Shown piece by piece: positions 1 to 64,000 of a stretch of DNA of 64,000 nt. Position numbers and translations under genes: made by a program. This DNA is from Streptacidiphilus pinicola. Lineage in GTDB: Bacteria > Actinomycetota > Actinomycetes > Streptomycetales > Streptomycetaceae. The notes below the pieces were generated by a model. It was not told the DNA's origin. It made no database searches and was given only the letters and a program-made list of their open reading frames with translations. The stretch lies in the NCBI RefSeq assembly GCF_003258295.1, contig NZ_QKYN01000042.1:1-64000 (forward strand), in the 5' to 3' direction. Numbering within the stretch: position 1 is the stretch's first letter; every line of letters starts with the position of its first letter.

Positions 1-295
1 CGACCGGCGCGGGCGCGGCGGCAGCGGCCGGAGCCGGGGCGGCCACCGGGGCGCCGGTGCCGTCGTCGATGATGGCCAGTTCGGCGCCGACCTCGACCGT
101 CTCGTCCTCGGCGACCTTGATGGAGGCCAGGATGCCCGAGGCGGGGGCCGGGATCTCGGTGTCGACCTTGTCGGTCGAGACCTCGAGCAGCGGCTCGTCG
201 GCCTCGACGCGCTCGCCCTCGGCCTTCAGCCAACGGGTGACGGTGCCCTCGGTCACGCTCTCGCCGAGTGCGGGCAGTGTTACTGAGACCGCCAT
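1..295 (-). CDS. sucB: Dihydrolipoamide acyltransferase E2 (2-oxoglutarate dehydrogenase), N-terminal part
   Basis: Only the first ~98 codons are in the window; the gene continues beyond base 1. The protein opens [19 protein letters not shown] and carries a complete lipoyl domain with the lipoylation lysine in the STDKVDTE motif (about residue 43), followed by an Ala/Pro-rich linker. The lipoyl arm carries acyl groups between the E1 and E3 active sites of the 2-oxoacid dehydrogenase complex. Start ATG 295-293 has AAGGAG upstream. It lies 56 bp downstream of lpdA on the same strand, so E3 and E2 are probably co-transcribed. A pyruvate dehydrogenase E2 is possible because the catalytic domain is not visible, but pairing with lpdA and the opening sequence favour SucB. 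Confidence 0.9.
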
Positions 296-351
296 GGTTT
301 CAGTTGCTCCTTGTGGTGCGTTGCGGATGGTTGGCGTGCGACGAGGGGTTG

Positions 352-1740
352 TCAGTCGTGATTGTGCAGCGGCTTGCCCGCCAGCGCGAGGTGGGCCTCG
401 CCGAGGGCCTCGTTCTGGGTGGGGTGCGCGTGGATCAGCTGCGCCACCTCGGCGGGCAGGGCCTCCCAGTTGTAGATCAGCTGGGCCTCGCCGACCTGCT
501 CGCCCATGCGCTCGCCGACCATGTGCACGCCGACGACGGCGCCGTCCTTGACCTGGACCAGCTTGATCTCGCCGGCGGTCTTCAGGATCTTGCTCTTGCC
601 GTTGCCGGCCAGGTTGAACTTGGCGGTGACGACCTTGTCGTCGCCGTACAGCTCCTTGGCCTTGGCCTCGGTGATGCCGACGGAGGCGACCTCGGGGTTG
701 CAGTAGGTCACGCGCGGCACGCCGTCGTAGTCGATCGGGACGACCTTGAGGCCGGCGATGCGCTCGGCGACGAGGATGCCCTCGGCGAAGCCGACGTGGG
801 CCAGCTGCAGGGTCGGGATCAGGTCGCCGACGGCGGAGATGGTGGGGACGTTCGTCCGGCAGTACTCGTCGACCAGGACGTAGCCGCGGTCCATGGCGAC
901 CCCGGCCTCCTCGTAGCCGAGGTTCTGCGAGACCGGGCCGCGGCCGACGGCGACGAGCATGAGCTCGGCCTCGACCTGCTTGCCGTTCTCCAGCGAGGCG
1001 CGGACACCGGTCTCGGTGTACTCGACGCCGGCGAAGCGGGCGCCCAGCTCGAACTTGATGCCGCGCTTGCGGAAGGCGCGCTCCAGCAGCTTGGAGGAGT
1101 TCTCGTCCTCGAGCGGGGCCAGGTGCGGCAGCGCCTCGATGATGGTGACCTCGGCGCCGAAGGACTTCCACACGGAGGCGAACTCGACGCCGATGACGCC
1201 GCCGCCCAGCACGATCGCGGACTTCGGCACGCGGTCGAGGGTCAGCGCGTGGTCGGAGGAGATGACCCGGTTGCCGTCGATGGCCAGGCCCGGCAGCGAC
1301 TTCGGCACGGAGCCGGTGGCCAGCAGGATGTGGCGGCCGGTGTAGCGCTGGCCGTTCACGTCCACGGAGGTGGGGGAGGAGAGACGGCCCTCGCCCTCGA
1401 CGTAGGTGATCTTGCGGCTGGCGACCAGGCCCTGCAGGCCCTTGTACAGGCCGGAGACGACGCCGTCCTTGTAGGCGTGCACCGCGTTGATGTCGATGCC
1501 CTCGAAGACGGCCTTGACACCGAAGCCCGCGGCCTCGCGGGTCTGGTCGGCGACCTCGCCGGCGTGCAGCAGCGCCTTGGTCGGGATGCAGCCCTGGTGC
1601 AGGCAGGTGCCGCCGAGCTTGTTCTTCTCGATGAGCGCGACCTGCAGACCCAGCTGGGCCGCCCGCAGCGCCGCGGCGTAACCGCCGCTTCCGCCTCCGA
1701 GAATGACTACGTCGAAAACGGTGCTGGCGTCGTTCGCCAC
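352..1740 (-). CDS. lpdA: Dihydrolipoamide dehydrogenase (E3)
   Basis: 462 residues, the usual E3 length. It reoxidises dihydrolipoyl groups of the 2-oxoacid dehydrogenase complexes using FAD and NAD. Visible are the FAD-binding GGGSGGY near residue 15, the redox disulfide CLHQGC (Cys46 and Cys51), a second nucleotide-binding [11 protein letters not shown], and the C-terminal HPTQNE active-site His/Glu. The open frame extends further upstream, but GTG 1740-1738 is preceded by GGAGGA six bases away and gives the standard N-terminus [17 protein letters not shown], so this start was chosen. It lies upstream of sucB on the same strand. Confidence 0.96.
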
Positions 1741-2105
1741 GTCACGTCCTCCATGCAATGGGTGCGGATGCTCCCGGTCGTTCGCCGGCCGGGTGTGGTG
1801 CTCCCTTGTGGGGAGACCCGTCGTGCCGGAGATACATCCTCGCACTTGTCGTGCGGTGGTGAGGGACCGGGCCACGGTGTGGACGGCTCCCTCCCGCGGG
1901 GGTGGGGTGGGTGCCTCGCCGGGAATTGTCTGTTTCCGCAGGTCGAGACGCAAATTCCGGTGCGGGGAAGGGGGCCAGGTCAGAAGGGTTTGCGGTCGCC
2001 ACGGGAAGGACCCCCGCTCGCGTTCGCCCAGGGCGAACACGAGCGGGGGTCCGATCAAGGGGTTACCCCTCGGTAGATCACAGCCCGTCGATCACGGCGT
2101 GCGGA
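1741..2105. other. Intergenic region between pepA and lpdA
   Basis: 365 bp without a convincing gene. It holds the pepA terminator hairpin (2008-2052) and must contain the lpdA promoter, as both flanking genes run on the minus strand. A long plus-strand open frame crosses the area but is antisense to lpdA and lacks protein-like composition. Confidence 0.7.
2008..2052 (-). terminator. Hairpin terminator downstream of pepA
   Basis: A 22-nt arm at 2008-2029 pairs with 2031-2052 with a single mismatch, a long GC-rich stem 53 bp after the pepA stop. No U-tract is evident, as is usual for Streptomyces terminators. Confidence 0.75.
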
Positions 2106-3617
2106 TCACAGCTTGCCGTCGGCCGCGTGCTCGGCGAGCGCGACCAGGGTGCGCACCGCGGTGGCGGTGCCGCCCTTGGGGGTGTAGCCGAAGGGCGCGC
2201 CCTCGTTGAACGCCGGGCCGGCGATGTCCAGGTGGGCCCAGGTGATGCCGTCCGCGACGAACTCCTTGAGGAACAGGCCGGCGACCAGGCCGCCGCCCAT
2301 GCGCTCGCCCATGTTGGAGATGTCGGCGACGGTGGAGTCCATCGGACCGCGCAGGTGCGCCGGGAGCGGCATGGCCCAGGCGGGCTCGCCCGCGGCCTCG
2401 GCCAGCTCGGTGACGGTGCCGCGGAAGGCGTCGTCGTTGGCCATCACGCCGAAGGTGCGGCTGCCCAGCGCCATCACCATGGCGCCGGTCAGGGTGGCGA
2501 CGTCGATGATGTAGCCGGGCTTCTCCTCGCCCGCGCGGACGATGGCGTCGGCCAGCACCAGGCGGCCCTCGGCATCGGTGTTGAGCACCTCGACGGTCTT
2601 GCCGCCGTACATGCGCAGCACGTCGCCGGGGCGGGTGGCCGAGCCGGACGGCATGTTCTCCGCCAGCGCGAGCCAGCCGGTGACGTTGACCGGCAGGCCG
2701 AGCTTGGCGACCGCGAGCACCGAGGCGAAGACGGCGCCGGCGCCGGCCATGTCGCACTTCATGGTCTCGTTGTGGCCGGCGGGCTTGAGCGAGATGCCGC
2801 CCGAGTCGTAGGTGATGCCCTTGCCGACGAAGGCGAGGGAGGCCTTGGCCTTGGGGTGGGTGTAGGCGACCTTGACCAGGCGCGGCGAGCGGGCGGAGCC
2901 GGTGCCGACGCCGAGGATGCCGCCGAAGCCGCCCTTGGTGAGCGCCTTCTCGTCGAGCACCTCGACCTTGACGTTGCCGAGCTCCTTGCCGGCGGTGGTG
3001 GCGATGTCGGCGAAGGACTTCGGGAAGAGGTCGTTCGGCGGCATGTTGACCAGGTCGCGGGCCCGGTTCATCTCCTCGGCCACGACGGTGCCGCGCTCGA
3101 CGGCGGCCTTGGCCGCCTTGTCGGCGCGCTTGGCGCCGGTGACGGCGACCTCGGCGAGGGGGGCCTTGGCGTCGGCCTTGCCGTTCTCGCTGCGGCAGGC
3201 GGTGAAGGTGTAGGCGCCGAGCAGCGCGCCCAGGGTGATGGCCTCGACGGCGGTGGCGTCGGCGGCGGGCAGGGCGAAGGCGGCCTTCTTGCTGCCCTGC
3301 AGGGTGCGCGCGGCGACGCCCGCGGCGGCGCGCAGCGCCTCGGCGGCGTAGCCGTCCTCGGCGGCCTCGCCGAGACCGACGGCGAGCACCAGCGGGGCCT
3401 TCAGACCGGCGGGGGCCGGGACCTTGACGGCCTCGCCCGCGGCGCCGGTGGCGCCGAGGGTGGTGAGCACCTCGGCGAGGCGGCCCTCGAACGCCTCGTC
3501 GACCACCTCGGCCCCGGGGGCCAGGACCAGGCCCTTGGGGCCCTTGGCCACGGCCACGACGACGGCGTCCGCGCGCAGCGCGGCGGCCGTGGAGGTGCTC
3601 AAAGACACTGCAGTCAC
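2106..3617 (-). CDS. pepA: Leucyl aminopeptidase (M17 family)
   Basis: 503 residues, normal for cytosolic M17 aminopeptidases, which remove N-terminal amino acids using two metal ions. The signature NTDAEGRL is present, as are other metal-site segments: KGITYDSGGISLK with the metal-binding Lys and Asp, and the MKCDMAGAG loop. The N-terminal third (residues 1 to ~170) is the divergent M17 N-domain. GTG 3617-3615 gives MTAVSLSTSTAAALRAD; longer starts run into low-complexity, non-conserved sequence. The 5' leader contains a perfect 15-bp tandem duplication. Downstream is a strong hairpin, so the gene is probably monocistronic. Confidence 0.95.
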   Translation of the reverse strand: MTAVSLSTSTAAALRADAVVVAVAKGPKGLVLAPGAEVVDEAFEGRLAEVLTTLGATGAAGEAVKVPAPAGLKAPLVLAVGLGEAAEDGYAAEALRAAAGVAARTLQGSKKAAFALPAADATAVEAITLGALLGAYTFTACRSENGKADAKAPLAEVAVTGAKRADKAAKAAVERGTVVAEEMNRARDLVNMPPNDLFPKSFADIATTAGKELGNVKVEVLDEKALTKGGFGGILGVGTGSARSPRLVKVAYTHPKAKASLAFVGKGITYDSGGISLKPAGHNETMKCDMAGAGAVFASVLAVAKLGLPVNVTGWLALAENMPSGSATRPGDVLRMYGGKTVEVLNTDAEGRLVLADAIVRAGEEKPGYIIDVATLTGAMVMALGSRTFGVMANDDAFRGTVTELAEAAGEPAWAMPLPAHLRGPMDSTVADISNMGERMGGGLVAGLFLKEFVADGITWAHLDIAGPAFNEGAPFGYTPKGGTATAVRTLVALAEHAADGKL

Positions 3618-3627
3618 GGAATGCGTC

Positions 3628-3657
3628 CTGTTCTGTCGAAAACTGTTCTGTCGAAAA
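3628..3657. repeat. 15-bp perfect tandem duplication in the pepA leader
   Basis: The unit CTGTTCTGTCGAAAA occurs at 3628-3642 and again at 3643-3657. It lies 11-40 bases upstream of the pepA GTG, inside the likely 5' UTR or core promoter. Confidence 0.9.
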
Positions 3658-3819
3658 CGCCCTGCGCGAAAGTCTTGAGTTCGCTTGTCTGTCCGGATGC
3701 GGGCAGGCGTCGTCCCACGGCTCGGCCACGGCGGGTGAACAGACCGGCTCCTGGCATGGTAGTCCGCATAATGAGCCCTCGCTCCGTCGCGGGGCGCGAA
3801 ATTTCGAGACAGCACCCCG

Positions 3820-4644
3820 CTACGGGGTGGCAGCTGCGAAAAGGGTCCACAAAAGAAGTGATCCAGTGGCCGAGACCTCGACCATCGCGCCCAGGACATC
3901 TCCGGTGATTCCGCCGAAACGCCGCAGACAGTGCGTGAGCAGCAGGGCGGCGAGCCCGAGGCCGCCGGCCGCCGAGACGACGGTGCCGAGCGCCAGCGGC
4001 AGCTGGTTCTGGCCGTAGCGGGCGGTGGCCCAGCCGGCGAAGGCCAGGGCGGCGACCACCACCAGGGTGACCAGCGCACCGCGCAGCCGCGGCACGGTGC
4101 CCGCGACCATCGCGCCCAGGCCGCTCTCGCGCGCCGACGGCACGCCGTCGGCGCAGCCGCGCAGCAGGGCGGTGCGCGAGGTCACCGCGGCCAGGCCGAG
4201 CGCGAACGCGCCCTTGGGCAGGCCCAGGTCGAAGCAGCGGGCGACCGCGGCGATCTGCGCCAGCAGGGTGAGCACCAGCACCAGCACCCCGAAGGGGCCG
4301 ATGTCCGAGGCTTTCATGATCTTCAGTGCGGCGTCCGGCGGCCGGTTGCTGCCGAGCCCGTCGGCGACGTCGGCCAGGCCGTCCAGGTGCAGCCCCCGGG
4401 TGAGCGCGGCCAGGGCGGCCACCCCGGCCACGGCGGCCAGCAGCGATCCGGTGTGCGCCCAGGCCAGCAGCGTCGCGAAGCCGGCGGCCAGTCCGCCGAG
4501 CACCAGGCCGACCAGCGGGGCCAGGGATATCGCCCGGCCCGCCGTGGGCCGGTCCCAGCGGTTCACCCGAACGGGCAGGACGGACAGGGTGCCGAAGGCG
4601 AAGCGCAGCGGTTCGAGGCCGCGCTTGAAGAGCTGTGCGAGCAC
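3820..4644 (-). CDS. cobS: Adenosylcobinamide-GDP ribazoletransferase (cobalamin-5'-phosphate synthase)
   Basis: 274 residues, a polytopic membrane protein that joins adenosylcobinamide-GDP with alpha-ribazole(-phosphate), the last assembly step of cobalamin. The family motif HLDGLADVADG is present around residue 88, followed by several hydrophobic segments in the C-terminal half. GTG 4644-4642 directly follows the cobT stop codon (TGA 4647-4645), so translation is probably coupled. It is the last gene of a cobU-cobT-cobS run. Confidence 0.93.
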   Translation of the reverse strand: MLAQLFKRGLEPLRFAFGTLSVLPVRVNRWDRPTAGRAISLAPLVGLVLGGLAAGFATLLAWAHTGSLLAAVAGVAALAALTRGLHLDGLADVADGLGSNRPPDAALKIMKASDIGPFGVLVLVLTLLAQIAAVARCFDLGLPKGAFALGLAAVTSRTALLRGCADGVPSARESGLGAMVAGTVPRLRGALVTLVVVAALAFAGWATARYGQNQLPLALGTVVSAAGGLGLAALLLTHCLRRFGGITGDVLGAMVEVSATGSLLLWTLFAAATP

Positions 4645-5697
4645 TCAGTCCCCAACCGGTTTCAGCGGCAGTTCGGCGAGCAGCGCCGCTGCGGCCTTGA
4701 GCAGCGGCAGCGACATCAGCGCGCCCGCGCCCGCGCCGGCCGCGACGTGCTGGTCCTGCAGCGGCGTGATGCCCATCCGCTCGTACGCCTTGGCCTGGGC
4801 CGGCTCCCCGGTGACCTGCCCGGCCCGCCACCACTCCGGCGCCCGGAAGGCGATCCGCTGCGCGACCAGCGCGCAGGCCGTGGAGACGACGCCGTCCAGC
4901 AGCACCGGCAGCCGGCGCAGGGCGCACTGCAGCAGGAAGCCCGCCATGGCGGCGAAGTCCGCGCCGCCGACGGCGGCCAGCAGGTCGATCTGGTCGGCCA
5001 GCACCGGGCGGGCCCGGCGCAGCGAGTCGCGGATCGCCGCGCACTTGACCATCCAGACGCGGTCGTCGATGCCGGAGCCGCGCCCGGTGACGACGGCCGC
5101 GTCGGTGCCGCAGAGCACGCCGATCAGCACGGCGGCCACGGTGGTCGAGCCGACGCCGAGGTCGCCGAGGACGACCAGGTCGGTGCCGGAGTCGGCCTCC
5201 TCGTCGGCGAGCGCGACGCCGGCGGCGAAGGCCTGCTCGGCCTGTTCGCGCGTCAGCGCGTTCTCCACGTCGATCCGGCCGGAGCCGCGGCGGACCCGGT
5301 GCCGGCTCACCTCGGCCGGGAACGCGTCCTCGTCGGCGTCGACGGCGAGATCCACCACGCGCACCTGTGCGCCGAACTGACGGGCCAGCACGCTGACCGG
5401 CGCGGTGCCGTCGAGGATCGAACGCACCCGGCGCTCGGTGGTGCCGGGCGGCAGCACGGAGACGCCGAGCGAGGCGATGCCGTGGTCGGCGGCGAAGACC
5501 AGGACCTTGACGCGTTCCAGCGGCGTGGTGGGGACCTTGCCCTGGACCGCGGCCAGCCAGCCGGCCAGGTCCTGCAGCTCGCCCAGCGAGCCGCGCGGCA
5601 GGTCGAGCGCGGCGAAGCGCTCCTCCGCGGCGAGGCGGCACTCGTCGTCGGGCCGCGCCAGCCGCGCGGAGATCTCGTCGAGGTCGAAGGTCGTCAC
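4645..5697 (-). CDS. cobT: Nicotinate-nucleotide-dimethylbenzimidazole phosphoribosyltransferase, with altered active-site motif
   Basis: 350 residues, the family length. CobT activates the lower ligand by transferring phosphoribose from nicotinate mononucleotide to dimethylbenzimidazole. Family segments include PPGTTERR near residue 85, LGVGSTTVAAVL near 180 and GGADFAAMAGFL. The C-terminal motif expected to read GEGxGA, with the catalytic Glu, instead reads GAGAGA at about residues 321-326; position 322 is Ala. The rest of that segment (SLPLLKAAAALL) is well preserved. It sits between cobU (17 bp upstream) and cobS (directly abutting). Assignment to the family is firm; activity is uncertain. 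Confidence 0.9.
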   Translation of the reverse strand: MTTFDLDEISARLARPDDECRLAAEERFAALDLPRGSLGELQDLAGWLAAVQGKVPTTPLERVKVLVFAADHGIASLGVSVLPPGTTERRVRSILDGTAPVSVLARQFGAQVRVVDLAVDADEDAFPAEVSRHRVRRGSGRIDVENALTREQAEQAFAAGVALADEEADSGTDLVVLGDLGVGSTTVAAVLIGVLCGTDAAVVTGRGSGIDDRVWMVKCAAIRDSLRRARPVLADQIDLLAAVGGADFAAMAGFLLQCALRRLPVLLDGVVSTACALVAQRIAFRAPEWWRAGQVTGEPAQAKAYERMGITPLQDQHVAAGAGAGALMSLPLLKAAAALLAELPLKPVGD

Positions 5698-5713
5698 GGC
5701 CCGAACGTTACCG

Positions 5714-6280
5714 TCACCGCTCGGACAGGCGCAGCGCCCGGCCCGCGACCACCAGCCGCACGTCGTCGCAGACCTCGGCGACCGCGGCGTTGAGCCGGCC
5801 CAACTCGTCCCGGAACCGGCGGCCGGAGGCGGTGGCCGGCACGACGCCGCTGCCGACCTCGTTGCTGACCGCGACCAGCCGCCGCGGGCTCGCGGCCAGC
5901 GCCGCGACCAGCTCGGCGGTGCGCGCCCGCAACTCCTCTTCGCCGCCGCCGTACCAGCGCTCCTCCTCCCAGGCGCCGACCCGGTCCATCGCGTCGGTCA
6001 GCCACAGCGCCAGGCAGTCGACGAGCAGCGGGCCGCCGCGCTCGGCGAGCAGCGGGGCGAGGTCGCAGGTCTCCACGGTGCGCCAGTGTCCGGGGCGGCG
6101 GCCCCGGTGCAGTGCGATGCGCTCGGCCCACTCGGTGTCCCCCTCGCGCCGCCCGGCGGTGGCGACGTAGGTCACCTCCGGGTCCTGGGCGAGCAGCCGC
6201 TCCGCGAGCGAGGACTTGCCGGAGCGCGCGCCGCCGAGCAGCAGCGTGCGGAGCGGACGGCGACGGAGGAGGAGGCGCAT
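5714..6280 (-). CDS. cobU: Adenosylcobinamide kinase / adenosylcobinamide-phosphate guanylyltransferase
   Basis: 188 residues. This bifunctional enzyme phosphorylates adenosylcobinamide and transfers GMP to it. A P-loop GGARSGKSS lies at residues 16-24, followed by the ALHRGRRPGHW segment holding the conserved His of the guanylylation step and by SNEVGSGVVP. ATG 6280-6278 is preceded by a weakly purine-rich leader; the open frame extends much further upstream but into the antisense of other genes. First gene of the cobU-cobT-cobS run. Corrin-ring genes are absent here, so only lower-ligand assembly is local. Confidence 0.93.
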   Translation of the reverse strand: MRLLLRRRPLRTLLLGGARSGKSSLAERLLAQDPEVTYVATAGRREGDTEWAERIALHRGRRPGHWRTVETCDLAPLLAERGGPLLVDCLALWLTDAMDRVGAWEEERWYGGGEEELRARTAELVAALAASPRRLVAVSNEVGSGVVPATASGRRFRDELGRLNAAVAEVCDDVRLVVAGRALRLSER

Positions 6281-6337
6281 CGGGCCATTGTGCCGGGTAC
6301 TGTCCAGTTGTTGACGCGAGGGCGAGAGGAGCCCGGC

Positions 6338-6538
6338 ATGGTGTGGACCTGGCGGTACGAGAAGCTCGACGGCTCGGTGGTGCCGGCGTCGAACGGGGTC
6401 GAGGAGTTCCCGACCCAGGGTGACGCGGAGACCTGGATCGGCGAGACCTGGAAGGAGCTGCTCGCCGACGGCATCGACCAGGTGGTGCTGCTGGAGGACG
6501 GCGAGAAGATCTACGGTCCGATGAGCCTGCACCAGTAG
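6338..6538 (+). CDS. Small conserved hypothetical protein
   Basis: 66 residues, acidic, beginning MVWTWRYEKLDGS and ending GPMSLHQ. No signal peptide or membrane segment. It looks like a compact alpha/beta domain resembling small actinobacterial proteins of unknown function. ATG 6338 is preceded by GAGAGGAG. It is divergent from cobU (57 bp between starts) and convergent with the aldo/keto reductase, separated from it by a strong two-way terminator. Function is not recognised. Confidence 0.8.
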   Translation: MVWTWRYEKLDGSVVPASNGVEEFPTQGDAETWIGETWKELLADGIDQVVLLEDGEKIYGPMSLHQ

Positions 6539-6542
6539 CGGT

Positions 6543-6588
6543 GACACGGAAGGGGTCCGGGGCGGCTGCCCCGGACCCCTTCCGTGTC
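6543..6588. terminator. Two-way hairpin terminator
   Basis: Perfect 21-bp stem (6543-6563 with 6568-6588) and a GGCT loop. It lies 5 bp after the small hypothetical gene and 12 bp from the end of the aldo/keto reductase, so it can serve both convergent genes. Confidence 0.92.
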
Positions 6589-6600
6589 GCTGGGAACGCG

Positions 6601-7608
6601 TCAGTTCACGCGGCCCTTGGGGGAGTTCTCGGCGGTCTTGGCCGGGTCGAACTCGGCGACCGGGGCGAGGATCTCGTCCATGGCCTTGAGCAGACCGGCG
6701 TCCAGCTTCACACCGGCGGCCTTGACGTTCTCGGTGACCTGCTCGGGCCGGGAGGCGCCGATGATGGCCGCGGAGACGTTGCTGTTCTGCAGCACCCAGG
6801 CGACCGAGAGCTGGGCGAGCGTCAGGCCGGCCTCGGCCGCGAGCGGCTGCAGCCGCTGCACGCGCTCCAGCACGTCGTCGCGCATCCAGCGCGAGATCAT
6901 GTTGGCGCCGCCCTTGTCGTCGGTGGCGCGCGAGCCGGCCGGCGGCTGCTGTCCGGGCAGGTACTTCCCCGTCAGCACGCCCTGCGCGATGGGGGACCAG
7001 ACGATCTGGCCGATCCCCAGCTCCTCGCAGGTCGGCACGACCTCGGCCTCGATGACCCGCCACAGCGCGGAGTACTGCGGCTGCGAGGAGACCAGCGGGA
7101 CGCGCAGCTCCGTCGCCAGCTCGTGCGCGGCGCGGATCTGCTCGGCGCTCCACTCGGAGACGCCGATGTAGTGGGCCTTGCCGGAGTGGACGATGTCCGC
7201 GAAGGCGACCATGGTCTCCTCCAGCGGCGTCGCGGTGTCGTAGCGGTGGGCCTGGTAGAGGTCGACGTAGTCGGTCTGCAGGCGCTTCAGCGAGCCGTTG
7301 ATCGACTCCATGATGTGCTTGCGGGACAGGCCGGTGTCGTTCTTGCCCGGGCCGGTGGGCCAGTAGACCTTGGTGAAGATCTCCAGGCCCTCGCGGCGCT
7401 GTCCGGAGAGGGCCCGGCCGAGGACGGCCTCGGCGCGGGTGGCGGCGTAGACGTCCGCCGTGTCGAAGGTGGTGATCCCGGCGTCGAGGGCGGCGTGGAC
7501 GCAGGCGATCGCCGCGTCCTCCTCGACCTGGGAGCCGTGGGTGAGCCAGTTGCCGTAGGCGATCTCGGAGATGACGAGGCCGCTGCGGCCGAGGTGACGG
7601 AACTCCAT
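6601..7608 (-). CDS. Aldo/keto reductase
   Basis: 335 residues forming a TIM-barrel NAD(P)H oxidoreductase. The catalytic tetrad is visible: Asp in TFDTADVY (about residue 50), Tyr five residues later, Lys in FTKVYW, and His in YQAHRYD. C-terminal cofactor residues lie in the SNVSAAIIGASRPEQ segment. It most resembles the Kv-beta/YghZ-type branch (MEFRHLGRSGLVISEIAYGNW opening). The start ATG 7608-7606 is well placed. The substrate cannot be predicted. The methyltransferase gene lies 32 bp upstream on the same strand and may be co-transcribed. Confidence 0.92.
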   Translation of the reverse strand: MEFRHLGRSGLVISEIAYGNWLTHGSQVEEDAAIACVHAALDAGITTFDTADVYAATRAEAVLGRALSGQRREGLEIFTKVYWPTGPGKNDTGLSRKHIMESINGSLKRLQTDYVDLYQAHRYDTATPLEETMVAFADIVHSGKAHYIGVSEWSAEQIRAAHELATELRVPLVSSQPQYSALWRVIEAEVVPTCEELGIGQIVWSPIAQGVLTGKYLPGQQPPAGSRATDDKGGANMISRWMRDDVLERVQRLQPLAAEAGLTLAQLSVAWVLQNSNVSAAIIGASRPEQVTENVKAAGVKLDAGLLKAMDEILAPVAEFDPAKTAENSPKGRVN

Positions 7609-7640
7609 GAGGGCGAGCCTAACCCCGCCCGTCCACGGAG

Positions 7641-8519
7641 CTACGGCCGTACACCCACCAGATGCGTCAGCGCCGCGACCTGACGGTAGGGATCGGTGCG
7701 CCCGGCGCGGTCCTCGGCCTCCAGCAGCAGCGCGAGCTCCGCCGGGGTGGGGGCCGTGGAGTCGGCCAGGTCGGTGAAGACCCGCACGCCGTACCAGGCC
7801 CGCAGTGGCACGTCGAGCTCGGCGAGGGTCCGGCCGAGTGTCTCGCGGCGGTCGGCGCGGGTGGGCAGACCCAGGCGGTTGGTGTAGCCGTCGCCGGCGA
7901 AGGCGGCGACGGTGGTGGCCCAGTCGCCGGACAGTCCGGGTCGCATCGCCAGCGCGTCGCCGTTGCGGACCAGCACCGACAGCAGGCCGCCGGGGGCCAG
8001 TATCCGGGCCAGCGCCGCCAGCAACGGGCCGGGCTCGGGCAGGTACATCAGCACGCCGTGGCAGAGCACCACGTCGAACGCGGCCGGTCCGAACCAGCGG
8101 CCGCAGTCCTCGCCGGAACCCTGCAGCAACTGGACTCGGGCCTGCGTGTCGGGGGCCTCCAGGGCGAGCGCCCGCCGGGCGGCGTCGAGCGTCGTCGGAT
8201 CCGGGTCGAGGCCGGTCACCCGGTGGCCGAGACGGGCCAGGCGCAGCGCCTGGGTGCCCTGGCCGCAGCCGACGTCGAGGACCCGCAGGCCCGCGTCGAC
8301 CCCGTCGTGCCGGGCGAGCTGTTCGTCGAGCTGCCGGGCGACGAGCTCCTGGCGCACCAGGTTGCGCAGTCCGCCGAGCCCCGCGAGCCAGGCCGCCGCG
8401 CCGGGCGTGAAGCCGACCGGCGGCGGGACCGGACGGGGCACCGGCGGGAGGGACTCAGTGGCCGCCCGCTGTAACGGCAGCACCATGGTGGACTCGTCCG
8501 CGCCGGGACGCGGGTCCAT
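7641..8519 (-). CDS. Class I SAM-dependent methyltransferase
   Basis: 292 residues. The SAM-binding motif I is VLDVGCGQGTQ (about residue 80), followed by the acidic GLDPDP at the end of strand 2, FDVVLCHGVLMYL (motif II region) and LAPGGLLSVLVRNGDALAM. This pattern is that of the CmoM/SmtA-like Methyltransf_11 group. The first ~40 residues are Pro-rich and possibly disordered; an internal ATG (MVLPLQ, residue 12) is an alternative start. The acceptor substrate is unknown. Confidence 0.85.
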   Translation of the reverse strand: MDPRPGADESTMVLPLQRAATESLPPVPRPVPPPVGFTPGAAAWLAGLGGLRNLVRQELVARQLDEQLARHDGVDAGLRVLDVGCGQGTQALRLARLGHRVTGLDPDPTTLDAARRALALEAPDTQARVQLLQGSGEDCGRWFGPAAFDVVLCHGVLMYLPEPGPLLAALARILAPGGLLSVLVRNGDALAMRPGLSGDWATTVAAFAGDGYTNRLGLPTRADRRETLGRTLAELDVPLRAWYGVRVFTDLADSTAPTPAELALLLEAEDRAGRTDPYRQVAALTHLVGVRP

Positions 8520-8560
8520 CCACAGACCGGCGTCCAGGGGCGAGTACGAGTACCCGAAGT

Positions 8561-8580
8561 GGCCCCCGCCCTCGGGGGCC
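8561..8580 (-). terminator. Short GC hairpin after the DUF3043 gene
   Basis: Perfect 8-bp stem GGCCCCCG/CGGGGGCC with a CCCT loop, 10 bp past the stop codon of the DUF3043 gene and before the methyltransferase start. Confidence 0.6.
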
Positions 8581-8590
8581 CGATGGCTGG

Positions 8591-9205
8591 TCAGGGCCGC
8601 TGCCCGCGCTTGACGGCGGGCTTGGGCAGACGCATCTTCCGGATGTTGGAGGAGCGCAGCAGACCGTAGGCGACGGCGCCCTTGGTGTTCTGGTTCGGGA
8701 AGCGCCGGGCCAGCTCCTTGCGCAGGCCGCGCGCGAAGAAGAAGGTCGCGACGACGATCAGCAGGATCACCGCGTAGAGCGCCAGCGTGGAGAAGACCAC
8801 GACGGAGGCGCTGCGCAACAGCGTCGCCAGCAGGAAGATCACGATGACGACCGGCATCGCGAACTCGAGCGCGGTCCAGCGCGAGTCCACGTAGTCGCGC
8901 ACGAACTTGCGGACCGGTCCGGCGTCGCGCGGCGGCAGGTCGCGCGGGTCGCCCTGGCCGCGCATGGCCAGCATCTGGCGCTCGCGGTCGCTGCGCCCGG
9001 CGGTCTTGGCCGCCCTGGCGCTGGCCTTACGGTCCGGCGGCACGTAGGCGCGGCCACGCTGGTTGGTCGTCGCGGCGCTGCGCTTCGGCGTCGGTCGGCC
9101 CTTCTTGGCCTCCGCCGCGGGCACGGCCTTCTGAGCCTCGGCGGCCTCGTCCTCGACGAGGGTGGCGGCGTCGGCAGGGGCATCGGAGGAGCTACGTCGG
9201 AACAC
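8591..9205 (-). CDS. DUF3043 membrane protein
   Basis: 204 residues. The N-terminal ~110 residues are charged (Lys/Arg/Ala/Glu), opening MFRRSSSDAPADAATLVEDE. Two adjacent hydrophobic segments follow (FAMPVVIVIFLLATLL and ALYAVILLIVVATFFFARG), then a basic C-terminal tail with FPNQNTKGAVAYGLLRS. This arrangement fits the actinobacterial DUF3043 family of unknown function. GTG 9205-9203 gives the typical MFRR start; the frame upstream is not protein-like. It is divergent from pspA across 250 bp that presumably carry both promoters. Confidence 0.88.
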   Translation of the reverse strand: MFRRSSSDAPADAATLVEDEAAEAQKAVPAAEAKKGRPTPKRSAATTNQRGRAYVPPDRKASARAAKTAGRSDRERQMLAMRGQGDPRDLPPRDAGPVRKFVRDYVDSRWTALEFAMPVVIVIFLLATLLRSASVVVFSTLALYAVILLIVVATFFFARGLRKELARRFPNQNTKGAVAYGLLRSSNIRKMRLPKPAVKRGQRP

Positions 9206-9455
9206 ACAGCAAGAGTACGTGGTCAGGTGGTGTATTCCCCAGCCCCCCGGGTAGTGGGCTTGATCAGGGATCCTCTCCGCCGCGCGGCGTAGATCGGCTC
9301 GCGCCCGATCAGCCCCACGGATGAGGCGTGAGCGCTCTTGGCTGTAGCAGTCTTGTTGCAGCGCGGATCGCTGCGGCGACGGCCGCGCGACCCGTAGGCT
9401 TGGGTGCGAGAAGACGGCGAAACCGGCAGGTCGAAGAAGGGGGCGCGCGAAGCCC

Positions 9456-10274
9456 ATGAGCGACGGAATCATGAAGCGGATGGGGATGATCTTCCGCGCC
9501 AAGGCCAACAAGGCCTTGGACCGCGCGGAGGATCCGCGCGAGACGCTGGACTACTCGTACCAGAAGCAGCTCGAACTGCTGCAGAAGGTACGGCGCGGCG
9601 TCGCGGATGTGGCGACCTCCCGCAAGCGTCTCGAGCTGCAGCTCACGCAGCTGCAGCAGCAGTCCTCGAAGCTGGAGGAGCAGGGCCGCAAGGCGCTCTC
9701 CCTCGGCCGTGAGGACCTGGCCCGCGAGGCGCTGACCCGCCGCGCCGGGGTCCAGCAGCAGGTGCAGGACCTCGAGGTCCAGTACCAGCAGCTGCAGGGC
9801 GAGGAGGAGAAGCTGACGCTGGCCTCCCAGCGGCTGCAGGCCAAGGTGGACGCCTTCCGCACCAAGAAGGAGACCATCAAGGCCCAGTACAGCGCCGCCC
9901 AGGCGCAGACGCAGATCGCGGAGTCCTTCTCCGGGATCTCGGAGGAGATGGGCGACGTCGGCCTCGCCATCCAGCGCGCGGAGGACAAGACCGCGCAGCT
10001 GCAGGCGCGCGCCGGCGCGATCGACGAGCTGCTGGCCAGCGGCGCGCTGGACGACCCGTCCGGCATGCGCAAGGACGACATCGCGGCCGAGCTGGACCGC
10101 ATGTCCGCCGGCTCGGACGTCGAGCTGGAGCTCGCCCGGATGAAGGCCGAGCTGGGCGGTGGCAGCGCGCCGACCCCGGCGATCGAGCAGGGCAACGGCG
10201 CCGCGGCGCCGCAGTCCGCGCCGCAGCAGAACCCGTACCAGGCGCCGCAGGACCAGCGCCCGCACGAGGGCTGA
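9456..10274 (+). CDS. pspA: PspA/IM30 family envelope-stress protein
   Basis: 272 residues, almost wholly alpha-helical coiled coil (residues ~25-230), with a short low-complexity Gln/Pro C-terminal tail. PspA proteins are ESCRT-III relatives that coat and stabilise damaged membranes. The N-terminus (MSDGIMKRMGMIFRAKANKAL) matches the amphipathic helix that binds membrane. ATG 9456 is preceded by AAGGGG. A PspAA-domain gene follows 11 bp later, so the two form an operon. pspB, pspC and pspF are not in the window. Confidence 0.94.
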   Translation: MSDGIMKRMGMIFRAKANKALDRAEDPRETLDYSYQKQLELLQKVRRGVADVATSRKRLELQLTQLQQQSSKLEEQGRKALSLGREDLAREALTRRAGVQQQVQDLEVQYQQLQGEEEKLTLASQRLQAKVDAFRTKKETIKAQYSAAQAQTQIAESFSGISEEMGDVGLAIQRAEDKTAQLQARAGAIDELLASGALDDPSGMRKDDIAAELDRMSAGSDVELELARMKAELGGGSAPTPAIEQGNGAAAPQSAPQQNPYQAPQDQRPHEG

Positions 10275-10285
10275 GGGGGCGGGGC

Positions 10286-10564
10286 ATGATCGTCAGGATC
10301 CTGACGGAGGGGCAGTTCGAGATCCCGGACACCCTGGTCGAGCGCCTCAACGAGCTGGACAACGCGGTGCTGGCCGCGCTGGACAGCGGCGAGGAGCAGG
10401 AGTTCAAGGTCAGCCTGGCGGCGCTGCTGGGCGCGGTCCGCGAGGCCGGCACGCCGGTCGCGGCCGACTTCCTGGGCGCCTCGGACGCGACCCTCCCGTA
10501 CGCGGACGCCACGGTCGAGGAGACCCGCGCGCTGCTGAAGTCCGACGGACTGATCCCGGGATAA
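10286..10564 (+). CDS. PspA-associated protein with PspAA domain
   Basis: 92 residues, MIVRILTEGQFEIPDTLVERLNELD opening, with no signal peptide or membrane helix. This compact domain recurs beside pspA in actinobacteria and other phyla and is known as PspAA; it is thought to partner PspA. It begins 11 bp after the pspA stop, with GGGGCGGGGC upstream of ATG 10286, so co-translation is likely. A two-way terminator follows. Confidence 0.85.
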   Translation: MIVRILTEGQFEIPDTLVERLNELDNAVLAALDSGEEQEFKVSLAALLGAVREAGTPVAADFLGASDATLPYADATVEETRALLKSDGLIPG

Positions 10565-10610
10565 GCCCCGGGACAAGCCCCGGCATAAGCACAGCCCGGG
10601 CTGAACAACG

Positions 10611-10646
10611 AAAGGACCGGCGCCCCCTCGGGGGCACCGGTCCTTT
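10611..10646. terminator. Two-way terminator between pspAA and nadA
   Basis: 16-bp stem with one mismatch (10611-10626 with 10631-10646), CTCG loop, flanked by AAA and TTTT. It serves the convergent pspA-pspAA operon and nadA. Confidence 0.88.
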
Positions 10647-10658
10647 TGCGTGTGCTAC

Positions 10659-11852
10659 TTACGGCAGCGCGAGCATCTGGTCCAGCGCGGCCTTGGCGAA
10701 GCGTTCCGTCTCCGGGTCGACCGTGATGACGTTCGGCACGCGGCCGTCCACCAGCGACTCCAGCGCCCAGACCAGGTGCGGCAGGTCGATCCGGTTCATC
10801 GTGCTGCAGAAGCAGACGCTCCGGTCCAGGAAGACGATCTCCTTGTCCGGGTGCGCGTTCGCGAGCCGGCGGACCAGGTTGAGCTCGGTGCCGATGGCCC
10901 ACTTGGAGCCCGGCTCGGCCGCGTCCAGGGCCTTGATGATGTACTCCGTCGAGCCGACCATGTCGGCGGCCTCGACGACCTCGTGCGTGCACTCGGGGTG
11001 CACCAGCACGGTGACGCCGGGGACGCGCTCGCGGACCTCGTTCACCGAGTCCAGGCTGAAGCGGCCGTGGACGGAGCAGTGGCCCCGCCACAGGATCATC
11101 CTGGCCGCGCGCAGCTCCTCGGCCGTGAGGCCGCCGTTCGGCTTGTGCGGGTTGTAGACGACGCAGTCGTCCAGCGAGAGACCCAGCTCCTTGACGGCGG
11201 TGTTGCGGCCGAGGTGCTGGTCGGGCAGGAAGAGGACCTTCTCGCCCTGCTCGAAGGCCCACTCCAGCGCCCGCTTGGCGTTGGAGGAGGTGCAGATGGT
11301 GCCGCCGTGGCGGCCGGTGAAGGCCTTGATGTCGGCGGAGGAGTTCATGTAGGCGACCGGCACGACGCTGTCGGCGACGCCCGCGTCGACCAGCTGGTCC
11401 CAGCACTCGGCGACCTGCTCGGCGGTGGCCATGTCGGCCATGGAGCAGCCGGCGGCCAGGTCCGGCAGGACGACCTGCTGGCGCCCGGAGGTGAGGATGT
11501 CCGCGGACTCGGCCATGAAGTGCACGCCGCAGAAGACGATGTACTCGGCCTCGGGGCGGGCGGCCGCGTCGCGGGCCAGCTTGAAGGAGTCGCCGGTGAC
11601 GTCGGCGAACTGGATGACCTCGTCGCGCTGGTAGTGGTGTCCCAGGATGAAGACCTTGTCGCCCAGCGCGGCCTTGGCCGCGGTGGCCCGCGCGACCAGG
11701 TCCGGGTCGGACGCGGCGGGGAGGTCGCCGGGGCAGTCCACGCCGCGCTCGCTCGCGGTGTCGGCCTCGCGGCCGAGCAGCAGCAGGGCCAGCGGCGTGG
11801 CGCCGGGCTCGGCGAAGGGTGCGCCCGTGGCGGGCGCGGTGGTGGTGGTCAC
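10659..11852 (-). CDS. nadA: Quinolinate synthase
   Basis: 397 residues. NadA condenses iminoaspartate with dihydroxyacetone phosphate to quinolinate, the first committed step of de novo NAD synthesis, using a [4Fe-4S] cluster. Cluster-ligand candidates lie in IVFCGVHFMAE, HPECTHEV and SVCFCSTMN. Substrate segments FILGHHYQRDEV and YMNSSADIKAF are intact. The first ~45 residues are an Ala/Thr-rich extension. GTG 11852-11850 was chosen. nadB and nadC are not next to it in this window. A small palindrome 58-72 bp upstream may be an operator. Confidence 0.95.
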   Translation of the reverse strand: MTTTTAPATGAPFAEPGATPLALLLLGREADTASERGVDCPGDLPAASDPDLVARATAAKAALGDKVFILGHHYQRDEVIQFADVTGDSFKLARDAAARPEAEYIVFCGVHFMAESADILTSGRQQVVLPDLAAGCSMADMATAEQVAECWDQLVDAGVADSVVPVAYMNSSADIKAFTGRHGGTICTSSNAKRALEWAFEQGEKVLFLPDQHLGRNTAVKELGLSLDDCVVYNPHKPNGGLTAEELRAARMILWRGHCSVHGRFSLDSVNEVRERVPGVTVLVHPECTHEVVEAADMVGSTEYIIKALDAAEPGSKWAIGTELNLVRRLANAHPDKEIVFLDRSVCFCSTMNRIDLPHLVWALESLVDGRVPNVITVDPETERFAKAALDQMLALP

Positions 11853-11909
11853 GGGCGGCTGCCCTCCTGCTCGGCGGGGTGAGCGACCTCGCCTTATCGT
11901 CTACCTGAC

Positions 11910-11924
11910 GCTATCTATGATAGC
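11910..11924. promoter_or_regulatory. Palindrome in the nadA-LtrA divergent region
   Basis: GCTATC-TAT-GATAGC: 6-bp perfect arms and a 3-bp centre, AT-rich against its background. It lies 58 bp upstream of the nadA GTG and contains a possible -10 hexamer (TATCAT on the minus strand). It looks like a repressor site or promoter core; the regulator is not identifiable. Confidence 0.45.
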
Positions 11925-12032
11925 TCGCCACGATCACACCGGCCATGGGCTCAGAGGCAATGTGACCTACCCCGCTCTCGACACCTCGGCGCTACCGACG
12001 AGGGGCACGGACCTGCCCTATCGTCTGGGGAC

Positions 12033-13196
12033 ATGGCCACAGAGAGGGTAGTGGACGGCCGGAGCATGCGGCCGCGCGGGCGGGCGGAGAAGCACCGGGC
12101 GGCCACGCCGCTGGAGCTCTTCTTCGACCTCTGTTTCGTCGTCGCCGTCGCGCAGGCCGGCTCGCAGCTGGCTCACGCACTGGCGGGCGGACAGCTCCGG
12201 CACGGGATCCTGGGCTACCTCGTGGTCTTCTTCGGGATCTGGTGGGCCTGGATGAACTTCACCTGGTTCGCCTCCGCCTACGACACCGACGACGTGCCGT
12301 ACCGGATCGCCACCTTCGTACAGATCGCCGGCGCGCTGATCCTGGCGGCGGGCGTGCCCCGGGCCTTCGCGGACGGCGACTACCGGATCACCGTCACCGG
12401 CTACGTGGTGATGCGGGTGGCGCTGGTCGGCCAGTGGCTGCGCGCGGCGGCCTCCAACGACGGGGCGCACCGGACCGTCGCGCTGCGCTATGCCGCCGGG
12501 GTGGCGCTGGTGCAGGTGTACTGGGTGCTCTGGATGCTCGACATCCCCGGTCAGGCGAAGCTTGCGACCTTCGTGGTCGGCATGGTCGCCGAGCTGGCCG
12601 TCCCGGTCTTCGCGGAGCGGCCGGCGGCGACGGCCTGGCATCCCGGGCACATCGCGGAGCGGTACGGCTGCTTCACGTTGATCGTGCTGGGGGAGTCGGT
12701 CTCGGCGGCGACGATCGCGGTCCAGTCGGCGGTGGACGAGCACGAGGCTCTCGGGCAGCTGTGGCCGATCGCCGCGGGCGGGCTGCTGATCTGCTTCTCC
12801 GCCTGGTGGATCTACTTCGCCCGGTCGGTCGAGGGGCATCTGAGCGGCAACCGGCAGGCCTTCGTCTGGGGTTACGGCCACTACCTGGTCTTCCTCTCCG
12901 CGGCCGCGATCGGCGCCGGGCTGGAGGTGGCCGTCGAGCACGCGGTCGGCAAGGCGCACGTCGCGGCGCACACGGCCACGCTCGCGGTGACCGTCCCGGC
13001 CGCGGTCTACCTGTTCACGGTGTGGGCGCTGCACTCGCGGCACACCAAGCGCGGGGCGGCGCTGTGGGTGCTGCCGGTGAGCGCGGTGGTGGTGCTGTTC
13101 TCGCCGACGGTGCTGGTGGCGGGGGTCGTCTGCGCGGCCTCGGTGGCGGTCGGCCTGCTGATCCACCGGCTTCAGGGCGAGGACGTGCGGCGCTGA
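12033..13196 (+). CDS. LtrA-family (low temperature requirement) membrane protein
   Basis: 387 residues with about ten hydrophobic segments. Family signatures are TPLELFFDLCFVVAVAQ near residue 30 and HIAERYGCFTLIVLGES near residue 205. The family is named from a Listeria locus affecting growth in the cold; the biochemical role is unknown. ATG 12033 starts the protein with a short basic cytoplasmic tail. It is divergent from nadA, and the AsnC regulator gene follows 34 bp later. Confidence 0.88.
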   Translation: MATERVVDGRSMRPRGRAEKHRAATPLELFFDLCFVVAVAQAGSQLAHALAGGQLRHGILGYLVVFFGIWWAWMNFTWFASAYDTDDVPYRIATFVQIAGALILAAGVPRAFADGDYRITVTGYVVMRVALVGQWLRAAASNDGAHRTVALRYAAGVALVQVYWVLWMLDIPGQAKLATFVVGMVAELAVPVFAERPAATAWHPGHIAERYGCFTLIVLGESVSAATIAVQSAVDEHEALGQLWPIAAGGLLICFSAWWIYFARSVEGHLSGNRQAFVWGYGHYLVFLSAAAIGAGLEVAVEHAVGKAHVAAHTATLAVTVPAAVYLFTVWALHSRHTKRGAALWVLPVSAVVVLFSPTVLVAGVVCAASVAVGLLIHRLQGEDVRR

Positions 13197-13230
13197 CCTG
13201 TGACGGCGCAACCTGTGAAAGGCTGAGCGT

Positions 13231-13695
13231 GTGCCAGCACCGAGAACGCCGATCAGTCCTGCCGCCAGCCTCGACGACGTCGACCGCAGGGTGCTGGAGC
13301 TCCTCGGGCGCGACGGGCGTGCCTCCTACGCGGAGATCGGCCTGCTGGTGAACCTCTCCGCCACCGCGGTCAAGCGGCGCGTGGACCGGCTGCGCGAGCG
13401 CGGCGTGGTGCGCGGTTTCACCGTGGTGCTGGATCCGGGCGTGCTGGACTGGACGACGGAGGCCTTCGTCGAGGTCTTCTGCCGCGAGCGCACCCCGCCG
13501 GAGGAGATCCTCTCCTCGCTGCGGCAGTTCCCCGAGGTCGTCGCCGCCTGGACGGTGACCGGCGACGCGGACGCGCTGGTGCACCTGCGCGCGGCGGACA
13601 TGCGGCACCTGGAGGCGGTCATCGAGCGGATCCGCCGCGAGCCGGGCGTGCAGCGCAGCCGCAGCACCGTGGTGCTCAGTCGTCTGATCGGTTGA
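13231..13695 (+). CDS. Lrp/AsnC family transcriptional regulator
   Basis: 154 residues: an N-terminal winged helix-turn-helix (DDVDRRVLELLGRDGRASYAEI, then LSATAVKRRVDRLRERGVVRGF) and a C-terminal RAM ligand-binding domain (residues ~75-150). Such proteins sense amino acids and form octamers. GTG 13231 is in frame with the family N-terminus. The next gene, 132 bp downstream on the same strand, is a PLP amino-acid decarboxylase, an obvious candidate target. The effector is not predictable. Confidence 0.92.
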   Translation: MPAPRTPISPAASLDDVDRRVLELLGRDGRASYAEIGLLVNLSATAVKRRVDRLRERGVVRGFTVVLDPGVLDWTTEAFVEVFCRERTPPEEILSSLRQFPEVVAAWTVTGDADALVHLRAADMRHLEAVIERIRREPGVQRSRSTVVLSRLIG

Positions 13696-13827
13696 CGATC
13701 CTGCGCGCGCAAGCCTGAACGCGCAGGAATCGTGCGCGGGCTGCAGGGTTCCGACAGGCGTCGAGCGCGGTGTGGTGCCTAGGGTGGCAATGCCCCTCAC
13801 CACCCCCTGTGCACCGAAGGATCTCCC

Positions 13828-15201
13828 GTGTCCCACGCCGACCGTATGCACCGGTACGACGCACGCATGGTCGACCTGGTCTTCGACTACATGCGGGAGC
13901 GCCTGCAGTACGACCCGGTCCCGCTCGACCACCCCGGTGACGGCGAGAAGCTGAGCGCCGCGCTGGACGGGCTGCTGAACGACCGCGGAAACGATCCTGC
14001 GGACGTGCTCAAGCTCTACGACCACGAGCTCTCGCGGGCCGTGATCTCCGCCGACAGCCCCCGCTACCTCTCGTTCATCCCCTGCGCGCCGACCAAGGCG
14101 GCGCTGCTGTTCGACATGGTCGTCTCCTGCGCCTCCCTTCAGGGCATCTCCTGGCTGGAGGCCGCCGGCGCCATCGCCGCCGAGAACCAGGTGCTGCGCC
14201 TGATAGCGGACCGGGCCGGGCTGCCCGCCACGGCCGGCGGCTGCTTCGTCTCCGGCGGCTCGGCCGGCAACCTCTCCGCGCTCGTCGTCGCCCGTGACGT
14301 CGCCCGCCAGCGCCTCGGCGTCGGCATCGGCGCCCGGCTGCGCATCGCGGTCAGCGACCAGACGCACTCCTCGGTCACCAACACCCTGAACATCATCGGC
14401 GTCGAGAAGTTCGTCGTCCCGACGGTGGACCACCGGCTCACCGGTGAGGCGCTGCGCGCCGCCATCGCGGCCGACGGGGACCCGGGCTCGATCATCGCCG
14501 TGGTCGGCACGGCGGGGACCACCAACGCGGGCATCGTCGACGACCTGGCCGGCATCGCCGAGGTCGCCCGCGAGCACGGCCTCTGGTTCCACGTCGACGG
14601 CGCCTACGGCGGCGCCGGTCTCTTCGCGCCCTCGGTGCGGGAGAAGTACCGCGGCATCGAGCACGCCGACTCCTTCGTGGTGGACCCGCACAAGTGGCTC
14701 TTCGCGCCGTTCGACTGCGCCGCGCTGATCTACCGCGACCCGCGCCTGGCCAAGGCCGTGCACACGCAGGACGCCTCCTACCTGGACGTGCTGCACACCG
14801 CCGACCACGAGCAGGAGTGGAACCCGACCGACTACGCCTACCACCTGACCCGGCGCGCCCGCGGTCTGCCGCTGTGGTTCTCGCTCGCCGTGCACGGCAC
14901 CGAGGCGTACTCCGAGGCGATCGAGACCGGCATCACGCTGGCCAGGGACACCGCGGCGCTGATCCGGGCCGAGTACCCGGACCTGGAGGTCATCCGCGAG
15001 CCGGAGCTCTCCAGCGTGGTCTACCGGCGCAAGGGGTGGACCGCCAAGGACTACTACGCCTGGTCCGAGCGTCTGCTGGCCGACCAGATCGGCTTCGTCA
15101 CCCCGACCGGCTGGGAGGGCGAGGTCGTCGCCCGCTTCGCCTTCCTCCACCCGGGGACGACGATGGAGATGGTCCGGGAGATCCTCGACACGATGGTCTG
15201 A
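13828..15201 (+). CDS. Pyridoxal-dependent decarboxylase (aromatic-L-amino-acid/DDC family)
   Basis: 457 residues, group II PLP decarboxylase. PLP-site elements are SGGSAGNLSAL, HSSVTNTL, HVDGAYGG and the Schiff-base lysine in VDPHKWLFAPFDC (about residue 290). The tail, GEVVARFAFLHPGTTMEMVREIL, is typical of the DDC family. GTG 13828 is preceded by GAAGGA. The substrate could be an aromatic amino acid, but glutamate, diaminobutyrate or histidine cannot be excluded. The AsnC-type gene upstream suggests control by an amino acid. It is convergent with the GNAT gene, 11 bp away. Confidence 0.9.
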   Translation: MSHADRMHRYDARMVDLVFDYMRERLQYDPVPLDHPGDGEKLSAALDGLLNDRGNDPADVLKLYDHELSRAVISADSPRYLSFIPCAPTKAALLFDMVVSCASLQGISWLEAAGAIAAENQVLRLIADRAGLPATAGGCFVSGGSAGNLSALVVARDVARQRLGVGIGARLRIAVSDQTHSSVTNTLNIIGVEKFVVPTVDHRLTGEALRAAIAADGDPGSIIAVVGTAGTTNAGIVDDLAGIAEVAREHGLWFHVDGAYGGAGLFAPSVREKYRGIEHADSFVVDPHKWLFAPFDCAALIYRDPRLAKAVHTQDASYLDVLHTADHEQEWNPTDYAYHLTRRARGLPLWFSLAVHGTEAYSEAIETGITLARDTAALIRAEYPDLEVIREPELSSVVYRRKGWTAKDYYAWSERLLADQIGFVTPTGWEGEVVARFAFLHPGTTMEMVREILDTMV

Positions 15202-15212
15202 GGCGACCACGG

Positions 15213-16067
15213 CTACAGGTAGGCCCCCGACGGCAGGTAGTGCGTCGGGGGCTTCATGCCGCGCAGGGCCAGGTAGCCGCGGGTGGCGGCGGTCAGCCCG
15301 GCGGCCATGGCCACGTCCACGGCCCAGTCCTGCTCGGCCGTCGCCGAGCGCACGTCCGCGGTCTCCACGTCCGGGATCCGCGCCAGGGTCTCCGTCAGCA
15401 GCGCGGTGGCGACCCGGCGGGAGGTGGCCGCGAGCAGCATCACCCGTCCGCCCAGGCGGTAGCAGTAGCCGGAGCCGCCGAGGGTGTCCGCGACCAGCAG
15501 TTCGTCGCTGGTGCGCAGCAGCGCCAGATGGTCCTCGCCGTGGGCGGCGCCACGGCTGCGGCGGTCGACGGAGTCGAGCAGGTCGAAGTGGGTGGCGTCG
15601 CCCAGGTGCACCGGGATGCCGCCGGTGGCGGGCAGGCCGGTGCGGTCCACCCGGCCGCTCAGCGCCATGGTGGGGTGCAGCCGGAAGCCGGCGGCGTGGT
15701 AGCGGCGGGCGGCGCGCGGGTCCTCCGAGGCGACGATCATGCCGCGCAGGCAGCCGTGGGCGTAGCTGAGCGCGTGGTCCAGCAGGGTGCGGCCGAGGCC
15801 CTGGCCCTGCCCCTCGGGCCGCACGGCCAGCAGCGCCAGCCCCCACAGGCCTTCGCGCTTGAGGGAGAGGGCCACCCCGAGCGCGGCGCCGTCCTCCTCG
15901 GCGAACCAGCAGCCCGGCTGGTCCGCGGCGGCCAGCCGTCTGGTGCGCACGTCGGCGCGGGCGGCCTCGCGGCCTTCCAGCGGTTTGCCGAAGGCGGCCG
16001 CGTCGATCGCCCGGACGGCGGAGGTGTCGGCGGCGGAGTCGTGGACGGGTCGCAGCAGCACGTGCAC
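15213..16067 (-). CDS. GNAT N-acetyltransferase, probably double-domain
   Basis: 284 residues. The N-terminal GNAT domain (residues ~1-150) has an acetyl-CoA site in LLAVRPEGQGQGLGRTLLDHAL. The C-terminal part (residues ~190-284) looks like a second, degenerate GNAT fold (GYCYRLGGRVMLLAATSR, later LALRGMKPP). GTG 16067-16065 gives MHVLLRPVHDS. It is divergent from erpA across 153 bp. The substrate is unknown. Confidence 0.85.
   Translation of the reverse strand: MHVLLRPVHDSAADTSAVRAIDAAAFGKPLEGREAARADVRTRRLAAADQPGCWFAEEDGAALGVALSLKREGLWGLALLAVRPEGQGQGLGRTLLDHALSYAHGCLRGMIVASEDPRAARRYHAAGFRLHPTMALSGRVDRTGLPATGGIPVHLGDATHFDLLDSVDRRSRGAAHGEDHLALLRTSDELLVADTLGGSGYCYRLGGRVMLLAATSRRVATALLTETLARIPDVETADVRSATAEQDWAVDVAMAAGLTAATRGYLALRGMKPPTHYLPSGAYL
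15223..15252. terminator. Hairpin at the convergent 3' ends of the decarboxylase and GNAT genes
   Basis: 10-bp perfect stem GCCCCCGACG/CGTCGGGGGC with a 10-nt loop. It sits inside the last codons of the GNAT gene, 22 bp after the decarboxylase stop, and could terminate the decarboxylase transcript. Confidence 0.5.
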
Positions 16068-16220
16068 GATCCTGGCAGCACCGTGGCGCCCTGTCAGCGG
16101 GCGCAGTGATGACCGGTGCCGAGTGTGCGAGCATGGACGGGATGGAGCCTCCCGGAATACCTCCGGGGCGTCGGCGGTTTCCGCCGGTGGAAGTACGTCG
16201 TCAATCCCGGGAGTAAGCAG

Positions 16221-16574
16221 ATGACCGTCCAGGACGAGACCAGCGTCGAGAGCGGGATCATCCTCACCGACACCGCCGCGGCCAAGGTCAAGAGCCTGCT
16301 GGAGCAGGAGGGTCGCGACGACCTCGCGCTGCGCGTCGCGGTGCAGCCCGGTGGCTGCTCGGGCCTGCGCTACCAGCTCTTCTTCGACGAGCGTTCGCTC
16401 GACGGCGACGTCGTGGCCGACTTCGGCGGCGTGAGTGTCGTCACCGACCGCATGAGCGCCCCGTACCTGGCCGGCGCCACGGTCGACTTCGTGGACACGA
16501 TCGAGAAGCAGGGCTTCACCATCGACAACCCGAACGCCACCGGCTCCTGCGCCTGCGGCGACTCCTTCAGCTGA
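16221..16574 (+). CDS. erpA: A-type iron-sulfur cluster carrier (ErpA/IscA/HesB family)
   Basis: 117 residues. The three conserved cluster-binding cysteines are in PGGCSGLRY and SCACGDSF. The fold is the HesB-like beta domain, delivering [2Fe-2S]/[4Fe-4S] clusters to apo-proteins. ATG 16221 has GGGAG eight bases upstream and gives MTVQDETSVESGIILTD; longer frames are not conserved-looking. Downstream is a strong hairpin, so it is monocistronic. Rieske, quinolinate synthase and desulfurase genes in the same window are related to Fe-S metabolism. Confidence 0.93.
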   Translation: MTVQDETSVESGIILTDTAAAKVKSLLEQEGRDDLALRVAVQPGGCSGLRYQLFFDERSLDGDVVADFGGVSVVTDRMSAPYLAGATVDFVDTIEKQGFTIDNPNATGSCACGDSFS

Positions 16575-16590
16575 ACAGCAGCCCGGCTGA

Positions 16591-18660
<2,070 letters not shown>

Positions 18661-18698
18661 CCCTCGGAGACGGACTGACCCTCAGCCCCGTCCGCCGC

Positions 18699-20111
18699 TC
18701 AGCCCAGTCTGCGCACCAGGTAGGCCGTGCCGTCCGCCCCCGCGAGGTAGTCACTCGCGGGGGCGGTTCCCTCGTAGGACTGGTTCTGCAGGTGGCACCA
18801 GGCCGGGACGTCGATCGCGGCGACCTCGTCGTCGCTCAGCACCGCGACCAGGCCGCCCACCGGGACGCCCTCGAAGGCCTTGGCCAGTTCGATGACGGGC
18901 ACCGGGCAGAGCCGCCCCAGCACGTCCACCACGAGGGCGCCCTGGGCGCTGCGGCCGGTCGCCGTGGGCGTCAGCCGCGCGCGGACCTCGGCGACGGCCG
19001 GGGGCAGGACCGCGAGGAACTCCTCGACCTGCTCCCGCGTCGCGTCGCGCGGCAGCGAGACGCGGATGTTGCCCTCCGTCAGCGCGCCCATCGCGGCCAG
19101 CACGTGGCTCGGCGTCAGCGTGCTGGAGGTGCAGGAGGAGCCGGAGGAGACGGCGAAGCCCGCCCGGTCGAGGGAGCCCAGCAGGGACTCGCCGTCGACG
19201 TAGAGGCAGGAGAAGGTGAGCAGGTGCGGCAGCCGCCTTGCGGGGTCGGCGAGCGCCGGGTCGCCGAGCACGGAGACGTCGGGGACCAGCGCGGGGACCC
19301 GCTCGTGCAACAGCCGCACCAGCGGGCGCAGCCGGGCGTCGGCCTCGGCAGCCTCCTGCCGTGCCGCCCGCAGCGCGACGGCCGCGGCCACGATCGCGGG
19401 GACGTTGACGTAGCCGGGGACGCGGCCGCCCTCGCGCTCGTCGGCCGGGAGCGGCGAGCGGTAGCGGACGCCCTTGCGGACGGCGAGGACGCCGACGCCG
19501 GCCGGGCCGCCCCACTTGTGCGCGGAGGCGGCCAGCGCGGACCAGGGGCCGTCGATCCGGCCCCAGGCCGCGGACTGGGCGGCGTCGACGAAGAGCGGGA
19601 CGCCCGCCTCCCGCGCGAGTTCGGCCGCGGCGGGGACGGGCTGGACGGTGCCGACCTCGTGGTTGGCCGACTGGAGGCAGGAAAGCGCGGTCCCGGGGGA
19701 GCGCAGCGCCGCCTCGAAGGCGTCGAGGTCGACCCGGCCGAGGGAGTCGACCGGAACGACCGTCACCGAGCCGTCGTGGTCCGCCCGGAATCGCTCGGCG
19801 GCGTGCAGGACGGAGGAGTGTTCGACAGCGGAATGGACGAGATGACGCCCTTTCCGGTGATTTCCGGCGAGCAGTCCGAGGACGGCCAGATGGTTCGCCT
19901 GCGTACCTGACGTAGTGAGACTCAACTCGTCGGCGCGGACCCCGAGGTCGGCGGCGAGGCTCTCGCGGGCCGAATCCAGCAGCAACCGGGCCTGGCGCGC
20001 GTCGCGGTAGAGCCGCGCCGGATCGGCCCAGCCCTCGTCGAGCGCGGCCAGCAGGGCCTGCCTGGCCAGCGGGTGCAGCGGAACGGTGGACGCGACGTCG
20101 AAATTCGGCAC
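18699..20111 (-). CDS. Cysteine desulfurase fused to a C-terminal TusA/SirA sulfur carrier
   Basis: 470 residues. Residues ~1-375 form a class V PLP cysteine desulfurase: Schiff-base lysine in ASAHKWGGPAG, persulfide Cys in SSGSSCTSSTLTPSHVL (short loop). Residues ~390-470 form a TusA domain with the catalytic CPVP motif (LGRLCPVPVIELAKAF). The desulfurase makes a persulfide and TusA relays it, here within one chain. GTG 20111-20109 gives MPNFDVASTVPLHP. It is divergent from ctaC across 358 bp. The natural acceptor (tRNA thiolation, molybdopterin or Fe-S) is not evident. Confidence 0.92.
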   Translation of the reverse strand: MPNFDVASTVPLHPLARQALLAALDEGWADPARLYRDARQARLLLDSARESLAADLGVRADELSLTTSGTQANHLAVLGLLAGNHRKGRHLVHSAVEHSSVLHAAERFRADHDGSVTVVPVDSLGRVDLDAFEAALRSPGTALSCLQSANHEVGTVQPVPAAAELAREAGVPLFVDAAQSAAWGRIDGPWSALAASAHKWGGPAGVGVLAVRKGVRYRSPLPADEREGGRVPGYVNVPAIVAAAVALRAARQEAAEADARLRPLVRLLHERVPALVPDVSVLGDPALADPARRLPHLLTFSCLYVDGESLLGSLDRAGFAVSSGSSCTSSTLTPSHVLAAMGALTEGNIRVSLPRDATREQVEEFLAVLPPAVAEVRARLTPTATGRSAQGALVVDVLGRLCPVPVIELAKAFEGVPVGGLVAVLSDDEVAAIDVPAWCHLQNQSYEGTAPASDYLAGADGTAYLVRRLG

Positions 20112-20469
20112 CCCGTCACCGTAACGAGTGCAGCCACCGTAACCAGCGGCGTCGCCTGCCCCTGATGGTATTACGTCCTCATGCGTCGTCAGGAGGCGGC
20201 CCCCCGGCCGCCGGACCGGCGTGTCGCGGGCCCCCGGGGCGAGCCGCCCGTACCCCTGCTGACCTGCAAAATCGCCCGAACGAGGGCAGTGCGGGGTGAT
20301 GATCGGCGCGTTAGTGGGACCTGCCCGCGAACCGTCGATCGGGCTGGAGTAGGGTTTGGGCCGCATAAACATCCAAACCCTGCCCGTGACCATGCCACTG
20401 GGAATCCCGGAGACTCGCTCCGGGGCTTCGGTCGGCTGGTGAGCGGGAGAGACTTCGGGAAGGCGCTAA
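20112..20469. promoter_or_regulatory. Divergent promoter region between desulfurase-TusA and ctaC, with an inverted repeat
   Basis: 358 bp without a convincing gene. The most striking element is AGGGTTTGG at 20351-20359 and CCAAACCCT at 20373-20381: perfect 9-bp arms with a 13-bp spacer, 89 bp upstream of the ctaC GTG. It could be an operator or a leader hairpin for the oxidase operon. Confidence 0.6.
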
Positions 20470-21345
20470 GTGAGTCCCAACGGCTCCGACCGCTCGCCGC
20501 GGCGCTCGATGCGGCGGAAGCTGCTTTCAGCGCTGACGCTGGGCCTCGTCCTTGCCACCGCCACAGGTTGCTCGTCCGACGACCTGCCCCGCCTCGGCCT
20601 GCCCATCCCCCGGGACCAGCAGGGCCACACGGTCCTCTTCCTGTGGCAGACCTCCTGGATCGCCGCGCTGGCGGTCGGTGTGCTCGTGTGGGGCCTGATC
20701 CTGTGGGCTGTCGTGTTCTACCGGCGTAGCCGCACCAAGGTCGAGGTGCCGCCGCAGTTCCGCTACAACATGCCGCTCGAAGCCCTGTTCACCGTGGTCC
20801 CGCTGATCATGGTGTCGGTCTTCTTCTTCTACACGGCACGAGACGAGGACTCGCTCCTCAAGATCGACAAGCCGATGCACCACATCAACGTGGTCGGCTT
20901 CCAGTGGAGCTGGGCGTTCAACTACGAGTACGCCATGAGCATCCACCAAGACCAGACGAAGGCGGACCCGACCGGCCCCGGCGCCTACGACGTCGGTACC
21001 CCCGGCCAGCCGCCGACGCTGTGGCTGCCGCAGGGTGAGTCCGTCGAGTTCGACCTGACCTCGCGCGACGTCATCCACGGCTTCTGGCCGGTCGACTTCC
21101 TGATGAAGATGGACGTCATCCCGGGTGTGGTGAACCACTTCCAGGTCACCCCGACCGTGCTCGGCACCTTCCGCGGGAAGTGCACCGAGCTGTGCGGTGT
21201 CGACCACTCGCAGATGCTGTTCAACGTCAAGGTGGTCACCCCGGCGGAGTACCAGCAGCACCTGGTCGATCTGCGCGCCAAGGGCCAGTCGGGCAATGTT
21301 CCGTCCGGCATCGTTACCACGGGAGCGGGGAACCTCCAGAAATGA
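20470..21345 (+). CDS. ctaC: Cytochrome c oxidase (aa3) subunit II
   Basis: 291 residues. A signal sequence with lipobox (ATATGC, Cys34) precedes two membrane helices (~55-80 and ~100-120). The periplasmic cupredoxin domain has the CuA motif [12 protein letters not shown] near the C-terminus, so it accepts electrons from cytochrome c. GTG 20470 opens [17 protein letters not shown]. First gene of ctaC-ctaD-ctaF; its stop overlaps the ctaD start (ATGA). Confidence 0.95.
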
Positions 21346-23084
21346 CCATCCTCAATGAACCCCATGGGCTCAGCGGGGGTACCGCCACTGCGGAGCGCCC
21401 GGCCAGGGGAGAGAAGACCGGGACGTCGATCATCAAGTGGATGACGACGACCGACCACAAGACCATCGGTTCGCTGTACCTGGTCACGTCGTTCGCCTTC
21501 TTCCTCGTCGGCGGCATCCTGGCGCTGACCATGCGTGCCCAGCTGGCGCAGCCCAACGCGGGCGTCCTGACGAACGAGCAGTTCAACCAGGCGTTCACGA
21601 TGCACGGCACGATCATGCTGCTGATGTTCGCGACGCCGCTCTTCGCCGGCTTCACGAACTGGATCATGCCGCTCCAGATCGGCGCCCCTGACGTCGCGTT
21701 CCCGCGGCTGAACATGTTCGCCTACTGGCTGTACCTGTTCGGCTCGCTGATTGCCGTCGGCGGCTTCCTCACCCCCCAGGGTGCGGCCGACTTCGGCTGG
21801 TTCGCCTACGCGCCGCTCTCCGACGCGATCCACAGCCCCGGTGTCGGCGGCGACATGTGGATCATGGGTCTGGCGCTCTCCGGCTTCGGCACCATCCTCG
21901 GCTCGGTGAACTTCATCACCACCATCCTGTGCATGCGTGCCCCGGGCATGACCATGTTCCGGATGCCGATCTTCGTGTGGAACGTCCTGCTGACCGCGGT
22001 GCTGGTCCTGCTGGCCTTCCCGGTCCTGGCCGCCGCGCTGCTGGCGCTCGAGGCCGACCGCAAGTTCGGTGCGCACGTCTTCGACCCGGCCAACGGTGGC
22101 GCCATCCTGTGGCAGCACCTGTTCTGGTTCTTCGGTCACCCCGAGGTCTACATCATCGCGCTGCCGTTCTTCGGGATCATCTCCGAGGTCGTGCCGGTCT
22201 TCTCGCGCAAGCCGATGTTCGGTTACTCCTCGCTGATCGCGGCGACCATCGCGATCGCCGGTCTGTCCGTGACGGTGTGGGCGCACCACATGTACGTCAC
22301 CGGCGCGGTGCTGCTGCCGTTCTTCTCCTTCATGACGTTCCTGATCGCCGTTCCGACTGGCGTCAAGTTCTTCAACTGGATCGGCACCATGTGGCGGGGC
22401 TCGCTGAGCTTCGAGACCCCGATGCTGTGGACCATCGGCTTCCTGATCACCTTCGTCTTCGGTGGTCTGACGGGTGTTCTGCTCGCCTCCCCGCCGATCG
22501 ACTTCCACGTCTCGGACTCGTACTTCGTCGTCGCCCACTTCCACTACGTGGTCTTCGGCACCGTCGTCTTCGCGATGTTCGCGGGCTTCCACTTCTGGTG
22601 GCCCAAGATGACCGGCAAGATGCTGGACGAGAAGCTCGGCAAGATCTGCTTCTGGATGCTGTTCGTCGGCTTCCACACCACCTTCCTGGTGCAGCACTGG
22701 CTGGGCGCCGAGGGCATGCCGCGTCGTTACGCGACGTACCTGCCCACCGACGGGTTCACCACGCTGAACCTGATCTCGACCATCGGCTCCTTCATCCTGG
22801 GCGCGTCGATCCTGCCGTTCCTGTACAACGTCTGGAAGACCGCCAAGTACGGCAAGAAGGTCGACGTCGACGACCCGTGGGGCTACGGTCGCTCGCTCGA
22901 GTGGGCGACCTCCTGCCCGCCGCCGCGGCACAACTTCCTCACCCTGCCGCGCATCCGCTCCGAATCCCCGGCGTTCGACCTGCACCACCCGGAGATCGCG
23001 GCGCGCGACTACCTGGAGAACCACGGCGAGGTGCCGGCCCACCTGCAGGCCGCACTCGAGAAGAAGGAGGCGGGTGACCGATGA
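21342..23084 (+). CDS. ctaD: Cytochrome c oxidase (aa3) subunit I
   Basis: 580 residues, twelve membrane helices. Haem and CuB ligands are visible: the low-spin haem His in [12 protein letters not shown], the cross-linked HPEVYI, the HH pair in [10 protein letters not shown], and HFHYVVFG for the a and a3 irons. It reduces oxygen and pumps protons. ATG 21342 overlaps the ctaC stop by four bases; the upstream open frame is not used. ctaF follows with another ATGA overlap, indicating translational coupling. Confidence 0.97.
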
Positions 23085-23479
23085 GGGAGCAAGGCAAGAT
23101 CTTCGCCGGCTTCGCGGTCTTCGTCCTGGGCATGGCCATCTGGTACGGCCTGTGGGCGAAGGATCCGACGGGCACCACCTGCCTGTTCCTGGCCTTCGGG
23201 CTGGGGTCGTTCATCGCCTTCTACCTGCTGTTCACCGCCAAGCGCGTGGACACGGGCGCGGGTGACAACCCGCAGGCGGAGGTCTCGGACGACGCGGGTG
23301 TGCAGGGCTTCTTCAGCCCGCACAGCTGGCAGCCGCTGGCCCTGGGCCTCGGCGGCACCCTGGCCTTCCTCGGCGTCATCTTCGGCTGGTGGCTGATGAT
23401 GTTCGCGATGCCGGTGATCCTCATGGGCATCTGGGGCTGGAGCTTCGAGTACTACCGCGGCGAGAACCAGACCCAGTGA
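23081..23479 (+). CDS. ctaF: Cytochrome c oxidase subunit IV (actinobacterial)
   Basis: 132 residues with four hydrophobic helices in two pairs (~6-24, 33-52, 84-103, 105-120), typical of the actinobacterial CtaF subunit that lacks cofactors and stabilises the oxidase. ATG 23081 overlaps the ctaD stop. A perfect hairpin 20 bp downstream closes the ctaCDF operon. Confidence 0.93.
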
Positions 23480-23499
23480 GCTGAGTCGGACCGCTCCGA

Positions 23500-23537
23500 G
23501 GGCCGAGCACTGCGCTGAAAAGCGCAGTGCTCGGCCC
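23500..23537 (+). terminator. Terminator of ctaCDF
   Basis: Perfect 17-bp stem (23500-23516 with 23521-23537) and a GAAA tetraloop. Confidence 0.92.
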
Positions 23538-23642
23538 TTCGGCTTTCCCGGCTCACTCGGGTGGGTGACGGAGCAGGTGCGAAATGTACAGATTTCCTAC
23601 GATGTGACGGGGCATCGGATTTCTCAGGCGGAGAGGCTGCAC

Positions 23643-24929
23643 ATGAAGTCGGCAAGGATTCTGGTCGCGGGCGCGGTCCTGGCCGTCGGTCCGCTGGCGG
23701 CATGCAGCGGCGGCGGCGTCGGCCCCGAGCAGCAGGTGGACGCGGGCGGGCTGGTCCAGGTGAGCCCGTCCGGCGGCGGGAACGTCGACCCGTCGCTGCC
23801 CGTGGTGGTCACCGCTACGAGCGGCGGGAGGCTCACCGACGTGACCGTCGTCGCCGACAACGGCCGCCAGGTGGCCGGGGCGCTGACCCCGGACGGCCGC
23901 TCCTGGCGCTCCACCGGGTCGCTCGCGGCCGGCACCCACTACACCGTCAGGATCGCGGCGGCGGACGGGGACGGGAACGGCCGTGGCGCGGTCCAGAAGA
24001 GCTTCACCACGCTCGCGGCGACCGCGACCCTCACCGCGACCATGACACCCGGCGACAAGGCCCTCTACGGCGTCGGTGAGCCGATCACGGTGGCGCTGAG
24101 CCACCCGGTCCACGACCCGGCCGCCCGGCAGATCGTCGAGCGGGCGCTGACGGTCCGCTCGACGCCCTCGGTGACCGGCGGCTGGTACTGGGTCGACGAC
24201 TCGACGCTGCACTTCCGGCCGAAGGACTACTGGCCCGCCCACGCCGTCGTGCAGGCCTCCTTCGACCTCGGCGGGGCCAAGGTGCAGAACGGCCTCTACG
24301 GCGGCGCGCCCGCCTCCGCCGCCTTCCGGACGGGCGACAAGATGCTGGCGCTGACCGACGCGGGCAGCGACTACATGACCGTCTACCGCAACGGGCAGCA
24401 GATCCGCTCCATCCCGATCACCACCGGCAAGCCCGGCTTCTCCACCCGCAACGGCATCAAGGTGGTGCTGGAGCAGCAGCAGGAGGTCTTCATGAACTCC
24501 TCCACCGTCGGCATCGCCGCGGGCAGCCCCAACGCCTACCACCTCGACGTCTACTGGGACACCCGGGTCACCTGGAGCGGCGAGTACGTGCACGCGGCCC
24601 CGTGGTCGGAGGGCTCCCAGGGCGTCGCCAACGTCAGCCACGGCTGCACCGGCATGAGCACCGGCAACGCGGAGTGGTTTTACTCCGCCTTCCGCCGCGG
24701 CGACCTGGTCCAGGTGATCAACAGCCTGGGCCACCAGATGGAGCCCTTCGGCAACGGCTTCGGCGACTGGAACCTCGGCTGGTCCGACTGGCAGAAGGGC
24801 AGCGCGCTGGGCCGCACGGTCACCACCGCGCCCGCCGACCCGGCCGCGGTGACCGGTGGCGGCTCCGCTTCCTCCGGTGCGGCCTCGGCGTCCCTGGCGA
24901 GCGTGGGGTACCTGCGTCCCAGCGCCTGA
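23643..24929 (+). CDS. L,D-transpeptidase lipoprotein (YkuD family, Ig-like domains)
   Basis: 428 residues. Lipobox LAAC with Cys21. Residues ~45-120 and ~125-225 are Ig-like domains as in mycobacterial LdtMt2-type enzymes, and the YkuD catalytic domain spans ~235-370 with the motif VHAAPWSEGSQGVANVSHGCTGM holding the catalytic His and Cys (shortest form SHGCTGM). Such enzymes make 3-3 cross-links in peptidoglycan or attach proteins to it. ATG 23643 is the first sensible start; upstream codons lack a signal peptide. C-terminal Ser/Ala/Gly-rich tail. Confidence 0.93.
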   Translation: MKSARILVAGAVLAVGPLAACSGGGVGPEQQVDAGGLVQVSPSGGGNVDPSLPVVVTATSGGRLTDVTVVADNGRQVAGALTPDGRSWRSTGSLAAGTHYTVRIAAADGDGNGRGAVQKSFTTLAATATLTATMTPGDKALYGVGEPITVALSHPVHDPAARQIVERALTVRSTPSVTGGWYWVDDSTLHFRPKDYWPAHAVVQASFDLGGAKVQNGLYGGAPASAAFRTGDKMLALTDAGSDYMTVYRNGQQIRSIPITTGKPGFSTRNGIKVVLEQQQEVFMNSSTVGIAAGSPNAYHLDVYWDTRVTWSGEYVHAAPWSEGSQGVANVSHGCTGMSTGNAEWFYSAFRRGDLVQVINSLGHQMEPFGNGFGDWNLGWSDWQKGSALGRTVTTAPADPAAVTGGGSASSGAASASLASVGYLRPSA

Positions 24930-24996
24930 AATCCGCTGCGCCCCCGCTCAAGTCCCGGTAAGAATGGGGACTTTGGCTGATCTTGGGGGAGGGCCC

Positions 24997-26922
24997 GTGG
25001 GGCGCAGCAGATTCGTCCTGCCGATCGTGTTGGTCGGTACGTTCATGGCGATCCTGGACGTCGCCATCGTCAATGTGGCGATCCCGTCGATCCGGTCCGG
25101 CCTGAACGCCGGGTTCGGCGCGGTGGAGCTGGTGGTGTCCGCGTACACGATCGCCTACGCCTCGCTGCTGGTGACCGGCGGCCGGCTCGGGGACATCCTC
25201 GGGCGCAAGCGGATGTTCGTGCTGGGGCTGCTGGTCTTCACGGCCGCCTCGGCGCTGTGCGGGGCCGCGCCGGACATCGCCGTACTGGTCGTCGCCCGGG
25301 TCCTGCAGGGCGTCGGCGGCGCGATGCTGTACCCGCAGGTGCTGGCCATCATCCAGACCACCTACCAGGGCGAGGCGCGGGGCCGGGCGCTCGGCGTCTT
25401 CGGTGCGGTGATCGGCATCGCGGCCATCGCGGGGCAGCTGATCGGTGGTGCCCTGCTGGCGCTCGACCTGTTCGGCTGGACCTGGCGTCCGGTCTTCCTG
25501 GTCAACGTGCCGGTGGGCATCCTCGCGGCGGTCGCGGCGCTGATCTGGCTGCCGGACGACCGCGAGGAGACGCGGACCCGGCTGGACCTCGGCGGTGCGG
25601 CCCTGGTGACGGCGCTTCTGCTGCTGCTCTCGGTGCCGCTGCTGCTCGGTCGGGACCAGGGCTGGCCGCTGTGGCTCGTGCTGATGCTCGTCGCGGCGCT
25701 GCCGGTCGGCTGGGCGTTCCTGCGCTGGGAGCGGGCGGTCGCGGCGCGCGGCGGGCAGCCCCTGGTGCGGCTGGCCCTGTTCCGCAACCGCGGCTTCGCC
25801 AGCGGCGTGCCGATCGCGGTGCTGTTCCAGGTGTCCTACGCGGGCTTCCTGTTCGTCCTCGCCGTCTTCCTGCAGACGGGGCTGGACTTCTCGCCGATGA
25901 AGTCCGCGATGGTCTACACGCCCAGCGCGATCGGCTTCTTCTGCACCTCGTTGCTGGCCCCGCGGCTGGTGCCGCTGCTCGGCCGGCACGTGCTGGCCGT
26001 CGGCTACGTGCTGGCCGCGATCGGCCTGCTGGGCACGGCCGCGACGGCGGCCGCCGCGGGCACCTCGCTCTCGGTGTGGGCGCTGGCGCCGACCATGCTG
26101 CTGACCGGCGCGGGGCAGGGCCTCGGCATGAGCCCGCTGGTCGGCACGATCCTCTCCGGCGTCCCGCCGAAGGACGCGGGCGGCGCCTCCGGCGTGGTCA
26201 CCACCTCGATGCAGACGGGCAACGTGCTGGGTGTGGCGCTGTTCGGGCTGCTGTTCTTCACCCTGGTGGGCTCGGCGGCGCACGGCACCGCGTACGCCAC
26301 CGCGTTCGGCGAGCTCATGCCGTTGAGCGCGGTGCTGCTGCTGGTGGCGGCCTTCCTGGTCTACCGGATGCCGCAGGCGGCCGGACAGCCGGCGAACGCG
26401 CTGATCGAGCGGCTGCCGGGGTGGGCGGGTGGCTTCGCCTGGTCGATGTTCCTGGCCACCGGCGGCCGGGTGGGGGAGAGCCTCTTCAACGAGCTGCTGT
26501 CCCGGGTGCGCGGCGAGCGCCTGGACCGGGCGGACCACGCGCCGGATCCGCTGGGGGAGTTCCTCAGCTTCCACTACCGCCACCAGGAGGAGGCGGACGC
26601 GGCCTGGCTCGCCTACCTCCAGCGCGAGGCGCTCGCCTACGGCGACCGGCCGATCCCGCACGAGGGGGAGCGCACGCCCGTCATCCAGGCGCAGGTCGCC
26701 GAGATCGCGCGGCGCCAGGCCGAGGGACGGCTCGACCCGGAGCTGGACCCGGCGCTGTTCCGGCTGATGTGCTTCGGCCTGGCCAGCTACCCGACGCTGC
26801 TGCCGCAGGTGACCCGGATGGCGACCGGACTCTCCCCGCACGACCCGGAGTTCGTCACCCGCTGGGAGGAGTTCCTGAGCCGGATCGGCGCCCGCCTGGA
26901 GAGCGTGCACGAACGGGGCTGA
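24997..26922 (+). CDS. MFS drug transporter (DHA2 type) fused to a TetR-like ligand-binding domain
   Basis: 641 residues. Residues ~1-458 are a 14-helix DHA2 (EmrB/QacA) antiporter: MAILDVAIVNVAIPSI in helix 1, GRLGDILGRKRMF between helices 2 and 3, and motif C-like segments later. Residues ~459-641 are soluble and read like the part of a TetR regulator that follows the helix-turn-helix: SLFNELLSRVRGERLDR, then FHYRHQEEADAAWLAYLQREAL, RRQAEGRLDPELDPALFRLM and LSPHDPEFVTRWEEFLSRI. No DNA-binding helix-turn-helix is present. GTG 24997 has GGGGGAGGG just upstream; ATG 24964 lacks a ribosome site. Substrate unknown. Confidence 0.85.
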   Translation: MGRSRFVLPIVLVGTFMAILDVAIVNVAIPSIRSGLNAGFGAVELVVSAYTIAYASLLVTGGRLGDILGRKRMFVLGLLVFTAASALCGAAPDIAVLVVARVLQGVGGAMLYPQVLAIIQTTYQGEARGRALGVFGAVIGIAAIAGQLIGGALLALDLFGWTWRPVFLVNVPVGILAAVAALIWLPDDREETRTRLDLGGAALVTALLLLLSVPLLLGRDQGWPLWLVLMLVAALPVGWAFLRWERAVAARGGQPLVRLALFRNRGFASGVPIAVLFQVSYAGFLFVLAVFLQTGLDFSPMKSAMVYTPSAIGFFCTSLLAPRLVPLLGRHVLAVGYVLAAIGLLGTAATAAAAGTSLSVWALAPTMLLTGAGQGLGMSPLVGTILSGVPPKDAGGASGVVTTSMQTGNVLGVALFGLLFFTLVGSAAHGTAYATAFGELMPLSAVLLLVAAFLVYRMPQAAGQPANALIERLPGWAGGFAWSMFLATGGRVGESLFNELLSRVRGERLDRADHAPDPLGEFLSFHYRHQEEADAAWLAYLQREALAYGDRPIPHEGERTPVIQAQVAEIARRQAEGRLDPELDPALFRLMCFGLASYPTLLPQVTRMATGLSPHDPEFVTRWEEFLSRIGARLESVHERG

Positions 26923-26998
26923 CGCCGTCTATGCGCGGAGATCGGGCTCTGCTCTACTGAACGCTTTCAGCCTTCTCCGCGAAGCGAGGTGGCGTGCG

Positions 26999-28534
<1,536 letters not shown>

Positions 28535-28561
28535 CGCACGGACACGTCACCGGCAACGCAC

Positions 28562-28589
28562 GAGGCCCCCTCCCGAAGGAGGGGGCCTC
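28562..28589. terminator. Two-way terminator between the NCS1 permease and qcrB
   Basis: Perfect 12-bp stem GAGGCCCCCTCC/GGAGGGGGCCTC with a CGAA tetraloop. Confidence 0.9.
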
Positions 28590-28627
28590 TACCGCTGTGG
28601 CGGCGGCGTTACTGCAGTGCGGCTACC

Positions 28628-30292
28628 TCAGTGGTGGCCGTGGCCCGAGGTGAGCTCGGCGTGCTCCTCGACGGTCGGCTTCGCGATCTGGCTCTGCGGG
28701 CCGAAGTAGCCGTCGGAGAGCTTGGCGCGGAGCTTGGCCGCGCGGCTGACCTTGCGCTTGACGCCGTTCTCGTCCACCGCCGGCGGCAGCTCGGTCGGGG
28801 CCTGCTGCTCGTGGGCGGTGAGGCGGAACAGCTCCTCCTGCGGCAGCTGCGCGTGGACCTCGATGAACTCACCGTGCGGCAGACGCTTGATCGTGCCGGT
28901 CTCGCGACCGTGCAGGATCTTGTCCTTGTCCCTGCGCTGCAGACCCATGCACCAACGCTTGGTGATCATGAAGGCAGCGACCGGGCCGACGAAGAACAGG
29001 ATGCGGCAGGCCCAGGTGATCGCGTCGATCGACAGGTGCAGGTGCGTGGCGAACAGGTCGTTGCCACCACCCACCAGCAGGATGATGTACTCCGTGATCC
29101 ACGCGACGCCGAGGCCGGTGCGGACCGGGGCGTTGCGCGGGCGGTCCAGGATGTGGTGCTCACGCTTGTCACCGGTGATCCAGCCCTCCAGGAAGGGGTA
29201 GATCGCGATGACGATGAACATCAGACCGAAGACCATCAGCGGGATGAAGACACCCAGCTCCAGGGTGTGACCCCAGGCGCGGATCTCCCAGCCCGGCATG
29301 ATGCGGATCAGGCCCTCGGAGAAGCCCATGTACCAGTCCGGCTGGGCGTCCGTGGACACCTGGTCGGGACGGTACGGACCGTACGCCCAGATCGGGTTGA
29401 CCGAGGCGATCGCCGAGACGAAGGCGATGACACCGAAGACCAGGAAGAAGAAGCCACCCGCCTTGGCCATGTAGACCGGCATCAGCGGCATGCCGACGAC
29501 GTTCTTCTCGGTGCGGCCGGGGCCCGCGAACTGCGTGTGCTTGTGGTAGAAGACCAGGATCAGGTGGGCCACCAGCAGGCCCAGCATGATGCCCGGGATC
29601 AGCAGCACGTGGATCGTGAAGAAGCGCGGGATGATGTCGTTGCCCGGGAACTGACCCCCGTACAGGAACATCTGCAGGTAGGTGCCGACCAGCGGCATCG
29701 ACAGGATCGCGCCCTCCATGAAGCGGATACCCGTACCGGACAGCAGGTCGTCCGGGAGGGAGTAGCCCATGAAGCCGTCGAACATGCCCAGGAAGAGCAG
29801 CAGGAAGCCGAACAGCCAGTTGATCTCACGCGGCTTGCGGAACGCGCCGGTGAAGAAGACGCGCATCATGTGCACCAGCATGGCCGCGACGAAGACGATC
29901 GCCGCCCAGTGGTGGATCTGACGGATCAGCAGACCGCCGCGCACGTCGAAGCTGATGTCGATGGCCGACTTGTAGGCCTCGGACATCTTGATGCCCTGCA
30001 GCGGGACGTACGAGCCGTGGTAGACGACCTCGCCCATGCTGGGCTGGAAGAACAGCGTCAGGTAGACGCCGGTCAGGATGATGATGATGAAGCTGTAGAG
30101 GCAGATCTCGCCCAGCATGAAGGACCAGTGGTCCGGAAAGATCTTCCGGAGGTTGGCCTTGGCCAGGTTGTAGATGCCCAGACGGCCGTCGACCCAGTCG
30201 GCCGACTTCTCGCCCAGGTGCTTCTGCTCGACACCGGCCTCGCTGTGGCCGATCTGCTCCTCGTGGGAGCTGTCGTACTCGTGAGTGCTCAT
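28628..30292 (-). CDS. qcrB: Cytochrome bc1 complex cytochrome b subunit
   Basis: 554 residues. Haem b ligands are in HHWAAIVFVAAMLVHMMR and in HVLLIPGIMLGLLVAHLILV. The Qo-site motif is PDWY rather than the mitochondrial PEWY, as is usual in actinobacteria. A ~120-residue soluble C-terminal extension is also an actinobacterial trait. ATG 30292 overlaps the qcrA stop (ATGA). Last gene of ctaE-qcrC-qcrA-qcrB; a terminator follows. Confidence 0.96.
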   Translation of the reverse strand: MSTHEYDSSHEEQIGHSEAGVEQKHLGEKSADWVDGRLGIYNLAKANLRKIFPDHWSFMLGEICLYSFIIIILTGVYLTLFFQPSMGEVVYHGSYVPLQGIKMSEAYKSAIDISFDVRGGLLIRQIHHWAAIVFVAAMLVHMMRVFFTGAFRKPREINWLFGFLLLFLGMFDGFMGYSLPDDLLSGTGIRFMEGAILSMPLVGTYLQMFLYGGQFPGNDIIPRFFTIHVLLIPGIMLGLLVAHLILVFYHKHTQFAGPGRTEKNVVGMPLMPVYMAKAGGFFFLVFGVIAFVSAIASVNPIWAYGPYRPDQVSTDAQPDWYMGFSEGLIRIMPGWEIRAWGHTLELGVFIPLMVFGLMFIVIAIYPFLEGWITGDKREHHILDRPRNAPVRTGLGVAWITEYIILLVGGGNDLFATHLHLSIDAITWACRILFFVGPVAAFMITKRWCMGLQRRDKDKILHGRETGTIKRLPHGEFIEVHAQLPQEELFRLTAHEQQAPTELPPAVDENGVKRKVSRAAKLRAKLSDGYFGPQSQIAKPTVEEHAELTSGHGHH

Positions 30293-31356
30293 TCGCTGCG
30301 CTCCCAGAAGCCGGGGCCGACGGGAACAGTGAAGTCGCCGAGCGCCTGCAGGTTGCCGGTGTTGTCGACACCGATCTGCAGCTGCGGCAGGGCGTGGCCG
30401 GCCGGACCGAAGATGACGCGGGCGCCGTCGGACAGGTCGAACGTCGACTGGTGGCACGGGCAGAGGACGTGGTGCGTCTGCTGCTCGTACAGGCTGATCG
30501 GGCAGCCGACGTGGGTGCAGATCTTGGAGAAGGCGAGGACGCCCTGGTAGCCCCAGGTCGCCGACTTCTTGTCCTTGATGTCACCCGGCTGCAGGCGGAC
30601 CAGCATCAGCGCGTCCTTGGCGATGCGGACCTGGAAGTCCTCGTCGTCCTCGGACAGGTCCTGCGGCATCGCGAACGTCAGCGAGCCGACCTGCACGTCG
30701 GAGGCCTTGATCGGCTCACCGGTGTTGATGTTCTTCAGGAGCATGCCGGCCTTCCAGCCGGTCGTGTCCAGCTTCTGCTCCGGCAGCGGGCCGAGGTCGC
30801 GGAAGAGCACGACCGCGGAGAGCGGGACCATCGCCATGGCGCCGATCATCGTGTTGCGGATCAGCTTGCGACGGCCGAAGCCCGACTCCTTGGCGCCCTG
30901 GCGGAAGTCGGCGAAGACCTGCTCGCGGACGGCCGGGGTCGCCTCGATCGGGTGACGCTCGGCGATGTGCTCCTCGTCCGACATCAGCGTGCGGGCCCAG
31001 TGGACCGCACCGGCGCCGATCGCGAACAGCGAGACGCCCAGGGTGGTGCCGAGGGCGAAGTTCAGCGGGGCGACGTTGCCGATGGGCCAGACGTAGACGT
31101 GGTGCGTCGGCCCCGGCTTGAAGATGACATAGCTGGCGATGAAGGCGACGGTCGCCAGCATCGACAGCAGGAACCACATCGCGACCTGGCGCTCCGCACG
31201 GCGGGCGGCCTTCTCGTCGATGTCGGTACGGCGCGGCTCGTGGGCCGGCAGGCCCGGGTCGGCGAAGTGTCCGTCCTTGGTGACGACGGGTCCGCCGCCG
31301 TGACCGTGCGCGGCCTCCGGCAGGTGTTCTTCAGACATGTTGTCCTGGCTCGTCAT
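30289..31356 (-). CDS. qcrA: Cytochrome bc1 complex Rieske iron-sulfur subunit
   Basis: 355 residues. Three membrane helices (~55-75, ~95-115 and ~165-185) precede the Rieske domain, with [2Fe-2S] ligands in CTHVGCPI and CPCHQSTFD. The three-helix N-terminus is specific to actinobacterial QcrA. ATG 31356-31354 overlaps the qcrC stop by four bases. Longer upstream frames are antisense-type. Confidence 0.95.
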   Translation of the reverse strand: MTSQDNMSEEHLPEAAHGHGGGPVVTKDGHFADPGLPAHEPRRTDIDEKAARRAERQVAMWFLLSMLATVAFIASYVIFKPGPTHHVYVWPIGNVAPLNFALGTTLGVSLFAIGAGAVHWARTLMSDEEHIAERHPIEATPAVREQVFADFRQGAKESGFGRRKLIRNTMIGAMAMVPLSAVVLFRDLGPLPEQKLDTTGWKAGMLLKNINTGEPIKASDVQVGSLTFAMPQDLSEDDEDFQVRIAKDALMLVRLQPGDIKDKKSATWGYQGVLAFSKICTHVGCPISLYEQQTHHVLCPCHQSTFDLSDGARVIFGPAGHALPQLQIGVDNTGNLQALGDFTVPVGPGFWERSE

Positions 31357-32156
31357 GACTTCTTGGCCTTGGGGGTGCGGGCGGCGATCCAGATGGCCGC
31401 GCCGATCAGGGCGCCCAGCGCGAAGATCCACCCGAAGAGACCCTCGGAGACCGGGCCGATCGCGCCCAGGGTCATCCCGCCGTAGCTCGGGTTGGTGTTG
31501 CTGTCCGTCGTGTGGGTGACGTAGGCGATGATGTCCTTCTTGTTCTGCTCCGACAGGGTGGAGTTGGGGAAGGACGGCATGTTCTGCGGGCCGGTGAGCA
31601 TGGCCTCGTACATGTGCTTGGCGCTGGTACCCGCCAGGCTCGGCGCGAACTTGCCCTCGCTCAGTGCGCCACCGGCGCCGGCGAAGTTGTGGCACTGCGC
31701 GCAGTTGGTGCGGAACAGCTCGCCACCCTTGGAGACGTCGCCGCCGGTGTACTGGCTCTCGGTCGGCACGACCGGGCCGGCGCCGAGGGAGGCGACGAAG
31801 GCAGCCATCTGGTCGATCTGGCCCTGGCTGTAGATGACCTTCTTCTTCGGGATCTGCGCGCCCGGCTGCTGGGCCGGCATACGGCCGGTGCCGACCTGGA
31901 AGTCGACGGCGGCGGAGCCGACGCCCACCAGGGACGGACCGATCGAGGTGCCCTCGCCGTTCAGACCGTGGCAGCTGGCACAGCCGACCTGGTACAGCCG
32001 CTTGCCCTCCTCGACCTGGAGGGACTGGCTGGCGTCGGCCGAGGCGCTGCTCGTCGGCGCGAGCGCCGCGTACAGCCCCCCGGTGACCACCAGGGCGAAG
32101 ATGAGGACGACGAGCGCTGCCAGCGGGTGGCGCCGTCGTGCGGAGAGCTTTTTCAC
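31353..32156 (-). CDS. qcrC: Cytochrome bc1 complex dihaem cytochrome c subunit
   Basis: 267 residues. An N-terminal membrane anchor (~12-32) is followed by two c-type haem motifs, CASCH (about residue 59) and CAQCH (about residue 153), and a C-terminal membrane helix. The dihaem form hands electrons directly to the aa3 oxidase, replacing soluble cytochrome c. GTG 32156-32154 gives MKKLSARRRHPLAAL. It is 71 bp downstream of ctaE. Confidence 0.95.
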   Translation of the reverse strand: MKKLSARRRHPLAALVVLIFALVVTGGLYAALAPTSSASADASQSLQVEEGKRLYQVGCASCHGLNGEGTSIGPSLVGVGSAAVDFQVGTGRMPAQQPGAQIPKKKVIYSQGQIDQMAAFVASLGAGPVVPTESQYTGGDVSKGGELFRTNCAQCHNFAGAGGALSEGKFAPSLAGTSAKHMYEAMLTGPQNMPSFPNSTLSEQNKKDIIAYVTHTTDSNTNPSYGGMTLGAIGPVSEGLFGWIFALGALIGAAIWIAARTPKAKKS

Positions 32157-32201
32157 GGAATAAACCCCGGTGTGAGGATCTGGAGCGTCTGGAGTCCGAT
32201 A

Positions 32202-32220
32202 GGACCGTCCCTGACGGTCC
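32202..32220 (-). terminator. Intercistronic hairpin between ctaE and qcrC
   Basis: 8-bp perfect stem GGACCGTC/GACGGTCC with a 3-nt loop, 8 bp after the ctaE stop and 46 bp before the qcrC start. No U-tract; it may be a partial terminator or an RNA-processing element that sets subunit ratios. Confidence 0.5.
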
Positions 32221-32227
32221 GACCCTG

Positions 32228-32848
32228 CTACTTGATCAGATAGATGGTCGCGAAGAGGCCGATCCAGACCACGTCGACGAAGTGCCAGTAGTAGGACACG
32301 ACGATCGCCGCGGTCGCCTGCTCGTGCGTGAACCGCTTGGCCGCGTAGGTGCGGCCGAGGACGAGCAGGAACGCGATCAGACCACCCGTCACGTGCATCC
32401 CGTGGAAGCCGGTGGTGAGGTAGAACACCGAGCCGTAGGGGGAGGAGGACAGCGACAGGCCGTCCTTCTTCACGAGCTCGGTGTACTCGTAGATCTGACC
32501 GCCGATGAACATCGCGCCCATGATGAAGGTCACGATGAACCAGGCCCGGAGCTTCTTCACGTCGCCGCGCTCGGCGGCGAAGACACCCATCTGGCAGGTG
32601 AACGAGGAGAGCACCAGGATCGTGGTGTTCACGGAGGAGAAGGGAACGTTCAGCGCCTCGTTCTGGGAGTGCCAGAAGCTGACACCCGTCACCGAACGGA
32701 GCGTGAAGTACATCGCGAAGAGGGCCGCGAAGAACATCAGCTCGGAACTCAGCCAGACGATGGTTCCGACACTGGTGAGGTTCGGTCGGTTGACCGAACC
32801 GTGCGCGTGCCCGGTTTCTACTGCAGTTGCTGTCGCCACGACCGACAT
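32228..32848 (-). CDS. ctaE: Cytochrome c oxidase (aa3) subunit III
   Basis: 206 residues with five membrane helices. Family segments are [29 protein letters not shown] and [15 protein letters not shown]. First gene of the ctaE-qcrC-qcrA-qcrB cluster, as in most actinobacteria. ATG 32848-32846 lies exactly inside a 19-bp inverted repeat. AAGGGA, about nine bases upstream, is the likely ribosome site. Confidence 0.95.
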
Positions 32849-32858
32849 TATGTCGGTC
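32840..32858. promoter_or_regulatory. Inverted repeat centred on the ctaE start codon
   Basis: GACCGACAT-T-ATGTCGGTC, 9-bp perfect arms around one base, with the ctaE ATG in the arm. It could be a repressor site or an RNA hairpin that hides the start codon. Confidence 0.5.
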
Positions 32859-33149
32859 CCTTATTCCGCACTAACGCCGGGGGGTCTTCCTCCGCGTGTC
32901 TGGGGGGTGACGTACCCTCCGACGCCTCTTCAGGGCTGGTCATCGCGGGCATGTCGGACCCCCGGGCGACGGGGTGTCGCTCGACGCAGCGCGGCGTCCC
33001 TCAAAAGAGTGGGCGTCTGCCGCTGTCCGGACCTTCCTATCAGAGATCGTCGTTCACCCGGTGTTGTGGCGCGCGGGACGCGAGTAGCATCCGAACCGAG
33101 CACCGCGCAGTGGTTCCGGTCACCATCCCAGCGGGGAGAGTTACGAGCG
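32849..33149. other. Divergent region between ctaE and the receiver gene
   Basis: 301 bp with no gene. It presumably holds divergent promoters. Apart from the start-codon palindrome at its left edge nothing recognisable stands out. Confidence 0.6.
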
Positions 33150-33560
33150 ATGGCACTGAACATCCTTGTCTACAGCGACGACCGCAACACCCGGGAGCAG
33201 GTCCTCCTCGCCCTCGGCAAGCGGCCCGACACGGAGCTGCCGGAGTTCTCCTACCTCGAGTGCGCGACGGCCCCGGCCGTGGTCCGGGCGATGGACGAGT
33301 TCCAGAAGGGCGCCCGGCACGTGGACCTGCTGGTGCTGGACGGCGAGGCGGTGCCGCTGGGCGGCATGGGCCTGAGCCGTCAGCTGAAGGAGGAGGTCTA
33401 CCAGTGCCCGCCGGTGCTGGTGCTGATCGGCCGCCCGCAGGACGCCTGGCTCGCCACCTGGAGCCAGGCGGACGCCGCGGTCCCCGCCCCGCTCGACCCG
33501 GTCGCCCTGGTCGGTGCGGCCACCGCGCTGCTGCGTGGTCGCGCGGGCCTGGCCGCCTGA
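33150..33560 (+). CDS. Stand-alone CheY-like receiver protein, atypical
   Basis: 136 residues, receiver-like fold: NILVYSDDRNTREQ (acidic pocket DD), LLVLDGEAVPLGG (candidate phospho-Asp) and PVLVLIGRPQDAW. The usual Ser/Thr after strand 4 and Lys after strand 5 are not seen (segment VPAPLDPVALVGA). No output domain. ATG 33150 is preceded by GGGGAGAG. It lies divergent to ctaE and 109 bp upstream of trpD on the same strand. The partner is unknown. Confidence 0.82.
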   Translation: MALNILVYSDDRNTREQVLLALGKRPDTELPEFSYLECATAPAVVRAMDEFQKGARHVDLLVLDGEAVPLGGMGLSRQLKEEVYQCPPVLVLIGRPQDAWLATWSQADAAVPAPLDPVALVGAATALLRGRAGLAA

Positions 33561-33594
33561 AATCTTGCCGCCTGAAATCTTGCCGCCTGAGATC
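33551..33594. repeat. 15-bp tandem repeat spanning the receiver stop codon
   Basis: GCCGCCTGAAATCTT occurs at 33551-33565 and 33566-33580; a third partial copy, GCCGCCTGAGATC, starts at 33581. The first unit contains the last codons and TGA of the receiver gene. Confidence 0.9.
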
Positions 33595-33669
33595 AGTGGT
33601 CTTTTGAGGGGCGCGTCTCGATAGGCTGGGGCCGTCTTGATCGACCCCGGCCTTCGAGAGGCGACAGTC

Positions 33670-34749
33670 ATGGTGCACTCCACTCCTGCGTTCGGCGGCG
33701 ACGACCCCGCGCGGGTGCGCACCTGGCCGGACGTCCTGATGCCGCTGCTCTCCGGGGAGAACCTGACCGCGGCCGACACGGCCTGGGCGATGGACCAGAT
33801 CTTCTCCGGCGAGGCGAGCCCGGCCCAGGTGGCCGGCTTCATGGTCGCGATGCGCGCCAAGGGCGAGACGGTCGAGGAGATCTCCGGCCTGGTCGAGGCG
33901 ATGTACGCGCACGCCACGGTGATCGAGGTGCCCGGCCCCGCGGTCGACATCGTCGGCACCGGCGGTGACCGGGCCAAGACCGTCAACATCTCCACCATGT
34001 CCGCGATCGTCGCGGCGGGCGCGGGCGCGCGGGTCGCCAAGCACGGCAACCGCGCCGCGTCCAGCGCCAGCGGCGCCACCGACGTGCTGGAGAAGCTGGG
34101 CGTCAACCTGGCTCTTACGCCGCGTCGGGTCGCGCAGGTCGCCGCGGAGACGGGCATCACCTACTGCCCCGCCCCGGTCTTCCACCCCTCCATGCGGCAC
34201 GCCGCGCCGGCGCGCGGGGACCTGCGCATCCCCACCTTCTTCAACCTGCTCGGCCCGCTCACCAACCCGGCCCGGGTCGGCGCGAACGCGGTCGGCTGCT
34301 TCGACGCGCGGATGGCGGGCCTGATCGCGGGGGTGCTGGCCAAGCGCGGCAACTCGGCGCTGGTCTTCCGCGGCGACGACGGCCTGGACGAGCTCACCGT
34401 CTCCGCCACCTCGACCGTCTGGCGGGTGCGCGGCGGCGACGTCGAGGAGTTCACCTTCGACCCGCGCGAGGTCGGCATCGACCTCGCGCCGATCGAGGCG
34501 CTGCGCGGCGCCGACCCCGCCTACAACGCCGAGGTGGCACGCCGGGTGCTCGCCGGCGAGCGCGGTCCGGTCCGCGACGCGGTGGTGCTGAACAGCGCCT
34601 CCGCGCTGGTGGCGCTGGAGCAGGTGGGCGCGACCGCGCCGTTCGTGGAGCAGATGCGCGCGGCGATGGCCCGTACCGCCGCGGCGATCGACTCGGGCGC
34701 GGCGGAGCGCAAGCTCGCCGAGTGGGCGAAGGCGACGACGCAGGCGTAG
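33670..34749 (+). CDS. trpD: Anthranilate phosphoribosyltransferase
   Basis: 359 residues. TrpD transfers phosphoribose to anthranilate in tryptophan synthesis. The PRPP-site motif [17 protein letters not shown] and the [21 protein letters not shown] segment with the anthranilate-site residues are intact. ATG 33670 has GAGAGG upstream; a TTG at 33637 is in frame but lacks a ribosome site. It stands apart from other trp genes, as is common in Streptomyces. An 11-bp hairpin follows. Confidence 0.95.
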
Positions 34750-34754
34750 CCGGG

Positions 34755-34780
34755 GAGGGGCGCGGATCGCCGCGCCCCTC
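34755..34780 (+). terminator. Terminator of trpD
   Basis: Perfect 11-bp stem GAGGGGCGCGG/CCGCGCCCCTC with an ATCG loop, 5 bp after the trpD stop. Confidence 0.88.
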
Positions 34781-34844
34781 GACGGCTTCTCACATGCCGG
34801 AATGGTTCTCGTCCGCACAGTGACCCTCTGGCATACTTCTCGAC

Positions 34845-34945
34845 AGGTCACGAGTGACAGCACGCGGCGTACGCCGCTGAAGCCCCGGCTCGCTGTCCGG
34901 CAACCCTCCGACCGTGGTGGGGTGCCTCCGGGTGACGACCAGGCC
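34845..34945 (+). ncRNA. SAM-IV riboswitch
   Basis: The segment follows the SAM-IV consensus in order: GGTCACGAGTGACAGC, AAGCCCCGGCTCGCTGTC, CGGCAACCCTCCGACC, GTGGTGGGGTGCC and CGGGTGACGACC. It binds S-adenosylmethionine and lies 168 bp upstream of a class V aminotransferase. The 363-bp gap 34750-35112 holds the trpD terminator, this aptamer, a possible six-codon frame at 34995, a small hairpin (35015-35031), and CCTCCGG at 35059-35065, complementary to the ribosome site CCGGAGG at 35099-35105. Confidence 0.87.
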
Positions 34946-34994
34946 TGCGGCGAGGTGCCGCCGGGCAAGCGCGTGTCTTCCGAGGAGTTCTCCC

Positions 34995-35015
34995 GTGCAG
35001 AAGCGAATGCGGTAG
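34995..35015 (+). CDS. Possible six-codon upstream peptide (MQKRMR)
   Basis: GAGGAG at 34982-34987, a 7-base spacer, then GTG CAG AAG CGA ATG CGG TAG. It lies between the SAM-IV aptamer and the aminotransferase gene and could link translation to the expression platform. It contains one Met codon apart from the start. It may equally be chance. Confidence 0.35.
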   Translation: MQKRMR

Positions 35016-35112
35016 AGGCCGTTCCGGCCTCCACGTCTCCGTAGTACATCCATGCCCCCCTCCGGGCGGGGCTGATTCGCCATACCCATGTGCAGCTTCC
35101 GGAGGTACCGCC

Positions 35113-36480
35113 ATGTCTGTCGTCGCCCGTAATGTCACTGTTTGTCCGCCGCTCGCCGTGCTCGGCCGGGACGTCGAGGTCCCCCTCGTCTCCGGTGAGA
35201 AGGTCGGCTACGCCGCCCTCGACTACGCCGCCAGCGCGCCCGCCCTGCAGCGCGTCTGGGACGACGTCGCCGCCTACGCCCCCTACTACGGCAGCGTGCA
35301 CCGCGGCGCCGGGTACCTCTCGCAGCTCTCCACCGACCTGTTCGAGCAGAGCCGCGCCGCGGTCGCCGACTTCCTCGACCTGCGCGAGGACGACCAGGTG
35401 GTGTTCACCCGGGCGACCACCGACTCACTGAACCTGCTGGCCGGCGCGCTGCCGAGCGGCACCCGGGTCTTCGCCTTCGAGACCGAGCACCACGCCTCGC
35501 TGCTGCCCTGGCCCGGCCGCGGCCTGGAGGTCGCCTACCTGCGCGCGCCGCGCTCCCCGCGCGAGGCCGTCGCGGCGCTCGACGCCGCACTGGAGGCGGC
35601 CGGCAGCGGGCCGAAGCTGGTCTGCGTCACCGGGGCCTCCAACGTGACGGGCGAGATCTGGCCGGTCGCCGAGCTCGCCGCCGTCGCCCACGCCCGCGGC
35701 GCCCGCATCGTCCTGGACGCGGCCCAGCTCGCGCCCCACCACCGGGTCTCGGTGCGGGAGTTGGACGTGGACTGGGTGGCCTTCTCGGGCCACAAGCTGT
35801 ACGCGCCCTTCGGCGCGGGCGTGCTCGCCGGGCGCGCCGATTGGCTGGACGCGGCCGAGCCGTACCTCGCCGGCGGTGGCGCGAGCCGTACCGTCGCGCG
35901 GGAGGCGGACGGCTCGGTGGCCGTCGAGTGGCACCGGGGCCCGGCCCGGCACGAGGCCGGCTCGCCGAACGTCATCGGCGCCTACGCCATCGCCTCCGCC
36001 TGCCGCGCGCTGACGGAGGCCGGGCTGGACACGCTGCACGCGCGCGAGCAGCAGCTGATCGAGTGGCTGCGGGCGGGGCTGGCCGAGATCCCCGAGGTGC
36101 GGGTACTGACCCTGTTCGGCGAGGACCACCCGCGCGTGGGCGTGCTCTCCTTCGTGGTCCAGGGCTGGAACAGCTCGCACTTCGCCGCGGCGCTCTCCGC
36201 GGAGTACGGCATCGGCGTGCGCGACGGCCTGTTCTGCGCGCACCCGCTGGTGCGTACCCTGCTGGGCGGCGAGGAGGCCGCGCCGAGCGAGTGCGGCGCG
36301 CCCGAGCCCTCGCTGCCGGGCGAGCGCAGCCTCAACGCGATCCGCGTCAGCTTCGGCGCGGGCACGCCCGAGGAGCACGTGGACCGCTTCCTCGCGGCCG
36401 TGCGCGAGCTGGTCGGCAACGGCGCGGCCTGGTCCTACCGGACCGAGGGCGGCCGCTGCGTCCCGGACACCCGTCGGTAG
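35113..36480 (+). CDS. Class V PLP-dependent aminotransferase / cysteine desulfurase-like enzyme
   Basis: 455 residues. PLP-site elements are RATTDSLNLLAG, TEHHASLLPW, LDAAQLAPHH and the Schiff-base lysine in FSGHKLYAPFGAG (about residue 228). C-terminal segments RVGVLSFVV and IGVRDGLFCAHPLVR are typical of the SufS/CsdA-like branch. ATG 35113 has GGAGG at 35101-35105. Placement behind a SAM-IV riboswitch points to sulfur amino-acid metabolism, but the reaction is not fixed by sequence. Confidence 0.9.
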   Translation: MSVVARNVTVCPPLAVLGRDVEVPLVSGEKVGYAALDYAASAPALQRVWDDVAAYAPYYGSVHRGAGYLSQLSTDLFEQSRAAVADFLDLREDDQVVFTRATTDSLNLLAGALPSGTRVFAFETEHHASLLPWPGRGLEVAYLRAPRSPREAVAALDAALEAAGSGPKLVCVTGASNVTGEIWPVAELAAVAHARGARIVLDAAQLAPHHRVSVRELDVDWVAFSGHKLYAPFGAGVLAGRADWLDAAEPYLAGGGASRTVAREADGSVAVEWHRGPARHEAGSPNVIGAYAIASACRALTEAGLDTLHAREQQLIEWLRAGLAEIPEVRVLTLFGEDHPRVGVLSFVVQGWNSSHFAAALSAEYGIGVRDGLFCAHPLVRTLLGGEEAAPSECGAPEPSLPGERSLNAIRVSFGAGTPEEHVDRFLAAVRELVGNGAAWSYRTEGGRCVPDTRR

Positions 36481-36488
36481 GACAGGCC

Positions 36489-36770
36489 CTAGTCGTCCAG
36501 CCCGATGGCGAACGCGGCGTCGAGGTCGTGGGTGGAGTAGGTGCGGAAGGCCACATGGGTCTCCGTGTGCTCCACCCCGGGCACCTTGTTGACCTGACCG
36601 GGGATCACATCGGCCAGCTCCTCGTGGGCGCGCACGCGCACGATCGCGATCAGGTCCCACCCGCCGGTGACGGAGTAGACCTCGGTGACGCTCTCCAACG
36701 CGGCGATCTGCTCCGCGATCTCGGGAATCCGGTCGACGCTGGTCTTGACGAGCACGATGGCGGTGATCAC
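36489..36770 (-). CDS. Stand-alone Lrp/AsnC ligand-binding (RAM) domain protein
   Basis: 93 residues made only of the RAM fold (MITAIVLVKTSVDRIPEI, VYSVTGGWDLIAIVRVRAHEEL). It lacks the helix-turn-helix of Lrp/AsnC regulators. Such SraM-like proteins oligomerise and may bind amino acids or partner full-length regulators. GTG 36770-36768 has GGAG upstream. It is convergent with the aminotransferase gene, 8 bp away. Confidence 0.9.
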   Translation of the reverse strand: MITAIVLVKTSVDRIPEIAEQIAALESVTEVYSVTGGWDLIAIVRVRAHEELADVIPGQVNKVPGVEHTETHVAFRTYSTHDLDAAFAIGLDD

Positions 36771-36806
36771 GGAGGCTCCTGTCGGCGAGGGTCTGCGCGG
36801 ACCATG

Positions 36807-37055
36807 CTAGGCGAGCCACCACCCGACCCCGACGAGGACGGTGCCGAGGGAGAGGAAGAAGGCGGCGGCGGTGAACTTGGCCGGCCGCTCCGCGGACCTC
36901 ACGGTGCCGACCGTGACGACCACGCCACCGATCAGGGTGAGCGCGCCGAAGAAGACCAGCACCATGCCCAGACCGGAGGCGCTGAAGGTGCCGCCGGGGT
37001 GGGGGTTGTAGACGCCGCCCGCGAGGGTCCAGAGGGAGGCGGGGTTCGGGTTCAC
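36807..37055 (-). CDS. Small two-helix membrane protein, third gene of the WXG cassette
   Basis: 82 residues with two hydrophobic helices (GLGMVLVFFGALTLIGGVVV and FTAAAFFLSLGTVLVGVGWWL) joined by a short basic loop. GTG 37055-37053 overlaps the stop of the WXG100-like gene (GTGA), so translation is coupled. Its position suggests an accessory or immunity-like role for the upstream protein, but no family is recognised. Confidence 0.75.
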   Translation of the reverse strand: MNPNPASLWTLAGGVYNPHPGGTFSASGLGMVLVFFGALTLIGGVVVTVGTVRSAERPAKFTAAAFFLSLGTVLVGVGWWLA

Positions 37056-38125
37056 TGACCGGACTCCTGGGAGGCGAGCTGCTGCTGTTCCTTCTGCAGG
37101 TTCTGCAGATCCGACTCGACGCCGGAGCCGGCGTTGTAGACGCCCGTGTTGTCGATGGTGCCGCGGACCACGCCGTCCCGGCCGGTGCCCTCCTCGGTGC
37201 GGTGGTTGCCGAGGGCCCCGGTCGCGCCCGCGGTGAGGATGTCCTCGCCGACGGTGGTCCCGTTCTTGTCCTGGTGGAGCGTCAGGTCGTCGGTCAGGGT
37301 GCCGGAGATGTTGCCGAGGGCGCCGGCGGTCAGATTGCTCACCTTGCCGCCCTCGCCGGTCAGGAACTTGCCCACGTCCTCGGACACCTTGCCCGACCCG
37401 GCGATCCCGCCGGTGAGGCCGGCGAACGCGGCCGACCCGAGGGCCTCGGTCGCCCCGTCCTCCATGTCCTGCACGCCGGTCACCTTGGTTCCGGAGAGGA
37501 TCTGGTTGGCCATCGCGCTGCCGGTGTCCGCCGCGAAGTTGGTGACGAAGGACTTGCCGATCGAGCCGAGCACCTTCGCGATGGTCGCGGCCGTCTCCTC
37601 CGAGAGCTCGAAGAACTCCTTCAGCAGCTCGCCCACCTTCTCCGCGGCCGCGGAGAAGCGTTCCACCAGCTCGACGATCTTGGCGACGCGTTCCGCGACC
37701 GCGGCATTGGCGAGCAGGTCGCCGATTCCGGCCGTGAGCAGACCCACGAGGAAGCCCGCGGCCTCCATCTCGGCGATCTGTACGCAGATGTCGACGATGG
37801 CGAGGTTGATCTCGTCGATCATGTTCGCGTAGGTGCGCAGGCCGTCCGCGATCTTGTGCAGGTTGGACGCGAAGTCGTTCAGCGTCTGTGCCTGCTGCTT
37901 CCAGTGCTCGTCGAAGGCCTGCCGCGCCGGACCGCTCCACTCCGCGGGCGTCAGGGCCGCCTGCTGGTCCAGCTCACGGACCCGGTTGCTCAGGTTCTGG
38001 CCCATGTCGTCCCAGCCCTGGGCGACGGAGCGGAGCACGTCCCCGTCGCCGCCGGGCAGTTCGACGCCGACCGCCTGGAGGATCTTCAGGACGGTGCCGT
38101 CGATCCAGCCGTTGATGTTCACCAC
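37052..38125 (-). CDS. WXG100-like (CpnT N-terminal type) secretion-associated protein without a toxin domain
   Basis: 357 residues. The N-terminal ~130 residues form a helical hairpin with Trp63-Ser-Gly65 (WSGPARQAF), the WxG turn of ESX substrates. Residues ~130-180 are a hydrophobic stretch then helical, ~195-250 are Gly/Ala-rich as in pre-toxin regions (GATEALGSAAFAGLTGGIAG), and the tail is polar. No nuclease, NADase or ADP-ribosyl domain follows. GTG 38125-38123. It lies between the EspC-like and the small membrane gene, so it is a probable type VII secretion substrate. Confidence 0.78.
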   Translation of the reverse strand: MVNINGWIDGTVLKILQAVGVELPGGDGDVLRSVAQGWDDMGQNLSNRVRELDQQAALTPAEWSGPARQAFDEHWKQQAQTLNDFASNLHKIADGLRTYANMIDEINLAIVDICVQIAEMEAAGFLVGLLTAGIGDLLANAAVAERVAKIVELVERFSAAAEKVGELLKEFFELSEETAATIAKVLGSIGKSFVTNFAADTGSAMANQILSGTKVTGVQDMEDGATEALGSAAFAGLTGGIAGSGKVSEDVGKFLTGEGGKVSNLTAGALGNISGTLTDDLTLHQDKNGTTVGEDILTAGATGALGNHRTEEGTGRDGVVRGTIDNTGVYNAGSGVESDLQNLQKEQQQLASQESGQ

Positions 38126-38143
38126 TGTGCTGTCCCCCGTACG

Positions 38144-38470
38144 TCAGAAGCTCTGGTGCACCCGGCCGAACCGCTGCCGGGTCTGCTCCTCGTTCTCCAT
38201 GTAGATCTGCGTGGTCCGTCCGAGCTGCTCCGCCTCGGCGTCCAGCGTCTCCGCGGCGATGCCGAGCGCCTTGAGCGCGCTGGTGAGCAGGCCGGCGTAC
38301 TGCTCTGCCGCGCCGTCGCAGATGCCGAGCACCCCGAAGGCCTGGCCGATCCGCGCCGCGTCGGAGCCGAAGGCCATGGCGTCGGTCGTCAGCCCCTGTG
38401 CTTCGGCGTGGTAGTCCTGGGCCAGGTTCAGCACGGCCGGGACGTCGATCTCGAACTGTTGGTCAGTCAT
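38144..38470 (-). CDS. EspC/WXG100-superfamily small secretion-associated protein
   Basis: 108 residues, all helical, FEIDVPAVLNLAQDYHAEA opening and C-terminal helix with YMENE at residues 90-94, matching the YxxxD/E type VII export signal. Resembles the EspC/DUF2580 family. ATG 38470-38468 is the first gene of a three-gene operon, 18 bp before the WXG100-like gene. No EccC or other ESX machinery gene is in the window. Confidence 0.75.
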   Translation of the reverse strand: MTDQQFEIDVPAVLNLAQDYHAEAQGLTTDAMAFGSDAARIGQAFGVLGICDGAAEQYAGLLTSALKALGIAAETLDAEAEQLGRTTQIYMENEEQTRQRFGRVHQSF

Positions 38471-38505
38471 CTGTCTGTGCTCCCCGTTGCTTGACGCCCG
38501 GGAGC

Positions 38506-39303
38506 CTAACAGTGGCCCGCGTTCCGCTTCGACGCCGCCCGCGGGCGGCGCCACAGGAGGCAGGCGAAGAGGAAGCCGCCGGTGAAGCCGATGAGGTGGG
38601 CGGCGTAGGCGACGCCGGGCACGGTGGGGTCGGTGGCGGGGACGGAGAGCCACTGGACGGCGAACCAGAAGCCGAGGACGAGCCAGGCCGGGAAGCGCAG
38701 CGGGAGGAAGAGGAGCAACGGGATCAGGCTGGTGACCCGGGCTCGGGGATACAGGCACAGGTACGCACCCAGGACGCCGGCGATCGCACCGGAGGCGCCG
38801 ACCAGGGTCTGGGTGGCGCCGGGCGAGCCGGACTCGAAGAGGGCGTAGCCGTAGGTGGCCAGGTAGCCGAGGGCCACATAGAAGAGGAGGAACGCCAGCG
38901 GGCCGATCCGCTGCTCGACCATGGCGCCGAAGACGAAGAGGAAGACCATGTTGCCGACCAGGTGCAGCCAGCCCCCGTGCACGAACATGGCGGTCAGCAC
39001 CGACAGGGCCGGGATCTTCGGCAGGCCGCCGGCGCCCACCGCGCAGTGGTGCAGGTGGGCCAGTTTCGCCGGCAGGGGCGCGTTGGTGAGCAGCTCGGCG
39101 GGGATGACGCCCCACTGGCGGTAGTAGAGGGTCTGCGCGCAGGCGCGGCCCGCGCCCCCGCCGTAGAAGGGGTCCAGGCCGGAGACCGGGCCGATCACGA
39201 AGACGACCACGCACAGCGCGATGAGCGAGTACGTCACCAGCGGCAGGTACGGAACGGGACGGGGGGCGCGTGTCGTGGGCTCCGGGGCCGCGAGGGTCGC
39301 CAT
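38506..39303 (-). CDS. Rhomboid-family intramembrane serine protease
   Basis: 265 residues, six to seven membrane helices. Catalytic Ser171 in VGASGAIAGVLGAY and His236 in AAHLIGFTGG form the dyad; the GNMVFLFVFG segment matches the oxyanion-side helix. ATG 39303-39301 gives MATLAAPEPTTRAPR. Residues ~40-100 form a long first extracellular loop with two or three Cys. It is divergent from the zinc-ribbon gene across 127 bp. Substrate unknown. Confidence 0.93.
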   Translation of the reverse strand: MATLAAPEPTTRAPRPVPYLPLVTYSLIALCVVVFVIGPVSGLDPFYGGGAGRACAQTLYYRQWGVIPAELLTNAPLPAKLAHLHHCAVGAGGLPKIPALSVLTAMFVHGGWLHLVGNMVFLFVFGAMVEQRIGPLAFLLFYVALGYLATYGYALFESGSPGATQTLVGASGAIAGVLGAYLCLYPRARVTSLIPLLLFLPLRFPAWLVLGFWFAVQWLSVPATDPTVPGVAYAAHLIGFTGGFLFACLLWRRPRAASKRNAGHC

Positions 39304-39430
39304 GGGCAAAGCATTCCTTCTCCGGACGAATCTGACACTCGTACACAGGGGCGAGTGGGGGACCGTGCCCGAGCCGCGGCGGGAGGCCATAGGGTTTCCC
39401 GGGTAGAGACGACGACGAGAGGATCTCGCC

Positions 39431-39697
39431 ATGGCCGTTCCCCTGCCGACCGAGGGGACCAGGTGGCGCTGCACGCTCTGCGGCAACCTGACCCGCTTCG
39501 AGGTGACGCGCTCCTCCCGTGTCGTCGAGTTCGTCCACCTCGACCTGGCCGGTGAGCCCACCGTCGAGGAGCGCGAGGTGCTGAGCGAGACCGTCGAGTC
39601 GGTGCGCTGCCGCTGGTGCAACGCCGTGGACCAGATCGAGCTGGTGGACCGCCCGGGCGCAGCCGCCGAGGCCGCGGAGCAGGCCAAGCGCGGTTGA
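39431..39697 (+). CDS. Small zinc-ribbon protein
   Basis: 88 residues, CTLCGN (about residue 14) and CRWCNAV (about residue 60) form a four-Cys zinc ribbon. No DNA-binding extension is evident. ATG 39431 has GAGGATC upstream. It is conserved-looking and of unknown function; a role near the NYN gene, 100 bp downstream, is possible. Confidence 0.82.
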   Translation: MAVPLPTEGTRWRCTLCGNLTRFEVTRSSRVVEFVHLDLAGEPTVEEREVLSETVESVRCRWCNAVDQIELVDRPGAAAEAAEQAKRG

Positions 39698-39797
39698 CCT
39701 CGCCCGGTTGACGGCGGGGGTACGTGGCGAAATGAACAGCGGGGGGCGTCAGCGGGGACAATGACACCGGACGGTGCAGCGGATCGGAGCGGAAGAC

Positions 39798-41177
39798 GTG
39801 GAGCAGCGAGACCAGGCGTCGGCGCCCGGCGACGGCGCCGAGGGCGCTGAGGACACCGAGGACGCCCTGACGCTGGATCGACCGCTGCCCGAGGGCGTGC
39901 GGAAGCGAGTCGTCGGCATCGCCGCCGACGCGCTCGGCGCCTTCACCGCGTCCGAGCTGCCGACCCGGCTGCGCCCCTACGTCAAGTTCACCCGCGAGGC
40001 CCGGGTCAAGCGCGGGGCCACCGCCATCGCCGCCGCACTGGAGACCGAACCGGCCTTCCGGGCGCGGATAGCGGAACGGGTCCGGCAGGGCCAGCCCGAT
40101 CTGGTGGCCGCGCTGGAGGGCGGGACGGTCCCGGCCGCCGCCGACCCGCAGGACGTGGCGGCCGCCGCGTACCTGCTGCGCACGCCCGGCTGGACCAGGA
40201 TCGTCGACGAGGCCGGCGAGGAGGTCGAGCGCGCCGAGCACGAGGGCGCCGCGGCCGAGTCGGCCCGGCTGGCCGAGAAGCTGCAGGACGAGCTGGCGAC
40301 GCTGCGCGCCGTCGCGCGCACCGACGCCGAGCGGGCCAAGGCCGAGCTCGACGCCCTGAAGAAGGAGGGCGACAGCCTGCGCCGGCAGCTGCGCTCGCTC
40401 ACCGCCGACACCAAGCGCGCCGAGGCGGCGGCCCGCAAGGCCGCCGGCGAGCTGGAGGCGCTGCGCGCCACCGGCGCGACCGAGCGTGGGGCGCAGGAGA
40501 GCGAGGTGCGCCGGCTCAAGCACCGGGTCACCGAGCTGGAGGCCGCCCTGGAGAGCTCGAAGCGGGCCGCCCGTGAGGGGCGTTCGGCGGAGGAGATCCG
40601 GCTGCGGCTGCTGCTGGACACCGTGGTGCAGGGCGCCCAGGGCCTGCAGCGCGAGCTGGGCCTGGCGCCGCTGAGCGGCCGGCCCGCGGACTCGGTCGAC
40701 GCCGTCTCCCCGGTCGCGGCCTCCCCGCACGACGTGGCGCGGCGCGCGCTGGAGGGCGACGACCCGGCGCTGCTGGACCAGTTGCTGGAACTGCCGCAGG
40801 TGCATCTGGTGGTGGACGGCTACAACGTGACCAAGACCGGCTGGGCGGGCATGCCGCTCGACCGTCAGCGCCAGCAGCTGACCCGCGGGCTCGGCCTGCT
40901 GGCCGCGCAGACCGGCGCGGAGATCACCTGCGTCTTCGACGGGCAGGACCTGGACGGGCCGATCCCGATGGCGCCGCCGCCGCGCGGCGTGCGGGTGCTG
41001 TTCAGCCGCACCGGTGAGACCGCCGACGAGCTGATCCGCCGTCTGGTGCGCGCCGAGCCGGAGGGCCGGCCGGTGGTGGTGGTCTCCACCGACCGTGAGG
41101 TCGCGGACGGCGTGCGCGCCGCCGGAGCGCGCCCGGTGCCGTCCACGATGCTGCTGCGACGGCTCGTCAGGTCCTGA
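39798..41177 (+). CDS. NYN-domain (YacP-like) RNA-binding/nuclease protein with coiled coil
   Basis: 459 residues. An N-terminal helical domain (~30-130) is followed by a long coiled coil (~135-270) and a C-terminal YacP/NYN PIN-like nuclease domain (~335-459) with VHLVVDGYNVTKTGW, ITCVFDGQDLDG and VVVSTDREVADGV supplying acidic metal ligands. The YacP family acts on ribosomal or messenger RNA in other bacteria. GTG 39798 has GGAGCGGAAG upstream; a GTG at 39774 is alternative. Confidence 0.88.
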   Translation: MEQRDQASAPGDGAEGAEDTEDALTLDRPLPEGVRKRVVGIAADALGAFTASELPTRLRPYVKFTREARVKRGATAIAAALETEPAFRARIAERVRQGQPDLVAALEGGTVPAAADPQDVAAAAYLLRTPGWTRIVDEAGEEVERAEHEGAAAESARLAEKLQDELATLRAVARTDAERAKAELDALKKEGDSLRRQLRSLTADTKRAEAAARKAAGELEALRATGATERGAQESEVRRLKHRVTELEAALESSKRAAREGRSAEEIRLRLLLDTVVQGAQGLQRELGLAPLSGRPADSVDAVSPVAASPHDVARRALEGDDPALLDQLLELPQVHLVVDGYNVTKTGWAGMPLDRQRQQLTRGLGLLAAQTGAEITCVFDGQDLDGPIPMAPPPRGVRVLFSRTGETADELIRRLVRAEPEGRPVVVVSTDREVADGVRAAGARPVPSTMLLRRLVRS

Positions 41178-41374
41178 CCCGTCGGTGCTGTCCGCGTGCT
41201 CGTCCGACCACGCTGAGCAGCGGGATCTTGAGCGTTTGTTAAGAGAGAGGACCGGATCCACATCCGGGGGAGACAATCGCCTGGTCTCCTCACTATCCTC
41301 ACGCACAACGTCCGCACTCGCGTTCACATTTCGTCTCTGCGGGCGTTTCCGTGTGCGAAGGGACTGCATTCGTC

Positions 41375-42418
41375 GTGGCTTCTCACCGCCGGCCCCGTGA
41401 GGCCAGCCGTGCCCGTGTCTCCGTGCTGACAGCCGCCGCGGCCACCGTGGTGGCCCTGTCGGCGCAGACGGCGGCCCAGGCTGCCCCGGCGATCAGCACC
41501 AAGGACGCCAAGGCCCAGGTCGACGCGGACCGTTCCGACGCCGCGGCCAAGACCGAGCAGTGGAACCAGGCGCACACCCAGCAGCAGGCGCTGCAGCGCC
41601 GGGTGGCGATCCTTCAGGACGAGATCGCGCGTCAGCAGGCCGAGATCAACGGCGAGCTGGACAATCTCGGACAGATCGCCAACTCGCAGTACGCCTCCGG
41701 CGTGATCGACCCGACCATCCAGCTGATGCTCTCCAGTTCGCCGGACGCCTTCCTGCAGAAGGCCGCCTCCCAGGACGAGCTCACCAGCAACCAGACCTCC
41801 GAACTGCAGGCGCTGGTGTCCCAGGAGGCCACGCTCCAGCGCGAGAAGGCCGAGGCCGCCGCCGAGCTCGCCCAGGAGCAGACGCTGCTCTCGCAGATGA
41901 GCGCCGCCAAGACCGAGGCCCTGGCCAAGCTGAAGCACGCGCAGTCCGTGCTGGACGCACTGACCCCGGCCCAGCAGACCGCCGTCAACGGCGGCGGTGG
42001 CGGCGGTGGCTACGGCTCGGTCTCCAGCAGCGGCTACACCGGCCACATCGACCTGTCCGGCATATCCAGCGCCGCGCGCACCGCGATGGAGGCGGCGATG
42101 GGTCAGATCGGCGTGTCCCCCTACCTCTGGGGCGGTTCCACGCCGGCCGGCTTCGACTGCTCGGGCCTGGTCATGTGGGCCTACGCCCACGCGGGCATCT
42201 CGCTGCCGCACTCCTCCTACGCCGACGAGAGCGTCGGCACCAGGGTGCCGAGCATGGCCGACGCCCAGGTGGGCGACATCATCGTGATGGAGAACGGCGC
42301 CCACGTCGGCCTCTACGCCGGCAACGGGATGCTGCTGAACGCCCCGGAGTACGGCTACGACGTCTCGGTCCAGCCGATGAGCTACTTCGGCGGCGTGGTG
42401 GCGATCCGCCGCATGTGA
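41375..42418 (+). CDS. NlpC/P60 peptidoglycan hydrolase with coiled-coil, paralogue 1
   Basis: 347 residues. A signal peptide ends near residue 37 (AAQAAP). A long coiled coil (~42-195) resembles RipA/RpfB-type hydrolases, then a Gly-rich linker, then the NlpC/P60 domain (~230-347) with Cys262 (FDCSGL) and His310 (AHVGLYAGN). The third residue is Asn322 (LLNAPEY), where the two paralogues have His. GTG 41375; ATG-like upstream starts lack ribosome sites. No riboswitch is seen upstream, unlike paralogue 2. Confidence 0.93.
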   Translation: MASHRRPREASRARVSVLTAAAATVVALSAQTAAQAAPAISTKDAKAQVDADRSDAAAKTEQWNQAHTQQQALQRRVAILQDEIARQQAEINGELDNLGQIANSQYASGVIDPTIQLMLSSSPDAFLQKAASQDELTSNQTSELQALVSQEATLQREKAEAAAELAQEQTLLSQMSAAKTEALAKLKHAQSVLDALTPAQQTAVNGGGGGGGYGSVSSSGYTGHIDLSGISSAARTAMEAAMGQIGVSPYLWGGSTPAGFDCSGLVMWAYAHAGISLPHSSYADESVGTRVPSMADAQVGDIIVMENGAHVGLYAGNGMLLNAPEYGYDVSVQPMSYFGGVVAIRRM

Positions 42419-42664
42419 CGGCGTGTCGGAGCTTCTGTGAAGACTCTCACAGAACCGGTCCGCACAGCGATGGTATGACCGAATTCTCCCGCATGTCATC
42501 GGCATCCGGTCAGATTCCGACTACGGAGCGTTGATCCACTGACGACGCGTCGAAAGTGACGGAAGTTTTTTCTGACAAGGATTTGAAGCGATCACGGTTC
42601 GGTTACTAGGGTCTCTCCTCGAACCACCGTACGGTCGTCCATCCATCCCGGGTGGCAGCGGTGG

Positions 42665-42840
42665 TCACCGTCGAGTTCGACGACGCGGCAGATGGGGGAG
42701 GCCGTCGAGTCGGAGCCGGGGAACCAACGGTTCCCGGGGTGAATCGACGCCAGGGGCGGACCGGTGGGATTCCGGGACGACGGAGGCGTCGTAGGGCTGA
42801 CTTCCTGGCCCGAACCCGTCAGCTCACCCGGTAGGCGGCC
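42665..42840 (+). ncRNA. ydaO-type c-di-AMP riboswitch upstream of NlpC/P60 paralogue 2
   Basis: Consensus blocks in order: GAGCCGGGGAACC (42713-42725), GGGGTGAATC (42736-42745), TAGGGCTGACTTCC (42792-) and CCGAACCCGTCAGCTCACCCGGTAGGC (end 42838; shortest core CCGTCAGCTCACC). This class senses c-di-AMP and in Streptomyces precedes cell-wall hydrolase genes. The rest of the 445-bp gap 42419-42863 holds the presumed promoter near 42580-42610 and nothing else recognisable. AAGGAG at 42848-42853 serves the gene. Confidence 0.9.
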
Positions 42841-42863
42841 GTAGGAAGAAGGAGCTCGCCTTC

Positions 42864-43910
42864 GTGGCGTCCCATCGTCGTCCCAAGTCTCCCAGTCGCG
42901 CGCGCATGTCGGTCCTGACGGCCGCGGCCGCCACCGCGGTGGCGGTTTCCGCCCAGAGCGCGCAGGCTGCCCCGAAGCCGACCACGGCCCAGCTCAAGGC
43001 TCAGCTGCAGCAGCTGAACACCGAGGCCGACCAGGCGGTCCAGAAGTACGACGGCTCCCAGGAGCAGCTCCAGCAGCAGCAGGCCAAGGTCGGCACGCTG
43101 CAGGACCAGATCGCCCGGAGCCAGGCAGGTGTGAACACCCGCCTCGAGCAGCTCGGCCAGATCGCCAACCAGCAGTACGCGACCGGCGAGGTCGACCCGA
43201 CCGTGCAGCTGCTGCTGTCCGCCACCCCCGACGACTACCTGACCAAGGCGTCGTCCCTCGGGCAGCTGACGTCGAACCAGGCCTCCGAGATCCAGCAGCT
43301 CCAGACCGAGGAGCAAAAGCTCTCCGGCCAGAAGGCCCAGGCGGAGCAGACCCTGCAGCAGATCGAGTCCACCACCAAGCAGCTGGCCGCACAGAAGGCC
43401 GAGGCGCAGAAGAAGGTCCAGCAGACCCAGGCGCTGCTCGACTCGATGACCGCCGCGGAGCGCGCCGCCGTCACCAGCGGCCCCGCCTCGGGTTCGGGTT
43501 CCGGTTCGGGCGGCTCCGGCGTCACGGTCGGCGTCAACCTCGGCGGCTCCAAGGCCGGCGACTCCGCGGAGGCCACCGCCTTCGCCGCCGCCCAGACCAA
43601 GCTCGGCAGCCCGTACGTCTACGGCGCGACCGGCCCGGACTCCTTCGACTGCTCCGGCCTGACCCAGTGGGCCTACGCGCAGGCGGGCGTCTCCCTCGGC
43701 CGCACCACCTACGACCAGATCAACGACGGCACCCCGGTGTCCTCCACGGCCGATCTGCAGGTGGGCGACCTGATCTTCTTCAACGGCGACAGCCACGTCG
43801 GCATCTACGCCGGCAACGGCATGGTGCTGCACGCCCCGCACACCGGCACCGTCGTCAAGTACGAGCGCATGGACTGGATCGGCTCGATCTACGCGATGCG
43901 TCACATCTGA
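42864..43910 (+). CDS. NlpC/P60 peptidoglycan hydrolase with coiled-coil, paralogue 2
   Basis: 348 residues. Signal peptide ends near residue 36 (AQAAPK), coiled coil ~42-195, Gly/Ser linker, then the catalytic domain with Cys263 (FDCSGL), His311 (SHVGIYAGN) and His323 (LHAPHTG). GTG 42864 has AAGGAG about ten bases upstream. Probably controlled by c-di-AMP through the aptamer just upstream. A hairpin follows. Confidence 0.95.
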   Translation: MASHRRPKSPSRARMSVLTAAAATAVAVSAQSAQAAPKPTTAQLKAQLQQLNTEADQAVQKYDGSQEQLQQQQAKVGTLQDQIARSQAGVNTRLEQLGQIANQQYATGEVDPTVQLLLSATPDDYLTKASSLGQLTSNQASEIQQLQTEEQKLSGQKAQAEQTLQQIESTTKQLAAQKAEAQKKVQQTQALLDSMTAAERAAVTSGPASGSGSGSGGSGVTVGVNLGGSKAGDSAEATAFAAAQTKLGSPYVYGATGPDSFDCSGLTQWAYAQAGVSLGRTTYDQINDGTPVSSTADLQVGDLIFFNGDSHVGIYAGNGMVLHAPHTGTVVKYERMDWIGSIYAMRHI

Positions 43911-43925
43911 GCCCTGCTCGTCCCG

Positions 43926-43958
43926 TGAGCCCGCCGTCGGACACCGACGGCGGGCTCA
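43926..43958 (+). terminator. Terminator after NlpC/P60 paralogue 2
   Basis: Perfect 15-bp stem TGAGCCCGCCGTCGG/CCGACGGCGGGCTCA with an ACA loop. Confidence 0.9.
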
Positions 43959-44167
43959 TCTGCTGTTGGGTGCCGAGTGTCGGGGTGTCGGGCGTTCACT
44001 CCGTCGGGTGCATTTGCGGTGCGGCGTGCGGGGGTGTGTCGACCGGGCCGCCCGCCATCCGTCTCGGGGGCGACCTGCGGATTGGTTCACCTGCGCGGAT
44101 TTCGTGGGGATTTTTCAGCTCCTGGGAGCTTGGACTGCTTCTGTCCCACTCGCTAGCGTCTCCGCTC

Positions 44168-45235
44168 GTGGCTTCCCATCGAAGAGGCAGACGTCTCGGC
44201 CCCTCCGTGCTGTCCCGGGCCGCGGTGACCGTGGCCGCCGCGACGGCGGCGGTGCTCTCCGCGCAGGCCGGCGCCGAGGCGCAACCCGGTCCGTCCGGCG
44301 GCGCCGCCGCCGGCAGCCCCGACGAGGTGCGGCACCAGGTCGACTCGCTCTACTCCCAGGCGGAGACGGCGGATCAGCGGGCCGCGGGGGCGCAGGAGCG
44401 GCAGGCCGAGCTGCAGCGCCGGGCCGCGCTGCTCGAACAGCAGCTGGCCCAGGAGCAGCAGCGCGCCAACGACGTGGCGGGGCAGCTGGGCGTGATGGCG
44501 CAGTCCCAGTACGAGCAGGGCGGGACGATCGACCCGGTGCTGCAGCTGCTGATGAGCGCCCGTCCCGCGGACTACCTCGACCGCGCTGCCAGCCTCGGTG
44601 CGGTCGACTCCGACCTCGCCTCCCGGCTGGACGAGCTGCGCACCGACGAGCAGCGGGTGCAGCGCGACCGCAGGCTGGTGACCGAGCAGCTGGACGAGCT
44701 GGAACGGCTGCGCCGCTCCATCGCCACCGCCAAGGCCGACGTGCAGCGCCGGCTCGGCCACGCCCAGGCGCTGCTCGCGAGCCTGACGGCCGGTCAGCGC
44801 CAGGCGCTGCAGCGGCAGGAAGACGCCGCGGCTCAGGCCGCCGCCCAGGCGGCCGCGCTGCCGCTGCCGACGGGCCTCGGCCCGGTCGACGCCCGCGCCG
44901 CCGCGGCCCTGGCGGCCGCGCAGGCCGCGCTGGGGCTGCCGTACGTGTACGGCGCTACCGGTCCGGGGTCCTTCGACTGCTCCGGTCTGATGTACTGGGC
45001 CTGGCGGCACGCCGGGGTGTCGCTGCCGCGCACCTCCCAGGAGCAGGCCTTCGCGGGGCGGCGCGTCCCGCTTTCCGAGGCCAGGCCGGGGGACCTTGTG
45101 GTGTACTACCGGGATATGCACCATGTCGGCATGTATGCCGGAAACGGCATGATCATCCACGCTCCGTACCCCGGCGCCCGGGTCCGCTACGAGAGCGTCG
45201 ACGACATGCCCGTCGCCGCTGTGGTCCGCCCCTGA
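44168..45235 (+). CDS. NlpC/P60 peptidoglycan hydrolase with coiled-coil, paralogue 3
   Basis: 355 residues. Signal peptide ends around residue 38, coiled coil ~50-230, catalytic domain ~245-355 with Cys271 (FDCSGL), His319 (MHHVGMYAGN) and His331 (IHAPYPG). It shares the MASHRR opening with paralogues 1 and 2, indicating duplication. GTG 44168. The TGA overlaps the ATG of the metalloprotease gene by one base. Confidence 0.93.
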   Translation: MASHRRGRRLGPSVLSRAAVTVAAATAAVLSAQAGAEAQPGPSGGAAAGSPDEVRHQVDSLYSQAETADQRAAGAQERQAELQRRAALLEQQLAQEQQRANDVAGQLGVMAQSQYEQGGTIDPVLQLLMSARPADYLDRAASLGAVDSDLASRLDELRTDEQRVQRDRRLVTEQLDELERLRRSIATAKADVQRRLGHAQALLASLTAGQRQALQRQEDAAAQAAAQAAALPLPTGLGPVDARAAAALAAAQAALGLPYVYGATGPGSFDCSGLMYWAWRHAGVSLPRTSQEQAFAGRRVPLSEARPGDLVVYYRDMHHVGMYAGNGMIIHAPYPGARVRYESVDDMPVAAVVRP

Positions 45236-46584
45236 TGCGGCAGAGCTTGAGAACGGCGGGCCCGATATCCCGCAGGAGCGTCCTGCGGTACGGCGCGGGC
45301 CTCGCCGTGGCGGGGGCCGTCGGCACCACCGCCTGGCAGGCCTGGGCCGATGCCGTCGACGACGAGCGCGAGGCGCACGCCGTCCGCGCCGACGCGGTGG
45401 CGCGGACGCTCGCCGCCCGCGCGGCCGCGGTGCGGGCCCGCGACGCCCGGGCGCTGGCCGCGACGCTGGCCCCGAGCGCCCCGGCGGACCTGGTGCGCCG
45501 TCAGCACGAGCTCGTCGCCAACCTGGCCGAGGTCCCGCTGTCGCGCTGGGACTACCGGCCGCTCGCCTACGACGCGTTCACCCTCCCCGCCGCCGACGGC
45601 GCGGGAGACCGGGCGGCGGTCGCCGTCGAGCTGGACTACGCGCTGGCCGGCTTCGACGAGGAGCCGATGACGGCCACCCAGTACCTCACCTTCGAGCGGG
45701 CCACCGACGGCCGCTGGCTGCTCGCCTCCGACCAGGACCACGGGGGCGGCGACGTGCTGCTGTGGGACCTCGGGCCGGTGCGCGTGGTGCGCGGCCGCTA
45801 CAGCCTGGTGCTCGGGCTGCGCGACCAGGCCGCCCTGGCCGCGCTCGGCGCGGAGGCGGACCAGGCCGTGCCGAACGTCAGCGGCGTGTGGGGGGGCGGC
45901 TGGGGGCAGCGCACGGTGCTGATCGCGCCGCAGACCGCCGACCAGTTCGGCACCCTGCTCGGCGCGGACCCCGCCGCCTTCACCGGCATCGCCGCGGTCT
46001 GCACCGGGGAGCTGGGCGCCGCGGACGCGCGGCGCACCGACCGGATCACCGTCAACCCGGGCGCCTGGGACGGCCTGAACGCGCTCGGCCGTCGGGTCGT
46101 GATCACCCACGAGACCACCCACGTCGCCACCCGGGCGCAGACCGAGCGGTGGACGCCGCGCTGGCTCTCCGAGGGCGTCGCCGACTGGACCGGCTACCTC
46201 GGCACCGGCCGCACCCCGGCCCAGACCACCCCGGAGCTCGGCGCCGCCGTCTCCGCGGCGGGCCCGAACGCGTCCCGCCTGTTCGCCGCCCTGCCCCGCG
46301 ACGCGGCCTTCGACGGCGGCGCGCCCGGCACGGCGCTGCAGCAGGCCTACCAGAAGTCCTGGTTCGCCTGCCGTACCGTCGTCGAGCGGTACGGGCAGCC
46401 GAAGCTGGTCGCCCTCTACGCGGCCGTCGCCGCCGGGGGCCGGGACGGGACGCTCGCCCCGGACGCCGTGCTGGACCGCGCCCTGCGGGCGACCCTCGGG
46501 ATCGGCACCGCCGCGTTCACCGCGCGGTGGCGCGCCGACGCGCTGGCGGCGCTGGCGACGCCGCAGGCACGCCCGGCGGGGTGA
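45235..46584 (+). CDS. Exported HExxH metalloprotease-like protein (peptidase MA family)
   Basis: 449 residues. The N-terminus has a twin-arginine-like SRRSVLRYGAGLAVAG signal. The zinc motif HETTH (about residue 290), with Glu in WLSEGVADW, indicates a gluzincin of the peptidase MA type. Residues ~60-190 form a separate domain with a nuclear-transport-factor-like look (VAVELDYALAGFDEE). ATG 45235 overlaps the stop of the NlpC/P60 gene by one base, suggesting co-expression. The 3' end overlaps the opposing GT87 gene by 68 bp. Confidence 0.88.
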   Translation: MRQSLRTAGPISRRSVLRYGAGLAVAGAVGTTAWQAWADAVDDEREAHAVRADAVARTLAARAAAVRARDARALAATLAPSAPADLVRRQHELVANLAEVPLSRWDYRPLAYDAFTLPAADGAGDRAAVAVELDYALAGFDEEPMTATQYLTFERATDGRWLLASDQDHGGGDVLLWDLGPVRVVRGRYSLVLGLRDQAALAALGAEADQAVPNVSGVWGGGWGQRTVLIAPQTADQFGTLLGADPAAFTGIAAVCTGELGAADARRTDRITVNPGAWDGLNALGRRVVITHETTHVATRAQTERWTPRWLSEGVADWTGYLGTGRTPAQTTPELGAAVSAAGPNASRLFAALPRDAAFDGGAPGTALQQAYQKSWFACRTVVERYGQPKLVALYAAVAAGGRDGTLAPDAVLDRALRATLGIGTAAFTARWRADALAALATPQARPAG

Positions 46585-47776
46585 GCGCGGCCGTGCCCGC
46601 GTCCGCGCCGGTCCGCCACAGCCGGATGCAGGCCAGCAGCGCGGCGGCGAGCAGCAGCAGGTCGCGCGCGGAGATCAGCGCGGTGCCGAGCGCCGAGCGG
46701 CGGACCAGCTCGCCGAAGTACAGCGGGAACTCCAGGAAGGTCAGCGGCGCGGCCGCGGCCACCAGCCAGGCCACCGGCCGCATCCGGGTCGCGGGCACGG
46801 TCAGGCAGACCGCGGCCGCGCCCAGCAGCCAGATCAGGTACTGCGGGCTGATCACCCGGCTGGTCACGGTGAACAGCAGCACCGCGGTCAGCGCCGCGTC
46901 CGCGACGGTGGCCGCCGTCCAGAGCCGGTTGCGCAGCCGCCACAGCAGCAGGAACGCGAGCGAGAGCAGGCTCAGCCCGACCATCACGTGGCTGACCGCC
47001 TGCACGCCCCGGCCGAGGAACTCCAGCGAGCCGTAGTGCATGGCCACCCGGCCGTGCCAGAGCCCCGTCAGCGAGCCGAAGTAGAAGGGCAGGGCGCCCA
47101 GCGACTCGACCTCGATACCGCGCGCGCCCTGGAAGTCCAGGAAGGAGAAGGCGCCGTGCGTGGAGACGGCGAAGCCGAAGCAGACCGCCGCGCAGGTCAC
47201 CGCGCAGGCCGTCCAGGCTCGCCGGGCGGCGTGGCCGCGCGGCGTCGCGCCGGCCAGGACCAGCACCGGCCAGACCTTCAGCATCGCGCCGAGCCCCGCC
47301 AGCACCCCGGCCAGCCGGGGCCGGGAGACCAGGGACAGCGTCGCCGCGATCGCGACCAGCGTCACCACCAGGTCGAAGCGGCAGTAGGCGGTCGGGCCGA
47401 GCAGCGGCACGGTCACCACCCACAGCCAGGCGCCCGACCGGCCGCCCCCGCGCCGTCCCGCCCGCAGCAGCAGCCCCAGCGCGGCCGCGTCGCACGCCGC
47501 GACCAGGGCCAGGAACGCCACGAAGTACGATCCCGGGAGCCACAACGGCAGCAGTATCACCAGGCCGGCCAGCGGCGGGTACTGCCAGGTGACGTCGTCC
47601 AGCGGAAAGGTGCCGGTGCGCAGGACCTCCGCCCAGCCCTGGTAGATGACCTTGACGTCGCTGGTGACGTCGGTGTGCGGGACCCGCAGCACGCCCAGGG
47701 CCAGTATCACCAGCAGGACCCGGCCCAAGGTCCAGCCGGTCCAGACACGCACGGTGCCGCTGGTGAGGTTACGCAT
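46517..47776 (-). CDS. GT87-type polyprenyl-phosphate mannosyltransferase-like membrane protein
   Basis: 419 residues, about eleven membrane helices, with luminal acidic loop SDVKVIYQGWAE and FPLDDVTWQYPPLAGLV. This matches the DUF2029/GT87 (GT-C) mannosyltransferases of actinobacteria. ATG 47776 lies six bases after a TACGAT box, compatible with a leaderless transcript; ATG 47782 is two codons longer. The C-terminal 20 residues are low complexity and overlap the end of the metalloprotease gene. Divergent from pimB. Confidence 0.85.
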   Translation of the reverse strand: MRNLTSGTVRVWTGWTLGRVLLVILALGVLRVPHTDVTSDVKVIYQGWAEVLRTGTFPLDDVTWQYPPLAGLVILLPLWLPGSYFVAFLALVAACDAAALGLLLRAGRRGGGRSGAWLWVVTVPLLGPTAYCRFDLVVTLVAIAATLSLVSRPRLAGVLAGLGAMLKVWPVLVLAGATPRGHAARRAWTACAVTCAAVCFGFAVSTHGAFSFLDFQGARGIEVESLGALPFYFGSLTGLWHGRVAMHYGSLEFLGRGVQAVSHVMVGLSLLSLAFLLLWRLRNRLWTAATVADAALTAVLLFTVTSRVISPQYLIWLLGAAAVCLTVPATRMRPVAWLVAAAAPLTFLEFPLYFGELVRRSALGTALISARDLLLLAAALLACIRLWRTGADAGTAALTPPGVPAASPAPPARRRATAR

Positions 47777-47782
47777 TGCCAT

Positions 47783-47788
47783 ATCGTA
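47783..47788 (-). promoter_or_regulatory. Candidate -10 box of the GT87 gene (leaderless start)
   Basis: TACGAT on the minus strand, with its last base 6 nt before ATG 47776, the spacing expected when transcription starts at the start codon. The whole divergent region to pimB is only 51 bp; no good -35 is visible. Confidence 0.4.
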
Positions 47789-47827
47789 CGTATCAGCCCA
47801 AGTCGGACCGAGGAACTCAGAGCCGTC

Positions 47828-48958
47828 GTGAACAAGACCCTGATCGTCACCAACGACTTCCCCCCGCGCCAGGGCGGCATCCAGACCTTCGTGCACAACA
47901 TGGCCCTGCGCCTGCCAGCCGACAAGCTCGTCGTCTACGCCTCCACCTGGCGGGACGGCACGGAGGTGCGGAAGTTCGACGCGGAGCAGCCGTTCGAGGT
48001 GGTGCGGGACCGCACCACGATGCTGCTGCCCACGCCCCGGGTGACGCGGCGGGCCGCCGAGCTGCTGCGCGAGCACGGCTGCGCGTCGGTCTGGTTCGGG
48101 GCGGCCGCCCCGCTGGGTCTGATGTCCCCGGCGCTGCGGCGGGCGGGCGCCGAGCGGATCGTCGGGATGACCCACGGGCACGAGGCCGCGTGGGCGCAGC
48201 TGCCCGCCTCGCGGCAGCTGCTGCGCCGGATCGGCGCGGGCACCGACACGCTGACCTACCTGGGCGAGTACACCCGCTCCCGGATCGCCGCGGCGGTCGG
48301 CCCGCAGGCGGCCGCCCGCATGGTGCAGGTGCCGCCGGGGGTCGACGAGCAGACCTTCCACCCCGCCTCGGGCGGCGACGAGGTCCGGGACCGGCTGGGC
48401 CTCACCGACCGGCCGGTCGTGGTCTGCGTCTCGCGGCTGGTCAAGCGGAAGGGCCAGGACACCCTGGTCCGCGCCTGGCCGAGCGTGCTGGCCAAGGTGC
48501 CCGACGCGGTGCTGCTGATCGTCGGCGGCGGCCCGTACCGGGCCGATCTGGAGAAGCTGGCCGAGGAGACCGGCGTCGCCGCCTCGGTCCGGTTCACCGG
48601 CGCGGTCCCGTGGGAGGAGCTGCCCGCGCACTACGGCGCGGGCGACGTCTACGCGATGCCGTGCCGGACCCGCCGCGGCGGGCTGGACGTCGAGGGCCTC
48701 GGCATCGTCTACCTGGAGGCCTCGGCGACGGGTCTGCCGGTCGTCGCCGGTGACTCGGGCGGCGCCCCGGACGCGGTCCGGCAGGGCGAGACGGGCTACG
48801 TCGTGCCGGGCCGCGACCGGGGCGAGCTCGCCGAGCGCCTGGTCGAGCTGCTGGACGACGCCGGTCTCCGCGCCCGGATGGGCGCGGCGGGGCGGCAGTG
48901 GGTCGAGCAGGCCTGGCGCTGGGACCTGCTCGCGCACCGGCTGGAGGGCCTGCTCTAG
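47828..48958 (+). CDS. pimB: GT4 mannosyltransferase, PimB-like
   Basis: 376 residues. GT-B fold with TNDFPPRQGGIQTF N-terminal loop, MTHGHEAAW, CVSRLVKRKGQD, GGGPYRADLEKLA and the donor E-x7-E (VEGLGIVYLEASATGLPVV). It closely resembles corynebacterial/mycobacterial PimB, which adds a mannose to PIM1. GTG 47828 is the start; GAGGA lies about 14 bases upstream, a long spacing. It is convergent with a GT-C gene and overlaps it by 4 bp. Confidence 0.88.
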   Translation: MNKTLIVTNDFPPRQGGIQTFVHNMALRLPADKLVVYASTWRDGTEVRKFDAEQPFEVVRDRTTMLLPTPRVTRRAAELLREHGCASVWFGAAAPLGLMSPALRRAGAERIVGMTHGHEAAWAQLPASRQLLRRIGAGTDTLTYLGEYTRSRIAAAVGPQAAARMVQVPPGVDEQTFHPASGGDEVRDRLGLTDRPVVVCVSRLVKRKGQDTLVRAWPSVLAKVPDAVLLIVGGGPYRADLEKLAEETGVAASVRFTGAVPWEELPAHYGAGDVYAMPCRTRRGGLDVEGLGIVYLEASATGLPVVAGDSGGAPDAVRQGETGYVVPGRDRGELAERLVELLDDAGLRARMGAAGRQWVEQAWRWDLLAHRLEGLL

Positions 48959-50451
48959 CTGACCCGCTGCCAGATGTCGTACGTCTGCGTCCCGTGGCTG
49001 GTCCTGCCCGGAACGCTCGCCACGAGCCGGTAGCCTGCCGGGTCCGCCCGGAGCGCAGCCTTCAGCTGCCTGTCCAGAGCGGCCGTCGGGCCGTAGTCCA
49101 GCACGACCAGGTTGAAGTACCCGTCGTGGATGGCCGCCCGGTAGGCCGGGAGGCCGGTCAGGGAGGTGCCCGACTTCGTCGTGTACTGGAAGTAGTACGT
49201 GGTCAGCCACTCGTACGGCTCGGTCCGCGCGGCCAGGTAGTAGCGGGGGACCTCGTTCTCCTCCACCAGGTAGCGCTGATTCGAACCCGGCCCGACCAGC
49301 GGCCGCAGCGCCGACACCTCGCCCGAGGAGTCCGGCCAGCCGCCGTACATCGGGGTGACGGCGTGGTTCGCGTAGAAGGCCAGCAGCACGCAGACGCCCA
49401 GCGCGAAGCCCGGGACCGCCCGGGCCGTGTTGAGCCGCGCCGCCGAGGCGAGGCCCAGGCCCGCCACCGGCGCGGCGAAGAGCAGGCCGAAGCCCACGTG
49501 CTTGTGCAGCGAGACCGAGGTGCCCAGGTGCGCCTGGTAGAGCGTGGCGAAGCTCGCCGTCACCGTCAGCGCGGCGGCCAGCAGCGTGCCGGGGAGACGT
49601 GGCCTGTCGGGGGACTGGCTCCGCGCCGCCACGACGACGCCGACGACGGCGAGGACCGCGATCCAGCCGCCCCAGACCGCGGAAAGCCGCAGGATGTTCG
49701 CGAGCGGTTCGGCGCCGGTCGCGCGGTTGACGGTGGTCTGGTCCAGGCCCTGCCGCAGCGAGGGCCAGGCCACCAGCGCCGCCCAGCCGAGCCCGACGGT
49801 CGCGGCCGCCAGCAGGCCGCCGCGCACCGCGGCGCGCGCCCAGGAGCCACCGGCCGCCACCACGGTCAGCGCCGCGGCGACCACCACGGTCGGCAGGTAC
49901 AGCGCGGAGGCGTACTTGGTCGCCGCCGCCAGCACCAGCACCGGCGCCGCGCACAGCACCCACGCCGGGTTGGCCCGGGCCAGCCGCACCACCAGCCACA
50001 ACGCCACGGCCAGCAGAAAGACGCACATCGCGTCGTAGGTGGCCAGCCGGCTCAGGAACAGCGTCGGCGCGGAGACCCCGAACAGCACCGCCGCGACGAT
50101 CGCGGGCTGCCGGCCGTAGAGCCGACGGGCCGTCATCCACACCAGGATGGTGGCGCCGAGCATGAACAGCAGGCTCAGCGCCCGCGCCCCCTCCAGGCCG
50201 AGCGCACCGTCGACGAGCGCGGCCAGCACCGGGTAGAGGAAGGGCGCGCCGGAGAAGTACGACGCGTAGGAGTCGTAGGTCGGCGTGTGGTGCAGCAGGA
50301 AGGCGAGCTCGCGGTGGCCCGCGTACAGGTACAGCGCCTCGTCCTCGAAGGCGGTGTTGGCCAGCAGGTAGGCGAGGCCGATCTGCAGGGCCAGCACGGC
50401 GAGGAGTGGCCACCGGTCCCGGAGCGCGGCGCGGCTGGCGGTGAGGCTCAC
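48955..50451 (-). CDS. GT-C fold membrane glycosyltransferase (ArnT/PMT-like) A
   Basis: 498 residues, about twelve membrane helices. The first extracellular loop has acidic NTAFEDEALYLYAGHR, typical of the DE motif of GT-C enzymes using polyprenyl-phosphate sugar. The C-terminal ~110 residues form a soluble extracellular domain (RYYLAARTEPYEWLTTYYFQ). GTG 50451-50449 overlaps the stop of the upstream GT-C gene B (GTGA). Last gene of the four-gene operon that begins at 57411. Confidence 0.85.
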   Translation of the reverse strand: MSLTASRAALRDRWPLLAVLALQIGLAYLLANTAFEDEALYLYAGHRELAFLLHHTPTYDSYASYFSGAPFLYPVLAALVDGALGLEGARALSLLFMLGATILVWMTARRLYGRQPAIVAAVLFGVSAPTLFLSRLATYDAMCVFLLAVALWLVVRLARANPAWVLCAAPVLVLAAATKYASALYLPTVVVAAALTVVAAGGSWARAAVRGGLLAAATVGLGWAALVAWPSLRQGLDQTTVNRATGAEPLANILRLSAVWGGWIAVLAVVGVVVAARSQSPDRPRLPGTLLAAALTVTASFATLYQAHLGTSVSLHKHVGFGLLFAAPVAGLGLASAARLNTARAVPGFALGVCVLLAFYANHAVTPMYGGWPDSSGEVSALRPLVGPGSNQRYLVEENEVPRYYLAARTEPYEWLTTYYFQYTTKSGTSLTGLPAYRAAIHDGYFNLVVLDYGPTAALDRQLKAALRADPAGYRLVASVPGRTSHGTQTYDIWQRVS

Positions 50452-52067
50452 TGCCCGCCTCCGGCCTGCTGGTGGAAGGTGTGGCCGGTCTTGTCGACGC
50501 GGAGGATGTCGATCTCCTGGGTTCCGGTGCCGAACCTGGCCACCACCACGGAGTGCTGCATCGCGGCGCGGACGGTGGGCAGGCCGTTGGGGTCCTCACG
50601 GATGATGGAGGAGGACACCACGTAGTCGATGTCCTTCCAGCCGTGCGGCAGGGTGCGGGTGACGGCGGGGTCGAGGTCGACCTTGTAGAACCAGATCGCG
50701 CCGAGCCCCGGCCGGAAGCCCTGGTCGACCAGGTCCGGCCACATCGCGTCGTCGGAGACGATCCGGACGTGCGGCCTGTCGGCGACATTGGCTTTGATCC
50801 AGGCGGAGGCCTGGCTGTACTCCTGGTTGCTGTAGGCGGTGTCGGCGGTCTCGTCGCCGGCCTCCCAGTGCGGCGCGACCAGGCCCGCCAGGATGACGGC
50901 CCCGAAGGCCAGCACGTTGCGCGACTGTGGCAGCCACCGGGACACCCGGCCGCCGAGGAACTGACGGGCCGTCGCGTCCGCGACGCCGGCGGCGCACAGG
51001 GCGAAGAAGGGCAGCGCCTGCAGCACGTACATGGCCGGCAGGTACCCGCCGGGCCGCAGCGCCACGGCGACCAGCAGCAGCGAGGCGATCGCCACCTCGC
51101 GCACCCGCTTCACGAACAGGGCCACCAGCGTGGCGGCGACGCCGACGGCGAGGATGACCGGGTCCCGGACCACCCACCAGTGCAGCGTCATGTTGGTGAC
51201 CGAGCCGGTCTGCAGCAGCCAGCCGGAGCTGCCGCCGCGGCCGAGCTGGAACTGGAGCGCGCCGATCAGCGAGTTGTGGTCGGGGCCGGGGAACAGCTCG
51301 CCCTTGAGCACCGCGTAGAGCAGGTACTGGAAGCTCAGCAGCAGGAAGCTCATGGCGAAGCCGACCATGGAGAAGATCCGGGTCGAGCGGTCCGAGCCGC
51401 GCCACACCGCGAGCACCAGGGCCGGCAGCGTGATGACCATCGTCTCCTTGGAGAGCACCGAGACTCCGGCGCAGACCCCGGCCGCGATGTGGTGCCACAG
51501 GTGCTTGCGCTGCGAGAGCGCGAAGGCGAAGGCCGCCAGCATCCACGGCACCGCGAAGTTGTCGAGGTAGATCTCGCGCTGCATGGTCACCGACAGCGGT
51601 GAGAGCCCGAAGACGACCATCGCCAACGCGGCCGCCCAGCGCGGCAGGTCCATCCGGCGCGCCACGACGTAGACCAGCGCGGCGGACGCGGCCGTGACCG
51701 GCACCATGATGACGCGGGCCTGCATCACCACGTTCATGCCGTGGTCGAACAGGGCCGGGATCCAGGACAGCGCCGCGATCTGCAGCCAGCCCAGCGGCGG
51801 ATGGTCGTACCAGTAGCTGTAGTGGGCCAGCGCCCCCTCGTGCTGGACCGCCCAGGCCTGCGCGAGGTAGGTGCCCTCGTCGTCGCTGACGGTCGGGAAG
51901 TTGCCGATGTTGACCGCCTGGACCAGCACGATCACCACCAGGAGCGGCACGGCGACCACCAGGTCGGGCCGCGCCGCGGCCCAGCGCGCCAGCCGGCCGG
52001 GCGGTGGTGCCGCGGCCGGCTCCTCGGTGTTCGGGTGTGTGGCGACGGCCTCGACGACTGACGTCAT
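50448..52067 (-). CDS. GT-C fold membrane glycosyltransferase (GT39/ArnT-like) B
   Basis: 539 residues, about twelve membrane helices. The first external loop carries TVSDDEGTYLAQAWAV, and SYWYDHPPLGWLQ follows, the ArnT/PMT-family pattern. YLDNFAVPWMLAA is in the next conserved loop. C-terminal ~140 residues are extracellular. ATG 52067. It probably transfers a sugar from a polyprenyl carrier to an extracellular acceptor. 28 bp after the GT2 gene in the same operon. Confidence 0.86.
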   Translation of the reverse strand: MTSVVEAVATHPNTEEPAAAPPPGRLARWAAARPDLVVAVPLLVVIVLVQAVNIGNFPTVSDDEGTYLAQAWAVQHEGALAHYSYWYDHPPLGWLQIAALSWIPALFDHGMNVVMQARVIMVPVTAASAALVYVVARRMDLPRWAAALAMVVFGLSPLSVTMQREIYLDNFAVPWMLAAFAFALSQRKHLWHHIAAGVCAGVSVLSKETMVITLPALVLAVWRGSDRSTRIFSMVGFAMSFLLLSFQYLLYAVLKGELFPGPDHNSLIGALQFQLGRGGSSGWLLQTGSVTNMTLHWWVVRDPVILAVGVAATLVALFVKRVREVAIASLLLVAVALRPGGYLPAMYVLQALPFFALCAAGVADATARQFLGGRVSRWLPQSRNVLAFGAVILAGLVAPHWEAGDETADTAYSNQEYSQASAWIKANVADRPHVRIVSDDAMWPDLVDQGFRPGLGAIWFYKVDLDPAVTRTLPHGWKDIDYVVSSSIIREDPNGLPTVRAAMQHSVVVARFGTGTQEIDILRVDKTGHTFHQQAGGGQ

Positions 52068-52095
52068 CGCGGTATTCCCCCCTCGGGATGTTCAG

Positions 52096-53337
52096 TCAAC
52101 TCTCGGCGAGGTGCGCGCCGACGTGGCGGGTGAGCTCCCAGTCCTTGCGCCCGCGCAGTTCACGCCAGACCGCGCGCAGCGCCGCCCCCGCCAGGATCAA
52201 CTGGTAGAACGGGGCCCCCACGAGCAGCTTCGCGTAGTGGCTGAACCGCACCCGCAGCTGGTACTGCTTGCCGAAGTCGTGCAGCCCGACGACCTCGAAG
52301 GCCGTCATCGCGGCCATCGGCACCAGCGGCGAGAAGGAGACGAGCGCGACCGCCACCGGCACCTGGGCGACGAAGGCCAGCACCACGCCGGCCAGCAGGG
52401 CCAGACCCGACAGGGCCTGGATGAACGGGGTGACCAGCGTGTAGCGGGCCAGCATCCGCTGCCGCAGCGAGGGCAGCCGCTTCCAGTCCTTCTTGCGGTA
52501 GACCTGCAGGAAGCCCTGGTTCCAGCGGGTGCGCTGCTTGAACAGCGAGACCACCGAGTCCGGGGTCTCCTCGCGGGTGACCATCTCGGAGTCGTAGGCG
52601 ACCACGACCTTCTTGCCCTGGCTGGACAGCCGCACGCCCAGGTCGCAGTCCTCGGCCAGGCAGGCCTCGTCCCAGCCGCCGTACTCGCGCAGCAGCTCGG
52701 TGCGGACGAAGACGGTGTTGCCGCCGAGCGGGATGAAGCCCTTCTCGGCGTGCAGGTGCAGCCGCGAGCGGAACCAGAAGAAGTACTCCAGGCAGTTGCG
52801 CAGGCTGTACCAGCTGGAGTGGAAGTTGATCAGCTGGACGCCCCCCTGCACCACGTCGGCCCGGGTGTCGCGGAAGGCGTGGTCGACGTGCGCCAGCAGC
52901 TCCGGATGGACCTGGTCCTCGGCGTCGAAGACGCCGACGACGTCGCCGCGGCAGCTGGGCAGCGCGTTGTTGAGCGCCTTCGGCTTGTTCTTCTTCTCGT
53001 GGTGGTCGGTCACCACGCTGACCAGCCGCGGGTGTTCCGCGGCGAGCCGGTGCGCCACCGCGGCCGTGTCCGGATCGTCGTGGCCGACGATGACGATGAC
53101 CTCGTAGTCGGTGTGCGTGGACTCCAGCAGCCGGAGCACGGTGTGCTCCAGCACCTCCTGTTCGTGCCGCGCGGGCACCAGCAGCGAGAAGGAGAGCGCT
53201 CCGGCTCCGTCCGGCGCGCTGAACCGGGTGCCGGCCAGCGTCTCCGGGGTGCGCCAGGCGTGCAACATCCACCACAGGGTGAACACGGCCACCCAGAAGA
53301 GTGCGAGCGAGCACACCACGATGAACGCGGAAATCAT
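52096..53337 (-). CDS. GT2 membrane glycosyltransferase, processive synthase type
   Basis: 413 residues. One N-terminal helix, a GT2 catalytic domain (~45-290) with VIVIVGHDD, GVFDAEDQVHPE (DxD-type), AEDCDLG and QRTRW (QxxRW), and three or four C-terminal helices. This is the layout of polysaccharide synthases such as hyaluronan, cellulose or PNAG synthases. ATG 53337. It follows the secreted lectin-propeller gene by 24 bp and precedes the two GT-C genes. Confidence 0.88.
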   Translation of the reverse strand: MISAFIVVCSLALFWVAVFTLWWMLHAWRTPETLAGTRFSAPDGAGALSFSLLVPARHEQEVLEHTVLRLLESTHTDYEVIVIVGHDDPDTAAVAHRLAAEHPRLVSVVTDHHEKKNKPKALNNALPSCRGDVVGVFDAEDQVHPELLAHVDHAFRDTRADVVQGGVQLINFHSSWYSLRNCLEYFFWFRSRLHLHAEKGFIPLGGNTVFVRTELLREYGGWDEACLAEDCDLGVRLSSQGKKVVVAYDSEMVTREETPDSVVSLFKQRTRWNQGFLQVYRKKDWKRLPSLRQRMLARYTLVTPFIQALSGLALLAGVVLAFVAQVPVAVALVSFSPLVPMAAMTAFEVVGLHDFGKQYQLRVRFSHYAKLLVGAPFYQLILAGAALRAVWRELRGRKDWELTRHVGAHLAES

Positions 53338-53361
53338 GGTTGGGTCCCCTCCCCGGATTTC

Positions 53362-56300
53362 TCAGGACGTGTACGTGATCGTGGGGGCGGAGACCGCGAA
53401 GGTGTCCGTGGAGGCGCCGACGCCTGCGGTGAAGCCGACCAGGACCTTGTTCGGCAGGGTCACCGCCTGGTCGATCTCCTGGACGCCGTCGACGGAGACG
53501 ACGAGATGACTCGCCGCCGTCACCTGGACGTCGATCGTGTGCGTCGCCCCCTGCAACGCCGGCATGTTCGTGGTGTACCCGAGTGTGTTGAACGTCGTGG
53601 TGCCGGAACTCGTGGTGGCCACGCCCAGATCGGGCGCGCTGCCGGCGCCGAAGTTGGAGAAGACCGCCAGCCCGGCGACCGTCGCGTCCAGCCCGGTGGC
53701 GCCCAGCCCGCTGCCGTCGTGGCCGAGCGACGAGGTGGACATGGTGGCCGCGTTCAGCAGCGCGAAGGTCATGCCGTCGCCCGGCTGCGTGCCGGTGGAG
53801 TTGATCGACTCCGTGAACGTGGCGTGCAGCCCGAGCGGGCTGACGGGCGTGGCGTTGATGACGTCGCCCTTGGACGAGTGCATCCCGTCGGTGGTGAGCG
53901 AGACGACGCCCGCCGACTGGGTGCTCACGCCGTTCAGGTGCCAGCTCGGGTCGGTGAAGCCGGGCAGCGTGCCGCCGGTCCCGGCCGGCTGGCCGGTGCC
54001 CGAGAGTGAGACGGTGACGGTGCCGCTGGTCGTGGTGACGGCGAAGGAGCTGTTCTGGTCGCCCGTCAGCGTCGGTGCGAAGCTGACCGGCACGCTGATC
54101 GAGGCGCCCGGGGCCACGGCCGTGCCCACGGCGGGCAGCGTCGCGCCGAAGGGCTCGGCCGGTGCCGTGACCGCCGAGACGGTCTCGGTGCCGCTGCCGT
54201 TGTTCCGCAGCGTCACCGACTGGCCGGCGGTGCCGCCGACCGTCTGCGAGCCGAAGGTGACCGCGGTCGGCGTCGGCGTCAGCGCCTGCCCGCCGGTGGC
54301 GGCGGGGGCCGGCGGGGTGATGGTGAGGTTCGTGATCGCGTGGACGTCCGTGCTGCTGCCCGTCCCGCCGGTGAAGCCGACGTAGGCGTTGCTGGGCAGC
54401 ACCCCCGCGGCCGGGACGTAGTCGAGCAGTTGGGTGCCGTCGACGCCGACCTTGACGTGACCGCCGGCCGTGGTGACGGTCACCGCGTGGCTGCCGCTCT
54501 CCAGCGAGGTCGGGACCTTGGCCCAGGCCAGGTAGTTCAGGTTGTCCGCGCCGGAGCCCGGGCCCTGCGCGATGCCGACGAAGTTGCCCATCCCGGTCTG
54601 GCCGCTCCAGCTGGTGGCCAGGACCACCGCGAGGCCGGGCAGCTTGGAGAAGCCCATGCCGCCGCCGGCGACGCCGGTGCCGGTCGCGCTGCCCCTGGAC
54701 GAGTCGACCAGTGCGTAGGTCGCCCCGTCTCCGCCGCTGCCGCCGCTGAACGTGCTGGTGAACGACGCGGTCAGGCCGTCGGTCTGCACGGCGCTCGGGT
54801 AGAAGGCGGAGCCGGACTGCTGGGTCGTCGCCGGGGTGAGCCGGATCGCGCCGGCCGAGAGCGTCGCCGAGCCGTTGGCCTGCCAACCCGTCGGTGGCTG
54901 CGGCAGTGTGGCGAGGCCGGTGCCGGAGAGCTGGACGTACAGGTCGCCCTGGCCGGTGTTGCCGGTGATCTCGTAGCTGTCGCTGAGCGCGCCGGCCGTG
55001 GTGGGCGAGAAGACCACCGGCACCTGGACCGCCTGGCCGGGGCCGAGCACCTGGCCCTCGGCGATCGCGTTCGGGCTGGAGAAGGTGCCGACCGGCGCCT
55101 TCGCCTTGTTGAGGGTGACCGGGATGTTGCCGTCGTTGGTGACGGTGAAGCTCAGCGGCGGCGAGGTCGTGCCGACCGGCACGTTGCCGAAGGCCAGCGC
55201 GGCCGGAGTGATCGTCAGATGCCCCTGCCCGGTCACCGAGCTGCCGCTGAGCGGCACGGTGAAGGTGCCGGAGGTCGAGGTGACCGAGAGCTGGTCGCTG
55301 GACGAGCCGGCCGTGGTCGGGTGGTAGGTGACGGACTCGGTGAACGAGCCGCCCGCCGGCACCACGGTGCCGACGGCCGGGGCCCCCGTCACGCTCCACG
55401 GGGCGGAGGGCGCGCCGACGGCCGAGACGGTCTCGCTGCCGGTGCCGGTGTTGGTGAACTGCACGCTGCTCGACACCGGCACGCCGGTGGGCTGCCCGGT
55501 GAAGCTCACGCTCGCCGGAGCGGTCGCGAACCCGGCCTTGACGCCGGTGCCGCTGACCGAGAAGCCCACCGTGCCCTGGTCGGTGGCGATGTCGACGATG
55601 CCGGTGGTCGCCCCCGCCGCGGTCGGCGTGAAGGTGACCGGGACGGTGAGCGTGCCGCCGGTCGCGAGGGCGGCGGGCAGCGTGGGCGGGGTCACCGCGA
55701 ACGGCGCCGAGGTGCTGACGCCGGTGACGTTCAGCGCGCGCGAGGCGGTCACGGTGAGCGTCCCGCTGCCGCTCGCCCCCACGTTGACCTGGCCGACCGA
55801 GACCGGCTGCCCGGTCAGCACCGAGGCCGCGGGGCGGCCGAAGGCCAGCACGTGGCCGTCGCGGGAGCCGATGTAGACCCGGCCGCCGCTGGTGGCCGGG
55901 GTGACGAACTTCGAGGCGATGCCGTAGGGCGCGGACCAGAGCACGCTGAGCGAGCCGTCCGCGTTCGGCGTGGCGTTGTACGCGTAGAGCGTCGCGCCGT
56001 TGCCGTACATGTCGTCGGCCCTGGAGACCCAGACCACGGCGCTGCCCGCGGTGGTGCCGGTCGACGTGACGGTCGGCGAACCCTCGTTGAGGTAGCCGAA
56101 GTTGATCGAGCCCTGGCCGACCAGGGCGAGCGCCGGGTTGCCGTTGCCGTCGGCGCCGAGGTGGAAGGCCTGCAGCGGGCCGCCGTTGCTGGAGTAGTAG
56201 ACGTAGCCGCCGTTCGCCCCCCAGAAGGCCGGGTGGCAGTAGCAGCCGGTGTACGGGCCGAGCGTCTGCACGTTCGCGTCCCCGCCGCCACTGCCCTGGC

Positions 56301-57411
56301 CCATGCCGCCGAGGTTGTCGCGGTTGAGCAGGAAGACCCGGCCGTCCTTGCCCTCGGTGACGGCGAGGTGCGGGACCGCAGTGGTGCCGTAGCCGTCGGG
56401 GATGGCCATCACGCCGCCGGAGCCGAGGTCGCGGTCGTTCTGGTCGAGGTAGGCCGCGTTGGAGGGAGCGAAGAAGTCGTTGGCCTTGAGGGAGCCGTCG
56501 CCCTGCACGGTCAGCGAGATGACCGACTCGGACATGGTGGCCGGCGGGCTGGAGCCCGGACCGACGGGCGGCGAGACACCGTTGCCGGTGGAGAACTCGA
56601 TATGGCCCTGCGCGTCGGCGACCAGGCCGCCGCCGGAGGCCCAGATGCCGCCGCCCTGGTTGGCCGCGCCGGTCTCGTCGGCCCACATCGTGGTCTGCTT
56701 GCCGGCGGTGTTGACGCCGACGACGAAGCCGCGCCAGTTGCCGTGGTCGCAGACCGAGCCGAAGCCGGCGTAGACGACGCCGTTCAACAGCAGCAGACCG
56801 GGCCGCTGGCCCTGCTGGACGGGGGTGAACACGGTGGAGGGGTCGTTGCCGGCCGAGCCGGAGATGACGACGGGGAAGCCGGGCTTCTCGTTGCCGGTCA
56901 CCGGGTCCACGGCGTGCATCTTGAAGACCGGGGCCTCGTGGTACTGGCCGCCGTCCTCCTTGGAGACCAGGTACACGTAGCCGGAGGCGGCGTCGTAGAC
57001 GGGCGTGCCGCTGATGCCGATGTACGGGGCGAGGTCGCCGCAGGACCAGGTGGCCCCGGGCGTGGTCACGCCGGAGGCGGGCCAGGGCGCGCCGTAGGCG
57101 TCCGTCCACTTGATCGCGCCGGTGACCGCGTCCAGGCCGTAGACGTGGTTGGTCTCGGTGGCGACCACGACGGTGCCGCCGACGACCACGGGCTGCGCGT
57201 AGACCTGCCCGTCGACGGCGGTGGAGAACTGCTGGCCGAAGTCGGACGAGGAGACCTGGCTGGGCGTCAGGCCGGGCTCGTTCTGGTCCCAGCCGGTGCG
57301 GTAGGTGTCCTGCGAGACGGTGCTCTCATCGGCGTGGGCCGAGACGGCGGCGCCGCCCAGCAGTGCGGCGGTCAGGCTGAACGCGGCGAATATCCTGGTC
57401 AGCACGGACAT
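53362..57411 (-). CDS. Large secreted protein: PQQ-type beta-propeller, ASH/Ig repeats, two L-type-lectin-like domains
   Basis: 1349 residues. Signal peptide to about Ala27. Residues ~55-527 form a PQQ-like beta-propeller (VYGLDAVTGAIKW, VYIGSRDGHVLAFG). Residues ~528-625, 626-725 and 726-832 are ASH/choice-of-anchor-D Ig-like repeats (LAFGNVPVGTTSPPLSFTV). Residues ~840-1032 resemble an L-type lectin (GGDGATYALVD, VKVGVDGTQLLDY, AYVGFTGGTGSS). Residues ~1040-1140 are another ASH domain, and ~1147-1349 a second lectin-like domain (GDGMTFALLN, VLVGFTAGVGASTD). No LPXTG anchor, so it is freely secreted or bound through lectin contact. ATG 57411; first gene of the operon leading to GT2 and two GT-C genes. 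Confidence 0.85.
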   Translation of the reverse strand: MSVLTRIFAAFSLTAALLGGAAVSAHADESTVSQDTYRTGWDQNEPGLTPSQVSSSDFGQQFSTAVDGQVYAQPVVVGGTVVVATETNHVYGLDAVTGAIKWTDAYGAPWPASGVTTPGATWSCGDLAPYIGISGTPVYDAASGYVYLVSKEDGGQYHEAPVFKMHAVDPVTGNEKPGFPVVISGSAGNDPSTVFTPVQQGQRPGLLLLNGVVYAGFGSVCDHGNWRGFVVGVNTAGKQTTMWADETGAANQGGGIWASGGGLVADAQGHIEFSTGNGVSPPVGPGSSPPATMSESVISLTVQGDGSLKANDFFAPSNAAYLDQNDRDLGSGGVMAIPDGYGTTAVPHLAVTEGKDGRVFLLNRDNLGGMGQGSGGGDANVQTLGPYTGCYCHPAFWGANGGYVYYSSNGGPLQAFHLGADGNGNPALALVGQGSINFGYLNEGSPTVTSTGTTAGSAVVWVSRADDMYGNGATLYAYNATPNADGSLSVLWSAPYGIASKFVTPATSGGRVYIGSRDGHVLAFGRPAASVLTGQPVSVGQVNVGASGSGTLTVTASRALNVTGVSTSAPFAVTPPTLPAALATGGTLTVPVTFTPTAAGATTGIVDIATDQGTVGFSVSGTGVKAGFATAPASVSFTGQPTGVPVSSSVQFTNTGTGSETVSAVGAPSAPWSVTGAPAVGTVVPAGGSFTESVTYHPTTAGSSSDQLSVTSTSGTFTVPLSGSSVTGQGHLTITPAALAFGNVPVGTTSPPLSFTVTNDGNIPVTLNKAKAPVGTFSSPNAIAEGQVLGPGQAVQVPVVFSPTTAGALSDSYEITGNTGQGDLYVQLSGTGLATLPQPPTGWQANGSATLSAGAIRLTPATTQQSGSAFYPSAVQTDGLTASFTSTFSGGSGGDGATYALVDSSRGSATGTGVAGGGMGFSKLPGLAVVLATSWSGQTGMGNFVGIAQGPGSGADNLNYLAWAKVPTSLESGSHAVTVTTAGGHVKVGVDGTQLLDYVPAAGVLPSNAYVGFTGGTGSSTDVHAITNLTITPPAPAATGGQALTPTPTAVTFGSQTVGGTAGQSVTLRNNGSGTETVSAVTAPAEPFGATLPAVGTAVAPGASISVPVSFAPTLTGDQNSSFAVTTTSGTVTVSLSGTGQPAGTGGTLPGFTDPSWHLNGVSTQSAGVVSLTTDGMHSSKGDVINATPVSPLGLHATFTESINSTGTQPGDGMTFALLNAATMSTSSLGHDGSGLGATGLDATVAGLAVFSNFGAGSAPDLGVATTSSGTTTFNTLGYTTNMPALQGATHTIDVQVTAASHLVVSVDGVQEIDQAVTLPNKVLVGFTAGVGASTDTFAVSAPTITYTS

Positions 57412-57435
57412 TTATGACGAAGTCCCCCCACGTCC

Positions 57436-57468
57436 GAATGCGCGCGGAATGCGCGCGGTATGCGCGGG
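57436..57468. repeat. 11-bp tandem repeat (x3) upstream of the lectin-propeller operon
   Basis: GAATGCGCGCG at 57436-57446 and 57447-57457, then the variant GTATGCGCGGG at 57458-57468. The 11-bp period is one helical turn. It lies 25-57 bp upstream of the start codon. Confidence 0.8.
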
Positions 57469-57539
57469 GCCCAGGATTCCAGCGGATGTGGAGGGAGTGT
57501 GGGGAAAGCGAGCAGAAGTTACTCGCCGTTAACGCGAAA

Positions 57540-57566
57540 CCCCCCGGAGCCACGGATTCCGGGGGG
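57540..57566 (-). terminator. Second hairpin of the fadD tandem terminator
   Basis: Perfect 9-bp stem CCCCCCGGA/TCCGGGGGG with a 9-nt loop, downstream of fadD in transcript order. Confidence 0.75.
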
Positions 57567-57571
57567 AGTGT

Positions 57572-57598
57572 GAGATTCCGGTCAATTACCGGAATCTC
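57572..57598 (-). terminator. First hairpin of the fadD tandem terminator
   Basis: Perfect 11-bp stem GAGATTCCGGT/ACCGGAATCTC with a CAATT loop, 21 bp after the fadD stop. Confidence 0.85.
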
Positions 57599-57619
57599 GG
57601 CGTCACTTCGCGTGCCTCG

Positions 57620-59416
57620 TCACTTGGAATACAGTGCCTCGACCTCGTCGGCGAAGTCCTTCATCACGACCGCGCGCTTCAGCTTCATCGAGGGCGTCAG
57701 GTGGCCGGAGTCCTCCGACAGCACTGTGTCGATGACGCGGAACTTCTTGACCGCCTCGGCGTGCGAGACCGCCGCGTTGCCGTCGTCGATGGCGGCCTGG
57801 ATCGCTTCCTGCAGGTCGGCGTCGTGCAACAGGTCGGTGACCGTGGCCTGCTCCGGCTTGCCGTGCAGCTGCTTCCAGGTGGGGAAGAACTCCGGGTCCA
57901 CGGTGATCAGCGCGCCGATGAACGGGCGGCGGTCGCCGACCACCATGCACTCGCCGATCAGCGGGTGCGCCCGGACCCGGTCCTCGATCACGGCCGGGGC
58001 GACGTTCTTGCCGCCCGCGGTGACGATGATCTCCTTCTTGCGGCCGGTGATCTTCAGGTAGCCGTCCGCGTCCAGCTCGCCGATGTCGCCGGTGGCGAAC
58101 CAGCCGTCGTGCAGCGCCTCGGCGGTGGCCTCCGGGTTGTTCCAGTAGCCGGCGAACACCTGCGGGCCCTTGAGCAGCACCTCGCCGTCCTCGCCGATCC
58201 GCGCGGCCGAGCCGGGCAGCGGCTGGCCGACGGAGCCGATCTTCGGCTTGTCGTGCGGGTTGAACGCGGTGGCCGCGCAGGTCTCGGTCAGGCCGTAGCC
58301 CTCGAGCACGGTGAAGCCGATGCCGCGGTAGAAGTGGCCCAGGCGCTCGCCCAGCGGCGCGCCGCCGGAGATGGCGTGGGTGGCCCGGCCGCCCAGCGCG
58401 TTGCGCAGCTTGCTGTAGACCAGCGCGTCGAACATCCGGTGACGCAGCCTCAGGCCGAGCGAGGCGCCGCCCGGGGTGTCCAGCGCGCGGCTCCAGGCGA
58501 TGGCGGTCTCGGCGGCGCGGTCGAAGATCTTGACCTTGCCCTCCGCCTGCGCCTTGGCACGGGCGGCATTGTAGACCTTCTCGAAGACACGCGGCACGCC
58601 GAGGATCAGCGTCGGGCGGAACGAGGCCAGCTCGGCGGTGACCTCCTTGATGTCCGGCACGTGGCCGATCCGGATCGGCGCCATCACGGCGGCGATCTCG
58701 GCGATCCGGCCCAGCACGTGGGCCTGCGGCAGGAAGAGCAGCACCGAGGAGTGGCCGGGCCGGAACAGCGGCTGCAGCCGGGCGGTGATGTTGCCGAGCT
58801 CCGCCATGAAGTTGGCGTGGGTCAGCATGCAGCCCTTGGGGCGGCCGGTGGTGCCGGAGGTGTAGACGATGGTGGCGATCGAGTCGGGGCCGAGGGTGGC
58901 CCGGCGCTCCTCGACCGCGGCGTCGGAGACGTCGGCGCCGGCTCTCACCAGCTGCTCCAGGCCGCCCGCCTCCAGCTGCCAGACCTGCTTGAGCTCCGGC
59001 AGCCGCTCACGCACCTCGGCGATGACGGCCTCGTGCCGCGGCAGCTCCGCGACGCAGGCCACCGCGCCGGAGTTGCCGAGGATCCACTCGACCTGCTCGG
59101 CCGAGGAGGTCTCGTAGACCGGCACGGTGATGCCGCCGGCGCACCAGATGGCGAAGTCGAGCAGGGTCCACTCGTAGCGGGTCCGCGCCATCAGGCCGAC
59201 CCGGTCGCCGGGGCCGACGCCGGAGGCGATCAGGCCCTTGGCCGCGGCCCGTACCTCCGTGAGGAAGCCGACGGCGGTGCGGTCCTGCCAGGCGCCGTTG
59301 ACCTTGCGGGCGACGAGCGGCAGATCGGGATACCGCTCGGCGTTGGCATGGATGAGATCGGTGAGGTTTCCGCCGCTCGGCACTTCGTAGAGGGCCGGAA
59401 GGCTGAACTCGCGCAA
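57620..59416 (-). CDS. fadD: Long-chain acyl-CoA synthetase (FadD15-type)
   Basis: 598 residues, AMP-forming adenylating enzyme. P-loop-like A3 motif YTSGTTGRPKGCMLTH (about residue 180), LEGYGLTETCAATAF (A5), GWFATGDIGELDADGYLKITGRKKEIIVTAGGKNVAP for the hinge (shortest GYLKITGRKKEI). It activates fatty acids as acyl-CoA. The likely start is TTG 59416-59414 with GAGGAG eight bases upstream, giving MREFSLPALYEVP. Two tandem terminators lie downstream. It is divergent from the metallophosphoesterase gene (206 bp). Confidence 0.93.
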   Translation of the reverse strand: MREFSLPALYEVPSGGNLTDLIHANAERYPDLPLVARKVNGAWQDRTAVGFLTEVRAAAKGLIASGVGPGDRVGLMARTRYEWTLLDFAIWCAGGITVPVYETSSAEQVEWILGNSGAVACVAELPRHEAVIAEVRERLPELKQVWQLEAGGLEQLVRAGADVSDAAVEERRATLGPDSIATIVYTSGTTGRPKGCMLTHANFMAELGNITARLQPLFRPGHSSVLLFLPQAHVLGRIAEIAAVMAPIRIGHVPDIKEVTAELASFRPTLILGVPRVFEKVYNAARAKAQAEGKVKIFDRAAETAIAWSRALDTPGGASLGLRLRHRMFDALVYSKLRNALGGRATHAISGGAPLGERLGHFYRGIGFTVLEGYGLTETCAATAFNPHDKPKIGSVGQPLPGSAARIGEDGEVLLKGPQVFAGYWNNPEATAEALHDGWFATGDIGELDADGYLKITGRKKEIIVTAGGKNVAPAVIEDRVRAHPLIGECMVVGDRRPFIGALITVDPEFFPTWKQLHGKPEQATVTDLLHDADLQEAIQAAIDDGNAAVSHAEAVKKFRVIDTVLSEDSGHLTPSMKLKRAVVMKDFADEVEALYSK

Positions 59417-59622
59417 AGCTGTGCTCCTCGATCATCTTGCGCCGTCCGGCGAGGGCTCTGCTCGAGCAACCGAACTGTGGCGCTGCCACGGCGACGCTGC
59501 TGGGACGCCCGGGACGTTACTAGCGGGTAGGACCAAAGGTATAGATGTACCGGCCAGGTGTTTCCAGGGTCACACTGCTGCCCAGCCTAGTGGGGTTGAC
59601 CACGGGCCCTAAGGTGGGGCTC

Positions 59623-60390
59623 ATGCGGGTCCATGTGGTCAGTGACGTGCACGGCAACACCGAGGCCCTGGCGCGCGCCGGGGAGGGGGCCGAGGCGCTG
59701 CTGTGCCTCGGGGACCTGTTGCTCTTCCTCGACTACCGTGACCACAGCCGGGGCATCTTCCCGGACCTGTTCGGCGCGGAGAACGCCGGCCGGCTGGTGC
59801 GGATGCGCAACGAGCGCCGCTTCGAGGAGGCCCGCGACTTCTCCGCCGAGCTGTGGGCCGGCGTCGGCATGGACCGCGCACAGGCGATCGAGGGCGCCGT
59901 GCGCCGCCAGTACGCCGAGCTGTTCGCCGCCTTCCCGGCGCCCACCTACGCCACCTACGGCAACGTGGACCTGCCGCGCCTGTGGCCCGAGTTCGCCCGC
60001 ACCGGGGTCACCGTGCTGGACGGCGAGACCACCGAGCTCGGCGGCCGCACCTTCGGCTTCGTCGGCGGCGGGCTGCCGAGCCCGATGCGGACCCCGTTCG
60101 AGATCAGCGACGAGGAGTACGCGGCCAAGGTCGCCGCTCTCGGCCGAGTCGACGTGCTGTGCACCCACATCCCGCCCGCCGTCCCGGAGCTGACCTACGA
60201 CACGGTGGCCCGCCGCTTCGAGCGCGGCAGCGAGGCGGTGCTGGAGGCGATCCGAGAGACGCAGCCGGCCTACGCCCTCTTCGGCCACGTGCACCAGCCG
60301 CTCGCGCGGCGGATGCGCATCGGCCGCACCGAGTGCGTGAACGTCGGCCACTTCAACGCGACCGGGCGGCCCTGGGTGCTGGACATCTGA
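59623..60390 (+). CDS. Metallophosphoesterase
   Basis: 255 residues. Calcineurin-like metal motifs: SDVHGN (residue 8), CLGDLLLF, YGNVDL in the GNHE position, CTHIPP and GHVHQP. Hydrolyses phosphoester bonds; the substrate is not identifiable. ATG 59623 has AAGGTGGGG upstream. The SRPBCC gene follows 65 bp later. Confidence 0.9.
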   Translation: MRVHVVSDVHGNTEALARAGEGAEALLCLGDLLLFLDYRDHSRGIFPDLFGAENAGRLVRMRNERRFEEARDFSAELWAGVGMDRAQAIEGAVRRQYAELFAAFPAPTYATYGNVDLPRLWPEFARTGVTVLDGETTELGGRTFGFVGGGLPSPMRTPFEISDEEYAAKVAALGRVDVLCTHIPPAVPELTYDTVARRFERGSEAVLEAIRETQPAYALFGHVHQPLARRMRIGRTECVNVGHFNATGRPWVLDI

Positions 60391-60455
60391 AGCTTCCGCG
60401 GACGCGATAGCCTCTTCGCGGTAGTAGTACAGGGTCTAGAGGCGGAGGCCACCCG

Positions 60456-60896
60456 ATGGCGGAGCACACCAGGTCGAGTATCACGATCGAGGCCGGCCCC
60501 GCCGCGGTCATGGCCGTGATCGCGGACTTCGCCGCGTACCCGGTGTGGACCGGCGAGGTCAAGGAGATCGAGGTCCTGGCCGAGGGTGCCGACGGCCGCG
60601 CCGAGCAGGTGCGGCTGCTGCTGGACGCCGGCGCCATCAAGGACGAGCACGTGCTCGCCTACACCTGGGACGGCGACCACAAGACCAGCTGGACGCTGGT
60701 GAAGAGCCAGATGCTGAAGTCCCTGGACGGCTCCTACACGCTCACCCCGGCCGGCACCCGGACCGAGGTGACCTACCAGCTCGCCGTGGACGTCAAGATC
60801 CCGATGCTGGGCATGATCAAGCGCAAGGCGGAGAAGGTCATCATCGACCGGGCCCTGGCGGGCCTGAAGAAGCGCGTCGAGGAACTCGCCGCCTGA
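60456..60896 (+). CDS. SRPBCC (START/Bet v 1-like) ligand-binding protein
   Basis: 146 residues with a helix-grip fold: SSITIEAGPAAVMAVIADFAAYPVWTGEVKEIEVL opening (shortest VMAVIADFAAYPVW) and a long C-terminal helix ending RALAGLKKRVEELAA. Binds hydrophobic ligands. ATG 60456 has GGAGG upstream; its TGA overlaps the start of the ArsA-like gene by one base (TGATG). Confidence 0.88.
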   Translation: MAEHTRSSITIEAGPAAVMAVIADFAAYPVWTGEVKEIEVLAEGADGRAEQVRLLLDAGAIKDEHVLAYTWDGDHKTSWTLVKSQMLKSLDGSYTLTPAGTRTEVTYQLAVDVKIPMLGMIKRKAEKVIIDRALAGLKKRVEELAA

Positions 60897-62095
60897 TGTC
60901 CGCCGCACCTGCCGTGCCCCGACTGGTCCTCGTCAGCGGCTCGGGCGGGGCCGGCCGCACCACCGTCGCGGCCGCCACCGCCGCGCTCGCCGCCGAGTCG
61001 GGGGAGCGGGTGCTGCTCGTGGCCGCCGACGATCCCGGCCGGTCCATGGACGGACTGCTGGACCACCCGCTGGGCGGCCAACCCGCCGCCGTCGGTCCGC
61101 AACCGGGCCTGTTCGCGCTGCGCCTGGACGAGCAGACCTCCTTCCGCGCCGCGGGGATGCGGCTGATGAGCCGGGCCAAACCGCTCTTCGACCTGCTCGG
61201 TGTCGAGCCGCTGGAGGCCGAGGAGCTCACCGCGCTTCCCGGCGCCCGCGAGCTCGCCCTGCTCGACCTGCTGCGCTCGCTGCCGGGCGGAAGCGCCTAC
61301 GATCTGGTCGTCGTGGACGCGCCGCCCGTCGCCCAACTGCTCACCGCGCTCGCACTGCCCGCGCAGCTGGACGCCTACCTGGCCCGGCTGCTGCCCGACG
61401 AGCGGCAGGCGGCCCGCGCGCTGCGTCCGGTCCTGGCGGGGCTGGCGGGCGTCCCCATGCCCTCCCAGTGGCTGTTCGAGGCCCGCGCCTGGGCCTCCGC
61501 CGAACTCGCCGAGGTGCGCGCCGCGTTGGACGCGTCCGGCAGCACCGTCCGGCTCGTCGTCGCCCCGCCGCGCGGCCCCCGCGCCCGCGCCGAACTGCGC
61601 CGCACCCGCGCCGCGTTGGCACTGCACCGGCTGCCGCTGGAGTCGGTGCTGGTCAACGGTGCCCCGGTGGCCAAGGCCGAGGACTGGGCCGACGCCGCGT
61701 GGCACGGTGTGCCCGTGCACGCCGTGCCGGATCTCGGCCGCGAGCCCGAACGCGGCGACCTGGCCGGCCTCGCCGAGCCGGTCGCGCTGGCCACCTGGCC
61801 CGAGGGGCCCGTCCGGGACGCCCGGGACCGCGACGTGTGGACGGTGGAGGACCGCCTCGGCACGCCCGACGGCGTACTGGTCTGGCGGATCCCGCTGCCC
61901 GGCGCCACGCGCGGCGACCTCGACCTGGTCCGCCGCGGCGACGAACTGCTGCTCGGGGTGGCCGGACACCGCCGCACCGTGCCGCTGCCGTCCGCGCTGC
62001 GCCGCTGCACCGTCGCGGGCGCGGCCCTGCGTGACGGGGAGCTGACCGTGCGTTTCGCACCCGACCCTTCCCTGTGGCCCGCCTCGTCCAGGTAA
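60896..62095 (+). CDS. ArsA/ParA-type P-loop ATPase homologue with substituted Walker A lysine
   Basis: 399 residues. N-terminal SGSGGAGRTTVAAATA corresponds to the ArsA/MinD KGGxGK(S/T)T P-loop, but both the signature lysine and the GKT lysine are absent (R replaces the latter). DLVVVDAPPVAQLL gives a Walker B/switch segment. The C-terminal ~90 residues (PGATRGDLDLVRRGDELLLGVAGHRR) form a beta-rich ArsA HSP20-like domain. Start overlaps the SRPBCC stop. Nucleotide binding may be altered or lost. Confidence 0.82.
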   Translation: MSAAPAVPRLVLVSGSGGAGRTTVAAATAALAAESGERVLLVAADDPGRSMDGLLDHPLGGQPAAVGPQPGLFALRLDEQTSFRAAGMRLMSRAKPLFDLLGVEPLEAEELTALPGARELALLDLLRSLPGGSAYDLVVVDAPPVAQLLTALALPAQLDAYLARLLPDERQAARALRPVLAGLAGVPMPSQWLFEARAWASAELAEVRAALDASGSTVRLVVAPPRGPRARAELRRTRAALALHRLPLESVLVNGAPVAKAEDWADAAWHGVPVHAVPDLGREPERGDLAGLAEPVALATWPEGPVRDARDRDVWTVEDRLGTPDGVLVWRIPLPGATRGDLDLVRRGDELLLGVAGHRRTVPLPSALRRCTVAGAALRDGELTVRFAPDPSLWPASSR

Positions 62096-62129
62096 CGTCG
62101 AACGTAGACGCCGACGAGGGGAGTGGGTC

Positions 62130-62588
62130 ATGAGCATGGCCGAGGACAACGCCGCCGACCGCAGCGGGGACGTGTGGGCGGAGGCCGTCGCCGAGCAGGA
62201 GCACGGAATGGCTGAGCCCGGTCCGGTGGCGGAGCACGAGGAGGTCGCCGAGACCGGGTCGGGCGAGGGGGACGGCGCCGGTGCGCAGTCGCCGTTCGGT
62301 GCGGACCTTCCCTTCGGCACGGAGCTGGGCCCCCTCGTCGACGAGGTGCGCCGGTTCGCGTCCACGGTGAGCGAGAAGGTCACCTCGCTCAGTTCCGGCC
62401 AGAGCGACCCGATGGAGGTGCTGCAGAACCTGGCCGCGCCGTTGCGCAGCTCGAGCCCCGCCGTGTACGGGCACCTGCTGGCCGCGGGGGGCGAACTGAT
62501 CGCGGCGTACCGGGCTGCGGTTTCAGCCTCCGAACGCCGCTGGGCGGCGCCGAAGCAGAACGGCACCGAACACATCGACCTGGACTAG
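62130..62588 (+). CDS. DUF5304 protein, glkA neighbour
   Basis: 152 residues, acidic N-terminal ~65 residues and a helical C-terminal half (PLVDEVRRFASTVSEK, PMEVLQNLAAPLRSS). Homologues stand immediately upstream of glkA in Streptomyces, where the S. coelicolor equivalent (SCO2127) was linked to glucose repression. ATG 62130 lies 34 bp after the ArsA-like gene. Confidence 0.8.
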   Translation: MSMAEDNAADRSGDVWAEAVAEQEHGMAEPGPVAEHEEVAETGSGEGDGAGAQSPFGADLPFGTELGPLVDEVRRFASTVSEKVTSLSSGQSDPMEVLQNLAAPLRSSSPAVYGHLLAAGGELIAAYRAAVSASERRWAAPKQNGTEHIDLD

Positions 62589-62727
62589 ACCTCGTCGGGC
62601 CCGACCTGACGCAGTACCGGGTGAAGTGTTTTCGACTTGTGAACTCGACCCGGAACAGTCTCGCCTTCCTGTCTTCGGCTAATGTACGGTACCGCCCAGC
62701 GGGGATTGACCGGAGACTGAGGGACAC

Positions 62728-63666
62728 ATGGGACTCACCATCGGCGTCGACGTCGGCGGCACGAAGATCGCGGCCGGAGTCGTGGACGAGAACGGGGCGA
62801 TCCTGGCGCGCACCCGCGTGCCGACGCCCGCGGATCCGCAGTGGGCTGTCGGCGCCATCGCGGACGCGATCAAGCAGCTGCGCGAGGAGCACGAGGTCGT
62901 CGCCGTCGGCGTCGGCGCTCCCGGATACATCGACCGCGACCGTTCCACGGTCCTCATGGCGCCCAACATCGCCTGGGAGAACGAGCCGCTCAAGGCCCGT
63001 ATCGAGGACCTCGTCCACCTCCCGACCGTGGTCGAGAACGACGCCAACGCGGCGGCCTGGGGCGAGTTCCGCTTCGGCGCCGCGGCCAGCCACCAGGACA
63101 TGATCATGGTGACGGTGGGCACCGGCATCGGTGGCGGCATCGTCATCGAGGGCCGGATGCACCGCGGCAGCTTCGGCGTGGCCGGCGAGATCGGCCACCT
63201 GAACATGGTCCCGGACGGCCTGCCCTGCGGCTGCGGTTCCAAGGGCTGCTGGGAGCAGTACGGCTCGGGCCGCGCGCTGCGCCGCTACGGCCGCGAGGCG
63301 GCCGCCACCGACCCGGTGCGCGGCAAGCGGCTGCTGGAGCTGAACGAGGGCGTCGCCGAGACCATCACCGGCAGCCAGATCACCCAGGCCGCCCAGGAGG
63401 GCGACCCGATGGCCCTGGACGTCTACGACGAGCTCGCCGACTGGCTCGGCCGCGGCCTCGCCGACCTGGCGTCCCTCTTCGACCCGGCCGTCTTCGTGCT
63501 CGGCGGCGGCGTCTCCGACTCCGGCCGCCTGCTGCTGGACCCGGTCGCCAAGGCCTTCGAGAAGTACGTCATCGGCGGCGTCCACCGCCCGCGGGCCGAG
63601 GTCGTGCTGGCCACCATCGGCTCCGCGGCCGGCATCATCGGCGCGGGCGACCTCGCCCGGGTCTGA
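62728..63666 (+). CDS. glkA: ROK-family glucokinase
   Basis: 312 residues. ATP-site GVDVGGTKIAAG, catalytic VENDANAAAWGE, zinc motif CGCGSKGCWEQYGSG and phosphate-2 VGTGIGGGI. In Streptomyces this enzyme phosphorylates glucose and mediates carbon catabolite repression. ATG 62728 after GACTGAGGGACAC. A hairpin follows the stop. Confidence 0.96.
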   Translation: MGLTIGVDVGGTKIAAGVVDENGAILARTRVPTPADPQWAVGAIADAIKQLREEHEVVAVGVGAPGYIDRDRSTVLMAPNIAWENEPLKARIEDLVHLPTVVENDANAAAWGEFRFGAAASHQDMIMVTVGTGIGGGIVIEGRMHRGSFGVAGEIGHLNMVPDGLPCGCGSKGCWEQYGSGRALRRYGREAAATDPVRGKRLLELNEGVAETITGSQITQAAQEGDPMALDVYDELADWLGRGLADLASLFDPAVFVLGGGVSDSGRLLLDPVAKAFEKYVIGGVHRPRAEVVLATIGSAAGIIGAGDLARV

Positions 63667-63680
63667 GGAACTCACCGTGA

Positions 63681-63707
63681 TGCCCGCGCCGTTCTCCGGC
63701 GCGGGCA
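63681..63707 (+). terminator. Terminator of glkA
   Basis: Perfect 10-bp stem TGCCCGCGCC/GGCGCGGGCA with a 7-nt loop, 14 bp after the glkA stop. Confidence 0.8.
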
Positions 63708-63744
63708 CCGCTGGTTGTCGGACTCTGTTTGTCAGACTCGCCTC

Positions 63745-64000
63745 ATGGACACCCCGGTGCACGAACGGTGGGCGCTGCCGGCCTCCGGCCCGCAGCCGGA
63801 CGGTTCGGAGATCGTCCGGGTCGTCAGCTACAACATCCGCAGCCTGCGTGACGACCGCACGGCGGTGGTCCGGGTGCTGCGGGCGCTCCGGCCCGACCTC
63901 GTCTGCGTCCAGGAGTCCCCGCGCTTCTGGTTCCCGCGCCCCCAGGCCGCCTGGCTGGCCCGCTCCGCGGGCCTGATGGTGCTGAGCGGCGGCAGGTCCG
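63745..64000 (+). CDS. Endonuclease/exonuclease/phosphatase family protein, N-terminal part
   Basis: First 85 codons only; the gene runs off the window. VRVVSYNIRSLRDD and RPDLVCVQESPRF carry the Asn and Glu metal ligands of the EEP fold. ATG 63745. Substrate unknown. Confidence 0.82.
   Translation, partial: MDTPVHERWALPASGPQPDGSEIVRVVSYNIRSLRDDRTAVVRVLRALRPDLVCVQESPRFWFPRPQAAWLARSAGLMVLSGGRS

Follow-up and report, generated by a model that had tools for sequence, protein, structure and literature searches.

Locus structure and insertion site

Four genes stand between pimB and fadD in Streptacidiphilus pinicola and encode a large propeller-ASH-lectin protein, a GT2 and two GT-C glycosyltransferases. 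The locus raises the question of what these genes make together, and whether the lectin protein is a constant part of the system. The window analyzed is a stretch of 64,000 nt, positions 1 to 64,000 of the forward strand of contig NZ_QKYN01000042.1 (assembly GCF_003258295.1). Its relevant features are as follows.

53362-57411, minus strand: gene A, 1349 aa, ATG start, propeller-ASH-lectin protein, predicted exported
52096-53337, minus strand: gene B, 413 aa, ATG start, membrane GT2
50448-52067, minus strand: gene C, 539 aa, ATG start, GT-C (PMT-type) glycosyltransferase
48955-50451, minus strand: gene D, 498 aa, GTG start, second GT-C (PMT_2-type)
47828-48958, plus strand: pimB, flank of the inserted block
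57620-59383, minus strand: fadD, flank of the inserted block
48957-57617, no strand assigned: inserted block between pimB and fadD, where locus L131 has about 70 bp

A four-gene minus-strand operon had been predicted from the gene order, and its coordinates, gaps and overlap are all reproduced: 24 bp separate A from B, 28 bp separate B from C, and C and D overlap by 4 bp. The region 48900-57700 displays one terminator-like site, which is inside D, compared with 2.2 expected in shuffled sequences. The 3′ ends of D and pimB, which are on opposite strands, also overlap.

The block had been suggested to be an insertion between pimB and fadD, and related genomes bear this out. The empty site L131 aligns with the window up to position 48956 and then again from 57618, i.e. 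the homology breaks at the block edges. Locus L130 matches the window flanks as L131 does, but N lies between them. At 11/11 other Streptacidiphilus fadD loci fetched, pimB adjoins fadD without the block; the spacers are 27–1947 bp and nine of the 11 are free of N (L130 holds 527 N and L132 203 N). The 1,947 bp spacer, in L133, has no relatives of A–D. Judged by these alignments, the four genes are an insertion. A foreign import is unsupported by composition, with a GC of 0.719 in the block and 0.716 in the window, and a search of the plasmid collection gave no relatives of B at E <= 1e-60.

Domains of protein A

Protein A was predicted to be exported and to combine a beta-propeller, ASH Ig domains and two lectin-like modules. 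Pfam analysis finds these domains, which are arranged as follows.

57331-57411, minus strand: residues 1–27, putative signal peptide (hydrophobic N-terminus; cleavage site read by eye)
55822-57306, minus strand: residues 36–530, PQQ/BamB-type beta-propeller (Pfam, profile matches, predicted structure)
54898-55821, minus strand: residues 531–838, ASH / choice-of-anchor-D Ig repeats (Pfam ASH/HYDIN-type, NF012200)
54307-54894, minus strand: residues 840–1035, first L-type lectin-fold module, without the canonical metal Asp
53992-54273, minus strand: residues 1047–1140, ASH Ig domain between the lectin modules (PF22544, PF15780)
53365-53973, minus strand: residues 1147–1349, second L-type lectin-like module (homology to module 1), without the canonical metal Asp

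Hydrophobic segments of A were found only within residues 1–25, and the exported protein is rich in Ser/Thr. The propeller matches PQQ_2 of Pfam with 33.2 bits (cut-off 27.6) and displays profile matches to designed propellers and to BamB. Its structural model is of moderate confidence (pLDDT 73.3), with BamB and PQQ alcohol dehydrogenases as the best matches. NF012200 matches four stretches across the whole of A. Three further relatives of the A propeller are present on other contigs of the same genome.

Two lectin families, PF00139 (33.0 bits) and PF03388 (30.6 bits), match A above their Pfam cut-offs, and PF18483 (47.8 bits) is below its cut-off of 78.3. Compared with solved lectins, module 1 matches 7elv with an E-value of 4.7e-18 (14-module profile). 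Structure prediction had been proposed for this module and gives an L-type lectin fold (pLDDT 88.0; TM 0.75 to 7elv). Module 2 is 34% identical to module 1 in A1. The L-type fold is thus assigned to module 1 by profile and predicted structure, and to module 2 by homology only.

The Asp of the DT..N motif is presumably the metal-binding residue of L-type lectins. It is present in 0 of 14 modules of the A clade versus 13 of the 20 modules from other relatives; modules with alignments shorter than 120 residues are excluded, and the 20 include those of L098 and L099 (second GT cluster), both without the Asp. Because this residue is missing in 14/14 clade modules, glycan binding by the A lectin modules is counted as unproven.

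The glycosyltransferases B, C and D

The B sequence contains the motifs DAED, ED and QRTRW, which are invariant in 32/32 aligned sequences, the window copy included, and B is a GT2 with D-x-D/QxxRW motifs as had been predicted. It has a single hydrophobic segment at the N-terminus and two or more toward the C-terminus. The best solved match is 6yv7 (E-value 2.8e-9), which we take to be a non-processive enzyme; cellulose synthase 5ej1 is a weaker match (2e-6), and ceramide glucosyltransferases are also among the solved relatives. B is below every NCBIfam cut-off. An identification as the poly-beta-1,6-GlcNAc synthase PgaC/IcaA was rejected, as TIGR03937 gives 82.6 bits against a cut-off of 422.3.

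C matches PMT with 32.4 bits (cut-off 22.7) and D matches PMT_2 with 39.2 bits (cut-off 26.1), both in Pfam, in agreement with the expectation of two GT-C genes of the PMT kind. Residues D63 and E64 of C are each retained in 31/32 aligned sequences and E38 of D is invariant in 12/12. A comparison of C with solved structures gave nothing better than an E-value of 0.2, with matches to glycerol kinase. Neither a flippase nor a separate polymerase was found by Pfam among the four genes A–D. The block also has no GtrB/GtrA gene, and elsewhere in the genome the GT2-GtrA copy of locus L032 finds at best a 36% identical match.

These properties bear on whether B polymerizes at all. B may instead be non-processive and make a glycolipid or a lipid-linked sugar, which C and D would extend or use as donor, so that the product would be a glycolipid or a modified wall polymer rather than a new polysaccharide. 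The solved relatives (6yv7 as the best, and ceramide glucosyltransferases), the few C-terminal hydrophobic segments and the lack of a flippase or separate polymerase among the four genes are consistent with this. However, the invariance of QRTRW and DAED/ED in 32/32 sequences and the GH5 and GH26 genes in related units argue for a polymer. So does the usual partner of B, which is GlxA-like (see below), as GlxA pairs with a polymerizing synthase (PMC11022532). A lipid product is considered unlikely.

The conserved B-C pair and its changing partner

Of the 121 family genomes, 22 carry B, and exactly these 22 also carry C. The two genes are adjacent in all 22, divergently so in three; these locus counts treat related genomes as separate. 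Genes of the relatives were called by codon scoring, and D of L082 was found by tblastn. Outside the family, a C relative is beside B in 7/7 phylum-level GT2 matches, a sample drawn with B as the query and hence a test only of C beside B. The comparison indicates that the GT2 and the first GT-C are a conserved pair. This pairing, together with the GT2 motifs and the PMT and PMT_2 matches, supports the glycan unit of GT2 and GT-C enzymes that the original prediction had read from the genes.

The secreted partner at the 22 family loci is not constant. It is a GlxA-like protein in 16 and A with D in four (window included), and neither was seen in two; L029 was viewed over 4,569 bases and its partner scored within that stretch. 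All four copper-radical motifs checked are present in 16/16 GlxA-like proteins. The closest solved match of the oxidase-type protein of L036 is 4unm (E-value 2.8e-82), presumably GlxA itself. A GlxA-like oxidase is absent from the block, and the window genome gave no match at E <= 1e-20 with one oxidase-type query.

A fused GT2-GtrA gene is found in 15/22 family loci (14 oxidase-type, one lectin-type) and also in L073. Among solved structures, the L032 copy is closest to 5mlz, a dolichol-phosphate-mannose synthase (E-value 6.6e-57). A GH5 gene adjoins the core pair in L029. In the L124 core locus, one encoded protein combines a GSDH-type propeller with CWB2 repeats.

Relatives of A and D

The full set A–D is found at 7/7 loci of the window type. 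The hosts include two Streptacidiphilus sites, Kitasatospora humi, Actinacidiphila oryziradicis, genome G027 and a Catenulispora bin, and the neighboring genes differ. An orthologous block is present in S. jiangxiensis. Relatives of A and D are no more than 20 kb apart in 8/121 genomes, in two cluster types. The second type, GT2/GH26/GT-C, is present in four genomes; its D relatives match PMT_2 above the cut-off in L141 and below it in L144, and that of L098 has no Pfam match. In the seven window-type loci and the second cluster, the lectin protein is thus repeatedly linked to GT2 and GT-C genes, as a synteny search had been proposed to show.

Relatives of B, C or D are absent, however, at 29 of the 35 fetched loci of A relatives, among which L075 and L089 are one place. 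A fixed lectin-GT2 partnership is rejected, because these 29 loci lack B, C and D relatives and the usual partner of the GT2 is a different one. Of the proposed single system of lectin protein and GT2/GT-C enzymes, the recurrent linkage stands; the lectin protein as its constant part does not, given the GlxA-like partner at 16/22 loci and the 29/35 A-relative loci without the other genes.

The same 29 loci could mean that A has a general role as a secreted adhesin or structural protein, that its place upstream of the glycan genes is accidental, and that a promoter is all it shares with them; the three other A-propeller relatives in the genome are in keeping with this. Yet A–D stay together in 7/7 window-type loci despite differing neighbors, and A relatives recur in the second GT2/GT-C cluster. 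Chance placement appears the least probable of the explanations weighed here.

C and D may also be protein O-glycosyltransferases with the Ser/Thr-rich A as their substrate, the product then being a secreted glycoprotein. The PMT and PMT_2 matches would suit this, as would the single predicted operon of A, C and D, and protein O-mannosylation reportedly occurs in actinobacteria. The B-C pair is nevertheless found without A in 18/22 family loci and 7/7 outside the family (within the stretches examined), and 29/35 A-relative loci lack any GT-C related to C or D. We regard a glycoprotein product as improbable.

Order of partner exchange

The lectin-partner GT2s form one clade (support 95/91) that is nested among the oxidase-partner GT2s. 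The branches that place it there have support of 84/78. A constraint that keeps the 16 oxidase-partner GT2s monophyletic lowers the likelihood by 5.9 log units (p-AU 0.104). Long branches are present outside the family, and the label "none" on seven phylum-level rows of the tree denotes neither a GlxA-like protein nor A (L124 has the GSDH-type protein). As read from these sequences, the partner has been exchanged, and the GT2 tree does not fix the direction because it fails to reject a topology in which oxidase-partner and lectin-partner GT2s are separate clades (p 0.10). The oxidase may have come first.

Proposed function

The preferred reading, to which we give a probability of roughly 55%, is that the block is a surface-polysaccharide machine in which B makes and exports a glycan, C and D decorate it and A binds or organizes it outside. 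B would polymerize a sugar chain from a nucleotide sugar and move it across the membrane. C would use a polyprenyl-phosphate sugar as donor and put further sugars on this chain on the outer side of the membrane, and D, which accompanies A in all seven window-type loci, would make a second decoration. Exported A would bind, space or anchor the decorated polymer, at the place that the GlxA-like oxidase takes in related loci. We infer the processivity of B and the sugar and linkage of its product; action of C and D on that product, and contact of A with the polymer, are likewise presumed. Several observations run against the polysaccharide machine: 6yv7 as the best solved match of B, the scores of B below NCBIfam cut-offs, the block without GtrB/GtrA, the missing lectin metal Asp, and the 29/35 A-relative loci without B, C and D.

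A broader proposal, held more tentatively than the polysaccharide machine itself, is that the GT2 and GT-C core works with exchangeable secreted beta-propeller partners and that the partner may set the finish of the polymer, either oxidized/cross-linked or protein-bound. The partners concerned are the GlxA-like oxidase in most loci, a propeller of the sugar-dehydrogenase type in a single distant lineage, and the propeller-ASH-lectin protein with its own GT-C in the window. A natural series of this kind, in which the same core is paired with an oxidase or, in other species, with a lectin-like protein, would allow a direct partner-swap test.

Comparison with known systems

CslA-GlxA of Streptomyces is an experimentally shown complex of a synthase and its partner, and the role of GlxA for the surface glucan is still debated (PMC11022532). 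As described there, it resembles the block in a GT2 with DxD, ED and QxxRW and in a co-encoded large extracellular beta-propeller, and the oxidase-type relatives of the block encode a GlxA-like protein. B, however, is a different and shorter GT2 than CslA and has an adjacent GT-C at all loci examined (22/22 and 7/7), and the window has the PQQ-type propeller-ASH-lectin protein and a second GT-C instead of the oxidase.

Three-component extracellular glycosylation consists of a GT-A-fold GT, a GtrA flippase and a GT-C, as the introduction of PMC13390465 describes. The GT-C taken to act outside and the GT2-GtrA fusion in 15/22 family loci are comparable; the constant partner, however, is a QxxRW-type GT2, and the window block has no GtrA gene. 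The gsf cluster of Actinoplanes missouriensis, with GT2s and GtrA, is required for normal sporangia and is likewise an actinomycete glycan cluster with GT2s (PMC13390465). It differs in that the accessible text names no GT-C-fold enzyme, describes one 11-helix protein without a predicted domain, and does not contain the words "lectin", "propeller" or "galactose oxidase" (PMC13390465).

Among the matches listed from the open PMC literature, there was no description of the GT2/GT-C pair spread over the phylum, and no title or abstract start on the block or the propeller-ASH-lectin protein.

A resembles the L-type lectins 7elv, VIP36 and ERGIC-53 in its fold (TM 0.75 to 7elv) and a conserved DG motif, and differs from them in that both window modules lack the canonical metal-site Asp. 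In the comparison with PQQ-dependent dehydrogenases, A displays a propeller of the PQQ type (model pLDDT 73.3).

The four-gene operon and its insertion site

The A–D block comprises four open reading frames:

53362–57411, minus strand: gene A, with Pfam matches to a PQQ-type propeller, several ASH/HYDIN-type Ig domains and L-type lectins
52096–53337, minus strand: gene B, GT2
50448–52067, minus strand: gene C, GT-C enzyme, PMT above cut-off
48955–50451, minus strand: gene D, GT-C enzyme, PMT_2 above cut-off

A and B are separated by 24 bp and B and C by 28 bp, and C and D overlap by 4 bp. These coordinates agree with the original description of the four genes, and the Pfam scan agrees with its domain assignments (propeller, ASH and lectin in A, GT2 in B, GT-C in C and D). 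The block displays one terminator-like site, located within D, which is below the number found in shuffled sequence. As an arrangement of genes the operon is real, and it belongs to a wider family.

The block had also been suggested as a possible insertion between fadD and pimB, and this is correct. A fadD homologue (E ≤ 1e-200) is present in 13 of the 14 Streptacidiphilus genomes, the window genome counted. In all 11 loci fetched from the genus, which leave out the window genome and G046 (a second genome of the genus, also carrying the block), pimB adjoins fadD with no tblastn match to A–D in between. Nine of the 11 spacers are without N, two (L130 and L132) contain N, and that of L133 is 1,947 bp. 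Homology of one of these loci, L131, to the window ends at position 48956 and restarts at 57618, thus an interval of about 70 bp in L131 corresponds to a block of about 8.66 kb in the window and G046. One of the 11 fetched genomes, G030, carries the A–D block at a different site. The GC content of the block (0.719) does not differ from that of the window (0.716).

Elsewhere in the window, positions 41423–45235 contain three neighbouring plus-strand genes of 331–342 aa with similar predicted exported N-termini. They form a tandem family: the second and third group with each other, and three members occur in S. jiangxiensis (L031).

The conserved GT2/GT-C pair and its secreted partner

C has a match at E ≤ 1e-20 in 22 of 121 Streptomycetaceae genomes, and the same 22 contain B at E ≤ 1e-60. 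The two genes are adjacent in every one of these loci, and are divergent in three (L037, L042 and L047). A sample of 396 Actinomycetota genomes shows B in 13, seven of them outside the family, and in all seven a C relative lies beside B (27–55% identity by segment). The DAED, ED and QRTRW motifs of B are invariant over 32 GT2 sequences, and in C residue D63 is conserved in 31 of 32, as is E64.

A kelch protein is encoded in 16 of the 22 family loci. The three that were scanned (L036, L034 and L038) display galactose-oxidase and glyoxal-oxidase domain matches, and the nearest solved structure to the L036 protein is 4unm (E = 2.8e-82; entry title "secreted protein"), which we take to be GlxA. 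The motifs FC.GH, WYP, R.YHS and TH..D..QR, presumably carrying the copper ligands and cross-linked Cys, are all present in 16/16 kelch proteins. A and D are found in four loci (window, G046, G030 and G027), and neither partner is seen in L050 or in L029, where only a short stretch is covered. A GT2-GtrA fusion gene is present in 15 of the 22 loci, i.e. 14 of the oxidase type plus L032; the best solved relative of the L032 copy is the dolichol-phosphate-mannose synthase 5mlz (E = 6.6e-57). The window block has no GT2-GtrA gene, the best match across the window genome being 36% identical.

One oxidase-type query gives no GlxA-like match at E ≤ 1e-20 in the whole window genome, which may reflect gene loss, a gap in the assembly or a search limitation. 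The same query has matches in G046 and G030 at 41–43%. At L124, two genes from a distant GT2/GT-C pair, positions 4651–7743 encode a 1030 aa protein that combines a GSDH-type propeller with CWB2 repeats. At the N-terminal end it is similar to the GlxA-like proteins (29% over 184 residues).

A maximum-likelihood tree was built from 32 GT2s. The seven with a lectin-type partner (window, G046, G030, G027, Kitasatospora humi, Actinacidiphila oryziradicis and a Catenulispora bin) form a single clade (support 95/91). This clade sits among oxidase-partner GT2s, with the placing branches supported at 84/78; a constraint that groups the 16 oxidase-partner GT2s in a clade of their own is not rejected (p-AU = 0.104). 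A single change of partner would be enough to explain the tree, and either partner may be the earlier. D is present in all seven lectin-partner loci, and A–B–C–D are co-directional in six; the exception is the Catenulispora bin, where A diverges from B–C–D.

Lectin-like modules and proposed activity

A profile built from 14 lectin-like modules matches L-type lectins of known structure (7elv, E = 4.7e-18), and the predicted structure of module 1 (pLDDT 88.0) has a TM score of 0.75 to 7elv. On the basis of this match and model the L-type fold of module 1 is secure. The DG motif is conserved in the modules; the Asp of DT..N, which we take to be part of the metal site of L-type lectins, is missing in 14/14 modules of the GT-linked clade and kept in 13/20 modules of other relatives. 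Classical metal-dependent sugar binding by A is therefore not secure. The propeller of A was modelled with moderate confidence (73.3), and the predicted structure is similar to BamB and to PQQ alcohol dehydrogenases.

From gene content we infer the following activity steps. By analogy, B would synthesize a chain and export it, C and D would act on it outside as decorating enzymes, and A would occupy the place of the secreted partner, as GlxA does with CslA. A glycolipid product of B is possible because its best solved match, 6yv7, is presumably a non-processive enzyme. The A–D block is a putative surface-glycan synthase unit of the same kind as known ones, and its secreted partner differs from theirs. 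PMC11022532 describes CslA and GlxA as a cellulose synthase complex, the activity of which is lowered by removal of a large part of the extracellular portion of GlxA. A GT-A/GtrA/GT-C scheme is outlined in PMC13390465.

Relatives of A and D at other loci

The A propeller is found in 35 of the 121 family genomes; that of S. jiangxiensis is 93% identical to the window sequence. Among 35 fetched A-relative loci, four are of the window type and two (L098 and L099) lie beside another glycan cluster. Recurrent linkage of the lectin protein to a GT2, named at the outset as evidence that would support the proposal, is seen in the seven window-type loci and in a second cluster in four genomes, but 29 of the 35 A-relative loci (L075 and L089 being one place) show no B, C or D relative. 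The window genome has three more A-propeller relatives, on contigs C43, C188 and C264 (L086–L088; 56, 55 and 37% identity). A small gene is found directly 3′ of stand-alone A relatives at five loci (L084, L085, L086, L101 and L102), and that of L084 (13726–14076) contains a Lipoprotein_15 repeat.

In 4/4 genomes with the second cluster (G021, G039, G082 and G088), an A relative lies beside a GT2 other than B, together with GH26-like and GtrB-like genes and a D relative. A further GT-C is present in three and a UDP-sugar dehydrogenase in two. Pfam matches in its members support the cluster; for example, Cellulose_synt matches the GT2, and L143 contains a GtrA domain. Its positions are:

L141: 5316–17707
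L142: 3163–14799
L143: 3–13829
L144: 3–11297

In eight of the 121 family genomes an A relative and a D relative lie no more than 20 kb apart, and these cases represent two cluster types. In G030 and G046 (contigs C1, C46 and C57) D relatives lie within a few kb of relatives of the second-cluster GT2 at several places, thus D-type GT-C enzymes may often accompany that synthase. In L141 and L143 the second cluster adjoins genes that read, by eye, as ribosomal-protein genes.
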